Below are positions 1 through 64,000 of a stretch of DNA of 64,000 nucleotides, one piece after another. Position 1 is the stretch's first letter. Every line of letters begins with the position of its first letter. The stretch lies in the NCBI GenBank assembly GCA_947650285.1, contig CANTFL010000174.1, positions 248,001-312,000 of the forward strand, read 5' to 3'. The translations under genes and the position numbers were made by a program. This DNA is from Hyaloperonospora brassicae (Eukaryota; Oomycota; Peronosporomycetes; Peronosporales; Peronosporaceae). The notes beneath the pieces were generated by a model, which searched no databases, had not been told where the DNA came from, and worked only from the letters and a program-made list of their open reading frames with translations.

Positions 1-3000
1 CTGAAGATTTGCCACTTTTCTCTAGCGACGCCTTCAACTGATCCGTCGAGTGCATGGCGTGTTCGAGACGCTTCGAGACGTCGTAGATGCACTTGCCGAT
101 ATTCAGGACACCAGCTATACTGTTGCCGTCAACAACAGGCAAATGACGAAAATGTCCCTCTTGCATCGACAGAAGCGCGTCAATCGCACTGTCATTAGGC
201 GATACGTACTTAATGTCTCTCGTCATCACGTTACATATAGGAACCTCTTCTGGAATCAAATTCAGCGCCAGCACGCGGCGACATATATCGGTATCAGTAA
301 GAATACCATTCAAACCTCCACTTTCATCAACAACAAGCACAGCGTCCGTTCGCTTTTGCTTCATCAATAACGCAGCTTCAAACACTGTTGCGACTTCATC
401 AATAGTGATGGCGGGAAGAGGGCGCAAACTGGACACTGGACGGACACTTACGCCTTTGTCGCGGTCTTTCTGTTGGCGAACCTTGCTAGCAACAGACCAA
501 GTGGACATCGATCTGCCTGACGTCATTGACGTAGTCTCATCATCGTGATAGTCGAATGCAGCGTTCAACAGCTTACCAATCTCGCGAGACTCACCAAAAG
601 TTGCGAAGCTAAGGGATAGTACATCAGCCACACCCATGATCTCGCCGGAACCCGACGATACCACCGGCAAATTAAGAAACTTCCCATCGTGCATGATATG
701 GAAGGCATCGAGCACTGATGTCTCTGGTGCGGCCGACTCCGGGTTCGGAGTCATCACATCACTGACGGACGTAGTGTTCACATCCAAATCTTCCGCAATC
801 ACGCGAAGCAACAAGTCTTTCGGAGTGAAAATTCCGATGAGGCTCTGCAATTCCGAAGAAGACGACACCACCAAAGCTGGTCTTCTGGCCTCCGCCATGT
901 AAGTCGTTGCCTCGTAGACCGTCATGTTTCCATACACAAGCGGTGCCATGACCTCACCTGGCGCGGACAGCACATCACGGAGCGTGGGAGATAACATTTT
1001 TTCAAGCATTCCACGCAGCAAGACGTTGTCTCTCTTTGCTCCAAGCTCCTGCTGTAGTGAAGCTGACATGTTCTCTGCTCGTCGGATCGCATCGTGCAAA
1101 CATTTTGCAACGTTGAGCACTCCAACGATACTACCGCTCTGGGAACTAATTACTGGTAAGTGGCGAAATTTTCCGCTAAGCATTGTATCCATAGCATCTA
1201 CTGCACTATCCTCCAGGCTGACACAACTGGGGTTCCGTGTCATCACTGACGCAATAGCAACTCTGGCGGGATTCAAGCCCTTCGACACTACACGCTGTGC
1301 AGCATCCGTATCGGAGAAAATACCAGTCAAAGCTCCTTCCCAGTTAGTCACGAGAATAGCGGCGGCGCGATGAGATTTCATCATTCTTGCAGCTTCCAAC
1401 ACAGTCGAATCTTCACGAACGGTAATTGCTTTGGCCGGACGGAGGCGAGCAACCGTGCGTGACGGGTCCGCCATTGACGACGGCTTTTTCGCTTTCGAAG
1501 ACGTAGACATCATCGACGAATGCGACTTCGCATAAGAATGTCCTGACGTTGTCGAGCTATTTGAACCTGATCGCCGGCGATGCTCAAACGGTGGCTGCTT
1601 CGTAGAAGGCATCACTGGGTTTAGGGTTTTCGACTCCCAGCGAACGCTCGGAGAAGGTCCATTGTAAATTGCGGGAGGCCGTCTCGGTACCGCACTGGGT
1701 GCCGCAGGAATTTCTTTGGAGACGGTCGAGGTATTTACTGGTGCAGCAACTGCCGAAGGTTCTTTACGCAATTGTGCCGAAGGTGATGCAAGTGGGCTGG
1801 CCAATGGAGCTGGAGCTGCATGACATGCCTGTAGGGCTGATACTTGAAGACCCTCGGAAGCAGACCGCTTCTCACCAGGCAGAGCAGCAGGTGCAGAGCT
1901 CGGTGCGGGAGGCGTCCGTGTAGCAGGCTGTGGTTCGGGCTCCTCTGGTAAAGGCGTTTTGTTCTTCGGGGAAGGGGCTGCTGCTGCTGAAATCGCTGGT
2001 GGCACACGCTTCTGCGGAGAAGGTAGCGGGGTAGCTGTTTTCAAAGTGGCAGGAAACTTTGCTCGTTTCTTCTTCACGGCATCAATATCTTTCTGAAGCT
2101 CGGCACACTTGTCGAACTGCTTCTGCTGCAGCATGTCAGCAAGTTCTTGATTCAGCGTCTTCAACTCAGCATCCAATTCCTCAAGCGTCTGCTTCTGTTT
2201 CCGAGCAAACACCAGGGCGTCCAAGATGACCTGCAAGTCGCTGCACTTGCCATAATCACGTGCCAGTAATGCTTCAGCAATAGTTGCTTCCGTAGCACGA
2301 ATACGCTCATCGAGCTCTTCCGCTTCCAGCTCGTCCAGGTCTTCTTTTACGTTCTTCCGGGCTTCTTGCAGCACCTCGAGCTTCTTCTGTAATTCCGCGC
2401 ATAGGCCGAACTGCTTTGACATTGCAGCCGCTTCCATATCCTTGTTCAGCATCAGAATTTCGGCATCAATTTCCTTTGCGGTGCGAACCTTTTTTCGAGC
2501 CTCGACGATCGTTTCAAGCTCTAACTGCAAATTCGCACACAGCTCGAACTGTTTGCTCGCCACAGCGTCTTCAATGGCCTTTTCCATCAACGCAATTTTC
2601 ACGTCTAGCTCCTTAGGATCCACCACCTCTACAAACGGATGAAGCATATCTCGCTTGCGCACCATATATCCGCGCGCAACCTTTTGTATGACAATCGCCT
2701 TTCCATTTCGCATACGGTACTCCGCAAGCATCCGTTGGTATTTGCTCACGGCTACGCTTCTTCGTAGAGCATACATCACGCGGTACGCACTACGACGCAG
2801 CAATTGCAGCCGCTTTTTCGCGACGAACTGACGAACCTTTGTTTGAATTCTGATGGTGGCTTCCACTCTCGCGATATTGCGGACCCATTTTTGAATAGCA
2901 CGGGCGGCAGATTTGCACCGTAACGTTTCAAGCTTGCGCAGCTTGGAAGCCATGGCCCGTTTGAGAAACACCTTCGTCTTGCCCAGTTGCCACTCTTCCT

Positions 3001-5257
3001 TGCCGGCACCCAGAATGGACGATATCTCCTCAGCAAGCTCCTTGATATTGTGAGCATCAGGGGCAAGAGATTGGTAGTCGTAAAAGAATACATCGTGATC
3101 CTCGCGAAGAGCGAAACCACGCTGGCGGATCTGAATCGCCTCCATCATACCAGAGTATTTCAGCTGACGTGTGCAATCGGCACCATTGAGCTCATTGGGG
3201 CGCTTGACTTCGTTCGGCTTCAAGCAACGCACGTACCGAGGGTTCGCCAGCGAAATCTTGTTCATGAGCTCTTGCAATTGATACCGAAACTGAGCGCTGA
3301 CAGAGACTTCTCGGATATTGCGCGATTTGTTCCCAGGCTGGTTACCCCTGCCCTTCATCTCACTTGGCCGGCGCGAGAACGAGTGTTGCTGCTGTGGCTT
3401 GTTACCCGGGATAGCCTCGATTGACTGCATGTTAAGATCAAACATTCCACGCAGCCAATCGCTCTTTGACTGCCGAATGAGCTCTTTCATGTCGTCATTC
3501 AATGTCTCGTTGTTCTTGTCATTAAAGCCGCTTGCATCGTAAATCACTTCACCGGCGTAATGCTTGATACCAAAATGCAAGTCGGCGTCCATCTTCGGAT
3601 GCACGTAAAACTTGTTCTTACCGCTTGACTGCCCGCTAGATGTACGACCGAAAGAGTTGTGCAGATTAGACACAAACTTCTTGTTCGCTTCTTCTCCCTT
3701 CAAACGCCAGTTGTCGTCCAACGAAATGAAGATGCCTGGCTTGCCGTTTACCTTACTTTCAATCAAATCCAAGCACTCCTGATTGTCCTCAAAGTCAATG
3801 TGCTTCCAGTCAATCCCCTCTTTGGCGTAATCGTTCTGTTCAACCTCCAACATATGCTGGTTGAAGTGTCGCTGGAGCTTCTCGTTGGCGTAGTTAATGC
3901 ACAGCTGCTCGAACGTGTTCCACTCGAACTTTTCGAACCCATAGATATCCAGCACTCCAATAAAGCCCCACTTGTCTTGGTTGCGCGAGATCGTGCGGTT
4001 CAGCTCGGAAACGAGCCATAGAAAAAGCGACGAGTAAATGCCCTTCGCAAGCGCATCACGCTTGTCGCGCACCTGATCCGAATGCTGCTGCTGCACAATG
4101 ACCTTGCCTCCCACATAAAGCTGGCGAGTGAGCAGCGCCTTCGATAGCGCATCCTCGCTCACTTTTAGTAACGACGCCACGAACTTCAAGCCACCGGCCG
4201 AGTCGTCGTCTACAGTCACACACGTGTCGTTCTCCATGGCAAACTGCAAGTTGCCGAGCTGCAGCACTGCCACAAGCAGCTGAAACACCATCTCCTGACG
4301 CTCGCCCGTGATACCAATATTCTCCATGCATCGCTTCGTCGTGAGAAACTCCTTGGCATCGTCGCACGAGTGGATGTGGAAGCACTCGCTCTTCCGAAGG
4401 TACTCGTAATCGTGCGGCGTCTGCAAGTGTAGCCGTTCCCGGAGCGCATTGTCTGCGCCCGCCAGCAACTGATAAAAGATGTGGTAGTTCCGCTCGCCCA
4501 GGCTCTGCGACACAATGCGTGTTTTCTCCAGCAAAAAGTTGAGGATCTGCGCGCCCACAATCTTGCCGTGGTGGTTGAACTGGATCTCGATAAACTTGCC
4601 AAAGCGACTCGAGTTGTCGTTCCGCAGCGTCTTGGCATTGCCAAACGACTCGAGCAGCGGATTGCTCTCGAGCACGCGCTCCTCGAGCTTCCCCAGCGCT
4701 CCCGACATGCTGCCCGCGGGGACCGTCGAGGCTGCAACACCCGTTTCGACTCCCACCGAACTCAACGGCGTGTCCCCGTCCGACGCCTTCTCGTAGCTCG
4801 TCGCGCGCGCCAAGTACTGCATAATGATCTTGGTCGTCTCGGTCTTGCCCGACCCGCTCTCGCCGCTGATGATGATGCTCTGGTTCGCCGGATCGAGCGC
4901 CCCGCCCTGGATCAGCTGCGTGTACGCGTGGTCGGCCAGCGCAAAAACGTGCGGCGGCAGCGCGCCCATGGCTTTGCCATAGTACTCGGTCATCTTGTGC
5001 TCGCTGTAGGCCGCCTCGAGCTGCTTGTACGGGTTGATCGCGATGAGGATCGAGCCCACGTACGTGTAGATGAGCTCGTGCTCGTAGCGCTTGCGCAAAT
5101 TCGCCAGCAGCGACTGCTCCGAGAGGTCCGACATCTGCAGAATGTCGTCGAACGTGGCGGCTGCGCCTGCGCCCATCGCGGCGCTGTCGTCGTCCGCGAG
5201 CTTCTTCTTCATCTTGGCGCGCAGCAGCCGCTCCTTGCGCGTGCCTCCGCGCTGCAT
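1..5257 (-). CDS. Myosin motor fused to UVR-like repeats and CBS domains (C-terminus off the window)
   Basis: One open frame of at least 1752 codons from ATG 5257-5255 to the left edge; I checked frame continuity at many points and found no stop or intron. It encodes an actin-based ATPase motor. The P-loop GESGSGKTE lies at residues 132-140, switch I NDNSSRFGKF at 213-222, switch II DIYGFE at 437-442, then the relay, actin-binding region and a converter ending near 770. IQ-like segments (about 785-870) should bind calmodulin or light chains. Next come four UVR-like repeats (about 880-1067), a Pro/Ser/Ala-rich linker (to about 1265) and three CBS pairs (about 1270-1395, 1425-1555, 1605-1730). 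CBS pairs usually sense adenine nucleotides, so a nucleotide-responsive cargo or autoregulatory tail is an inference. CBS modules of this style precede PB1 domains in other eukaryotic proteins, so a PB1 beyond the edge is possible. Motor and CBS calls are firm. Confidence 0.93.
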   Translation of the reverse strand, partial: MQRGGTRKERLLRAKMKKKLADDDSAAMGAGAAATFDDILQMSDLSEQSLLANLRKRYEHELIYTYVGSILIAINPYKQLEAAYSEHKMTEYYGKAMGALPPHVFALADHAYTQLIQGGALDPANQSIIISGESGSGKTETTKIIMQYLARATSYEKASDGDTPLSSVGVETGVAASTVPAGSMSGALGKLEERVLESNPLLESFGNAKTLRNDNSSRFGKFIEIQFNHHGKIVGAQILNFLLEKTRIVSQSLGERNYHIFYQLLAGADNALRERLHLQTPHDYEYLRKSECFHIHSCDDAKEFLTTKRCMENIGITGERQEMVFQLLVAVLQLGNLQFAMENDTCVTVDDDSAGGLKFVASLLKVSEDALSKALLTRQLYVGGKVIVQQQHSDQVRDKRDALAKGIYSSLFLWLVSELNRTISRNQDKWGFIGVLDIYGFEKFEWNTFEQLCINYANEKLQRHFNQHMLEVEQNDYAKEGIDWKHIDFEDNQECLDLIESKVNGKPGIFISLDDNWRLKGEEANKKFVSNLHNSFGRTSSGQSSGKNKFYVHPKMDADLHFGIKHYAGEVIYDASGFNDKNNETLNDDMKELIRQSKSDWLRGMFDLNMQSIEAIPGNKPQQQHSFSRRPSEMKGRGNQPGNKSRNIREVSVSAQFRYQLQELMNKISLANPRYVRCLKPNEVKRPNELNGADCTRQLKYSGMMEAIQIRQRGFALREDHDVFFYDYQSLAPDAHNIKELAEEISSILGAGKEEWQLGKTKVFLKRAMASKLRKLETLRCKSAARAIQKWVRNIARVEATIRIQTKVRQFVAKKRLQLLRRSAYRVMYALRRSVAVSKYQRMLAEYRMRNGKAIVIQKVARGYMVRKRDMLHPFVEVVDPKELDVKIALMEKAIEDAVASKQFELCANLQLELETIVEARKKVRTAKEIDAEILMLNKDMEAAAMSKQFGLCAELQKKLEVLQEARKNVKEDLDELEAEELDERIRATEATIAEALLARDYGKCSDLQVILDALVFARKQKQTLEELDAELKTLNQELADMLQQKQFDKCAELQKDIDAVKKKRAKFPATLKTATPLPSPQKRVPPAISAAAAPSPKNKTPLPEEPEPQPATRTPPAPSSAPAALPGEKRSASEGLQVSALQACHAAPAPLASPLASPSAQLRKEPSAVAAPVNTSTVSKEIPAAPSAVPRRPPAIYNGPSPSVRWESKTLNPVMPSTKQPPFEHRRRSGSNSSTTSGHSYAKSHSSMMSTSSKAKKPSSMADPSRTVARLRPAKAITVREDSTVLEAARMMKSHRAAAILVTNWEGALTGIFSDTDAAQRVVSKGLNPARVAIASVMTRNPSCVSLEDSAVDAMDTMLSGKFRHLPVISSQSGSIVGVLNVAKCLHDAIRRAENMSASLQQELGAKRDNVLLRGMLEKMLSPTLRDVLSAPGEVMAPLVYGNMTVYEATTYMAEARRPALVVSSSSELQSLIGIFTPKDLLLRVIAEDLDVNTTSVSDVMTPNPESAAPETSVLDAFHIMHDGKFLNLPVVSSGSGEIMGVADVLSLSFATFGESREIGKLLNAAFDYHDDETTSMTSGRSMSTWSVASKVRQQKDRDKGVSVRPVSSLRPLPAITIDEVATVFEAALLMKQKRTDAVLVVDESGGLNGILTDTDICRRVLALNLIPEEVPICNVMTRDIKYVSPNDSAIDALLSMQEGHFRHLPVVDGNSIAGVLNIGKCIYDVSKRLEHAMHSTDQLKASLEKSGKSS

Positions 5258-6864
5258 GGCGCTCGCCTCGGGACGCCGAGTGGGGACGGGAGGACAACAG
5301 GTGCGCACTGCGCAAGCGGGCGCGGATTGGCGTGTGACCAAAACGAGAGACGCGGGGGGCGGCGGCGGCGAAAAAACCTCGCGGAGGCGAGCGAGGGGTA
5401 ACCCCTGGGGCGAGTGACAGCGCAATTGAGCTGGTGGAACAAGGTGCGTTTGTGTGCGAGTGTGAATGTTCGTGGGCGTTTGTTGCCACAAGACGGTGCA
5501 AAGGATGGACTCGGGGGGGTGTCAGATGGGAGCGATAGAGTGCAGGTGGCGAAAGCGACGAGAGGGCAGTATATGGAGGTGTCACGATGGATGGTGTGTT
5601 TTCTGGTTTTGGGAGAGGCGGTAGTTGCAGATGGCGAATTGCGCGGCATCGAGTTGCTGCGAGCTTAAATGGTGTCACTAAAACCAGGTGCAATAGACGA
5701 CAGAGCGAGGTTTTATTGTCACATCGGCAGACGAAGATACGTGCTGGACTTACCGCATATAGCACGAGAACCACGTCCTGTTCATAGTGGTATGATGGGC
5801 TCTCTCCGGTGAGGTCGTGACAGACGAAGTTGCAGTCTCGTGTAAGTTGTCAAATTTGGTAGCATCACCCTCATTCGGTGGCCGCTAAGTCTACCAGAAT
5901 GGGCACCATAACTTACCCAAAATGGTTGAAACAAAGCGTGGATCAAGAGGCCAACCAACATCTCGACAGTCCAAATGTCTCTTTACAAACGCTACGTCTA
6001 AACAAATCCGGCCCGCTGCTGTGCATCATATAGGATGCGTAACGACAATACTATCGTCTTAATGGACACGTTTATGACGAAGGTAATCTACTAAGCCACG
6101 CGTCAAGCGAGAAGCGGAATGACGTGTCCATTCGAACATCATATTGAGGGCTGCAAAGAGCCTCATGAGCAGCTAATGCCGGCACTGAGTTGCCTTTGAT
6201 TAGACTCCACATGTGATCAATGGGGCATATGTCTCACACCTTTGGCACGAGCCAAATCTGTGAACAAGCATGCAGATAAGACCCTTGTCAGCAGCGTGAA
6301 GATCAGCAAAAGCTCGCGACTGGTTTCGTGTCTTGTTCTCGCTCATGTCGGCCAATGGAGTGTCCATGTCCCTTTCGTTTGGTACGGTCACTTGGCTATG
6401 ACCACTTCATCCGAATTGTCTTTTGTGCAAGACATCCAGAATGAGTCAACAACTTGACATCTCTGCAGCAGGCTGTTGAGCTCATCGTCTACCGAGCATA
6501 TCATTTATTGGAGGGAGCACCGTAAGCGGAATGTTGCGGAAGTCGCAAGATTCGACAAGGAAGTATAGAGGGTGGCAAATCGCGAGAAAAGCGATCGAGA
6601 CTGGGGTTTCGATACGAGTCGACCTCGCAATGTGGCGACGATCTCCACAACGCCACAACACCAAACGTCGTGCAAGAAAGCGGAGTCATCATTGAATGGT
6701 AACGACTACGATAGATGCATCGACATCACGTTTCGCTCCCAGCTGTCCATGCGGCGTCTAGCACCGTATTCAGACACTGCCCAGCAGAAAAAATGCAGCG
6801 AGCCAGCGTTCCTTCTGGCAGGCGACATGCTCGCTGACGCCACACCTTTTCTGCTCTGCTGGCT
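5258..6864. other. Intergenic region between myosin and TM9SF gene
   Basis: This holds the 5' leader and promoter of the minus-strand myosin (roughly 5258-5800, GC-rich near the start codon) and then ordinary DNA up to the TM9SF stop codon. Open frames here are short, start at arbitrary points and match no family I know. I see no RNA gene or repeat. Confidence 0.6.
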
Positions 6865-9080
6865 CTAGTCGACCTTGATGGACGCGTAGATCTTGCGCGT
6901 AAACCACAGCGAGGCACCAACGCCCACAGCTCCCGTCAGCAGTGACAGAGCAGCAGATATGGCCGCCATGTAGCCAAAGTAGAGCATGGCACCGATAACG
7001 TTTGCCACGTCAAGACGCGTCCAGAAATAGTACGTCGAGTAGAGAAACACGTAGCCACCACAAGCGCCTGACACGAAGAATGACCGCCACCACCTGTACA
7101 AAGTCAACACGGGTTTAGCTTCGCCATACACTGCACGCGAGTAGATACACTCCCACCAGGTCATAAACGCACCAGTTGTAGTCTTCGGCGCACAGCTGGA
7201 AGTAGGTGAGCACAATGGTGATCTCGGCGCACGTGTTGATGAGAATCACAAACGCCAACAGCAGGAACCCAAACACGTAGTAGTACTTGTCCGTCCATAG
7301 AGACGACAACACGAAGAAAAGCTCCACAAAGATGGCGCCAAACGGCAGTATACCCCCCACGGCCGCCGCCGACATGTGCGTCATGTACGACGGCTGAGGA
7401 GGTATTGGACGCGGGATGTTGCTTGTTGCCACAGGAAACGTAATGGGCGCAGTCCTGTCATTCGAGAACAGCACATCCGCCAGACATTGTTCGTTAGCTA
7501 CCTCATCAACGTCGACTCTCCGTAAACGATGCTTGCATACTTAAAGCCAAAGTAGGCTCCTGCGAACACGAGTGGCACGGAGATGCCGGTCCACAGAAAA
7601 AAGACCAGCAAGATCGAGCCAAACGGCACAGCGGCGTCCGAGCCAGCGCCCCACACGAATAGGTTCAGAAAGAAGAATAGCGAGAACAGGATGCCGGGGA
7701 AGACTACAGCCGTCAGCACCGTGCACATCTGCCAGCGCTTGCCCTTGAACATCTTGTACGTACGAGCCGAAGTGTACCCTGCTAACACGCCCAACAGCAC
7801 AAAGCACACCAGTAGTGCGATCACCAGCTTACCACGATTCGAAGGCGCCAAGACACCCACAGCAGCAAAGAATAAAGTGACAAGTGCCATGCCAAGCAAC
7901 TGGCAACCCGTGCCCACCATGACGCAAAAAAGCATCGGGTGCTTCGACGGAGGACGAAACACGTCTGCGTGCACGAGCTTCCAGCCGGATTCCTCACGCT
8001 CTTCGGCGCGTTCCTCTTCCGTAGGTACACGATTGTACCGATTGATGTCGCGATGAAGGCTACGCATGAGGATCATGCCCACCATTCCGCTCAGGAAGAG
8101 CACAATCACGAGGGCGTTGATGACAGAGAACCAGTGCACCTCATTACCGCCCGAGCCAGCGTCAAAGTACACGTCCCACCGCGTGCGCCAGTCGTGTTCA
8201 TTGTCGAGCACCCATTCCACCGAGTACGTCCAGAACACGGGCATCTTGCCGTCCTTGTTCTTGCGCACGTACAATGAGCGCTTGAGTCCACCAGAGTGCT
8301 CGCACGAGGCCATTCGGTTCTTCTTCTCATCAAAGCTGCTGTGCGCGTACTCGAAGCTGTACGGGACAATCTGAAAGTCCACAATGCGTCCTTCATCTTC
8401 TGAAGACTCACCAGCGTTCAACGGGTTGTTGTTGTAGCCAATAATGATCTTCATGTGGTTGTGCAGCTGCGGCACCACTTCCACCTCAGCGTTGAAGCTG
8501 CCCAATGGAAACCCCACCGCCAGCCCCCCGTCCAGCGACACGGATGTGGCTGGCAAATTGTCCAAGATCCAGTTGACCCGGTACGCGTTCTTGATCTTGT
8601 CTTCCCACACGGCAATGGCCTCCTCGTCGTACTCTTGTTTGCACAGCACGGCGCATTCCTGGTCTTCGAGGAACTTGATCTCGTACGGAGAGTTCTCAAT
8701 GCGATTGGCCGTTAGGTACTCGCCCAAGTTTTCCGATTTGTACTCGATCTTGTCGGGCTACATCCACAGGAACTCCCGTTTCAGTGAGTAACACACCCAA
8801 AACCCTCAATAAAGTATCCACCCCGCACCCTCGCGAGCCCATTCATACGAAGCAAAAGCAACGAGATGCTTACCTGACAAAAGGGCAGTGAGTAATAGTC
8901 CAGAGGCAGCAACGTCTCGGTCGACGTGAGGCTGTTGACAAAGATCGGCAGCGTCTCGCCTTTCCGGTACGTCACCATCTGCACGCCGGGCAGCGAGAAG
9001 CCCTTCGTGGAGGCCACAAGCGCTGACGCAGCGAGCGCCACGAGCAGCGCCGTGCGCGGACTAGTGCACGGGCCACGCAT
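6865..9080 (-). CDS. Transmembrane 9 superfamily (nonaspanin/EMP70) protein
   Basis: Four exons read well: 9080-8874, 8757-7502, 7454-7173 and 7093-6865, giving 657 aa, the usual TM9SF size. Introns are 116, 47 and 79 bp; donors are GTAAGC, GTAGCT and GTGCGT, and all acceptors end CAG or TAG. Joining across the third intron restores the family motif EDYNWWWRSF. Residues 1 to about 27 form a signal peptide, followed by a lumenal domain (GETLPIFVNSL, YKSENLGEYL), one membrane segment and then a block of eight. The tail KIYASIKVD carries the KxD-type signal that in this family binds COPI and keeps the protein in Golgi or endosomes. Members sort membrane proteins and affect adhesion and phagocytosis. 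The 47 bp intron is unusually short, but the join preserves phase and homology. Its only close neighbour is the myosin, with no sign of a shared role. Confidence 0.93.
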
Positions 9081-10690
9081 TCTGTTTTGAGGGTCTGTTG
9101 TGTGGATCGTGGGAACATGGCGTCACTTGATCGAAGACGGCTACATTGGCAGGAGCTCAAGTAAGTGTACCGGTCGGCGATGCGGACGTGTTGTAAGCGC
9201 GGAGTTTGTCCGGGTTTTGCGCGGCCGGCTACTTAACTACGATAATGTGGAAGGTTGCGACCGTGCGACGAGATACGTGCGCACGTCTCTTACGTAAGTG
9301 TACAAAGTGAGCACATGCCGGCATATAAGGACGATGAGGATAGTAAATCGGAGTGACGAAGACAGACGTGTGGCGTTGAGGAGCAGTTTGAACTCTCTAT
9401 GACAGTCGGATGTCTGCCGCCGATACTCCCAACAAGTTATCAGTCATCCGCAAGTCCCGTTGCTGCGGGTCTTTTTGTGGCCTTATGCAACATCGAGCAC
9501 GACTCCTCTGACAAAACAACAAGCAATGCTACGTGCGACGGTCGCAATAGTGCCTGACTTGACGCCACTGCAGCGCTACTTTAGGAACGGCACTATCGAA
9601 TGACCGCGGTGTCGACCGGAGTGGCCGTCGTTGATCGCCTTCTTACGACAGACAAGGCAGTGTTTGCCGTGGCGTTGTAACGTACAGGTGAACGGTCTTC
9701 ATGTGAGCTAGTGATAATCACAGGAAGTGCCGCTACTTGACCCATGTCCACAAGCGCACGTCACATTGGTGCCTGTGTTTTGACCCGTTCACAAGCTCAG
9801 TCAAACTACTTGCCATGCCCGACTCGAGTCGTGCGCAGCCCCTGCAATCGCGCTTTGCATGGCTCTGGACGCTGGAACTGCGACAATCGCTTACTCCCGT
9901 TCACGTGGTGCTTCCTGGAGAAGAGACTCGGTAAGTTGTTGAGTCTTGAGTGAACGAACGCCTTCGGCTGGAAGGCTTCGAGTAGCACTACTATCGCTTT
10001 TTCTTTGTTTGTCGCTCAACACTCATCACACGCAGCATACTCTGTCACTTCTTGACTCGTTCCTCGTCTGCTGTGCTACAGCTGCTACTGTTTGTACACA
10101 TTGACTTGTGGATGGTAACTACAGACAATGGTTTCACATCAAAGACGTAGACCTTGGCAACAACACAGTTACGAGTGGAGGAATGCTACGGTCACGAGTA
10201 CGACTTTAAGGTTATACAAGGATTGAAGAGACTTCCAGGGTGGAACGCGTCGTTTGTCGCTTTGTCGTTTTTTGGCCGTAAAGAAGCTGACGGATAGTGG
10301 TCATGCCGATCATAGAAAACGACGACGGGAAGTAGAGCGGTAATAAGTTGAGCCTGTTACGTGTTGGCAGAAATTTTGAGTTAATGAGAGTGTAAACTCT
10401 CAAAATTTATCGCTCCCATTGATTTACGTGACTTAGCAACCGTTGTAATGATATTACCTTTGAATGTGATACTCAGCACTTCTCCACTTATTGGCCCATA
10501 TAGGCCATATCATCAGCCACATAAACCACCAGTCGCTATGAGACGCGCACAATCGGAGGTGGGCGAGTAGCTACATTTGACGCTTGTAGTCTATTATAGG
10601 TAACATAGGATCAAAGGGAGGGGGGTTATATGGAGAATCATACTATGCTATAAACACATACATTTTTGCTTCTTCCGACCGTTGTGATTT
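9081..10690. other. Intergenic, no gene seen
   Basis: This begins with the promoter side of the minus-strand TM9SF gene and grades into AT-richer DNA. A stem (CCCG/CGGG) followed by a T-run lies near 9457-9476, and a 10 bp inverted repeat with arms AAATTTTGAG and CTCAAAATTT lies near 10371-10408. The latter may belong to the LTR of the decayed Gypsy copy immediately downstream. No open frame here is convincing. Confidence 0.5.
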
Positions 10691-12525
10691 TCCTCTTTAT
10701 CTGCACGTACCGTGTACGTGAGGTTCGGGAGAACCTACCTACATTACATTGTTGTCAATGTAGGTGGCTTGGAGGGGTGAGTACGATCTGGTAGGTGCCC
10801 ATTACACCTGATAGCACTTCGTAGTCCATCCAAGGACCACGTTCCATCGACCAACATGAACATGTAGGATTGTGAAGAAGAAAGTCGACCCTATACGAGT
10901 GAAGGCATTAATTAAACAAGGGACATAGAAAAAATCATCCGTTTGACCGTTGGCGAACTTTATGTTGATTTTATGGTTTTGCAACTACTAAAAATACAAA
11001 TATCATGCTGCCAAGTAATAGATTCATACACATAAACTGATGAGGCGCACGTCAAAGTAACCTTGCATGTATCAGCAAGTATATCGACATTAACAGCTGC
11101 TGAGAGAATACGCTTCTTATCATCTCGAGCTGATTTGACAGCAGCAGGCAAAATCTGCTGCTAGGGGGTCAACGCACTCGCGTCGACTTGAATGATCGAC
11201 AATAGATTTTGTCAGGTACTGCGAAGTTCCCTTTTGAGATTATTCGTTGCGTTATACGATACCGTAGAGATTCTTCGCCTCACCGTTGACAAGACGCAAG
11301 TAACATTCTCATATCCAAACTTGGCTGGGCGCACTAAGACTTGGGCGTTGGGCATCAAGCTTCACGAACCAACGCCGTTGAGTCGTCCGATGTCTTCAAG
11401 ACGCAGCTCGGGGCGACATTTGAGCCGAGCAGGGCTCGTTCAGAGCTCCTGAGACTCAGGCAGGGTAAGCATTATGTGCACGCTTACGCGCATCACATTC
11501 GATACCTTATAATTGCATATCGGCCAAATCAGTTCATAAACCCTCGTTGACCACGGATTTCATGCAGGATCTTGTGGCTTATCCGTCAAAAACCGTCTGT
11601 GCCGTCTGGAACTCGATACGATTGACCATGCTATCTCAGTGACGGGACAGGAAGGTATCAGCCTGTATTAGTCTCAAGTAATCTGAGCTCCTGCGTCAGT
11701 GACAGGAGGGCAAGACGTCTAGAATCAATGAGCATGTCCTAAGTGGAAAGCAAAAACGATTGCTGCCTAGGATACACGTAATTGCAGAAAACCGATATTT
11801 GTCAGATGGCAAGGCACTGATTCTAACAATTTTGCCTTAATTCGGTGCCTCGTACGATAGTGTGGAGCGACCGTCAGTTGGACAAGGGGTTCCGAGACGC
11901 GGGTACGGCGTTGTTGCGAAACCTCAACAACGAGGCGTAATGTCAAAAATGGTCGGGTATAATAAGGACGGAAAGTTCTACTGATCCGGCTATGTCACAT
12001 TTTTTCACAAACTTGTTGATACATATTATTCCCAACGTGCAGTTGCGTGTCTTGATGAACCTTGGTCATAACGTACAACTCTTCAGATTAAAGACCGAAG
12101 ATACGAAATACATGTTACTTCGACCCGAACTTTACTGTGGGGAGCTAAATATCTTTATTCAACGCTATATACTTGTTAAAAGCGAGACCTATCTAATCAG
12201 AACGATGGTACGCCTATCAGCAAGCTCATTCGTAGCAATCGAGAACCGTGTAGTTGGAAACCAAGACACGATAGAAACTGAACAATACGATGATGATTTT
12301 GTCGTAGTATAACTGAATGACGATTTCGATGTCATCCTTGGTCAGTCATGTCACATAAGATACGCGCCATGGATCATCGGGCAGCAACAAAACGTGTAGT
12401 GTTTGCCGCGTGTTCATCAGATGGCTATCGATAAACGTCTTAGATCTTTCGCAAGCGTGGAGACTATAAACAAAATTGTGCGATAAGCTCACTTGTAGAT
12501 AGTTCATTCGCACGACTACGAACGA
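10690..12525 (+). pseudogene. Decayed Ty3/Gypsy copy of the E2 family (LTR end, gag, protease start)
   Basis: The stretch at 10795-10880 matches the LTR end, primer-site region and gag start of E2 (39764-39835), including the words TAGCACTT and CCAAGGACCAC. Frames at 11192-11550 carry a decayed version of the E2 gag core: E2 has AGRAKTWSLG where this copy has AGRTKTWALG, and both have a HVHAYAHHIR-like segment. At 12270-12520 there is similarity to the E2 protease-end region (41300-41550), including CATCAGATGGC. Stops and frameshifts are many, so this is a dead relic. Its LTR end keeps a stem (CCTACATT/AATGTAGG, 10747-10773) near the position where E2 has a different stem. I could not place its 5' LTR start or any pol remnant downstream. 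Confidence 0.75.
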
Positions 12526-15500
12526 ACATAAAGTGTTAAAATTACATATGATAATGTATTTGGAGTCCGTATTAAAACAATTGCAAGTAGCGACGAACCC
12601 GTACTAATGTAAATAGAATCGGAAGATAGACTATCGATGCACCTTCAAACGGTAAAACGCAGAGAAACCGTAATAATATTACCGAAAAACACACACTATT
12701 TTACAGAATATTGCCGTAGCTTTATGCAACACTTTGAATTCACTACAAAACCAGTTTTAAAGTAGCAAAAGTGGAAAAGGGTGTCCAAAGAGTAAAAAAA
12801 TTCTTGTCAAATAGTAGAAAACCATCAAATATCTGCGTTGATGATGTAATGCTCGTTGGCTTTATAAAAATTCACTCGATCACACATTTGCAACTAGACT
12901 TGAGTCCCATTTTTTACGAAATAATCAAACCAGTTCTTTCTATATTTATAGAAGGCTACTTCTTTTCCATATTATATCGGCATCACTAGCGCTAAAGAGA
13001 AGTATTTCTGTACAGCTAGATGGTGGACGACATTCTACTTAACAATAAGACACGAGTCGATTGTTTCGATACCACATTATTTCGAATCTATGACAGCCGA
13101 TGGTTCAACGAGAATATGTCCTCTTTTACAAATCTAACTATTTGTACATTTCAGCTGCCTATGAACATAGGATTAGCAAAGCGATCGATATTTACATTGA
13201 CACACAATGCTTTATTACGACATCGCGGCCACAGACTCATTAACAACTTGTTGCGACAAATTTATTGATAAAGCAGCAGTCGGGATTATTTAAAGAAGGC
13301 TTCCCGAACGGCGAAGGAGTACAACCCCACTCCTTACCGGTTAGAATGCGCTCAAGTTGATGACGGCGAAAGGGGTGTACACGGAGAAGCCATGCGTCTA
13401 TTGGCCAAGGTACGTTAGGATTGGAGTTTAGTGAGTGTAGTATATGAAAAGGAGTGGCTTTGAGGTGGGAAGCAGATTGCGAACTAAGGACCAGCTAACA
13501 TATTCCCTTTTCATTTTGCCAACAACTGATCACCCGACCTCTTTGATATGGCTAACAAAAACTGCTTTGTCGAAATACGATTGTTGGTTGCAACCACGTG
13601 CTCATGAGAAATCGAACTTTTCATATAAAGATAAAGTGTACTTGACTTTCCGTATGTACAAGACCGTCGGAGTGGAGATGATTCAAACAAACTATTATAA
13701 ACTCTAGATCGAATGTTCGTCAGTATCTATTGATCTTATAAATTTGTATAGATTCCAGGTTTAAAATCTTTGATTATCGGTAATAGTCAAGACCAAGACC
13801 AACTCTTACATAGACTTTGATCGCCGACAAAGGCACCCGTCTTCATTAAACTATCCACATGTTGTTATCGTGTCATCGATCTGCGATATTCATTCACGCT
13901 TAATTATATCGCATTGCAATTTAGCAATTTTTGATGTGATCACCTAGCAATCGCTAAAATTATTCCACATCAATAGAAGTGCTCGAGAAATATTGCTATC
14001 AAAATGTTTGAAGATTTTTAGATCATACCGTCAATGCATTGCTATTGCTAAATCGTGAAATACATTGGTGTAGGGATGATTGTTGCTTTGCGAACTTGCG
14101 TTTAACAGCGTTAGCTTGCTTCCTACCAAGAAGGCATCAACGTGTTTTTCTAGTTAGGGCCTTTGATGACCAAAGATCCATGAATTTGACCAAGTCTCTG
14201 CATTGCTCATCGCTGTATCGATACATCAATTACTGGTAACGACTATCACGATATATTAACTACGGTTAGTCGCAGAAGCTACGCAAAGACAAGGCCTGTC
14301 TAAACTTATAGTGGCCACAAGGTAGATCGACAGTCAAGCACATTTGAAGACTAGCAATATTAAGGCATTTGTAGCTAGTCGTAATAGTGACGTAGACCAT
14401 TCGTGACGTACTAAAGCTATACACGCGGTTGCTACTCATTATACCGCGATCTACACTGACTCGATTCGAGAGTGCATTTTTACGTAATGATTAAACAGAG
14501 CTATGAGGAGGTATATAATCCCAAACGCGAGATAATAATTTCGTTATTCAATCTCCTAAGTGACTGTGGAGAGTTTGGATAACATTGAGTATTTTGCGAC
14601 ATTTGCAACATAACAATGGCTAGGAGATACATCACATGAAATAGGTTATAATCTTAAACAACAAGCAATGCCCTTCGCGTTGTTTTACAGCACTTATGTT
14701 GTATATAAGCGACATAAACCGATTATATATGTGTAAAAGAGCACATTTTAAACGCTGTTTACGATTCCATTCGTACCTTGTTTGCTTATTAAATATTGTT
14801 TTTGGGACAGACAGTTTCTGATAGCAACAAAGAAGCTATATTCTCAAATTAGAGATTTAGGAACATCCAGAAAGTTAAGGCCTGTTTACGGCTAGGTTTA
14901 TCGGTACAAAATGAGCTCATTATACGATGAGGTTAGTGAAAGGCCTAAATGTGTTCATGTGGTTCATTAAAAAGAGAATGTAATTAGGGTAGTTGGAAAT
15001 CATCGGTCACTTATATATCTTTCTCTCTCACTAAAGGTTGTCTCCGCTAATCAAGTTCAGACTTCCTTCGATATCGCTTAAGACTCTCATTACGAATTTC
15101 ACGTCATTCATCATTATTCTTTAGCGTTGACTGTATTGCAAGTTATATCACGTTGTGAGCATGCTACTTATTAATGGGGACATCATATTCTCGCTTGTTA
15201 GTGGGAGGCTCGCATCAAAGTAAGAAGAGCTAGGGCTTCGTTCAGGATGACGAATAAAATGGTCTATTATAATGGTGCTATTGCATGTTCATATGGGTAG
15301 GCATATGAATAAAGCCATTGATGTAGACCTTTGTATACGCGTATTAAGTATGCATAAAGTTTTGAATGGTATATTATGTCCTTGTTTGGACTTCATCTAA
15401 ACGTGAGAGTGAGAACAATTTTTGGTAGTGTTTCTTCGAAGGCACGGTTGATGACCTTTTACCACGTATGTCGTATTGGATAAACTTGAAACATCTTCAA

Positions 15501-18500
15501 TCGTGTTCCACGCAAAGAGAGCATTACACGCCAAATATTTACCATGAAGCCTTGGGTCCTTTTTACGAATGTGCTATAAGAATGATTGATAAAGAATCTT
15601 CAGTCTTTGTCATCTAAATTTGTTGATTCCTTAGATTATTTTAGTAAAAGAAATGAGATATAACATGTCGTTAATCGGAGCCATGAACAACAGAGCATCT
15701 ATACATTTAAGCACATAAATGAATTTTTAGATTGATTGATTTGGCACGGACTGTACGCTTCGGAGAAGTAGATGCATTATGATTCCACAAAATGGAGGGG
15801 TCGAGTTAACCTTTGGCACAAGCTATGATCATGACCATACTTGTGAACAAAACGATTCAATTAGATCCACAAATCGTTTGTAATCGACTGTGACAGGAAT
15901 CTTACCACGTCCTCCTATTTCCTCCGTCATATAAATCTTCTTAGTCCATCCGCATACGCAAACATCATGGGAGCCAACAACGACGCGTTGTATGTCGCCG
16001 GCGGCAGACATTTTTAAGGCTAACTAATTGATTTTTGCGTTCCGATCACAGAAGAAATGGCGAAGTGCTCGCTAGCTGTTCGCACTTAGCTAGTGTGGAT
16101 CATCACCATAAGGCGCTTACTAATGTAATTTTTGCTTACGCTTTCTCATATCGTCAAGCCTTTTCGACAAAATATAAACTGATATAGATCTTTCAAGAAA
16201 AGATTTTATAAATTATTGATTCCGCGTAGTCAGTCAAATTGAAATTAATTCGGATCAAAGGTGTAGTTAGATGACGTAGTGTACCGTCTAATTGTATATT
16301 ACGGAAGTGATATTATCTTGAAAGAGTGACAGCCCTACCATTACTTTTTGCGGAAGGTTTGGGAACATGCTCACAGTTTTGTACGATCATGATCGGTGCA
16401 AAAATTAGGCAGTGCAGGTTTCATGGCACCGCCTTTTGTTTATGTACCGAACAAATGCACTCATCGGCTAGCAGCTTGAATATCGCTTAGAATATGCCAG
16501 GTGACGCGCCCTAAACATGCTGCATTAACGCCACAGCGATTCAAACTTTCTCGGTAGTATATACCCCATAAATCAATTTAATAAAATGTAGACATCCTAG
16601 AAGTATCATTGTAGTAGGAATTTCTGATATTTACGAAAGAACAGCTGACACTCAGCATTCCGAACTTAGTTTACATACAGCTTGAGTAGACATGGTCGGT
16701 TCCAGTTCATAACGGAATTATTACGCGATTCGAAAGCCAGTACACAAATACGCTATAAATACGTTTAACGACATATAGGACCGATTGTACTCTGGCTATA
16801 CGGTCATCGCAATATCAATATAGAGACAACGTAAACAATACAGTATACAAAATGGACTATAGAAGCAGTATGTTGCGTGTAAAACATCGAAGAAAATGGT
16901 ATTTAGCGTTAGTGACGAATGAGTGCACTTTCACACATAACATGCAGCGTATGAGCTCTCATCATTCGCTCGCTGTACAAATATATATGAACGTAACATA
17001 AAAGAGATGTCACATCGTAATTTATGCCCTCGTTCATCACCGATGTGATACACATCTATCACACTTGGCTGGATGGTTTATTGCAGATTGACCTAAATAT
17101 TCCAAAAACATTCCAATACGGTAATCGTCGCATTTGTACAAATCCCTATATACAAAACGCTCTGATGAAACTCATTCACGACGTTTGTAGCTGAAATAAT
17201 GGTATCCATTGACGTACTTAAACGATATAGTTCATTCTATACTAGATTGTTATCTACGTATGTAAATTGTTGGGCATATCGTGCATGTGAGCAATCTGTC
17301 ATTTTCACGTGGTGAGTGGCACTCACAAAAATATCAGTAGCTTTTAAACACTCCATAAGTACTTAGCAGGTTGGCTTACAGAGATTCCATCTAAATACTG
17401 GTATTATATATACCTCTGCAAGAATGTTTTGTTCGTATGAACTCGAGTCGCTTTACAACTCGATTGCGTTGATGATGAGCATCGATCGCACGTAAGCCTT
17501 TTACACTATCACATGTAGGTTATGGCACTATTTGCTACTTGCTGACGTATGACTTGATAGTGCTGGACTTCGAATATTCTTGACAGACGATATGTATTGT
17601 GACCACTAGATATTTAGCCGGGACTTGCCTTTGCGTAGATTCTGCGACCAACGCTAGTTCAGTTTTTGTGACAGTCGGTACCAATTACTGACCTATAGAT
17701 GTATGAATTAGCACGGCAAAGACGACGCGACCAGATTTCTTGATCTCTGGCCACCAAGGGTCCTACTACGAAAGAGGAGTTTTATGGTTTTCTTTTCAAG
17801 TAAGCTGAGATTTGCTAACGCCAATCAGTTTAGCAGAAGTCACCAACCACTAGCATCGATGTGCAGCTATTGTAATTAAAGTAAGTCTCTCGAAAATGTA
17901 TCATATGGACCATTATTGATTGGACGCCCGTCTCAAATTGAAGTTTTACTAGTGTAGTGTTGCTCACCCGTATTTTTTGGGACATAATGAAAATCAATAG
18001 GTATCATCTGTACCTCCATTCTACATACATCTGACCGCTTCTATGCTTTCTCACAGGTAAAGCTTTTTGTATTTTCGATTCCCCACGTTCTATACATTCA
18101 GGTGAGGAACTGTCGCATACTGTATTATAAGTCAAAACCCACCAAATTATGAGTCAGCTGCATAATGCAATCAGCACCGCATATACCCTTTCGGCTCTAT
18201 TAAGTCCCCGTCCTATACTCATTATCTGAGTGTTCCGACCCGTTTTCCTTTATTCCTTCGTTTTGTGGATATATTTTTGCATATTTGAATATCTTTGAAG
18301 CCGCCCGCTCTCCGATTTATATATCGCTTTCTGCTACCTGGATAATGGGGAGAAGACCATAATGCTTTCTGAATATTGGATCTGTTTATAATGGTTGACG
18401 TATACAAAGGCCGCAAGCGCCAGATGAACGGGCCTATGCTTTACGACGTCATCAGTGCGCGTCCGCCTTACCTTTCTTACATAAGCACAATTGCGTCGAA

Positions 18501-20323
18501 TACAAATTGCGACCAACTGGCCTCGACTGAATGATGCTATACATCTACAACCGTCTAGTCGAAATGGGTACTTGACTTCTCTGCGCAATGATTAGGACAG
18601 CTACACAAACGAAGTATATGATGAGACACGTTATTCGTCACGCTACATAATCGTTAATTTTATCAAATGTGATGATAAAAAATGAGTAACACATGGATGC
18701 CCCGCCGTGTATGATTATAAAACCATTAATGAATCCACAAGCGGCTTTTTAAATGCAAAGAGACTAAATTCGTATCAGCAAAAGGTGCCGCAATTCATGG
18801 ACAGACGTACGTAGCAAGCGAAGCTGATAACTAATCATGTCAATGCCGCACTAGCGCCTCCTTACTCATCTACATATATATTCCGCATATTATTGCAAAA
18901 GTTCTTTGCGGCTGGTCGAATACCTCTGCGCATGTCTCGAGCGAGCGGACGCAGTCATTATCTCTTAGTAGCTGGTATCTGCGGGAAACGCCATATCAAG
19001 AAAGGAAAGGTTATGAATTCAAAGAAGCTTAATGATAAATTGACTGCAAAAGTCAAATTACGGAACGAATGCATGTTACCACACACTTTTTCTTGTCCAT
19101 ATTGCACGACCCATCCGCACTCGCTCTTGGTTTTCCATATGCTATTGCCAAATTTCCAGCCGAATCATTATTTATTTGAGCCGCGTCAACTGTCACATCC
19201 TCGTCTGAGTGTACGCTGGAAGGAACACATCATACCAGCAAAATATTATGGCACAGCACCGCTTACGGTATGAGACCGTTGCATGATTTCTGATACGAAA
19301 TTATCGATTGTTGAGTAGCTATCGATCGCCTTCCTCTATGCCAATTGACACCGGCTATGACCTCACTAGATTTTACACCTACGACCAAAAGAGGAGAAGC
19401 GATTTGTACACAGGCAATCCCTACTTTAGTACATACGACAACGATCACCAGAGCACGCTCGAGAAATCAGTTTTATTTTTGTACGTCTAATTGAATTCAT
19501 TTTCTAGGTGAAGATATACTTTTCTTGCGTGTCTCTTACGAATAATCACACGATGTAGCAAAACTTTTGATCAGTCTACCTTTACCTTTGCAGCAAACGT
19601 TCACTACACTTCATCAGATGTAGTATGCTTGGTCGAGTGAAACATCCTGAACTGCTTATTGTGCAGAGATGAACCAATCTTGGTCACGTATGAATCCATC
19701 GTTTCGGGATCCAAGCAACGCGCCCACTAGAGTCGTCTAGTCGACGACTTGTTTGCGCAGGAAATAAATCTTACATTTGTTGGACCGATATAGGGCCAGG
19801 TAGGACATGCCCCGGATGAATCGACAAAAGAAGCTTCGGGTATGGCAAATACTGTCCCATTTTGATTGCTCTGCAAAATAAATTGTAGAAGTTTCTGTCG
19901 CGTTTTATAGATGAAAGTAGCGCTCACGAAACCGAAAGTTAAGCAACAAAGGGCACATATATGCGGGCTTAGTATGTTTCGAGGCTCAAGACTCTTATAT
20001 GGGCCGGCTTGCTGTTTGTGGGATCTACAAAGTCAACAAGCTCATGTGTATCTGTTGAAGACTACGTGCGATAATGAATGACCGATCTAACACCGCATAC
20101 ATTGCATACTCATCTATCAACAACGTCGTGCTCTGTTAAAATAGGAATAGCTTATCATTTGTCCCTGCTCCAGTTTACAACTGAGCGTTTATCGCGTTCT
20201 TACGATCCTAGGTCCGCCAGTTATGCTTTTGTACATCCATGGTGTATTATGGTCAAAGAGACGTTGGCCCGTTCAAGTTCCAGACCATCTTCGGTGTAAC
20301 GGCGAAAACGAAGTCAGGATTTA
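12526..20323. other. AT-rich gene desert
   Basis: Nearly 8 kb without a convincing gene. Base composition is clearly more AT-rich than in the gene islands, and open frames are all shorter than about 130 codons with no recognisable domain. The texture of short AT-rich words and scattered stops suits old transposon remains mutated beyond recognition, but I could not tie most of it to a named element. I saw no tRNA, rRNA or satellite array. Confidence 0.55.
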
Positions 20324-20857
20324 TGTAACGGGGTTACACAACATGTGTGTGTGTAACGGGTTACATAACATGTGTGGTACACAAAGGAAGGAGTCCCACT
20401 AGAAATGATGTTAGAACACCGTATCAATTGTCAGGGGCTGACGTGTGCCAGCCACCGAATTAAGAGGCCATTTAGGAGGTATTAATTAGAACAGTAGTGA
20501 CTAGGTTAAGGACGGTGTTCTGAGGTGTTCTTTTACATAAACAGGAATAAAGTTCAGTTCTCATTTTGATCAACATAAGACACGTGCCTCACGAGGAGTC
20601 TTGATCGTAAGAGCTAGCAACGACTGGAAAGGTATCTGCTCTTGAGCACTCTGTGCTGCGATTCTCTTGAATCATTTGGGTCCCTGGAACAGCGACCATA
20701 GGTTATCTGAGCTTGGTGACTCTCTGAGTCGGGTCCTTCGATTCATAACCTTAGCTCTCTGAGCTATTGAATCTCTGAGTCGGTTTCGTCGAAATAAAGT
20801 TGCTCGTTAAGCGTTAAAGTCTTCCTCTGACTTAAGGAGTTGTGTAGCTCTGCTACA
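20324..20857 (+). repeat. E1 5' LTR
   Basis: It begins TGTAACGGGGTTACAC and ends GCTACA. It matches 27482-27968 along most of its length, for instance the shared stretch around TCAATTGTCAGGGGCTGACG. It holds several tight stems such as GACTC/GAGTC and AGCTC/GAGCT with loops of about 3 nt. The primer-site region follows directly. Confidence 0.88.
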
Positions 20858-20916
20858 CTTGGTAGCACTTGTAGTCAATCTACTCTTGAGTCGGTAAAAA
20901 CTGATCCTCTGTGAGG

Positions 20917-21950
20917 ATGGATCAATCCACACCCCACTCTGAGAACGAGAAGGTCGCGCTTGATAATCTGACCGCGGCTGTAGGCCCAGAGTATGTGGTG
21001 TTTCTAGCTGCACAAGGTCCCGACGTAATCGATTCGCGTATCGAGACCTTCATGCAGTATAAAACGGCCCTGATAGGGCAGGTTCAAAACCAAGCAGCGT
21101 AGGCTATGCCAACACGCTTTGTGGCAACGCCAGATGAAGAGTCTAAGCCTCGTCCCCTTCGAGTAGACGTAGAGCATTACTCCGGGGAGGAGGGAGAAAA
21201 TATCACCCTATGAATTCTTGAGATTGAGATGGCCTTGAGATCTGGCCTCATCTCACTCGATCACCAGCGATTCTGCCTGTCCATCTCAAAGCTCGATGAG
21301 AGAACTAGAGAGTGGGCTATGACGTGGGGCACGTCGGTTGACTTAGCATTTCCCACATGTGATTCGCTCAAGTAAGACCTTTTGCGAGTTTTCTCGCCGC
21401 CAAACCAGGCGTATCGCGCGCGCTCACTCTTCTTGGCTACCCGCTAGGATAAGAATGACTTAACGGACTATGTCCAAGAGCCGAGATCTCTGATGGATGC
21501 TATGCAGTCTGACCCTCTCCCTGAGACAGTCTGTGTGACTGTCTTCATGGAAGGTCTTTGCAATGGCGTTGCCAAGTTAAGAGATTTTTCGGGTCCATCC
21601 CTTTACTTTTGAAGAGGCGGTGAGCATCGCTCTGAATTCTCATCACAACTTCAAGTAGGCCAGACTTGGTTGGAACGGGTACAACTCACGCTTTGCGAGG
21701 GCAGCCTCAGCAAATTATTCAGCTTACTGTAAGCCCGAACCGATGGATCTGAGCAATGTCGAAGATGAAGGTGAAGCTGATCTTCATGTTGCAGAGCAAC
21801 TACAGGATGCGAGACGTTGTTATATGTGCGGAACCACTAAACAATTGCTTCCCACTTGCCCTTTGCGTAAGCAACGACAGACTCCTATGAGTCGAAACCC
21901 CGGCCTCAACAAGAAATCTGGTATGGAACGGGGAAACGTCGATACTCAGT
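20917..21950 (+). pseudogene. E1 gag remnant
   Basis: Reading frames from the ATG at 20917 encode a Gypsy gag-type protein: an N-terminal segment, a capsid-like core around 21150-21640 and a zinc-knuckle-like CYMCGTT segment near 21820. In-frame stops interrupt it near 21100, 21215, 21373 and 21450, so no complete gag is encoded. The order and size match E2 gag. Confidence 0.75.
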
Positions 21951-22177
21951 AGGCGCGGTGCGCCCTACTGGGGAATAGCTAGGTTCTGTCACTTCTATAC
22001 GAGGCATAGTGAAACAGGGCTTATCCCCACAGATCTCTGTGCCCGTCAGCACAGAGCGTGGATACAAGACTGGCTTTTTAGTCGCCGAGGCGACAGTGAA
22101 AGGCTTTAAAAAGCATTGGTCGATCCTATTCAAACTCCGGAGCATCGTGCAATTATGCTCGACGTCGTTCCCTTGAG

Positions 22178-25100
22178 TTGACTCAGCGATATGATGAAGC
22201 GCTCAAAGCACATGGAGGTGATTCGATTACTGTTCGTTTAGCGACTGGTAGTCGCGTAACGGTGCCTAAAGTTCCGTTGAACTTAGATGTGAAGGTTTTG
22301 GACTTTGACAGCATTAAACGCTGTCTTGTCCTCATTTTGGTCTCGAGATATGACCTCATCCTAGGTATGGCTTGGTTTGAACGTCATGCGCCATGGATCG
22401 ATTGGAGGTCTAAGACCTTAGGCGCCACGCGCAATGTTCCTATCGAAGCTTTGGAGAGTCATGAACCCACCTTTGCTAGGCGACAAAAGCGCTATTGGCG
22501 CGAGCCATTGACGGAAGATGTCAATGTGCTGGACATTGGTATGTCAGAGTTATTTAACTCCAATCTCAATGACATTAATATTGATAGGAGCTCTTTCACC
22601 GTATTTGAAGAGAGCTATACTCCGTTGAGTGATACTCGTTGTGATACTGAGTCACTGCATGCTGCAGGCATGGTTGACCTAGAGCCGAGACATCAAGAAT
22701 GTGATTACTCTGATGTGAGTGGGGTGGCACGTGAAATTCCACCTAGTGAGGGCTGCCGAGGTGGCACCTCACTGAATATTGGTAATGACATTGATGGCGA
22801 GAAGCCATAGTGTTCAAGGCTAGGCCCGGATGCTGTACGTGAAGTGATACGTGTCAATCCACTGTGTGAAGTGTTCGAGTTATGTAACACTTCATCAGAT
22901 GTCGTTCAAGACATGAGCTCTCGTATAGAGCGTGCTAAGATAAATAGTAACCACGGGGACCCTACTGTCCCGGCCTCTAGGAGGCGTAAGGTTTCTTTGA
23001 GTAAACAATCCTATCGTAGGGTGGCAACTGTTATGCGCCCAATCTCTACTAAGTCACGAAGTGATAACAGTAATACACTATATACACTTGTCAATGGGTT
23101 GACTCGTCATGTTGATGGCAATATTAGTCTTGAGACTCTTCCATCCTTGAATACTATCTTTGACCTAGACGAAATATCTGACGGCGACTTTAGCCAAGTC
23201 TTACAGGCAGAGAGTTAACCAAGGTAGTGGTCATTTGGCCGGATATCGAGTTGAACTCATCCTCGTTACTGGACGAGTCTGTACTTGAGGACACAAGGGT
23301 GGCACTGGATACCCGTAGTGGATCTTCGATCCTTAAGGACCCTATGGATTCGTTTTATCCTTTGGTAAAGGAATTTCAAGACGTGGTGTGTCGCGACTCA
23401 CCGTCTGTCTTACCTCCTGATAGAGGTGCTCATCATGGAATTGACTTAGTTCCTGAAACTAAATACTGCGTAACACGGTAGTAGCCTTTACCGAAGGAAC
23501 AGTGTGACGTCATTGACGATTTCTTTAGAGCAAAGCACGCGGCTGGTATGGTTCGTGAGAGCAAATCTCCTCATACCACACCGACCTATTGTGTCATAAA
23601 GTCTAATGGGAAGTGGCGCATCGTTCGTGCTTACAATAAGCTTAATGCTTCCACCACCCCGGCTCAGACAACAGTTCCTAGAAAAAAATGTTAATCAGCA
23701 CAACATGGCAGGATGTAAGATGCACAGTGCGCTCGACCCAGCCGATGGTTATTACCAGTTCCTCATGCGTGATAGTGATATCCCGCTGACAGCAGTCAGT
23801 ACCCCTAGCGGTATGCTCTGGGAGTGGCTTGTGATGCCACAGGGGTTATCAAATGCCTTAGCTACATTTAATCGTCTTGTGCCTCATCGAGGTTATGCAC
23901 AGACATACTTTGATGATATCTTTGTCCATAGTCGTGGTATGAAAGACCGGTCGGATGTTAATAATCATATTGACCATTTACGAGCGGTGCTCGAGTGCAT
24001 GCGCACAAATAAGTTGTATGCCAACGCATCTAAGTGCATCATTGGTGCCGAAGAGATTCTGTTTTAGGGTGCTTCATTGGAAAGCGAGGCCTTCGAGCGG
24101 ATCCCGCTAAGGTAAAAGCCATAGTTGATTGGCCGGTTCCTAAGAAATAATGGGACTTACGTAATTGGCTTGGTCTTGCCAATTACTTACACAAGTACAG
24201 TGCGAATTACGCAGAAATGGCTCGGCCATTATCCAATCTCCTTAGAAAGGATGTGGAATGGTGCGGGACTAGCACCGAGCATGATGCTTTTCAAGCAGAA
24301 AAGGAGAGTCTCCTTCATGCGCCAATCTTGGCTTTGCCTGATCCTAATCGATCTTTCAGTGTCGTCTGTGACGCATCTAACTTTGCTATAGGCAGCGCTC
24401 TGTTACAAACATATTTGATGGATGGGAACGCGTCATTGCGTTTGAGTCCCGACAGCTAAAGGCTGGAGAATAGAACTTTCCTGTTCATGAAAAATAGATA
24501 CTTGCAATGAATTATGCTCTTGTACAATGCTGAGTTCATCTGCTTGTCTCTAAGCCGTTTGTGATCTATAACGATCATGCGTCACTACGCACTGCGACCC
24601 AGTCGCCTCACCTCTCTCAGAGATTGGTTCGTTGGTTTTCATTCTTTGCCGAATACAAATTCGAGGTGAAGTATAAACTGGGCAAGCAGAATGCTTTGGA
24701 TGATGCGTTGTCACGCAGGCCTGACAATGAGCTTGCTCATGTTACAACTCTATCGTCTTCGATCACTGACCTCATTCCTTCGGCTTATGCCAAGGATGAA
24801 CATTGTGTAGGTCTGCTACGTGCTCTTGGGAGCGACAAGTTCAAGGACTCAGACATAGAATTGTCGGCACGATTACGTGCAAGGCTGATTCAATATTCGA
24901 TTGATAAAGGCCTGTTTTGCTATAGCAGGATGTTGAGGATAACCCTCGCATCATTGTCTCTCATGATTAGAAGTTGAAATATCGGACCCTCTATGAGGCC
25001 CATGATACTGAGGTGAGCGGTCATCTCGATCGTGAGAAGACATATGGCTCAGTTAGCCAATGCTATTAGTGGCCCAAACTATAAAAATGGGTGAGCACAT

Positions 25101-26525
25101 ATGTGCGTACGTGTGAAACGTAGCAATGGGTGAAACTCTCACCTCATGCGGCCGCGCCTCTGGATAATTTGCCTGTACCCAAGGGGTTTTGAGAGTCCAT
25201 CAGTATGAATTTCGTGTTCAGTTTGCCGAAGGATTCGTATGGCAATACGGGTATTGTGGTCTTTGTTGACCGTTTGAGCAAGGTGGCTCACTTAGCGGCG
25301 ATGCTGGATACCATTGATGGTGAAGGTACAGCTACGCTGTTTTGTGATCGAGTGTTTCGACATCACGATTTGCCGCTGGAAATTGTTTCTGATAGATATC
25401 CTCGCTTCACTGGGAAGTTTTGGAAGTCCATCATAAAGGTGCTCGGCACACGTTTGGACATGTCAACAGCGGATCATCCGGAGACTGATGGTCAAACCGA
25501 GCGAGTGAATCGCATCATCGGTGATATTTTGCGCAGTGTTTGCGCTGAAACGCCAAAACGTTGGAGTTAGATGCTCCAAACGTTGAGTTTGCGTTGAACA
25601 ACGCTGTTCATGCCTCGGCAGGATTTAATTCTTTCTATGTGAACGGCCTCACACACCCTCGCGTTCCGTAAACGCTACCACTCCGTGGTTCAGGGCTTGG
25701 TGGGGGAGGAGTTGCCGATCGGCTTGCTGATATCAGCCCTTCTAATGTTCATAAACAGGTAAGCGAGTTTCTCGCAACGCTATTGAATGTCTTACGACAT
25801 GTGTGTGACGCACTGGCTGACAGCCAAGACAAGTAGAAGGAACAAGCTGATGCTACAAGTAGAGGTTGTATTGAACGTTATGAGGTAGGAGACCAAGTTC
25901 TACTCAACGCTAAAAACTAACCTACGAATGTAGTGTCCGCCGTCTTCAAGACAAAGTTGCGTCCGCACTTCATTGAACCATTCACGGTCGTCGCTAAGAA
26001 GGGAATTGCGGATACATTCAACCTTCCGCGCAAATTGCTCACACACCCTGTGTTCTACGTTGGCTTGCTTTAGTCGTATTGGGATCCGTCCCACTTGAAC
26101 TTGGAGGCGCTTGCGCCGCGTAAGTTGGCCTTGCCATCAGTTGCTAAAACCGTATCAGGAGGTCAATCTGAGCCTCCATCCCGGCTTGACCCAACTACAA
26201 TGCCTGAAAACGGGCTTGCATCGCGTCAAGCGCACTCTGGGTCTTACTCAATGTCTCACGGAGACTACTCAGATCGAGAAGCACCTTCTCATGCTCCTCC
26301 TTAGGTATACCGACCACCTCCGACGCTGCCCGATGAGCAAGGGGACCGCCAGTTCGATGTAGAGAGAATCCTGGAACGACGTCTTCGTCATGGCCAATAC
26401 AAGTATTTGGTGGATTGTCTAGGGTACCCGGAGTCGAAAATCTCATGGGACTTTGATATGCCCCTTCGGCAGGATTTCCCGTACGCCTGGGATGTTTTTG
26501 AACATCGCGGCAAGGGTCCTCCTGT
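22178..26525 (+). pseudogene. E1 pol remnant (protease, RT, RNase H, integrase, chromodomain)
   Basis: Pieces appear in the expected order. The protease end carries DLILGMAWFERHAPWIDW near 22350-22400. The RT keeps the catalytic YFDD box near 23908-23920 and a TPSGMLWEWLVMPQG stretch before it. RNase H and its link are at 24200-24720, including SRRPDNE. The integrase core at 25205-25570 has VFVDRLSKV, SDRYPRF and DGQTERVNR, that is, the D, D and E positions. A chromodomain lies near 26333-26520 (VERILERR, YLVDCLGYP). The frame breaks many times, for example at 23479, 24065, 24976 and 25568, so the polyprotein is dead. The chromodomain would have targeted integration to modified chromatin. Confidence 0.88.
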
Positions 26526-27372
26526 GACCAAGGACGATTCTCACCAATAGTGGTGAAAGCTGGTGGGTAGTTATGCACCGCTTGACCAACACTCACATCA
26601 ATCGGCACAGCCGGAGCATAGCGTGTGCGAGTTCGCAACTGGCCTCTGGTCTTAAGCTTGTCGTAATCATACCGAAGATTTAGTTTTAGACAGACGTCTG
26701 CCAGATCGGCACTTGCTCTAAGAAACAACACGCTGATGAGGTGTCGTTTACGATGCACCTAGCGAACAAACGCGTTGCCTTCTTCTTCTTCCTGAGATTC
26801 GCCTGCGAATAGGAGGATGCGTATTATTTTCATCGGTGGAAACGGTGCACCCTGTGCTTGCGTGTCAAATCGCAACTTGTATTGACTTTGAGTCGTCAAG
26901 TTAGGTTGCAGGTACCTCTCGCGAAGCACCTGTCAACTCGCAACCTCATCAGGAGATGTTGGATCAGCGCCAATGGGCCACGTTTCCAAGGAAAGACCTG
27001 TCGTTTGGCGTATACGTATTTTACACCGAGTAAAGTGAACAGATAGCCACGACGACCCTCAAGGGTTGCAGCAAGCTGCATACGGCGCTGAGCGCTCTCC
27101 TCTCGTTGGATAGCCGACTTTTGTTGATCATCGAGCGGATTGGCGATGATGGCATCGCTCACGATGGGTGTTTGATGCAGCGCCGGTGGCGCGTTGGCTT
27201 CGCCACGCTCGGAAAATGGGTTTGGTGCAGAAGGAGGCTGTGCCTCTTGCACTGATGAGTCGGACATTGTACTCTCTTCACCATAGATATCGGTATCGCT
27301 ACCATAGTTCACCTCCACATCAATGCCGAGGTAGGAAGAGAGAGTCGAGTACTCATTGTGTGGCGATGCCAT
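26195..27372 (-). CDS. Antisense open frames in the 3' region of E1
   Basis: An antisense ATG at 27372-27370 opens a 158-codon frame (to 26896) with an acidic, Ser/Pro-rich N-terminus (YGSDTDIYGEE, PNPFSERGEA) and a basic second half. A second antisense frame covers 26758-26195, overlaps the chromodomain coding region and ends in a Leu/Ala heptad-like segment (LSSLRETLSKTQSALDAM). The 27372-26896 part is not covered by a sense frame, so it is not a simple shadow; the 26758-26195 part may be. E2 has a similar antisense arrangement. I recognise no family. Function and expression are unknown. Confidence 0.4.
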
Positions 27373-27481
27373 AATGTTTCATGTTTTGCAAACCGTAAGG
27401 TTGAAGCGCACACACACCGTCCTCTTCGAGGAAAGATTTCGATTGACGTTTTTGTGGAAACGTCAGTCTAATGAAGGAGGG

Positions 27482-27968
27482 CGTAACGGGGTTACACGTC
27501 GACAGGGGTATGTACGGACAGTACATGTGTGGTACACACAAGGGATGGGATCCCCTTTAAAGTGATATTAGAACACAGTATCAATTGTCAGGGGCTGACG
27601 TGTGTCAGCCACCGAATTAAGAGGCCATTTAGCAGGTATTAATTAGAACAGTAGTGACTAGGTTAAGTACGGTGTTCTGAGGTGTTCTTTTAGATAAATA
27701 GGAATAAAGTTCAGTTCCCATTTTGATCAACAAACGACACGTGCCTCTCTGAGATGTCTTGCCAACGTAAGGAAGTAGCAACGCCTTGTTAAGGCAGCTA
27801 CTCCTTGTGCACTCTGTGCTTTGATTCTCTGAATCATTTGGTCCCCCTGGAATATCGACCGTAAGCTCTCTGAGCTTGTCGACTCTTTGAGTCGGGTTCA
27901 TTGAACCAAAGTTGCTCGTAGAGCGTTAAGTCTTCCTCTGGCTTGAGGAGCTGTGTGCCTCCGCTAAA
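27482..27968 (+). repeat. E1 3' LTR
   Basis: It starts CGTAACGGGGTTACAC (first base mutated from T) and ends GCTAAA, where the 5' copy has GCTACA. The tight stems are clearer than in the 5' LTR: GGCTGAC/GTCAGCC, AAGCTC/GAGCTT, CGACTC/GAGTCG, GGTTCA/TGAACC, GATTC/GAATC and GCCTT/AAGGC, most with loops of 2-4 nt. Confidence 0.85.
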
Positions 27969-28914
27969 ATTTCCATCCGTGCTCATTATAGCGTGTATAG
28001 GCATACACGATATCGTTGGTTCGGGATCTTCTTCCAATCTAAACAAATGATCGTATCTTTTGCTACTGAAACCTCCTCACGTACACGTACACAAATTATC
28101 GTGCCTCTTCTTGCTCATCTGATCCTCCATCTCGAACACGAATCTGTGGTATTACCCTCACTCTGGTCACTGCGTCTCGCTCTGTATTCAGCTCGCTCCC
28201 TTAGCTCTCCTCCCGCTACCTGCATCACGCAGCTCCCTCATCGGGATGCATCGACCGCCGCGTACCTATCTCACACCCGCTATCGTCACTCTTTTTTAGC
28301 CACCTGGCCATCTTCGGATGCCCTACATCTTGCTGCAGACCTAAGATTACCTACTTGACGGCTTTTGTGAAAACGTGCTTACTGATGTGCACACAATGGA
28401 AGAAGTGCCGAAAACATTGACCAACACAGCAACGTGAAATAGTACACTCGTCTCGTTCAGCTGCAATTGGTGCGCGCTTGCACGATCGCAACACATGATC
28501 GTTCAGGTGTGTAATGGGGCTCGGAGCGACCGCGACGGGTAGTAAGCGTATCTCCTTACGGCATACCTTCCTACAATACATCCCAGTGGGACATTGCCTA
28601 GATATGACGACTTTTCGTCGACCGCCCACACTGTGCTCAGCACAAGGATGCAAATATTGACGAAATGTCGACGCAATCTACCCGGTAATGCATAGGTGCC
28701 ATTGCATCTATGCGGTCGCAAAACCCAGTACAAGAGGTCCTTGTCCTTTAGATCGTGAGCACCAATCTGCATCAGTGTCCATTGTCGACGAGAAAAAGAT
28801 CGTTCTCCATTCAAGCATCGGCTGCAAAGAAAGGTGTACACGCGGTACGACACATTCGGCCGCACTTGCCGCGTCTACAGAAGCAGTGAGTAATGTATCT
28901 CATACCTTGTGCAG
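27969..28914. other. Intergenic between E1 and a solo LTR, no gene seen
   Basis: About 950 bp. Open frames on both strands are under 125 codons, overlap each other and resemble no known protein. I see nothing else here. Confidence 0.5.
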
Positions 28915-29362
28915 TGTAACGGGGCACGCCTTGTGTCAATTCAACACAAGGTTGTGTGCACCCGACGTCACGTACACGTGGCGTGAGGAAGCGCAGCGAA
29001 GTAGGCGGAACTCGAAAGTTCTGTCTAAGGGAAAAGCAGAACTGTATTTAACATAGTTATGTTTTCTTAATAAACCATCTTTGTCTTGAGCTAACTATAT
29101 TAAACTACAATCTCCTATGTGGGTTTCTTGCTCACCATCCATTTCGCGCGTCCAGCAGCGATTGGTGGTTAATCTGGTTGATGTACCGTGAACATCAACC
29201 ATCAGGTGGAGCAACCCATCAAAGAAACATGACCTTCAGGGGTAATAGTCCTTTTAACCTTGCTCCTTACTAGTAATGTCGATTGAACATTATCTTAATA
29301 GATAATGTTTAAAAATTGATACAGAGATATCAATTTTTATGTAAAGGGCTCACCCCGATACA
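28915..29362 (-). repeat. Solo LTR of an E2-related family, reversed
   Basis: Read in reverse, this aligns with the E2 LTR. The right end CCCCGATACA pairs with TGTAACGGGG at the left. Internal landmarks include GCAGAACTGT, CGCGCGTCCAGC and GATTGGTGG, with E2 counterparts in the same order. No internal retroelement sequence follows on either side, so it is a solo LTR. Its stems occupy the same places as those in E2 but use different bases (see findings). Confidence 0.8.
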
Positions 29363-30864
29363 CGCAGCGGGTAAATACAGGGCATGACACATATCAACCT
29401 GTCATTTGTCGGTGAATATAGTCGACAGTGGTTGCAGGTGGCGCGGACTTTGACGCGACAGTAAGTGATACACAACTAGGCCCCTCTGCTCGATAGCAGC
29501 CAGCATCCCAATCAAATCCATAGGGTTACGACACTCGTATCAATATTCCATGAGGACTTGCGTTGTTGCGCTTGCTGTCTACCTTGCCGAGATACGTTGT
29601 CACCAAAGTCGGTACACACAGCACAGGTGAGGCCTATCGCAGTCAAGTTGTTGCCAAGTGTCACCAGCTGGGAAGCATTGTCTTGATCAAAGCAAATCAC
29701 AGCCGCTCCTTTTTGGTGCGGGTGCTGACGACAAGACCTGCGAGCTGAAGAAATTTACAGCCGTGTGGTAGCATTGCTTACGCATGCATACGAGTCGACA
29801 GTTTGGTTTGACAAAGCGCTCAATATCAGGACGTTCCAACAACTAAAGCAGAAACGTACTGGTGTGATTCTGCACTAGACAGCAAGAAAGCAATACCTAC
29901 TTTCGAAGGAATTCATGTACACTGCTGCTGCGTTTTTCGTGGAAACATGCAGTTGCCGGCTAAAGGAGGTAGAGGGCTTGTGCAGAAATCGTATACAGTC
30001 GAGAAGCCCTGCAGCGTCGTGCGCTATACGATATATAGTCGACCTTTCCATCAGGTCGTCTGTGGATACCTCAGTCTCTACTCAGATTTACTCTCGGTTT
30101 GCAAAATGCACAGCGAAGCCAATGGAGCTTCTATAGGGCGACCGAGTATGTGTTGTGCTGCATTCACGCGCAGGGAGCGCATACAGCAAGCCGTTCGTCA
30201 ACGTTCAAAGAGCCACAATGTTCAGATTACCGTCCATCGGTCAGCGTAACAGTAAAACCTCTGCTTCTTTCTCGCAAAAAGCTCTCGAAAGTACAGCTTA
30301 TCACCAATCGAGAGGCCATTGTCTCGTTTAAAAGTTCTTCGGCGTCTGATGGTATCGTCACCTCTCAGCTGGAACACGACACTAAGTCGCTTGGACAAGA
30401 TGCATTCGAGCACAGCGACTCGCAATCGACGATTTCTTGTCTTGCATAACACTAGCCAAGTGATGACGCCTGACAGGTCTGCTATTGTTCGCAGTGCGCT
30501 ACCGCTGACAGCTGATGCTTGCAAGAGTGCAACGGTCAATTCGCAGCAAGGATGGACCGTGAAAGCATGCGTCGTGTTATGCTATACGTCAAACACACAG
30601 ACTACCTTCGTCAATCTCACTACTAAAAGGCGCATCGTCAAACATGACAACGTGCTGTCCTAGTGGTAAAGCGTGCGACATGCGCAACCGTTTCCGGACA
30701 CAATCGTCAAAACGGCTTATCAGTATCACCCCACACAGAAGATTGCTACCACGTCGTCATTTATGACACCTTCCACCCAACTCGCAGACATGCGGTGCCT
30801 TGATTCCGTGCATGTTAGCTGTACGGTATTCATCGACCGCTTGCTTGACATACGTCAATTAGAT
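29363..30864. other. Intergenic, no gene seen
   Basis: Short overlapping frames only. The right end is the 3' flank of the minus-strand DAHP synthase gene. Confidence 0.5.
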
Positions 30865-32398
30865 CTACTCATCAGCACGCACACGCTTAAATGCATCACT
30901 AATCTCCATCGATCGCTTCCGCATCTTCGATTTTTCGTTCAGCGGCGCCAGATCGTGATGCACTGACAATCGCTTGGCTAGCAAGAACGCCACCTCCATA
31001 CTCTGCGAATAATTCAGCCGCGGGTCGCAGTAGCTTGTGTAGCGTAGTGGAAGATCGCTTTCTTCGACGCCCTGCGGACCACCGATGCACTCGGTAACGT
31101 TTTCACCCGTCAGCTCAAAGTGCACCCCGCCCAAAGCGGTACCAGCCTTGCGGTGGATTTCCAGCGTTTGCTCCAGCTCGCCGAAAATGCGGTCGAATGG
31201 CCGAGTTTTGTAGCCGTTCTCAGCTACAATCGTGTTACCGTGGCACGGATCGCAAGACCAAATCACCTTCAGACCTGCAGCTTTTACTGCTGCAATGTGC
31301 TTGGGCAAGAGGTCTAGCACCTTGCCACTACCGTAACGCGTGATAAGCGTGATCTTGCCCGGGTTGGCCTCGGGGTCTCTCCACAATTTACGAATCAAAG
31401 GCACCAATTCATCTACACCCATGCTTGGACCAACCTTGATACCAATCGGGTTTTCAATGCCGCGAAAATACTCGACATGAGCGTGGTCCAGCTGACGTGT
31501 GCGATCACCAATCCAAAGAAAGTCCGTACCGAGGTTATAATACTTGCCATTCACATTGCGTGTCATGGTCTCTTCGTATCCGAGTTCCAAGCCTTCGTGC
31601 GACACGAATAGATCTACCGTCTTTAAATGAGGAGAGTCTGCCCCAACACCGCACATTTGCACAAAGTGCAAACTATCCGTGATCTCACGGACCATGTGCT
31701 GATACTCTTCACGACGAGAAGAGATCTGCACAAAGTCGAGATCCCACTGGCCAGCATCATGAATATCGGCAATGCCCGAGTCCAGCAGGACACGGCCGTA
31801 GTTCAGCGTCGCAGCACTGTGGAAATATCCATCGAGCAGTCGGTTCGGATCGGGCGTGCGCTCGTCCTTGTCGTACCCATTGATATTCTCACCTCTGAAG
31901 CTCGGCACCTCGTCTCCGTCGAGCATCTCCGTGTCACTCGATCGGGGCTTGGCAAACTGCCCCGCCATGCGTGCTACACGGACCGTAGGCATTCGCGCGC
32001 CCCACACGAGCACAAGACTCATTTGGATCATAATCTTGAGCTTCTTCTCAATCAGCTCTGGCTGACAGTCTTGGAACCGTTCGGCACAATCGCCGCCTTG
32101 CAACAAAAAGCGTTTGCCCGCTGCAACGTCTGCCAACTGCGTCTTGAGCGCCTCGATCTCACGCACTGAGACAAGTCCAGGCAATCGCCTGACTGCATCA
32201 GATGTCTCCGTGAGAACGTTAGTATCAGTTCATCCATCGACACTGTTTCGTTTTGGCTCAAACACAATACAACACTCAGCTATCTGTCGTACGCTTTGCA
32301 TGGGCGACGTCCAGTGCTGCAACATCCGGATACGGCGCTTGCTGCTTGACGGGAAACGCGCGCCACGACGACGGCGTCCACTCTGCTCGAGTCGCCAT
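30865..32398 (-). CDS. Class II (plant-type) DAHP synthase
   Basis: It makes 3-deoxy-D-arabino-heptulosonate 7-phosphate from phosphoenolpyruvate and erythrose 4-phosphate, the first step of the shikimate pathway. Exon 1 is 32398-32293, a 100 bp intron follows (donor GTACGA, acceptor GATGCAG), and exon 2 is 32192-30865, giving 477 aa, the class II size. Exon 1 supplies the N-terminal EWTPSSWRAFPVKQQ motif; the join restores phase and the spacing to GLVSVREIEAL. Metal-site segments are present: GGDCAERF (about 68-75), CDPCHGNT, HFELTGENVTEC and SYCDPRLN. RMAGQFAKPRS and the KVGPSM segment also fit. The family word CDPMHGNT reads CDPCHGNT here, a conservative oddity. The gene is divergent from the helicase-like gene, with only 174 bp between start codons, so the promoter is shared. 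I saw no plastid-type transit peptide. Confidence 0.95.
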
Positions 32399-32572
32399 CG
32401 CGAGTCGATGCGAAAGATGTGCGGGTGAGTTGCGACGTGTGTGACGTCTGACGAGTGGGTACACCACCGGACGACCAGTCAGATTGATCGAAGTCGATTC
32501 GGTTGTGTGCACCACACGACGTCCCACTTCGCGGCGGTTCGGCTGAAGTAGCGCTAGCACCCGCCTGTACCC
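32399..32572. promoter_or_regulatory. Short bidirectional promoter
   Basis: These 174 bp separate the start codons of the DAHP synthase (minus) and helicase-like gene (plus), so both promoters must lie here. The word CTGAAGTAGCGCTAGC sits at 32541-32556, just before the plus-strand start, and recurs exactly near 35593. Confidence 0.6.
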
Positions 32573-34480
32573 ATGACCAGAGCTCGCCCCAAGCGGCTTC
32601 GAACGGACTCGTTAGTTGTGGTGAACGCGTTCACGCTGCAGCAGTCGAGCGCGGCTTCTAACGACCACAAGACGCCGCCGAACGAGCAGTTACTGTGCCA
32701 CAAGCAGCTGCCGACGACGCGCACGAACGGCTCCACTCGACGCACGCGAGCGCGCTCGAAGCGCCCGCAGCAGCGCCAGGACGACGACGTCATTGGTCAA
32801 AATGTGGACGCGTCCTGTCCAGTCAAATTGGCAAACACTGTACGCGCGCCCGGCTCTGTACTGGAAGTCAAAAGCGCTGTGGACGTTGAAGCTGGAGTGT
32901 ATTATGTGCTGCTCACGCGCACGACGTCACGCGCGTGCGTCGTCGCGCTGCCCAATCGTGGTGAGACGTCTCCAGCTCAATTGGCTGGCATGCTCAAGCT
33001 TCTGGGTCTGCAGGCTGTTGCGCTGCATGGCAAAATGACGGGGCAGCAACGACATGATACCGTGCAGAGACTGCGCGCTTCGAAGTCGCTATTGTCGTCG
33101 CCACTGCATGCAATGGTGCTCGTGACCACGGACAAGTTGCTGGCAAGCACGACATGTGCAACGGCAGATGTGGCCTTAGTAGACGCTGTGAGTGCTCAAG
33201 CTGTGCAAGTCGCGACCTCAAAGTTTGCTCATGTGTATCATGTAGCAACTGCTGCAAATGCGGGCCTTGCTGGAACACAAGAGCTGCTGAACTCGAAGCG
33301 CTTCCTGCTGGAGCTCGTCACGACACCGTGCTTACAGCAACTTCAGAAGAGGCTGAAGCTGGCGCGGCAGGTAGTGGATATTGCGCAACGTGCTGGCAAC
33401 ACGAGTGCTACTGGTGCTGCTGCTATGGGAGATGTCGACAAGTGGGCTCAAAAACTGGCAAAAGGAGCAGGTCTAGATGATGATGATGACGAGGAAGCAG
33501 CAGGCGGGCGGAAGAAGAAGCGAAAGCGCGCAATGTCACCGGATGAACAGAGAGTGCAGGCGTTGACTGAGAAGTTGTACGTTGCGCTGGCGCGTGGGTT
33601 GCCGGGAATGAACGCGAAGAGTGCGGGTGTGCCGACGAGTGGAAAACAAACGTGTGATAGTCAGCACCGCGGCGAGAAACTACAAGTGCTGGGCCTTGGC
33701 ACGGTAAATGCTGCTGTAGGAACGGCCATGACGGACAAACGGACGTCTGCCCAAACCCGGTGGATGGACTTTGCTGAAGGTCGACAATACGGTGGTCAAT
33801 GGGAGGGATCTGTCCGGCACGGTGCATCGAAGGACAAAAACTCACTTGCACTTCGTGAGAAGGTTTGTGCTGCACGAAGCAAGGTGCAGGGATCAACCCA
33901 CTTGAGCAGATGGATGCCCAATAAAGAGCCGATTGATATCGAAAAATGGGGTGGTGCATTCGGCAAAGTATGCGGACACAACGAAGTGGTTATGAACGAT
34001 TTGCGGGCGTTTTACCCGCAAGAAGTGTTGAACTCGAAGGTATGCAGCAAGCTGTTTCCAGCGCCAGGTAACCAGGGCTTTGACGGGTGCCTCGAGCACT
34101 TACGATTAGCGTGTGTGGCTCAACACTCGAGCATGACAGTATGGGATTCCGACTACTTCGTCTTCATCTCGTCGCGGGGACGTGTTACCATGAGTAAGAA
34201 GAGTCAGCTTCTGCCGCTATCCCTGGCGAGTCTGCAATGCCTTGTTTCGGCGCTCCGTGACTGGACAGCGACGAGTGGCGGCCACATGCCACCTAGTGCA
34301 GTCCTTTGCGCGATTCGTCTTTGTTGTCAATTCGGCTACGGCGGCAAACAGGGCAAGCTGCCTCTCACTGCGCTAAAACGCATCATGAGCTACGCGCTTG
34401 GTGGATCCGTTCGGCTATGGCGACAGATTGCAACCGTCCCGATTCCGCTAGAGGAAGAAACGGTGTACGAGTCCGAGTAG
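32573..34480 (+). CDS. Protein with a degenerate helicase C-terminal-like region
   Basis: Single exon, 635 aa, starting at ATG 32573. The basic N-terminus (1-65) looks disordered. Residues about 110-250 resemble the second RecA lobe of a DEAD-box RNA helicase: GMLKLLGLQAVALHGKMTGQ matches the motif around the HG-x-Q step, and VLVTTDKLLAST sits where motif V (TD..ARG) should be, but the conserved ARG and the HRxGRxGR motif VI are not recognisable. There is no first lobe and no P-loop. A D/E run then a Lys/Arg cluster (about 310-325) suggests a nuclear or nucleolar signal. The rest (WMPNKEPIDIEKWGGAFG, FPAPGNQGFDG) is unfamiliar. An inactive helicase relative acting as a scaffold in ribosome biogenesis is a guess. 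Confidence 0.75.
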   Translation: MTRARPKRLRTDSLVVVNAFTLQQSSAASNDHKTPPNEQLLCHKQLPTTRTNGSTRRTRARSKRPQQRQDDDVIGQNVDASCPVKLANTVRAPGSVLEVKSAVDVEAGVYYVLLTRTTSRACVVALPNRGETSPAQLAGMLKLLGLQAVALHGKMTGQQRHDTVQRLRASKSLLSSPLHAMVLVTTDKLLASTTCATADVALVDAVSAQAVQVATSKFAHVYHVATAANAGLAGTQELLNSKRFLLELVTTPCLQQLQKRLKLARQVVDIAQRAGNTSATGAAAMGDVDKWAQKLAKGAGLDDDDDEEAAGGRKKKRKRAMSPDEQRVQALTEKLYVALARGLPGMNAKSAGVPTSGKQTCDSQHRGEKLQVLGLGTVNAAVGTAMTDKRTSAQTRWMDFAEGRQYGGQWEGSVRHGASKDKNSLALREKVCAARSKVQGSTHLSRWMPNKEPIDIEKWGGAFGKVCGHNEVVMNDLRAFYPQEVLNSKVCSKLFPAPGNQGFDGCLEHLRLACVAQHSSMTVWDSDYFVFISSRGRVTMSKKSQLLPLSLASLQCLVSALRDWTATSGGHMPPSAVLCAIRLCCQFGYGGKQGKLPLTALKRIMSYALGGSVRLWRQIATVPIPLEEETVYESE

Positions 34481-34689
34481 AAGGCGAACGCGTCGGGATA
34501 AATAAAAACGGGTTTGTGCTGCTTACGCTTGATATGTGTTGCATGTCGTCCATACTCCGCACAATAGGGTCTCTGTAATCATGTTCTACTACTCTCCGCC
34601 ACGGGGCTTTTGACATTTGGTGTTACAACTTTCCTGTCGACCGCCTTCGCCAATCTTCGCATTTTTGCCTGTCCAGCAACGCCTCGTCA
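34481..34689. other. Convergent 3' ends
   Basis: Only 209 bp lie between the stop codons of the helicase-like gene (plus) and the orphan gene (minus), so their transcripts probably overlap or end close together. Confidence 0.5.
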
Positions 34690-35512
34690 TCACTGTCTCC
34701 AACTGGCCTGCTCACGCAAAAGATCAACCTTACTGCCACTGCTGTGACTGTGTTTCGACAACGACGACGACGACAAAGAAGACGCGTCCTTCACACACGC
34801 CGTGTCTTTCTGCAGCACCAGCTTTTCTTGCACGGGGTCAAACACGAGCCAGTCGTCAGGTCGCGGGATCGTCTGGTCGGCATGCTGCAGCTTCACCTGT
34901 ACTAGTTTGGCCAGTGCTCTGTTGCACGCGTCGACATCTACAGGACATGGCGCAATGTCTGCACCAACTCCATCCCCTCCATCTGCGTCAATTGCCGACG
35001 CCTCGTCGTCCGATATCAGCTCAGGTACGTCTGGCTCTGCGCCAGCAAACGGCAGTCTACACACACACACACACACACAGCAGACCAAAAGCAAAAACGA
35101 CGCGCGTCAGCACGTCGCACATAGCAAACGACTTGTTTAAACGGCGATACTTTACTTACAGTGCGAAAACGGTTTCAAAAAGCGGACAACAGAGCCACCG
35201 ACCGGAAAAAAGGTCTGCTACAAGCGCCCCGCCTCGCGGTAGCACACCCCATTGCTTCGCAGCCAGTGCCGCAGCGTACGCGCCCAGTAGATGCAGTGTC
35301 GACACGTGCACACGAAGCAATGGCAGCCACGTCTGGTGCATGGCGAGTTCCTCAACGAGCAGCTCCTGGAACGAAAAGTGCGGGTACAGCTCGCGCACGT
35401 CTCGAGCGGAACAGTACGCGGTACGCAGCAGATTCCCAAGCACACTGGCGCCCAGAACGACGTACACAGCGAGCCACGGCGCGCGGTAGGGTCGAGTGTT
35501 TGGGTCGTTCAT
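34690..35512 (-). CDS. Small protein with hydrophobic N-terminal half, function unknown
   Basis: Two exons, 35512-35160 and 35056-34690, give 239 aa. The donor is GTAAGT. The 103 bp intron ends in a long GT run just before the TAG acceptor, so the usual pyrimidine tract is replaced by a dinucleotide repeat. The join keeps phase (VFAL then LPFAGAEPDV). Residues about 13-35 (WLAVYVVLGASVLGNLL) and about 72-95 (HLLGAYAAALAAKQWG) could be membrane segments. The second half is acidic (DVPELISDDEASAID), carries DWLVFDPVQEKLVLQK and ends Ser-rich. I do not recognise the family. The frame is open further upstream (ATG at 35914), but MNDPNTRPY is the more natural start. Confidence 0.7.
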
Positions 35513-38132
35513 ATTTGGAACAAGCAGAAGAGCTCCCGAAAGCCGTCTCGGGCGCAGAGGTCGATGATGATGCTGCTGCAAGACGTGTGTGTCTGAAGTA
35601 GCGCTAGCTTTTAAACGTTTTTTGATTGGGAGAGTAAAAATGTCTGCACCGCAGATAGTGTAGTTCTTTTTTTCTGATTTAGGCCGTGTCGAGCGTGACC
35701 GCTTCGAGTTTACACTCGGCACGTTATGAATCGGAATATACGAAGGGCTATTTCCACGGCGCGTTGTTGCTCGTTGGACTGCCCCATGGACAGAAACGTC
35801 GTGAAAAAAGGGACGCATCAGGGATAAGTGCGCGTTGTATAGGTACGCACTGTCGCTGTTCTCACGGCATTCACTACGGACCACGCAGAGAACTAATAAA
35901 CGCAGTACACGCATTGCTGCTTCCAGATACAGCTTTGCTTTTCTTTACTTCTCCCCGCAAATTCTATGGATCCGGTGTACTGTCGTGTTGCGTCAAGGCT
36001 GCAGCTTGTTCCTGTTCTGAGAGTTTCGCGCTGCAAGACCATGCATCGGAGTGACTGCAAAGAACACGATTGTAGACCGCCCTAGCGTTCGTGGGATTAA
36101 TGTAGAAGCAGAGGTCGAGTCCGGGGTCAGTTCTAGCGCGAATACCAATGTGCCAGTTGTTGCGAAACGTCAGAGGACACGGGTAGACGTATGTAACATC
36201 TACACACAGTTGTCGCAGATATACACAATGAGACATTGAATGACACATAGGCTGCCACAGTGGTAGCTAGAGCACTCTTGTCAGGGCACTTGTACTTGTT
36301 GTGGTTTGCTTGTCCACATGGACTGCAATCATCTTTTGTTTTGGCTGCTACGTCGCCCGTAGATGACTTCTGCTGCTTTGTTAATCATAAAGGTTTGTAT
36401 GTCGCACCAACCGGGCGACCCGTTGGATTGCGAAAAGTAGGTAAGCAAGGGTAGGGATATTACTTGCGCCGGCACTTACTTTTAGGCCAGTGCTATTTCT
36501 TACACGTCTTGTAGCCATTTCAAGTACGCGCTTCCCAGCATCTGAATGACCACGCTCTGTTCAAGTGTCGAGATTACGTGCGAGTAGCAAAGAAGCAGCC
36601 GATCGCTTTCTTAACGACTGAGAGTATGCTACAAGTAGCGATAATTGCAGATCGAAGTACGTTCAAGCGACTCTGCTCTTTGAGCTGCGCCATTCTGTGC
36701 ACACAATGCAGCTCCATTGTAGCCCGAAGTTTCCCGAAAAGATGACGAGGTGATCTCGGAGACAGCGGCTTCTTCGTCGAATCGGACTGCGATACGAGGA
36801 ACAACCTGTACACCATGGTAAAGGACCAGCACTGTTAGCGACACGACAAGACGTGCTCAAGGCAGCATGCATATCCAGTTGCCCGTGGTACACATTTGCA
36901 AAGCTGCTTGCTAGGTATGCAAAGAATTTTGGTGCATGTGCGGCGTTCTCGGCTTATGCGTGGTAGTCGTGTAGCAGAAATAGCAAAAGGGCGTGTTGCA
37001 GGGAATTACTTGTCACGCAATCCACTTGGAAAGGGCAAAACCTGTTGTGAAACAGCAATTCGATTAATAAAGAACTAGAGACAAAAGTGAGTGCAATGGT
37101 CTGCGCACAAGAGAGTAGAAACGGCGCATGGTTGAATTTATTTTTGCAAAACGCTTCCATCAGTAGTAACGTCAAGGATCGGTCCTTCGCACTTTGTATC
37201 GACGAGCTGGACCTTGTATCTGGCACGCTCAAGCGGGTGACCGTTTTCGTGAACAGCTCGTCGTCGCGATGGCGCAGTGTCATAGTCAGACTGGTGATAG
37301 GTACCCTGAAACCGAAGAGATGTCTTGCCATGTCGTACGTGGTTTTGATGATTACGTTTGTGTATGTTTAGGTTAATAACTGCTGCTTTTAAGAATGAAG
37401 AGTCGAGTGGGTATAGGGTTATAAAATTGCTCGTTAGATCACTTGCATTTATTTAGAATTATTTTGGGTCAAAAGTCTTTTTATGACAGTATTCATTTTT
37501 TTAGCAGGAATTCTTGCTACAACAAGCAAATGTTTAGATCAATATTTAGTTCCTGATATTTGTCAAAGCAGATATAATCGACATTCTCACTGCATTAAAA
37601 TTAAAAAGAGAATATAGAAGGGCATCACAAGACAGGAATAAATGCATCAAAATACCAAAAGGAATTAAAAATGCACCAGTATTGTATTCAAGATCGAATA
37701 TACAGATGCTACCGATCAGGTGCATAATGATCGACATTTTTGATGATCCTTGTGATACTGTTGTAGCAATGCATCATAATCATAAAGGCGTTTACGGTTG
37801 CGGAAATGGCGAAATGTTTTTAAATTTGGCCGCCGGAAAAAAGTGACAGGTTTTTATGGGTAACACGCGCCGTACGTTTGTTGCTTTGAACCGAGCGAGT
37901 TTGCTTTATCAGCATCACTGAGATAGACATATACTTTGCTACTATCTGCCCGACATCGAGCGCAAGGATGACCGTAATGCAAAAACGAACGGAAACACGA
38001 TCACCAGGCTAGCAAAATACAACAAGTAATTTCGCTCAGGCAACGCGAGTGGTGGTTAAGGACACCAGTGGTACCGTTACTATCACGACAACGGTGCATG
38101 TATATATTACCGAAACGAGATTATGTCTCTAG
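35513..38132. other. Intergenic, no gene seen
   Basis: About 2.6 kb. The left end is the promoter side of the orphan gene. Frames elsewhere are under 126 codons with no domain. The stretch 37380-37850 is AT-rich. The right end is the 3' flank of the effector candidate. Confidence 0.5.
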
Positions 38133-38825
38133 CTACACAACATCGCTGTCAGGGCGTGCATAGCGTATTAACATGGTCGTCGATTTGGCAGGTTGTGGGT
38201 CCGTGTCTCTTGAAACAGCATATAAAGGCTCTTTCTTCGTCTGGCTATCCTTCAGAAGTTGTAATCCTTGAGCTCTCACGTCTGCGTTCTTACTCATGGC
38301 GGTTGCTTCGATCACCGATCGCAGAAACTCTGGTTTGAACTTACGCACGATGAACTCGTGAGGATTGAAGGCGCCGTCAATCGGGAAATTTCGCTGGACT
38401 TCTTCTACCAGCTTGATCATCCTTTCGTACTCCGGGCTGTTAAAGAAATTCTTGGACTTCGTGAACCATTTCGTCCGCCACTTGTTCAGCAAGCGGTCCA
38501 GCTGAGAATCGAGTTTGTTCCATGCACGTGCCGCTTGATCATTTGCGTGTTTGACGCTGGACGAGGCCAGTAGATCGTTGCCGACGAATGCAGATGTTTT
38601 CATACTAGCCTCTGGCGCCGCAAATGTTCTCCCGACGATCCTCTCTATTTGACCCACAAACCGCAAGGGTGCACGCTCTTCGTCACTAACGGCTGTATTG
38701 GATGGACGAGCGTCACTAGCAGATACGTCCGTCTCGTCGGCACCAAGCGCATGGGCTCGAAGTAGGTGCACGTTGGACGTAAGGACGATGACGCCAGGCA
38801 GAAGCACCGCATACACGAGACGCAT
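38133..38825 (-). CDS. Secreted effector candidate with EER motif but no RXLR
   Basis: Intronless, 230 aa, starting at ATG 38825-38823. Residues 1 to about 26 are a clear signal peptide (MRLVYAVLLPGVIVL...). A short Asp/Ser-rich stretch leads to DEER at 48-51, where RXLR-class oomycete effectors carry the EER part of their N-terminal signature. No RXLR is seen upstream; ARPSN (39-43) lies near where it would be. The mature part is alpha-helical and rich in Lys, Trp and Phe, with NKWRTKWFTKSKNFF (114-128) and a Tyr at 133, so a WY-type fold is possible but unproven. Effectors of this class enter plant cells and alter immunity. EER-only or RXLR-degenerate forms are known in downy mildews. The gene lies alone in repeat-rich DNA, typical of effectors. 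Confidence 0.8.
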   Translation of the reverse strand: MRLVYAVLLPGVIVLTSNVHLLRAHALGADETDVSASDARPSNTAVSDEERAPLRFVGQIERIVGRTFAAPEASMKTSAFVGNDLLASSSVKHANDQAARAWNKLDSQLDRLLNKWRTKWFTKSKNFFNSPEYERMIKLVEEVQRNFPIDGAFNPHEFIVRKFKPEFLRSVIEATAMSKNADVRAQGLQLLKDSQTKKEPLYAVSRDTDPQPAKSTTMLIRYARPDSDVV

Positions 38826-39384
38826 TGCTCACGAGTAGAACTCGACCAGTAACCCTAAGAGGGAATATGTGGGAATGGCGTGAAGTAGGAGCGTCGGACA
38901 TGAGTGCGCCCGTCATCCAGCGAGTGGTCCGAGCTATGCACTCGGCACATCCTTTACGCCATCTAACGTATCATCTGAGTAGAAAGATGAATTGCACGTG
39001 CGTTTACTAAACTGTTGGGTGCAGCTCAGTATGAGAGAGAGAGAGAGAGAGACAGATTCATGACTGTCTGTTACCCATCAACATCATGTGCAAGATAAAA
39101 ACTTCTGCATCAGGAATAGAGCGCCGGTTGCGGCAGCTGCTCGTGGCATCCTTCTAGACTGGCGAATCTTTGCTTGGACCTGGGGCAAAAGAGCTTGAGA
39201 CATGCGTGTAAGCGAGCTCCTTGCACTACGGTAACGACGCCTCTCTATTCACGCTTGGCCAACGCACAGTCGATGCAAATCAGTCTTCCACAAGCGGTGG
39301 GCGCTTATAACGTTGCGGACAACACGCCGTTTCACTCACACCATCAAAAAATGTGCGATGCAGTTTGGGCTCACGAGGAACCGG
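38826..39384. other. Effector upstream region up to E2
   Basis: The first 200 bp are the promoter side of the minus-strand effector gene. Part of it (about 38865-39035) is repeated in diverged form right after the 3' LTR of E2 (47370-47507). A (GA)n run lies at 39032-39050. No open frame is convincing. Confidence 0.65.
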
Positions 39385-39774
39385 TGTAACGGGGCAGCCC
39401 GTTACATGAAATTGTCACTTTGAGAAAAGTGACAACAAATAATATGGAGTGAATATTCTTTGAACAATATCACCGAAGCGGTGATATTGAAGGGTCGACC
39501 AAAGAGTCTGTTCATTGGTTGATATCTTGATGATATCAACCCACCAATCGCCGCAAGACGCGCGCAATGAGTGGTGACAAGACGTTACCATACACTCAGT
39601 TATATTAGCATAATTAAGTTAAGTCAAACAAAGAGACAGTAGTTTAAAGACTTAATTATATTAATATAACAGTTCTGCTTTTACCTTACCTACGCTTCCT
39701 CGCTTGCCTTGTGTACGTCTGTCGGGGCACCGATACCCTTGCGTTAAGTTCACGCAAGGGTGTGCCCCGTTACA
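39385..39774 (+). repeat. E2 5' LTR
   Basis: It ends TG...CA and is built largely of hairpins: TTGTCACTTT/AAAGTGACAA, ATATCACCG/CGGTGATAT, TTGATATC/GATATCAA and ACCCTTGCGT/ACGCAAGGGT, plus a terminal stem TGTAACGGG/CCCGTTACA. The stretch TGGTAGCACTTTGTAG follows it from 39778. Confidence 0.93.
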
Positions 39775-39777
39775 CCT

Positions 39778-39786
39778 GGTAGCACT
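39778..39786 (+). promoter_or_regulatory. Probable primer binding site
   Basis: TGGTAGCAC lies three bases past the 5' LTR. Its first eight bases are complementary to the CCA-ended 3' terminus of animal-type initiator tRNA-Met, the usual Gypsy primer, but the match does not extend further. The same word sits after the E1 5' LTR, so the assignment to a primer site is reasonable and the tRNA identity is a guess. Confidence 0.5.
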
Positions 39787-39818
39787 TTGTAGTCCTTCCA
39801 AGGACCACAACATCCAAC

Positions 39819-40973
39819 ATGAACATGTTGGATGACGAAGAGACCTTTCACGCCACGCGTGAAGGGTTTACCCATTTGAGTGACATCGAATGGAGTGCGG
39901 TAGAACGAATGAGTTCCACCGTAGGCGAGTTCGCCATTAGCGCCATGTTGGAGTCTCTAGACAGAGACCAACAACATGCCGCTATCGCCAAGTTCATACA
40001 ACATGAACTTGTCGCCGAAAGAGAGAAAGTAGCCTTGCTTCACCAGCAAGGCTCTCAACAGGCCGAGCAGTTGAGAGAACTCGGTGCTCAACAGACAGAG
40101 CTGTTGAGACAGCAGCAATTCCATGCTGCTGTGGGCGGGACGGCGCATGCGCGACGTCCCGAAGTCATGAAAGTTGACATCTCCAAGTACAGCGGAGTCC
40201 CGGAAGACTCCCTGTTACTATGGTTTGTCGAACTCGACAGAGCCCTAAGGGCTCGTCGCGTCGAAGATGAGCAAATGAAACTCACATTTGCTCAAACCCA
40301 CTTGGCAGGGCGTGCCAAAACTTGGTCCCTGGGGCTCGAGAGTAGCGACCCAAATGTGTTTAAGTCGCTAGATGACTTCAAGTCCCGGCTCAGACAAACG
40401 TTTGAGCCGCCACGGGCTGAGTTCAGGGCTCGTTCAGAGCTCCGGAAACTCAAGCAGGGTAAGCGTGATGTGCACGCTTACGCACAACACATACGACTCC
40501 TTGCGAGTAGTATAACTGCTAACCCAGTTCATGAACACACGTTGATTACGGTGTTCATGCAAGGGCTCGCAGAAGGGCCCGTCAGGAGCCACCTGTTCCG
40601 CCTTGATCTGAATACGCTTGAAGAAGCGATATCAGCCGCGGAACAGGAAGACTTTAGCATGATACAGGCTCATGATAGCTCAAACTCTTACCGTCCACCA
40701 AGACGACAAGAGATCGGAGGTCCAGAACCAATGGAGCTCTGCTATGTTGAGAGCGAGAGACCTCGCTCTTCAAACAACAAGCGATTGCAGAGGTGCAATC
40801 GCTATCAGAAGCTAGGGCACTACGCATACGAGTGTAGTGCTCCACGCCCAGTACCAAACAGTACTGAGCGAAATGGACGACCATTCGCCAAGAAGGGCAA
40901 TGGGCGTGGGTCCAGCGCTGTTGCGAAGCCGCAACAGCGAGACGGACCATCAAAAAATGGTCGGGGTCAGTAG
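39819..40973 (+). CDS. E2 gag polyprotein (intact frame)
   Basis: A 384 aa frame opening at ATG 39819. The N-terminal third is Gln/Glu-rich and coiled-coil-like (QQAEQLRELGAQQTELL). A retrotransposon gag core follows (AGRAKTWSLG, FEPPRAEFRARSELRKLKQG, DVHAYAQHIR) and then a basic C-terminus. The zinc knuckle near residue 327 reads CNRYQKLGHYAYEC; the second Cys of the usual C-x2-C-x4-H-x4-C is a Tyr, so RNA binding by this knuckle is probably impaired. The gag ends in TAG; protease begins after a short gap, as in related elements. The DNA of this frame consists of consecutive hairpins. Confidence 0.9.
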   Translation: MNMLDDEETFHATREGFTHLSDIEWSAVERMSSTVGEFAISAMLESLDRDQQHAAIAKFIQHELVAEREKVALLHQQGSQQAEQLRELGAQQTELLRQQQFHAAVGGTAHARRPEVMKVDISKYSGVPEDSLLLWFVELDRALRARRVEDEQMKLTFAQTHLAGRAKTWSLGLESSDPNVFKSLDDFKSRLRQTFEPPRAEFRARSELRKLKQGKRDVHAYAQHIRLLASSITANPVHEHTLITVFMQGLAEGPVRSHLFRLDLNTLEEAISAAEQEDFSMIQAHDSSNSYRPPRRQEIGGPEPMELCYVESERPRSSNNKRLQRCNRYQKLGHYAYECSAPRPVPNSTERNGRPFAKKGNGRGSSAVAKPQQRDGPSKNGRGQ

Positions 40974-41023
40974 GGGCGGAGCGCCCTACTGATCCAGCAA
41001 CCTCAAGAGAATTTGCAAATCTC

Positions 41024-44000
41024 TTGACGAAAGTTGCTCCAGATACACAATCATTGTGTGTCGCTGCACCTGGTGATGACGTTTCGCTCATCACCTTGAA
41101 GTTGGAAGCGACAAATGATTTGTCGTTTCGTGCCTTAGTAGACTGTGGGGCGTCGAACAACTTTGTTCGTCGCCAGTCACTAGAGGGTCGTAGGCTCGAG
41201 TTCGTTGAGCGCGACATTCCCCTCACGAGGATGACGGTGCGCCTTGCAACAGGCGCATCGATAACCGTTGAGAAACGTGTATTAGGAATCCACTACACGT
41301 TACAGGGCGAACAGTACGATGATGACTTATACTGGATCTGGATGACAAATTTGATGTCATCCTGGGATTACCTTGGCTCAGAAAGTACGAGCCAAGGGTG
41401 AGCTGGCAGCATCGATCCGTGAAGATGCCTGCCACTTGTTCATCAGATGGCCATCTGATGAACATCTTGGAGCGTCCACAAGCGTGTGGATGTTCTGCGA
41501 GTGAGTGCGATGGCCTCACTTGAGGTTCGGTCGTTAGCACGACTGCACAAGATCACAGTGTAGTTGATCACTACACTGTGGAGCAAGCTCCCGGTGGCTG
41601 TACAGAAGTACAGGCTGCGCCGAAGGTCCACCACTCGAATAAGTCGAGTGGACCGGGACATGGATGCATGCCTAGCGAGCAGCATCTTAGACAGAAGAAA
41701 CCTGTTGCCCCCAAAGGGCAACATGGAAATCCTAGGTCGACTGGAGAGTCGACCGTAGAGGATCGGTGCCTGACTGTGGTTGAACAGCCACAGTCAGAAG
41801 ACGTCGAGGGAAAAAGTCCCCACGTACTTGAGGAAGGAATTCCTCAAGAGTCACTTGCTGAGGGATCAGGCCCTAAGCAACCTGTGGAAAGAAGTTCCCA
41901 AGAAGTAACCGAGACGTTGAACGTCTTGGTTAATGGCGGATCAAGCGTAGGCGCTTATACGCTTGATCTGATTGTGCCTCCGAAGTTAACTTCGGAGATA
42001 ACTCAGTTGCCAACGCTAGAACCGAAACGGTCCTTGCGTGATCTGCGTAGTGGCAAAGTCAAGCAGATCTGCATACTCGTCACAGAGGATGAGTATGTGG
42101 CCGATATTCGGTCGGCAACAGTATTTGCTGAGAACGAACGGGTTTTCAGCAGCTCGTCGATGGACGAAAGTGTAGTCGATGAGAAGACTCGGATTGAGCG
42201 ATACGCGTCCCAATCCTGGGAGTCACTTCAGGCAAATCCTTTGTACAAGGATTTGATCGAATTCAGGGATGTGTTCCCTGAATCTGTACCGTGCAAGTTG
42301 CCTAAGGACAAAGGCACTCGACACGAGATCGAGCTCAGACCGGGCTCGAAGTACTGTGTCATGAAGCAGTGGCCACTGCCTCGTGAACAAGTACTAGCGA
42401 TCGACAAGTTCTTTGCCGATCGCTTAGCAGCGGGCCATGTGAGGGAATCAACATCCCCTCACAGCTCTCCGACCTTCTGTGTGCGAAAGGCCACAGGAGG
42501 GTGGCGGATAGTGCACGCATTCAACAAATTGAATGCTGCAACGGTACCGGCTCAGACGCCGTTACCGAGGAAGGACGTAATCATAGATGGTATGTCAAAG
42601 AGTACCATCTTTTCGCCCATGGATCTGATGGATGGATTCTATCAGATCCTCATGCGTGAACGGGACATCCCGTTCACGGCAGTGATTACCCCCAGCGGGA
42701 TGCTGTGGGAGTGGCTAGTTATGCCACAGGGGATGAGCAATGCCCCTGCAACATTCAACAGATGTGTCACAAATCTGTTGAGACCGGTGCGAGACTTCGC
42801 ACCGGGTTACTTCGACGATGTGTTCGTCCATAGCCGGGCTATGGACGGAAATAAGGACGTTGAAGTTCACAGAACTCACGTTCGTCAGGTTCTTTTACTT
42901 ATGCGAAAGTATAAGTTGTACGCCAACCTCAAGAAGTGTATAATCGCGGCTAGCTAAATACCACTTCTCGGGTGCATCGTGGGCAAACACGGCGTACACC
43001 CTGATCCCGAAAAGATCAAGGCGATCACCGACTAGCCAGTGCCAGTCGATGTCAAGGGACTAAGGAAGTTCCTTGGTCTAGCGGCATACTTGCACAAGTA
43101 CTCGCGCAACTACGCCGAGATGACTGTTCATCTTTCTTGCTTGCTCAAGACAAATGTCAAGTGGTCATGGAACGCTGAGTGCCAGCGTTACTTTGAGGGT
43201 ATCAATCAAAGCTTGATGCAATCGCCGATATTGGCGATTGCAGATCAGGACAGACCATTTCATGTGGTCTGTGACGCCAGCGATTTTGCAATCGGCTGTG
43301 CGTTAATGAAGTTCGATGCAGATGGCGCGGAGCGCGTCATCTATTATCAGTCGCGTCAGCTGCAAGCAGCTGAGCGCAATTACCCAGTGCATGACAAGGA
43401 ACTCCTTGTCATGAAGTACGCACTGGCTAAGTTTCGCGTCTATCTCTTGGGAGATAGACCGTTTGTTGTCTATACGGACCATGCGTCATTACGCACGGCC
43501 GTAAACAGCCCACACCTCTCGCAAAGGATGGCGAGGTGGCTGTCTTTCTTCGCGGAGTATAACTTCTCCGTGGAGTATAAACCAGGACGACTCAATGTCG
43601 TCGCTGATGCGCTTTCGCGCCGGCCCGATTTCGAGCCGGACGCACAAATCAACAGTGAGGATAAGCCCACTGTTGCGACACTGTCAGTCAGTGTCTCGTC
43701 GTCAAGTTTACTTGACGACGTACGAAAAGCATACGCGGAAGATAAGGATCTTCTGCGATTGATGGATCATCTGGTGAATCTATCCAGTAAATACATGAGG
43801 GATTTACCGGCTTTGTACCGATCCTCCTCGGATCGGTATAGTACACGCAACGGATCGCTGTACTATACAGCTGTTGCCGACGACACGCCTCGTGTCGTCG
43901 TACCCGCTCATCATGATTTGTGTTTACGCATCATGTATGAGTGTCACGATTCCCCAACAGGCGGGCATTGTGGTAGAGAAAAGACTTACGTCACGGTAAG

Positions 44001-45862
44001 TCGTGACTTTTACTGGCCACGCCAGTATCAGTTTGTCCGCAAGTACATACGTGCTTGCGAGGTTTGTCAACGGGTGAAGCTTAGTCCTTCATCCCGTGCG
44101 CCATTGCAGCCTCTGCCTGTTCCGACAGAGTGCTGGCAGTCCGTTTCAATGGACTTCGTCTTCGGTTTTCCCGAATACGCTCACAAGAATAATGGTATTC
44201 TTGTGTTTGTTGACCGATTCAGCAAGATGGTCCATCTTGCTGCTGTCCCTGAGTCGATCAAGGCTCAAGGTTGTGCTCGTGTCTTTCTAGACACGGTCTT
44301 TAGACTCCACGAGTTACCCCGTGAACTCGTATCCGACCGTGACCCTCGGTTCACGGCGGCATTTTGGTAAACCGTGTTCCGTTCTCTGGGAACAGGATTG
44401 AAGATGTCTACTTCTGACCATCCCGAAACAGATGGTCGAACGGAACGTGCGAATCTTGTCCTCGAAGAGATCCTTCGAGGATATGTCCACTCGTTTCCGA
44501 GTTGGAGCGAATTTCTACCCATGGTGGAATTCGCAATCAATAATTCGGTGCATGCTTCCACACAGCACACACCGTTTTGCGTAAATGGCCTACGCCATCC
44601 ACGTGTGCCCACCCTTCTAGAGTGTGACTCTTGGATAAGGGGGAGGGAATCGCTCGAGCAAAAACCATTTTGGCTCTTGCTCATCACGTGTCGACGCTAA
44701 CGTCGTCACGTATGATGCCGATGTCGATCAAGTCGACATCGATGAAGAAGATCACCTCAATAATAGCGATGACGCTATTATTGACTCGGATGATGATGAA
44801 GATGCTGGTATATTCAGCATCGTCAACGATTATGCCAGCGAGGAAGAAGACAACCTCGCTGAAGAAAAGAACAATTTCTTAGCAGTGCGCACGAAGCGCA
44901 CTGAAAGACAAAACAACGAGTCAGCAGAGAACTTCCTGATGACTCGAGAAGAGGTAGTCCGTTTCGTTCAGGACTCCATCGCAAATGCGGTGGACCGTCA
45001 GAAACGGAACGCAGACAAGAATGGAAGAGCAAATGTTCTTTCATTCAATGTTAATGACCTAGTACTACTGTCTACGGTAAACTTACCTGGACACGCAGTC
45101 ACTAGTGTCGGCAGTAGTTTACTACTGCCGAAATACATTGGGCCATTTCGAGTGTTGCATCGCAAGGGCAATGCATACACACTCTAATTGCCACGTAAGA
45201 TGCGCACGCATTCTACGTTTTACGTGGGGAGGCTCTGGCCGTACTGTCAGTACGAGCCTTCTTCTTCGGATGAAGGTAGCCCCCACGTTCAAGAACATCC
45301 ATCAAGTTCTTGTGTTCGCGCTCCAGACGATCCGTCTGGTCGCGCAGATATGATACCTCGGAACTCAACCGAGATATCTCCCCGCGAGCTGTCGCCAGCT
45401 CGCCGAATAGGGAGCGGACATCTTGCTCGACCTGAAGCTGAGCTGTGGCGTAATCGGCGCGGTCTCATGCCCGATCAGCCTCGAGATCCTTGCGGTTCTT
45501 CCTCACGGTATCAGTCAAAGCGTAGCGCCGGTCGTGCTCGTGCTTCAAGTCATCGCGCAATTCATCGATTGCGCGATCCATCTCGTAAGGGTCGAGATGG
45601 TGAGCAGAATCATCTGGAGGAGGTCTTTCCTCCTCCACCACATCCTTTGGTGGATGCTCACGGTGGTCAACGCTTTCTAGTGGAGCGTATTTTGAACTAC
45701 CGTGACGATTCAGAATCAAGGACGAGCTACCTCGCCCAGTGGCGGAGGTATCCATCTTCTTAGAACAGCTGGGAGCCCCGCTCTCAGCTGTTGATGGATG
45801 TGCCTGGTCTCTTCCGCCAGTATGACGAGACCCATCTGATAGGTCCTCGGGCCCATCGTTAA
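41024..45862 (+). pseudogene. E2 pol (protease, RT, RNase H, integrase, chromodomain) with several breaks
   Basis: The protease segment around 41130-41175 has ALVDCGASNNFV, where DSGA or DTGA is typical. RT runs 42220-42960 with TPSGMLWEWLVMPQGMSNAP and the YFDD catalytic box near 42809-42820. RNase H (43210-43620) has FHVVCDASDFAIG and DHASLRTA. The integrase has an HHCC-like entry (near 43960-44080), then MDFVFGFP, SDRDPRFTA and DGRTERAN. A strongly acidic linker lies at 44700-44880, then the TREEVVRFVQD and LLPKYIGPFRVLHRKGNAYT segments and a chromodomain at about 45640-45830 (RFLVERILNYRDD, YLAQWRRYP). Breaks: frameshifts near 41330 and 44635; in-frame stops at 42955, 43033, 44368, 45185 and 45761. 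It cannot make an intact polyprotein. Confidence 0.92.
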
Positions 45863-46836
45863 ACACGCGCTTTTGGCGCTTGTAGACGGATTGCAAGTTT
45901 GCAATCGCGTCACGCATCTCCTCCGAGATGTGTGCCCTTCCCCAGGGCGAACTTAGGGATACACGTCCCAATGTGCACGCTGCGAGTTATCAACACAACT
46001 TGCACAAGGGTCTCCCCATGTGAGGCAAGGAATGTCTGCCTCACTCGACAAACAGTGCAACCGGTACCTAGCACCGGTTGGCGTTCGCTTTTCGAACCTG
46101 AGGCGTACTGCCTCTTGTTTCTTGAGCCACCCTTCTCGTCCAAAATTCTTTACGTTTTGGACGAACGCGTTCCACACTTTCAAAAGCAAGTTTTTGTCAC
46201 GCTTTTGGTTGCCGTTGTACCATCGATTTGAAGGAAGACATCGAGATGAAAGTCTTCCTCAGCGCAAAAGTTGCTCGCGCTGGGACTCAAGCCGTGAAGC
46301 TCAGTCACATCGAATAAGGGTATTCGATGGTGTTGGCTTGTCTCGTGAGACAAGCTATTGATGAGCCGTTCGGGCAAACGCCACGGCTTCAGCTCATCAC
46401 GCTTCACGGCGGTACCCTTGTCGGTACCACGGTTGTCAGTATGAAGATAAGTTGCACCATCGTCAAGTCGCTCGTGCAAAGGAGCACGAGCTTATCTCGG
46501 TGATGAGCAAATAAACTCATCACCAGATTCGTCATCACTGCCGAACAGACTGTGATGCAAATCACGAGTCCGTTCGTTCGGCAGTGGCCTTGGAGAACAC
46601 TGAGGTGTCGCCGGTGAGCGAGACGCCTCTGGTGCATTGCCCGAGTCAGACACATCTGACTCGCCAGAGTAGATGAGGTCAACGTCGAGGTCATCATGCG
46701 CACGCGGTGAGGTGCCGCGTGCACCTGCAGCACCTGTTGCTGCAGGCAAAGAAGGAGCAGCAGACGACGAATCGTCTGCCGCAGAAGCTGGCACAGGCAC
46801 AGACTCTGTGTGCCTTGAGTCACCCCGCATAGACAT
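45465..46836 (-). pseudogene. Antisense gene-like frame in the 3' part of E2, broken
   Basis: From an antisense ATG at 46836-46834 one frame runs to a stop at 46492. It continues in the same frame after that single stop down to 46180, then a second frame (46189-45953) and a third (45971-45465) carry on. The first part is acidic and Ser/Ala/Pro-rich (VPVPASAADDSSS, LFGSDDESGDEF). The middle is basic with Cys residues (FGREGWLKKQEAVRLRF, CLTWGDPCASC). The end, which overlaps the chromodomain, has a charged helix (EMDRAIDELRDDLKHEHDRR). About 1 kb (45870-46836) has no competing sense frame, so the antisense coding look is unlikely to be a shadow there. I know no homologous family. E1 has a parallel arrangement. 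Confidence 0.45.
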
Positions 46837-46968
46837 GTTAACTATGCGAGGTCGAGCGGAAAGTGAATGAAACGGACCCAACAAGTGCTCCCTGTCCCAA
46901 TGGTGACCAACGGGTGGCCGCCATTATTTTCGATAGTCACACGGTGACTATCAGTTAAGGGTGGGTGA

Positions 46969-47360
46969 TGTAACGGGGCAGCCCGTTACATGGAAATGTC
47001 ACTTTAAAGAAAGTGACAACAAATAATATGAAGTGAATATTCTTTGAACAAAATCACCGATAATGGTGATATTGGTGAAGCGACCAAAGGGTCTGTTCAT
47101 TGGTTGATATCTTGATGATATCAACCCACCAATCTCCGCAGGACGCGCGCAATGAGTGGTGACGAGACGTCACCATACACTCAGTTATATTAACATAATT
47201 AAGTCAGGTTAACAAAGAGACAGTAGCAAAAAGACTTGATTATATTAATACAACAGTTTTACTTTCTCCTTATCCTACGCTTCCTCGTTCGCCTCGTGTA
47301 CGTCTGTCGGGGCACCCGAAACCCTTGCGTTAAGTTCACGCAAGGGTGTGCCCCGTTACA
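46969..47360 (+). repeat. E2 3' LTR
   Basis: It matches 39385-39774 with scattered substitutions. A purine-rich stretch (AAGGGTGGGTGA) directly precedes it and could be the polypurine tract. The stems are kept although some arms differ, for example TGTCACTTT with a four-base loop, and ATCACC/GGTGAT. Confidence 0.93.
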
Positions 47361-49333
47361 ATTGTGACAGGGTAATGTGGAAACGGGGTGAAGTGGGAGC
47401 TTGAGAAAGCGCAGTGCGCCCGTCATTAAACGCGCAGTTCGAATTCTGTACCCAGCAGCTGCTCTCGGCAGACGCACGTGCGTTTGCTGTACTTTGCAGC
47501 TCAGCATCTTAATTGAGACAAAAAATCAGCTTCACGTAAAATAGCCTTTTTCTGTTGATACCTGGATGACATTTGTGGTACAAAAGCAGTCGAGAAGAAG
47601 CCGCAGTCGATGACTGATAGAAACCGCCGTTGCTGTTGATGACTGTGAGGCATCGGTAGTACAATAGAGAGCCACGAGCAGCCCACAGCGTGCAATGGCA
47701 ATGAGTATGTTTCTCCAGCTTTTGTAAAGTCATTGACTGCCATTCAAGAGAGTTTAGATGCGGTTCCAGTCGTCTTGGCAAGAGCGAGCGTTGCGATGCA
47801 GCACTTGTAAAGAGCTACATGACACGAGTGGACAGTTTGTCTGCCTAGTTTATCCGCCAAGTTGACGGATGGTAAAGGCTGTCGACCAGCTCGTGCATCA
47901 TCTGATCCTGCAACTCTTTGACGGATCGCTGCGATCGATGTGTCAGGCATGTGAAACGTAAAACTGACATTTAAACTTGCTGCGCATGGCGATACACACT
48001 TGCTGCATGTGGCACTCTTTGGTCCGAGAGCAACATGCTGCCATGACTTTATCGTCCCTAAAGTGATGCATAAAAAACCGTTTTGCCTCACAAGCACGTG
48101 CTACATAGACATATAATCGAGTTGTGCGCATGCCATTAGACGTTACGGTCGTCGCTCGTACATTATCTAGCGTGCAGCTTGCAATAGATTGCCGCAGATA
48201 TATTATACACGCACTTCGATTGACGCAACAGGTCTTTCGATCATCGCGTAGCGCTACCTGGAAAGCTCTTTTGCATCAATAGCGGTGCGCTATAGTTTGA
48301 CAAACCTCACTTTTTACACGCCCGGCGTGTACGGTCACCGCAGGCTAGAGCAGAAACGCTTGAGGGTAAGAGCTTTGCCTCTCTTCTTTTGAGCTTGTAG
48401 CACGATGGGGTCCCCACCAGACCGACGCAAGCAACGGTCGTGCACGCGTTCTTTACGACACTTTCCGACGACTTTAGCCGCACCGATAAAAACTCGACGA
48501 CAAAGCATCTTGACTCTCGACACCATCACGAAAAAGCACTTTGTTGTCCTTTCTACGCTTCTAAAATGACCTCGTGGGCGGCTTTCAACGTGATCAGACC
48601 GAGCGGCGCTCGAGCGTGCGACCGCCAAGACGGTGTACTTGACGTCATTTCACTGCACCTATCGCGCGCCGGACTAGTTGGCTTATTTGTGCGATAAAAC
48701 CCTCGCCAGTATGGATTATGATGTGCAATCATTTGAAGCGCATCCACGCGCGTATGATCTACCATCATCACGTCTTCAGCTCCGATATGTAGCGTTTGTC
48801 GGTACAAATTTTTGTTAGGGCCGACGAAGCACCTCGAGTGGCTGTTTCCATAGCGAGTGGCCGTGAAGTTTGGTTCAGGTCTTCCAGCACGATATACCGG
48901 CCTTGGGATTGCATAAGATCAGTTACCTTCTTTGCTTTGTGTAGTATAATATCCTACTTTGGCTTCGGGATGTTCGTTGATCTACTGCCCGATAGCAACG
49001 GCGCCAATTTATCATTGGTCAGTGTCTCTGGTACTGGGCAGGGATTGCGCTGCTCGGCTTCTGCCAAAGGCCACCAGAGCGATCTACACTGTGGCGCTAA
49101 CCAGTATATCCTTATCGCCTATTTGGCTCATAACCTGTAAAAACTGGGTTCACGGTTGCAAGGCTCTTATTTTGCTGGTGTATCTACGGAGTGGCAATCT
49201 GTTCTGTCGACACCAGAACTCAGTCGCAACTATACACCCTACGTGCCTGAACGCAACGATACCTCGAGTCGTGGCCAGGTACTGTGGGTCGCGCTAGTGT
49301 ACCCACGTTCGAACACATATTTTGCACAATGCA
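47361..49333. other. Intergenic; begins with a diverged copy of the effector upstream region
   Basis: Bases 47370-47507 resemble 38865-39035 upstream of the EER effector (shared words TGCGCCCGTCAT, CACGTGCGTTT and GCAGCTCAG). The rest shows only short frames. The palindrome GTAGCGCTAC sits at 48248-48257, echoing the word found near two gene starts in the 32-35 kb island. No gene is supported. Confidence 0.6.
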
Positions 49334-49735
49334 TGAAACATTGCACCCTCCGCTTGTACTGACACAGTACAAGCTACCTACGTCGGCGCGGTGAAGGCAG
49401 ATGTTTTTAATTATCACGTAATCTACGTGCAGAGGAAGGTTCAATCTAAACAACAAACACGATAAAGAGAAGGTAGAAGTGAAACTGTATTAAATATAGT
49501 TTCATTTTTCGAGTGAAAACTATGTTGATCTTTCTTTGACCATATGACGCTACAAACTTCGAATATCGCTTCTTGTTCACCACCCATTGCGCGCGTCAAG
49601 CGTTGATTGTGTAGCGGATCTCCATGGGCTTTGCTGTAGTGAGACTTTTGTCTCGACGAGATACTTCGTTCTTGACGAGAACACGACTCAACGAGTCTGC
49701 TTATCCCACTGAACTTGTAGTCATGGCCCAAGAAA
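49334..49735 (-). repeat. Decayed reversed LTR related to E2
   Basis: Read in reverse it lines up loosely with E2 LTRs. A stretch near 49580 (CACCACCCATTGCGCGCGTC) matches the E2 LTR segment around the same internal position, and the outer end (about 49334-49375) has the stem CTTGTACT/AGTACAAG where E2 has CCTTGCGT/ACGCAAGG. Other stems are TGAAACT/AGTTTCA, GTTCT/AGAAC, GACTC/GAGTC and GAGAC/GTCTC. Both boundaries are approximate. Confidence 0.6.
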
Positions 49736-52700
49736 AACTTCTAGATTAAAACTATTAACAGCACAAGTGCTAAAGAGTACGTGTCTTGTTAAGAATTTCA
49801 GCTCAAGTGGTCAAAGATGCCTTAGCAAGGTACGTGTCTTATACAGATCAACATGCGAGCTAACGTTTATTAACTTTTAACACGGAAATAAATCCTGCAT
49901 ATTTTGTCCAAATGTAAGGCTGTACCCTCTACTAGCGTATCTGAAACGTAACTTCGGTTGCTTAAAAGGCACTGACTGAAATGAGTGGTACACCACATAG
50001 TACACGTACCTAGGCCATGGATGTACTACCAAAGTGTACCAGCGTCACAGATTCGTTCAGTCGAATGAAGTAAGACCTCTGTTGATCAATACGTCGATTA
50101 GTACCGAAAATTACCTCCAAAGAGAGATTTTTCTTCAATATTTGCTTTATCATGTAATTCTGGCAAAGTTCTTACTATTCGATAAAATTCTATTTTACCC
50201 AATCTGATGTCAATGACATGTAGCAGGATCACCCCGTTACAATGCGCGTCCGTTGCCAGGATAGTTCTGTATGTACTCGTTCGAGTATGTCGTGTGCTGC
50301 GTCGCACCCGAGTCGACTTGACAGACTTTTCCCGAATGATGACACCAGCCTACCAGAACAAGAACGGACAGTCAGTGGAATCATCTTGGGTTTGTACGAC
50401 ATTTTCTCTATGTCCGCTGCTGCTCCGCTTTATTGCGGATTGGTACTTGGCACGTGTCAATACGATGCCATGGTTTACCATAGTAGTGACCAGCACTAAA
50501 TGTCTGCGCTGGTCGCTCACTTTGCGATTGCCGTAATCATTCGCCGTGAGCAACTGAGCTCGAGTGTGCGCGCATCCATGAACGCCGCAACCTTTATACG
50601 CTACAAGTCCTCGTGAAGAACCCTAGACATCACAATCTATTGCGTTTGGAGAATGCACGCGCGACTTCGATGCCGTGATTTGGATATGGCGTGACACAGA
50701 GTACCAAGAAGCATGGTCACCAATCTTTGTTGCTAAATAAAGGACCGAGAACGTGCAGCTTCTCTTCCAACTTAGTCATAATATTGTCATGCTCTTGTAC
50801 GTCATCATCATCTTCCATCGATTCTGTCAGCAAGTGTCAGTGAAGGAAAAAGAACCCCTGAGCGAGGTTTTACTTCTCAATGTGTCCATTGACTTTGATC
50901 CTGGATCTTGCACGTCGCTCGTCGAGCAAGTCAACAAAAGCTTCGAGATTTCATCGCAAGATAGACATTGCCAGCGGCTCGCGTGTATTACTCGCGAGAA
51001 GTCACTGATGAGCGAAGTGGAGCAGTACTCAAGCTTGCTCACATCGCTTTTGTGACCTTCCACGACTCGCGTTTCTACAGACCATTTGCATCCTGAGATC
51101 CCACGTGTAGAACTCAATGCCTTCGACTAGCCGACGCGGGCAGAACTTGACGACGATGGCCTCTTGGAAAGAGCGAGGTCTTGGCAGGGAAGACAGGGTT
51201 GCGCTTATACATATGACTTGAGTCGGCCAAGCGCTAATTGGATAGAATGCAATGTGTAAATATGTTGACACTTCGTTCGCTCACTCTTCCGCTTTTCCTC
51301 AGCCCACCGGATGCTTCGCAATCATGCAATTGATCATCTAGTCGCCCGTTGCTGACGTTGATTGAACTATATCTGACGTTACAAGGGCGACAACGAACTG
51401 TGGGCTTTACGATGGTCATCACTGCTTCAATCAATCACAAACTTAATGTCGTCATACGATACTCCGTCGTGGCTCAAGGCGTCTTGGCAACACTGCCTGT
51501 ATGTTCGCACGCATTTACTACAGTGGAGTCTTGTAAGCTATCACTGCTTGTACTACAAATCTGTCAACCCGTCATATCTTTGAGGAGGCAAAGCTCTGGT
51601 GAACCTCGAAACCCAGCGCATGGGCGTCAGCCTGCAACGATTGTCCACATTAGAGCTGATACCAGCACCCGACTGCAGGCGTCTTCACATAATGACTGAC
51701 GACTGAGTCAACATTTCCATGACTAGAATCGTCTGACGCCTACATATGATTGAAAAGTATAGCACGAGCAGTAGACACATGGTCTTCACCAACAATCTTA
51801 CCATCGCCAAATTGCGAGTCATAATTTGAAATGTCCAAAGTTTGGTCCGTGCACGAAGCCCCTCCACGGTCTTCCAAAAAAGTGCTTTGGATTTATGGAT
51901 GATTAGCCCACGAATCGCAGCATGCATGGTTTATAATTGTGACAGTTTTGACCCGTATATAAGAGCATGTAAAAAACAAAATAACTCGTGTACCAACCGT
52001 GTACTAGTATGGCAAGCAGACTGTCCTGCAAAGTTACATCAATTGAAGTCAACATGCAAACACTACAGTTGCTTCTTCCTTCAGCGATCCGGTTTAGTTT
52101 GCTTTTTCTCGTCGCGCACGACCTCGCGGCATACGTCTGATAGCAGTAACTGTCCAGTTGCACAATAATCGACAAAAAGTTACTGGTGCTTGATGCTACC
52201 TCAGATACCTCAGAAGTTGCGATGTACATCTTAGACCTCTACTACAGCTTAGCAACGTGTGTACCGTCACAGCTATTGTATAGGATTGTTATGGAAACTC
52301 TTCCATGCGGCTCACGACTGTCATACAGTTTTTCCTTTGTGTGGTGAGTTGCAATGGATGGCATTCCGGAACTTGCGTTCGGAAGACAAGGGCCGTTTCA
52401 GTTCATTCGAGGCCGCACTATCCCTTCTGCACTCAAGGCGTATTTGATCTGTCTCGTAACATCGCGCTGGTGGTGACGCTTCGGACGCTGCAGTCACGAG
52501 GCAGTCCTATAAACTTGTCGTGTATCGTCAGTCTTTGGAGCATTACCATTGAAAGTCCGGTCAGGCTGAGAAATCGTCTGCGTCCCTGGTCGACGATTAG
52601 CTGACACCGTCTCAAATGCACCTGGTGAAAAGCAGCGGTACTCGTGTCACCACGAGCGTTGCAAGTAGAGGCGTCTATCAGCACAACAAACCGCTGCTCG

Positions 52701-53247
52701 CTCACAAGAAGCAGCAACAGATCAGCTCTGAGTTTACAGGCCACTCTAAAAAGAAGTACTTCCATGTCCAGCCTTACACAAGTCCCTTACACGTGAGCAG
52801 AAAAGAAGGGGTGACGTAGTCCACGACCAACCTGCTCTATGCCAAACGGCGCAATCATACAGAGCCACCTCGAGAGTCCGATCGAGCTATAGTTGAGGAA
52901 GTAACGCCGAAAAAGGTGTAATTCAGTGTCACAATCGAACGGTATTCCGTCCGCACACATGCGTGTGAAAGATGTACGCACCCGCCTCACCACGCCTCGT
53001 TGGTCCAAGATCCCTCTTGGTCGTCCAGCTTCATACAACTCTCGTGTCAACATGAATCTGTACGCGAGATCTGGTGCGATCAATTTTATATCACCCAATC
53101 CGAGCGCGCCGGAATTCAACAAATCAGCGAATCGCAGACCGCCGTGTGTCCGGCCGTGCGAACGAGTGTGTCCGTTCGACGCGCGACGCTTCACCAAGCA
53201 CACCCACTACAGTAAGGCCGGCCGGCCGGCCGTCTTTCGTCGAGGTC
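49736..53247. other. Intergenic, no gene seen
   Basis: About 3.5 kb with many small overlapping frames on both strands, none beyond about 140 codons and none resembling a known family. The right end is the calmodulin promoter. Confidence 0.5.
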
Positions 53248-53265
53248 CTCACTTTTGAATTTGCC
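53248..53265 (+). promoter_or_regulatory. Oomycete initiator plus flanking motif of calmodulin
   Basis: CTCACTTTT followed by GAATTTGCC fits the oomycete core promoter pattern of an initiator (YTCANTYY) directly followed by the flanking promoter region (roughly CAWTTTNYY). It lies 23-40 bases before the calmodulin ATG, the normal distance in this group, where leaders are short. Confidence 0.65.
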
Positions 53266-53272
53266 TCAGTGA

Positions 53273-53737
<465 letters not shown>

Positions 53738-54838
53738 GCGTTGCGTGCGGACTCGTTGCCTCGGGTCGGGTCGGGTGTGTGCGCGAGCTCGACGAGGACA
53801 GAGAGAGAGAGAGAACGACTGTGTTAACTGTGCTTGTCATAAATTAGAAACGCGAGAGAAAAAGAGACTATTTCTATTGTGTTTTGCTGCTGCTGCCATT
53901 TGCTATCGTTCTATTTTGTGCGGCAGTGACGGAGGGGGGAGCGTCGTGACATCCGACGAACGTGCGCCGAAGCAGCGGAGAACGTTCGTTGCCCAGAAGA
54001 GCCTCTGCAGGAGGAGTGACACGTCCCCAGAAGTGCGACCACGACTGCCTGCCGCCGTCGCTTCTCGATGGAGAGAGAAGGAGGGAGAAGAGCAGCCGAG
54101 CGTTACGAAAGCACATGGGGGCCGACGTACCACGCGGCGAGGCTACAACATAAGCAGACCGTACCGTCTGCGCCCTTTGCTCGCGCAAGTCGAGCGACGT
54201 CAAATGTCTGACCCGCACGCAGTGCACCCGAGTGGCCGCAGCATACCGAAAGGGTCGCACGACGTGTGAACCAGGAGCCAGGTATGCGACACGCGACGAG
54301 CTGTCTGGTCTGCCGCGTGATCGTCATCGTTAGCACACACTTACACACAACCCGACAGAAAGACATTCAAATAGACTCACCAACAGACAAACACATATAT
54401 ATATATGACACACGAACAGACACACGAATAGACATACGAACAGACACGCACTTGCGTCCTGGCTGCTGGCGAGCCCTCGCGACACGCGCGGCGAAGCCAT
54501 ATTGTGCACATCGATGCCATTTCAGTGAAGCAAGCAGTGTTGACTCCCTTCCCCCTCTCTCTTCCCGCTCGAAAAACAGCCCCGTCTTACTGTTCCTTTT
54601 TCCATCTGGAGGCGAAGGTAACTGGACAAAAACTGTCAAGTCGGGGACGTTTCGAGATCCTGTACGTTCGCATCTCCTGCACAATCAGCACAATTCTTCG
54701 TCAACGCGGCACTGTCGTTTCTTGGCCGTCGTACCTGCCAGACTGCATATCTCCCGCGCTTCAACAGCCCCACTACCGCCGTCCGCGTTTTCGCTGGATC
54801 TTTTCCGAAAAAGAGCTCTTCGCCGCCGCCAACAGCAC
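53738..54838. other. Intergenic between calmodulin and the endosulfine-like gene
   Basis: It holds the calmodulin 3' flank with a (GA)n run near 53800-53815 and the upstream region of the next gene, with an AT-rich (AT)n/(CA) patch near 54390-54425. Long open frames crossing this stretch lack family resemblance and lie mostly before the putative start site at 54839. Confidence 0.55.
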
Positions 54839-54856
54839 GTCATTCTCCATTTTGCG
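54839..54856 (+). promoter_or_regulatory. Oomycete initiator plus flanking motif, strong match
   Basis: GTCATTCTCCATTTTGCG matches the oomycete combined core promoter (TCATTYYNCAWTTT) almost perfectly. It lies 44-61 bases before the ATG at 54900 and decides that start over the earlier in-frame ATG at 54504, which would be upstream of transcription. Confidence 0.8.
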
Positions 54857-54899
54857 ACCGAGTGCCAGTTGTGTACCCATCGACAGCGCGCGTGTCGCA

Positions 54900-55991
54900 A
54901 TGCACTATTCGAACCACCAGCAGCACCAGCACCACCACCAGCACCACCACCAGCAGCAGCCGCTCCAGACGCCGCCCGACGCAATGGTGTCGTCGGCCCG
55001 TGGCATGGCGCGTCTCAACGGCAGCAACCGCGCGGCGTGGAACGCCATGGACCTGGAAATCAGCGCCCACGCCCCACCCGCGCACGCGCTTCATGGAAGC
55101 GCTGGCACCGACCACGGCGCCCTGTCTGCCCGCAACGTGCTGCTCCGTCAGAAGCTGCGCGAGCGCAAGCGGTACGACTCAGCCGACGACGCCATGAAGA
55201 AAGCCGCCGCTGCGGCGCGTGCGTCGAGTCGCGCGTCTCTGCTGCCACAGGGCACGTCCGTGCCTGTGGCCGCGTCGAACGGACGCGCGCTGCACGACGG
55301 CAGACAGGCGCGTGGGTGTGGACTGCACGAAGCCGTGAGCTCGCCCTGTGCCACGTCTGCGACTGGCCGCATCCAGTGTGCCAGCATGAGCCCCAGTCGC
55401 GCGGGTAAGTATGGCGCGCTCGAGGGCACGGGGCCGTCTTTTGCGGCAGACGACAAGCAGATGCCTGCGGCAGGTGGGACCAAGTACGGCAAACTCTCTG
55501 CTGCGCACGTTCTCATTCGACGGAAACTCAAGGAGCGCAAGCGCTTTGATTCGGCTGATTACGCCATGGAGAAACAGGGGCGAGCGACGGACTTTGCGTC
55601 GTCGGCCGTTGCAGCGGGTCCAGCGACTGCGTCAGGCGCTGGGCAACCAGACGGTGCACTGGCGGCCTCGTCCCACGCAGGGATTGACCACCAGGTGAAG
55701 CATATCAAGCTCTCGGAAGCGCCCGACGGACGGGTTGCGTCTCCCGTCGTGGCGAATGCAGCGCAGGCGGCATTAGCAGCGCGGGCGGCGCGCTACGCTG
55801 GACTAGCGGGCGCGAGGTCGACTGCTGCTGGGGGCACCAGTAGGGGGGCACAGGCGGCGTGTGACCGATATGGGCTGGACAAGAGCGCCGTGTCTGCAGG
55901 GGCGGCGGCTGCGCGCAACATTGTGTTGCAGCGCAAGTTGGCCGAGCGCAAGATGTTTGACTCGGCGGACCACTTTAAGGAGGCGGCGTGA
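54900..55991 (+). CDS. Protein with three endosulfine/ARPP19-like motifs
   Basis: 363 aa, intronless. A His/Gln-rich head (residues 3-22) is followed by three copies of an endosulfine-type core: RQKLRERKRYDSADDAM (phospho-site-like YDSAD at 92-96), KYGKLSAAHVLIRRKLKERK then FDSADY (216-221), and LQRKLAERKMFDSADH (353-358) at the very C-terminus. Endosulfine, ARPP19 and yeast Igo proteins carry KYGKLP, KRLQK and FDSGDY; the Ser of FDSGDY is phosphorylated by Greatwall/Rim15 kinase, and the protein then inhibits PP2A-B55 to promote mitosis or quiescence. Here the Ser and both Asp are kept in every copy while Gly is Ala. The linkers are Ala/Gly-rich and look disordered. Usual family members have one copy and about 110-170 aa. 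A PP2A-B55 inhibitor role is inferred. Confidence 0.8.
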   Translation: MHYSNHQQHQHHHQHHHQQQPLQTPPDAMVSSARGMARLNGSNRAAWNAMDLEISAHAPPAHALHGSAGTDHGALSARNVLLRQKLRERKRYDSADDAMKKAAAAARASSRASLLPQGTSVPVAASNGRALHDGRQARGCGLHEAVSSPCATSATGRIQCASMSPSRAGKYGALEGTGPSFAADDKQMPAAGGTKYGKLSAAHVLIRRKLKERKRFDSADYAMEKQGRATDFASSAVAAGPATASGAGQPDGALAASSHAGIDHQVKHIKLSEAPDGRVASPVVANAAQAALAARAARYAGLAGARSTAAGGTSRGAQAACDRYGLDKSAVSAGAAAARNIVLQRKLAERKMFDSADHFKEAA

Positions 55992-57024
55992 ACGTTTCGC
56001 AGCTTGTTGTGTATATCATATACTCAGTGCAGATTGCTGTGCAGTGACACACTTGCATGGATCGAGCAGAAGAAAGAGACGTATTGTAATGACATGTGGG
56101 GCACCGAGCAGGAAGGGGGGGTGCTGGGGGGAGTAGATGACGGAAGTGTAACGTGGTGAACTTGTTCAGCGCGGCTGACGGCCTATATCGATCGATATGT
56201 GACTACAGGCGATAGCAGTAAGCGCGTTGGGTGAACCGCTTTCACGTGCTCACGATTACTACTGCTGTTCGGCCTGGCAGCACTAGTAGAGTGCAGACCT
56301 TCTAGGTCCTTCTGGGCTGCAACCGTTTGAGGGGGAGTTTGCCTCCGCATGTGCCTACACGAATCTTGGAAGCTCAGTTGCTTGTCTCGCTGACTTTTGT
56401 GTGTACGCGCTTTTCTACTGCAAGTGGGACTCTCTTTCATGCATGTACTTGATAGCCGTCTAGATGATGTATTAAACACGCATCCAATGACTGCCTGGGC
56501 ACAAGTGCATCGAAGGTGTCGAGTGGGAGAGCATGTACTCACAAAAGAATTGACAGCGGATCATACATGTGCGATGTCACGAATCTCAGATCGCGGCTTT
56601 GACAACTCACTTGCAGCGTCAACTGATGTACAGCTTCTGCTTCTTGGGACGAGTAACATACATGACACCGCGGGGGTAGTACACAAACTATCCACGCATC
56701 TAGTCGCGGCCTCATTGACGACATCTCCGACGATGACTGGGTTGCAGCAGACTTGGTTGCAGCCGACTTGGACCACGAATGAAGCACAGCGGACGTGGAC
56801 ATGTATGTCGCGGCCACCACAGAGTCGACTGCCGTAGCCAAACAAGTGCTTTCGCGCGTCTGTGTACCGCCACTGCTGCGATTGCATTTGCCTGAACAAG
56901 CACAGCTTCATGCAGTCATATCATAATACAGCCGCACGCACACCTACAATGTCAGCAAAGCGAGCGGGAAACACCAACAACCAACCCTCAACGTCATTTG
57001 CACAACGACCGTCGCCTACCCAGC
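55992..57024. other. Intergenic, convergent 3' ends
   Basis: It lies between the stops of the plus-strand endosulfine-like gene and the minus-strand LRR gene. Frames are short and mutually overlapping. I see nothing else. Confidence 0.5.
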
Positions 57025-57990
57025 TCATTCGAGCCCGCAGAGGCTCAAATCCGAGGTCAGACCACCGTGGATTTCCTTATTCTTGAGCTTCGTACGCCGA
57101 ACAAGGAACTCATCAAAGCCGTCCATTCCCTGCAGGTCCTCCTTCGTCATTGGGTTGCCTTCCAGGTGCATCACCTGGACAGACGAGCCCTCTCGCAGTA
57201 GCCCAGCAGCAATCGGCTGTACCTTCGCACCGGCCGATCGACCAACCAGCATGTTCCGGCGTGCCGACAACACCTTGAGCTTGCCACATTTGGCCAAAGC
57301 AGCTGGCAGTTCCGTCACTTTGTTGCCGTCGACATTGAGTTCCTGTAGCTCCTGCATCTCGCCCAAATTTGACGATAACGTCTCCAGAGCATTGTCGGAC
57401 AGGTCCAGATCTTGCAATTGCGTGAGTTGCAGCACACTATGAGGTATAACACGTAGCCGGTTGTTCTTCAGTATCAGCTTGGTCAGATTGGGCGGTAAAG
57501 CGTTGGGGATATCGCCGAGCACATTATTGTCCAGCACGAGCTTTATTGTCCACAAAACACAAAAAGGTCGGTGCCGACCGGTCATCATTTACCAAGCGCT
57601 AATGCGACAACCAGCTAAATGGGCCCGAATTGACAATTATCCGGATATTTACAAAGAAGAACAATGTCGTACCGTTGTGAGCGCCTGCAGTGTCGACAGA
57701 TCCGGCAACGTCTCGAACGCGTTAAAAGACAGTTTAAGCGTCTTTAGTACTGTAAACGCACTTAGTTGCGGTGGCAAATCGCTCAGTTGATTGCTCGTGA
57801 CGTCCAACGTGCGCAGATTCGACAGCTGCAGTAACTCATCCGGAAGTTTCTTCAATTTACTGTTCGGCAGTGCCAAGACGCCCGTCGTCGTGGCCAATTT
57901 GATCTTCTGCTGTCGAACGTTCCGAGTGTTTTTCGGTTTGCTCTTGGCCTGATTGTGCGCCTCGCGCGCTTTCGTGACCGTGTTGCCCAT
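57025..57990 (-). CDS. LRRC57-like leucine-rich repeat protein
   Basis: Exon 1 is 57990-57673, the intron is 132 bp (donor GTACGA, acceptor AAAG), and exon 2 is 57540-57025, giving 277 aa. The N-terminus MGNTVTKAREAH fits N-myristoylation at Gly2, as in animal LRRC57 (MGN...). About eight leucine-rich repeats of the short LxxLxLxxNxLxxLP type follow (LRTLDVTSNQLSDLP, LTKLILKNNRLRVIP, LQDLDLSDNALETL, LQELNVDGNKVTELP). The end VMHLEGNPMTKEDLQGMDG then FDEFLVRRTK matches the LRRC57 tail pattern (EGN, then GYDKYMERF). Splicing phase 0 joins ALTT to LVLDNN and restores the repeat. It is probably a membrane-attached protein-binding scaffold; the molecular role is unknown in this family. It is divergent from the SPOUT1-like gene. 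Confidence 0.88.
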
Positions 57991-58446
57991 GACGCTTGTT
58001 ACAAATACGGTATTGTACTACGATACCGACGTGAAGGTGTCGTGATAGCGTCGATCGTCGACTCGGGTGTTGCAGGATGGATTCGTTGTTTGTACAGGTA
58101 TGTAATACGGACTTTGCGATACGGACGCCTTGATAGAGTCGGTGGCATACAGCCCTTTCGATACAGCCCTACGGAAACGTACCTTTCGATATGGACCTTT
58201 CAATACGGACGTTGCGAACCGGCCGATCGGTAGTTCGCACCCAGCCGTCGATCGATCGTGCTCTGATGCGGTCACCCTCCCTCGGAATACGGACACTCCG
58301 ACACACGACGGACCTCATCAACAGCAGAGTGTCCCTATCCCACGTGCGTTACGATTGGCGCACAGGATAACAACCGTCGACTGTCAGTGGTCAAAACCCG
58401 ACACCAGCGCGTCTCCAGTCAACTTGCACCAGCACTGTAGCCATTC
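57991..58446. promoter_or_regulatory. Divergent intergenic region of the LRR and SPOUT1-like genes
   Basis: 456 bp between two start codons on opposite strands, so it carries both promoters. Within 58090-58215 near-repeats of a GATACGG/CGATAC-type word occur (TTTGCGATACGGAC, TTTCGATACAG, TTTCGATATGG, TTCAATACGG). They could be a regulatory array or a small decayed tandem repeat. I see no clear initiator motif. Confidence 0.5.
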
Positions 58447-59816
58447 GTGATGATCATCAGCAGCGAGTCGAGCGACGAGGAGCTCTTTCCGCCTGCCGCC
58501 GATGGAACAGCTGTCCCCTGCGCTGCCCGACCGGCGAAGCGCCTGAAGCGAAAGGCCCCACCGCCACGGGGTCCGTCTCCTGCCACGTCAGCGGGTGCCG
58601 TGACGGGTCAGCAGACAGAGCGTCGCCCTACAGAACAACAACAACAACGACGACATCAACGACGACAACGATACAGTCGCTCTGGACGCAGAAGAGACCC
58701 AGAGACTGAAGCGCGAGGCCCGGAAGAAGCGCAAGGCCGAGGAAAAAGTCGCTCGCGCAGTCGAGAAGCAGCAGCAGCTTCGGCACGAGCTGGACAAGGA
58801 ACGCGCAGTCAGCGGTCGGGCGTACACGCTGAGTATGGCCATCCCGGGGTCCGTGCTGGACAATGCCCAGACCAAAGAGCTGCGGACGTACGTGGCGGGC
58901 CAAGTCGCGCGGGCTGCTGTGATCTTTCAAGTGGACGAGATCGTCGTGTTTGACGACCAATTGGGCACCAAAGCGAGCACGGGAGTGCCTCTTCATCGCG
59001 CCCACGACTGCCACGTGTTTATGGCGCGCATCCTGCAGTACTTGGAGACGCCACAGTACTTGCGACGGGCGTTGTTCCCCATGCACTCGGATTTGAGCTG
59101 TGCTGGACTACTGAACCCGCTGGATTGTCCGCACCACTTGCGCGCGCAAGAGTGGAGTGTCTATCGCGAAGGTGTAGTGACTGATCGACCGCTGAAGGAG
59201 AAGGAAGGCTCGCATGTTTATGTTGGACTACAGCGTGAAGTGGTGGTCGACAAACGTCTGACGCCTGGCGTTCGAGTCACGGTGAAGATTGACGAAGCGT
59301 CCAAGGAGTTTAAGAAGAAGAGTGAGTAGAACGAGCGGGGCTTGGAGGTACTCTGATTTGCTCGTTGCGAGACTGACAGTGTGTGTTTGTGGATGTATAG
59401 TGGTGGGCAAACTAGTGTCGTCTGCTGAACCACGCGAGCAGCTCGGGGTGTACTGGGGCTACACAACTCGCTTTGCGTCTTCGCTGAGTAACGTGTGGAC
59501 CGACTGTCCGTTCGCTGGAGGCTACGACCTGAAAGTCGGCACGTCCGAACGCGGCAATGTCTCGGTTGATGACGCCGACTTTTCACTGCCAAAGTTCCGT
59601 CATGCATTAATCGTTTTTGGTGGCGTGGCTGGTATCGAAGAGTGTGTGGACGCTGACGAGAAGATTCCTGTGAGCGGCGCGGACTCAAATACCCTTTTTG
59701 ACATGTGGGTCAACACGTGTCCGGAGCAAGGCAGTCGAACGATTCGTTTAGAAGAGGCACTGTTGGTCTCCCTTGCAGCTTTCCGGCCGCACATTGCTCG
59801 TGGTGGACGAGCGTGA
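58447..59816 (+). CDS. SPOUT-family RNA methyltransferase, SPOUT1/C9orf114 type
   Basis: The head (from ATG 58447) is acidic then basic. A charged coiled coil (EETQRLKREARKKRKAEEKV) leads into the catalytic domain, which matches the family closely: MAIPGSVLDNAQTKELRTYV, DEIVVFDD, ARILQYLETPQYLRRALFP, LLNPLDCPHHL, YREGVV, GVYWGYTTR, GTSERGNVS, and NTCPEQGSRTIRLEEA, which is the trefoil-knot SAM-binding end. The last intron is 59322-59400 (donor GTGAGT, acceptor TATAG) and exon 3 is 59401-59816. The head lies in a different frame from the catalytic part. A switch must occur between about 58513 and 58634, either by a short intron ending CTACAG at 58633 or by a frame error; the donor is unclear. 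The human homologue (CENP-32) binds spindles and methylates RNA. Catalytic call strong; N-terminal structure weak. Confidence 0.85.
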
Positions 59817-59937
59817 ATATGACGATAAGCCTGGGATCTCTTTGTGGATGATAAGTACAGGCAAAGAAATAGACGTACATGGCATCAAAAAGTCGGGCGT
59901 GGTTTGCGATGGGCATACTATGGCTACGAAGACACAG

Positions 59938-62399
59938 TTAACCACCTGCACGCCGCTTGGTCGACGGGCACTTTTTGTAGCAATGGAACATGCGCAAGCA
60001 GTCCATTGTGCGATTCTTGCCGCAGCAACACAACTCCTTGCACACGGGACAGCCATTCTCAAAGACGCGATCGCCATGCTCTTCGTGCATCTTGTCAGCA
60101 CATCTCGCGCAAAAGATATGGGGACATATGGAGCACCACACGTTCTTCTTCCGCAAATTGCCACACCGATGACACGATGCTCGATGGTGCTTCAGCTTCT
60201 CCAGGTGGTTTCCACCAGCGCTGTTCGATTGAAGTTGCTGAAACGCTGGTCCGACTGCTGCGATCATGGGCGAACTGGCTGCATCGATCGGATACGTCGG
60301 TGCTTCGCGGACTGACCTGAGACTTTCGAGTCCAATCCTGAGATCGTGTTTTGATCTCAAAGTCGCCATGAAGTTGCCATTGCTGCCATCACTACCAGTT
60401 CTGGGCGAGATGTATCCGTAATTTGCACTGCCATTGTGTGGCAAATCGTCATGGTGGGCTCGATCGCAAAACCTTGGACCATTGCTCACGCACGGCTGGT
60501 TGTGCGTCGATCTTACCTGCTTCTGCTGCTGCTGTAGAGAGTCAAGACTGGCCCACGTAGCTCCTGTCGATACGGGTGAGCCAAAATTGCTCGTGATGCT
60601 GCTTTCGAAACCAGCGCTCGACGTTCCCCACACGGATCCACTGTCGGAGTCTGGCACTGATGCAGCTGAATAGATGTAAGATGCTTCATTCACCGATATT
60701 GGAGGCAGCTTGCTGTCACACCCCAAATTCGTGGTTGGTTGCAAGTCTTCGGGGCGTTGGGTCAGCATCTCAATGGCAGCAAGGGCTTGCTCGACACGGT
60801 CGACAACGGCTTGGGCTTCGTGCTGAGAGCTAGGGACCCACGCGTTTTGATTCACAGACTTCAATGATGCCGGATGTGCACTCCACTCTCGTAACCGGTG
60901 TATTGCACGCTGCAATGCTTGCCGGTCTTGCTCACTTACATGGACATCCATACCGTTGTGCATCATCAGCAGCTGGTTCCAGTAGAACCGTAGAGCTGCC
61001 CAGAGCTCGGCGTTCACGTCGGCCATTCCCCAGCCCGATGTGGTATAACCTCGATACTGTACCAGTGTCTGGTGCTGCATCTCCAGCAAGACAACTCCCA
61101 GTTGTGCTGCCATTGCCGATGTGCACGTGAAAAGACCGTAAAACAGCGAGCAGCTTTGCACGCCGCCAGCAAAGCGTGCGAACATCCAGCCAGCTGGTAT
61201 AAGCAGTGTGCTGCCTGCACTGACGGCACACTTGATGCACGTGTCCACTCTTTCGGCCAGAAAGATCGTTGCAAAGTCTCGATCGTTCTTCCAAGCTTGA
61301 TAGATCTTCCAATTGGTGTCAGACGGCGGAATGAAATACACCCAGAGCTCGCCAGCAGATACCGAGAGCCACACGCACTGACCTCCAGGGGTCAGCGTGA
61401 AGTCCAGATAACTATTGCACTCCAGAAATGCACCCAAGACGTTTGCGCTCGCACTTGCGCTCGCTTGTGGTCCGTTGGCACGGCTCGAAGGCAACAAGGA
61501 ACGCCAGTCCACTCGAGCAACAGCCATTGGCGGTGCAACCCGGAGCTGCACGGGCGTGTCAAGTACCTGGAATTCAGCATTCGCGACCGACTTGTCAGCT
61601 TTTCGCCCATGCTCTTGGAGGTAGTGGGGACACGCTTTGAGTTGCCACGTCAGTGCTGTCAGCTGCACTTTCGCCTGCGTAGCCACGTCGGTCGACTGCA
61701 CGAGGACTCGATTGGTGGCCAAGAGCTCTGCAATCACAGCAGCGTCAAGTACTGGCAACGATGCATCCAGTCCGGCCACTCGATGGCTGTGGCCTGCAAA
61801 AAGCACGGGCTCATCTAGCGCTCTTTGCTGCAGGAACGAGGGGTGCAACGCGTGAGACGGGACGACGTGGACTTCAGATCGAGCGTCTGCGATTGCACTG
61901 AGAAGGCGGCGGAAGTGAGCCGAGCTCTTCTGATGAGGATGAGGATGATGCTGGCGTGACGCTGTGATTGCATGGCTCGGATAGACAGACGGGGGTGAGT
62001 AGCTTCTCGTGTTGACGCGTCGCCCGTGACCATTCGTCTGGGCTTGAAATAGAATGATTGCATGATTACAAAAACAGACAAGACAACGTCGTAGAAAGGA
62101 CGACGAGAACACGTTATCAAGATGACTTTGTCTGCTTCGTCTTTCGTCCCTTTCTGTCCCGTAGCCACTCAACGCGGCAGTAACAATTACGTACAATAGA
62201 CAGTAGATACGCCGTAGATACCGCCATGCTGCTGGCAGTCGGGACACGCCCACTTGGCGCCAAGCAGCGCGTCGTGCTCGGTCACGGGTGACACGCAGGC
62301 AGCGTGTAGCCATCGAGTACAAAAGTGGCACTCGACAAGCACTGTGGCTGCACTTGGATCGACGGCATGACCGCATGCGGCGCAGAGGAGCGGGACCAT
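59938..62399 (-). CDS. PHD finger, JmjC-like (iron ligands lost) and 4CXXC zinc finger protein
   Basis: Exon 1 (62399-62222) encodes a C4-H-C3 PHD finger (LCAACGHA, VECHFCTRWLHAAC, WACPDC). Donor GTATCT is at 62221; the acceptor is probably CACAG before 61961 or CAAG before 62042, both in phase. Exon 2 runs to the stop at 59938. Its JmjC-like domain follows the KDM7/PHF8 pattern (NSYLDF, VYFIPPS, VDTCIKCAVSAGSTLLIPAGW), but the HxD pair reads T-L-T (Thr at 61396-61398 and 61390-61392) and the distal His is Phe (61180-61182), so Fe(II) binding appears lost. The C-terminus (about 60180-59950) is a Cys-rich 4CXXC_R1-type finger (CHRCGN, CSICPHIFCARC, CPVCKELCCCG), known from plant JmjC proteins and CDCA7. 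It is likely a chromatin reader rather than a demethylase. It converges on the SPOUT1-like gene, 121 bp between stops. Confidence 0.85.
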
Positions 62400-64000
62400 T
62401 GCCACGAGCTTTGGGTCGCACGCACGACGGACCTGTGCTCGAGGCGGTCGAATGCAGACTGGACTGGGTGGATCTGCTGCGCCATTGTGATTTTCAATGG
62501 CGACTTGTTAGAGGGATGAAAAGGGGGAGGAGACGATGGGCGGCGAGTGGTCTTAAGCTGCAAACGACTCTGCCGTGGCTCGACAATGCGCGTCCAGCTG
62601 GCAGCAGACGTGTCTTCCCTACGTTACACGGGTGCACGCGACGGGCCAAGCGGGGGCACCACGCGCGACTTGTGGGGTCGGGCTTTTCTTTGCCACGCAT
62701 CGAAGCTGGCGAAATGAAGTAGGGCTGGGGGGCAAGCAGGCGCGAGTAGCAGACGAGGCCATTGCCGTCGCGCGAAGGTGAATGACGTGTCTTTTTCTGG
62801 CCGTCTGCGACATGCTGGTAGCCGGAGAGTTGAGCGCATGGCCAGCTACTGCTCGCTCCATCTGCAGGAGTGTGTTGGGACGCGCTGGCAACGGGTAACG
62901 TGGGAGACAGAGCACTCGGCAGGTGCACGGAGGACCTCCTGACGGTGGCTAGCGATGCAGGGCGCGCTGAAGTGGTGATGATTTGCATTAGGGTGATCGC
63001 GTGTCCCACAATGATGATGATGATGATGATGCTGACGGTAGGGCAGCGACAGTCGCTTTGCCGGTGGAATACACGAAGTGGTTTGGTCCCACCTGAAGTG
63101 GATTGGACCGAACGATCATCGTGTCGCTCTTTGGTTGTAGACAAAGCGTTTGCAACGTGACTACAGAAGTGTTGTGCCAATCGTTCTTCTTGTAACGTAG
63201 ATGTGGTGGCGCTGAGAATGGATTCGGCTGGGACGGGCATATCGGATCGAACTGCATTCAGAATGTTGTGACTTGTGGCTCACTTCACCGCCGCTTTGTT
63301 CTTGCTCGAGTGCTAGTTCGTCTCGCGGAGTATTCTATACGAGCTGCAAATTCGAACCGAGGAAGGGCTTTGCGGACGATAAAAAACAGTGCTGGGAAAC
63401 GTTACCATCCCATTGTGACCGACAGGTCTACTTTCATTTTTTGCAGGAAGCTTAAGCAAACACGAATAGTGGTATGTAGCTTCGAAGACCTCCTGGTCGT
63501 ACAGGCACTCTACAAGCTGTCCCATTGTATTGTTGCTTTTATTTGTCAAGCTAGTGTAAAAGCAGGACTGAAGAGCTAAGTATATGTGCCGAAAGGGTAC
63601 CATTTTATAATGTCGATGTGAGTATACACCGAAGCGAACAAGTCCATAGTGCGCGTCGACCTCGGTACGTTCATCTTGGAAATGTGGATTGCAACGGAAG
63701 TCGTGCGTTGGCTTCAGGTCAACACTTGGACATCGACGCGCTTCAAGCGAAGTCGATTCAAGTTTTCTGGTAGTTTTCCTCGTATCAGCAACAGGGCACC
63801 GTGCATTACGGTCGCCATAGAGAGCCAGAATATAGGCGGATACGCACGCAATGGTAGTTTCCCACTCAATGCATCATCGAAGAGGACCAGCATTGCCGAT
63901 CGACACGCCAAGTCTTCAGTCAAGTTGCGCGGACCGCAAGTTTTTTGCCAAGCGCATGGGCAGGATTATGGCACTTGAGATCTGAGGTGAGCACAAAAAT
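62400..64000. other. Upstream region of the JmjC-like gene and right edge, no gene assigned
   Basis: An ATG at 62485-62483 (minus, context ACAATGG) opens a frame that overlaps the PHD start in another frame; it could be an upstream ORF or an undetected exon. An (ATG)n run lies at 63010-63035. Near 63714-63923 (minus) a hydrophobic frame (YPPIFWLSMATVMHGALLL) could be an exon of a gene beyond the edge, but I cannot place it. Otherwise nothing is clear. Confidence 0.45.

Follow-up and report, generated by a model that had tools for sequence, protein, structure and literature searches.

The E2 element

The stretch analysed here (the window) is 64,000 nt of the forward strand of Hyaloperonospora brassicae contig CANTFL010000174.1 (assembly GCA_947650285.1, positions 248,001-312,000). 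On its plus strand at 39385-47360 lies E2, an LTR retrotransposon of ~8 kb from this Peronosporaceae oomycete, bounded by two LTRs and carrying gag and a pol whose domain order, RT - RNase H - integrase, is that of a Ty3/Gypsy (Metaviridae) element (Table 1). The gag start codon is located inside stem 39811-39834. The pol frame of the window copy is open over 41578-42957 and broken elsewhere, and a Pfam search with ORF 45188-45763, the one tested within the 3' part of the element, returned no match. No target-site duplication was found at the window copy, where ACCGG lies on the 5' side and ATTGT on the 3' side; age or recombination may account for this. Long open frames are retained elsewhere in the family, with no stop across 3342 bases in 6 of 19 E2 copies. 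The best named protein relative is from Peronospora effusa (81%), Phytophthora relatives stand at ~60%, and we found no DNA relatives among viral contigs. The DAHP synthase of the host places it in Peronosporaceae.

Table 1. Parts of E2 and individual stems discussed in the text (window coordinates)
Feature	Position	Strand	Description
5' LTR	39385..39774	+	direct repeat with 46969-47360
5' LTR stems, examples	39385-39406 (arm 9), 39412-39435 (10), 39465-39489 (11), 39517-39541 (10), 39735-39761 (10)		
gag open frame	39819..40973	+	Pfam Retrotrans_gag 1.6e-16, Ty3_capsid 2.5e-09
pol, reverse transcriptase part	41578..42957	+	Pfam RVT_1 2.3e-22
pol, RNase H and integrase zinc finger/core part	43039..44370	+	RT_RNaseH 3e-32, Integrase_H2C2 3.1e-19, rve 4.1e-06 (below Pfam cut-off)
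3' part of element as far as 3' LTR	45188..46960	+	stem excess over shuffles
3' LTR	46969..47360	+	direct repeat with 5' LTR; carries same stem chain
Stem with inverted loop	39811..39834	+	GAAC in four E2 copies of C41; inverted GTTC in E2b
Stem with inverted loop, arm 10	43697..43720	+	TTTA; inverted TAAA in one C41 copy
New stem in E2 lineage	43836..43868	+	three left-arm changes: two synonymous, one Thr to Ser (by reading)
Stem with inverted loop, arm 10	43878..43900	+	CCT; inverted AGG in L050
Stem with inverted loop	44157..44175	+	TTT, arm 10 in fresher copies; inverted AAA in L013
Stem with inverted loop, arm 10	45108..45131	+	TTTA in window copy and L020; inverted TAAA in 14 of 18 copies
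Stem with inverted loop, arm 10	45552..45577	+	TCATCG in 17 of 18 copies; inverted CGATGA in L013

Perfect stems in E2, shuffled sequences and controls

The initial annotation described E2 as packed with short perfect hairpins, coding regions included, and the six arm pairs that it quoted are all present where it had placed them. Counting perfect, non-overlapping stems with an arm of at least 7 and a loop of 3-20, we found 107 in E2 (13.4/kb), LTRs included, compared with 65 (1.2/kb) in the other 56 kb of the window; with arms of at least 9 the numbers were 52 and 8. The gag, RT and RNase H/integrase frames hold 16, 21 and 18 stems (arm at least 7), against means of 1.9, 1.9 and 1.7 in codon shuffles (z 11-15) and 2.2, 2.4 and 2.1 in codon+dinucleotide shuffles (z 11-14; 100 shuffles of each kind per frame). 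The codon shuffles, proposed by the annotation as a check, give about one-tenth of the E2 stems, and those that also keep dinucleotides are likewise low. At 45188..46960, 25 stems (arm at least 7) were counted against 2.0 in dinucleotide shuffles. Folding in sliding windows, another proposed check, also set E2 apart: z was -4.86 over 66 windows of one C41 copy, 60 of them below -2, whereas two control ORFs, one of them DAHP synthase, gave 0.01 and -0.1 on the sense strand.

With arms of at least 7, z did not exceed 1.1 in four other ORFs of the window or in the blocks 12000-20000 and 48500-53500. Host ORFs had been said to lack the pattern, which is true of these controls at that arm length but not of ORF 59938-62421 for arms of at least 6 (z 2.7). 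Block 48500-53500 also has a z of 3.6 that comes from a single stem with an arm of at least 10. Among the four control ORFs, only 7498-8727 has a Pfam domain (EMP70). That the stems stem from chance, from base composition or codon bias, or from misassembly has next to no likelihood and is refuted by the codon, codon+dinucleotide and dinucleotide shuffles, the 20 loci, the piece of a second family and the normal control ORFs. The E2 stems are real, strong and far beyond chance.

Geometry of the stems and codon register

In a well-kept E2 copy a perfect Watson-Crick stem occurs about every 60-65 nt, both in the coding regions and in the LTRs, with arms of 7-12 bp (mostly 7-10) and loops mostly of 3-10 nt. 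The spacing of ~30-50 bp reported initially fits the joint count over 19 copies for arms of at least 6 (46.5 nt), but not the window copy for arms of at least 7 (~75 nt). Even spacing of the hairpins was rejected, as the gaps look random (CV 1.03, one copy). Loops of 3-5 nt are the most frequent and the background level is reached by ~15 nt, which is the behaviour expected of real hairpins, and inspection of the 3-5 nt loops revealed no conspicuous common motif of the protein-bound packaging signal type. As first noted, the stems sit within conserved gag, RT, RNase H and integrase codons, where they favour permissive codon registers: among 1058 stems over 19 copies the 3-3/1-2 register accounts for 19% and the other two for 38% and 42%. 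The spread of hairpin energies is narrow (sd 3.15 and 3.10 in two copies, versus 4.0 +- 0.2 with random arms), stems richer in AT have greater length (rho -0.26 and -0.33 in these copies), and the mean hairpin energy is just ~1 sd below that with random arms.

Copies of E2 and related families

Stem richness extends to 19 other E2 copies, in agreement with the check on further family members suggested at the outset, and the window copy is the poorest of the 20 (58 stems versus 64-77 in ~4.3 kb). Most LTR stems recur in ten LTRs of five elements and one solo LTR. Copy L005 was excluded from the alignment of copies, and from counts built on it, because its 3' part matches poorly. L019 was omitted from the 18-copy analyses (change clusters, loop inversions and third codon positions), and a five-pair stem swap in L019 was rejected as an alignment artefact of its misaligned tail.

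E2b, an older sister subfamily, has many stems in common with E2 but fewer overall, and the more distant E3a and E3b bear no trace of the E2 stems. E3a (~69% identical to E2 over the 1 kb compared), E3b and L054 (52% in protein) have gag-pol domains like those of E2, but few or no perfect stems with arms of at least 7 (1.6/kb, 1.9/kb and none, respectively); E3b has some surplus of imperfect stems (4.9/kb versus 2.6 +- 0.4 in shuffles). From a second Gypsy family (L053, 48%-identical), the one piece sampled, 601 bases long, is stem-rich, with stems different from those of E2, and one sampled piece of a third Gypsy family is not stem-rich. At the RT segment singled out initially, E1 codes for almost identical residues but lacks the stem, as claimed. 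E1 and some other elements show a weak signal and are not fully stem-free, and block 20001-30000, which contains another Gypsy element, is raised (19 stems versus 8.8 expected, z 3.4).

Strand symmetry of the pairing

A structured RNA genome had been offered as one meaning of the pattern, the sense genomic RNA forming a genome-scale ordered structure selected for packaging, stability or evasion. In line with this, folding is stronger than in shuffles in most windows, hairpin energies are narrowly spread, and sense-strand loops are purine-rich (278/481 versus 51.5% outside, p 0.006, one copy). Single internal mismatches in four copies gave G.U/C.A counts of 58/42, 24/25, 36/31 and 0/8 in four settings, the first of which favours G.U. 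However, tolerating G.U yields no more pairing than tolerating C.A (817.6 versus 870.7 bp and 52.1 versus 50.8 stems of at least 9 per copy; 19 copies), and the 17 polymorphic pairs whose rarer state occurs in three or more of 19 copies were by reading 5 of G.U type, 8 of C.A type and 4 other. The antisense strand folds equally (z -4.89 versus -4.86), so the signal is not sense-specific, and the stems lack GC enrichment. The missing G.U preference and GC enrichment are odd for stability selection and, together with equal antisense folding, indicate that the feature preserved is something other than ordinary stability of the sense RNA. We consider this classic form of RNA-level selection improbable, and the idea of a genome selected for RNA stability is not supported in its original form.

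Substitution patterns in stems

Between copies, change is less frequent in stems than around them. Columns with shared variation make up 29/1304 in stems, 119/2533 outside and 28/493 in loops (19 copies), and third codon positions show such variation at 11/348 sites in stems versus 62/766 outside (p 0.0016, 18 copies). LTR comparisons of element a with b, c and d (six LTRs) gave 0-1 changes per 135-136 stem sites and 13-23 per 218-219 other sites, stems being defined on the reference LTR itself, which biases the comparison towards unmutated stems. No stem/flank difference was seen for the solo LTR (4/136 versus 8/219) or the window 5' LTR (6/136 versus 7/219). Double changes at paired sites were Watson-Crick in 3 of 4 cases between E2 and the sister piece L042 (6 single changes), in 2 of 3 when stems were taken from L042 instead (2 single changes), and in 17 of 26 between E2 and E2b; within E2, five pairs have Watson-Crick doubles and one a non-Watson-Crick double, with the misaligned tail of L019 excluded. 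At the new stem 43836-43868 the right arm is identical in E2, L041, L043 and L049, and intermediate states persist in L042 and L043. A one-step arm copy is unlikely as its origin because these intermediates survive.

We tentatively favour, at a probability of roughly 0.4, a constraint that keeps the replicating element locally self-complementary over its whole length, combined with template switching at repeats. The constraint would act on a single-stranded form of E2: genomic RNA or, more likely because G.U is not preferred and the strands look alike, cDNA or both strands. Its likeliest advantage, at a guess, would be that little long unpaired sequence is exposed to host silencing or other factors acting on single strands; if host silencing is the pressure, E2 would represent a new way for a transposon to escape. 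At least one new stem has arisen with intermediates that survive, mainly via synonymous sites. Template switching would rank second as a process and may contribute to making the arms perfect. Differences arising after insertion should ignore stems, yet they do not clearly do so, which counts against the constraint reading. The 5' and 3' LTRs within the same element differ at 7 of 5 x 116 stem sites and at 46 sites elsewhere, and third-position singletons fall at 28/348 sites in stems versus 101/766 outside (p 0.015). Taken over all sites, singletons show a smaller difference, amounting to 10.5% in stems, 14.6% in loops and 12.2% at other sites.

Loop inversions and template switching

Exact loop inversion between copies, a known mark of template switching, was found in 6 of the 72 minor loop alleles that carry two or more changes, where 0.17 were expected (E3a and E3b were left out of the 1 kb family for this analysis). 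All six are in arms of 10-11 bp, similar to the yeast spacer inversions via template switching, which occur only with arms >9 bp in the part of that study used here (PMC8604942). These inversions support a mutational ratchet, in which template switching, by fold-back or between strands, copies one arm of a partial palindrome from the other; imperfect stems would be perfected and kept by repeated homogenisation without benefit, while protein and LTR function merely filter the outcome. Such a process is consistent with pairing that is blind to composition and symmetric between strands, and with codon registers filtered as in hairworm coding palindromes (PMC6649704, in part). Among stems with at least three E2/E2b differences, moreover, the left arm changed more in 22, the right in 9 and both equally in 4, the pattern expected from fold-back during minus-strand synthesis.

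Counted at every arm site, the arm bias is weak (107/853 versus 86/854, p 0.11), weak or absent against E3a (18 to 13) and E3b (23 to 20), and reversed (1 to 5) when stems are taken from E2b. The inversions may also be events of host replication after insertion. Among 41 clusters of copy-specific changes (18 copies), 3 gained complementarity, 14 lost it and 24 did neither. Homogenisation by itself would not be expected to lower the rate of change in non-coding stems, yet in most comparisons the stems of the LTRs are slower than their flanks, and mismatched pairs persist at high frequency, six of the 17 polymorphic pairs being mismatched in most of the 19 copies. Since intermediates survive, mismatches persist and LTR stems change less than flanks in most comparisons, arm copying is not supported as the sole cause. 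We regard the ratchet as a possible but doubtful account. Both mechanisms first offered, stem constraint and template switching, receive some support, the latter from the six inversions.

A broader proposal, which we think rather unlikely, is that palindromisation is a recurrent state of this host's retrotransposons, with separate Gypsy lineages (E2 and the L053 family) moving independently towards genomes composed of short inverted repeats. The pressure behind this would respond to Watson-Crick complementarity on either strand and not to the stability of the RNA. Phytophthora 25-26 nt small RNAs derive mainly from transposable elements. Escape from such RNAs is a candidate pressure, because a guide cut from a 20-26 nt hairpin is self-complementary.

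Comparison with known systems

E2 shows that an 8 kb protein-coding element can bear short perfect inverted repeats throughout while some copies keep long open frames. With many copies, related stem-rich and stem-poor families within a single genome and non-coding LTRs as controls, it offers a natural test of selection versus template switching in palindrome making. We found no description of a hairpin-tiled retrotransposon in the titles and abstract openings of the top-ranked papers of one library. Chronos and Archon are other oomycete Ty3/Gypsy elements with gag-pol domains like those of E2 (PMC5348765, in part).

As far as the extracts of the cited papers go, three systems resemble E2. Hairworm (Nematomorpha) mitochondrial coding palindromes reach 284 bp, are nearly all perfect and have been gained and lost over time, and their authors discuss conversion, e.g. 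template switching, as the cause (PMC6649704). Like them, E2 has perfect inverted repeats in conserved coding sequence in permissive codon phases; unlike them, its arms are 7-12 bp, it is a nuclear retrotransposon tiled through its non-coding LTRs as well, and some mismatches are kept. Where the hairworm type has long perfect repeats and no surplus of imperfect ones, E2 has arms of at most 12 and common mismatched pairs. The genome-scale ordered RNA structure of some RNA viruses shares with E2 dense local structure over a coding genome and an excess of folding energy (PMC7642675, PMC3695492), but E2 is an LTR retrotransposon with short perfect stems, no G.U preference and equal strands. Quasipalindrome template switching likewise yields exact loop inversion in arms of at least 10 bp and makes arms more alike; it is described in those extracts at single bacterial or yeast gene sites and not for an element in its entirety (PMC7202029, PMC8604942). 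If copying is the cause, E2 would exceed any other case known to us in which template switching has shaped a mobile element.

A dense stem array shared by copies of the E2 family

To count stems, we took perfect, non-overlapping inverted repeats with arms of at least 7 and loops of 3-20. By this rule, the window copy of E2, a Ty3/Gypsy family, has 107 stems, as against 65 in the remaining 56 kb of the window. The initial annotation had proposed that these hairpins exceed codon-preserving expectation, and this was borne out: shuffles of the three open frames gave about one tenth of the observed number, and an open 3342-base stretch of another copy (L012) has 58 stems, compared with at most 8 in any of 100 codon shuffles. 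Folding in sliding windows, a check it had suggested, gave a mean z of -4.86 for the sense and -4.89 for the antisense strand (66 windows, one copy), and all 20 loci compared, the window copy among them, proved stem-rich, with 58-77 stems (arm at least 7) per ~4.3 kb. Loop length peaks at 3-5 and falls to background past ~15, arm length is most often 8 with a maximum of 12 among the copies counted, and some seven such stems follow one another along the LTR. We conclude that the array is genuine, common to related copies and sparser in older ones.

Coordinates of the features discussed (in the window, or on C41, another contig with E2 copies)
Feature	Position	Observation
E2 element	39385-47360	gag, reverse transcriptase, RNase H, integrase (Ty3/Gypsy order); LTRs of 390 and 392 bp
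E2 stem	43836-43868	arose by three left-arm changes
E1 region	20000-29400	stem excess and negative folding energy, weaker than E2
E1 RT	23606-24067	
LTR-like match near E1	29026-29168	
Strong stems	29175-29339	adjoin the LTR-like match
C41 regions (in L023, L037-L038)	22000-29500; 167000-174500	modest negative folding energy over ~7 kb; partly 65-67% similar to E2
Stem-poor Gypsy relative on C41	94745-101000; 122900-128000	two copies in opposite orientation

The genome (100.6 Mb in 898 contigs) holds many copies of the element; a 1.3 kb piece has at least 40 matches and, among the matches listed, all are at least 96% identical. Of the E2 proteins from named species, the nearest is that of Peronospora effusa (81%). 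By sequence, the host falls within the Peronosporaceae: identity of its DAHP synthase reaches 92% with Phytophthora and is 83-89% with four named downy mildews. We call the window copy old or rearranged because its LTRs are ~90% identical (~10% difference), no target-site duplication was seen in its flanks and 14 stops in 3342 bases interrupt its frame. Stem details also differ between its LTRs. Given the LTR differences and missing duplication, it is perhaps a recombinant of two insertions. Two further copies match the others poorly, L019 past ~column 4090 of the copies alignment and L005 in its 3' part past ~base 3727, and each is apparently recombinant or rearranged.

Stems in related families

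E2b, an older sister subfamily copy 82% identical to E2, has 400 stem pairs in common with it (totals of 515 in E2b and 851 in E2), and L042, a sister piece (92%) free of stop codons, has 18 arm-7-or-longer stems in 1 kb, equal to the E2 copy L002. No memory of E2 stems was detected in two more distant relatives: unchanged, singly changed and doubly changed pairs numbered 178/144/19 in E3a (69% identity across the 1 kb compared) and 286/204/35 in E3b, whereas sites changing independently would give 183/133/24 and 287/203/36. The E3 copies are themselves decayed, so it is probable rather than certain that the E2 stems are younger than these splits.

A weak excess of imperfect stems was found in E3b, E1 and two other regions. 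E1, the other Gypsy element in the window, had been put forward as a comparison, its RT segment lacking one of the E2 stems; its excess is weaker than that of E2, and the E1 region may be a decayed stem-bearing family. Two other Gypsy families are each represented here by one 601-base piece. That of L053 (48% protein identity; nine copies identical across it) has 5 stems with arms of at least 7, matched by 0 of 1000 codon shuffles; that of L054 (52% in protein) has zero. The stem-poor copies on C41 are 100% identical over the 1188-base piece compared, which suggests either that the element was recently duplicated in inverted orientation or that the assembly produced the second copy.

Reduced variation at stem sites

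In an alignment of 19 copies, shared variation is seen in 2.2% of stem columns, 4.7% of columns outside and 5.7% of loop columns; the gap is smaller for single-copy variation (10.5%, 12.2% and 14.6%). At third codon positions, shared variation affects 11/348 sites in stems vs 62/766 outside, and singletons 28/348 vs 101/766. The LTR is not known to encode any protein. When that of element a is compared with the six LTRs of elements b, c and d, 0-1 of 135-136 stem sites differ vs 13-23 of 218-219 others. The window 3' LTR differs from element a at 5/136 stem sites vs 28/218 others, and three older relatives at 15-20% vs 29-36%; lower stem-site change relative to element a was not seen in the window 5' LTR or a solo LTR. 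Where both bases of a stem pair have changed, the new pair is mostly Watson-Crick (3/4 vs L042, 17/26 vs E2b, five pairs within E2).

Constraint on local self-complementarity with occasional template switching fits these data best, with a probability of roughly 0.4. The main rival, a pure copying ratchet, is a possible but less favored account. Within elements, the 5' and 3' LTRs show 7 differences in stems and 46 at other sites; constraint does not explain this lower count in stems after insertion, which makes constraint slightly less likely and copying slightly more so.

Selection on a sense RNA fold would make G.U more readily accepted than C.A. A structured RNA genome selected for stability, as suggested initially, is disfavored in this respect: across 19 copies, allowing G.U gives 89.2 stems and 817.6 bp per copy and allowing C.A 97.0 and 870.7, where composition alone predicts 12.2% and 12.7%. 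One of four internal mismatch counts leaned to G.U (58 vs 42 C.A). GC content is 53% in stems and 51% in the rest, and AT-rich stems are the longer ones; hairpin energies spread less than they do when arms are randomized, and the sense-strand loops are enriched in purines. Since these findings do not all point the same way, we do not name the molecule under constraint with confidence. Escape from small RNAs is a testable, unproven motive, given that hairpins span 23.8 nt on average (one copy) and that Phytophthora 25-nt small RNAs derive mostly from transposable elements, according to passages of PMC3804510.

Template switching at hairpin loops

In six hairpins, the usual loop is replaced in one or two copies by its exact reverse complement (TCATCG/CGATGA, TTT/AAA, CCT/AGG, TAAA/TTTA, TTTA/TAAA and GAAC/GTTC); chance predicts 0.17 such cases among the 72 minor loop alleles that have two or more changes. 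The count draws on four alignments that have some copies in common; each of the six is a different hairpin. Another pair, TTGA/TCAA, was left uncounted as a one-step intermediate is present, and none of ten LTR hairpins had an inverted loop. Several cases, in single copies, may have arisen by host replication once the element was inserted. Template switching, first proposed as one possible source of the stems, has some support as a process; the inversions by themselves do not explain stem origin. For the tabulated E2 stem, intermediate states occur in L042 and L043, and L047 and L049 have another base at one of the three sites. The same loop inversion in yeast genes, in arms >9 bp, is ascribed to inter-strand template switching in passages of PMC8604942; with this precedent and the six exact inversions, the repeats provoke strand switching somewhere in the element's life.
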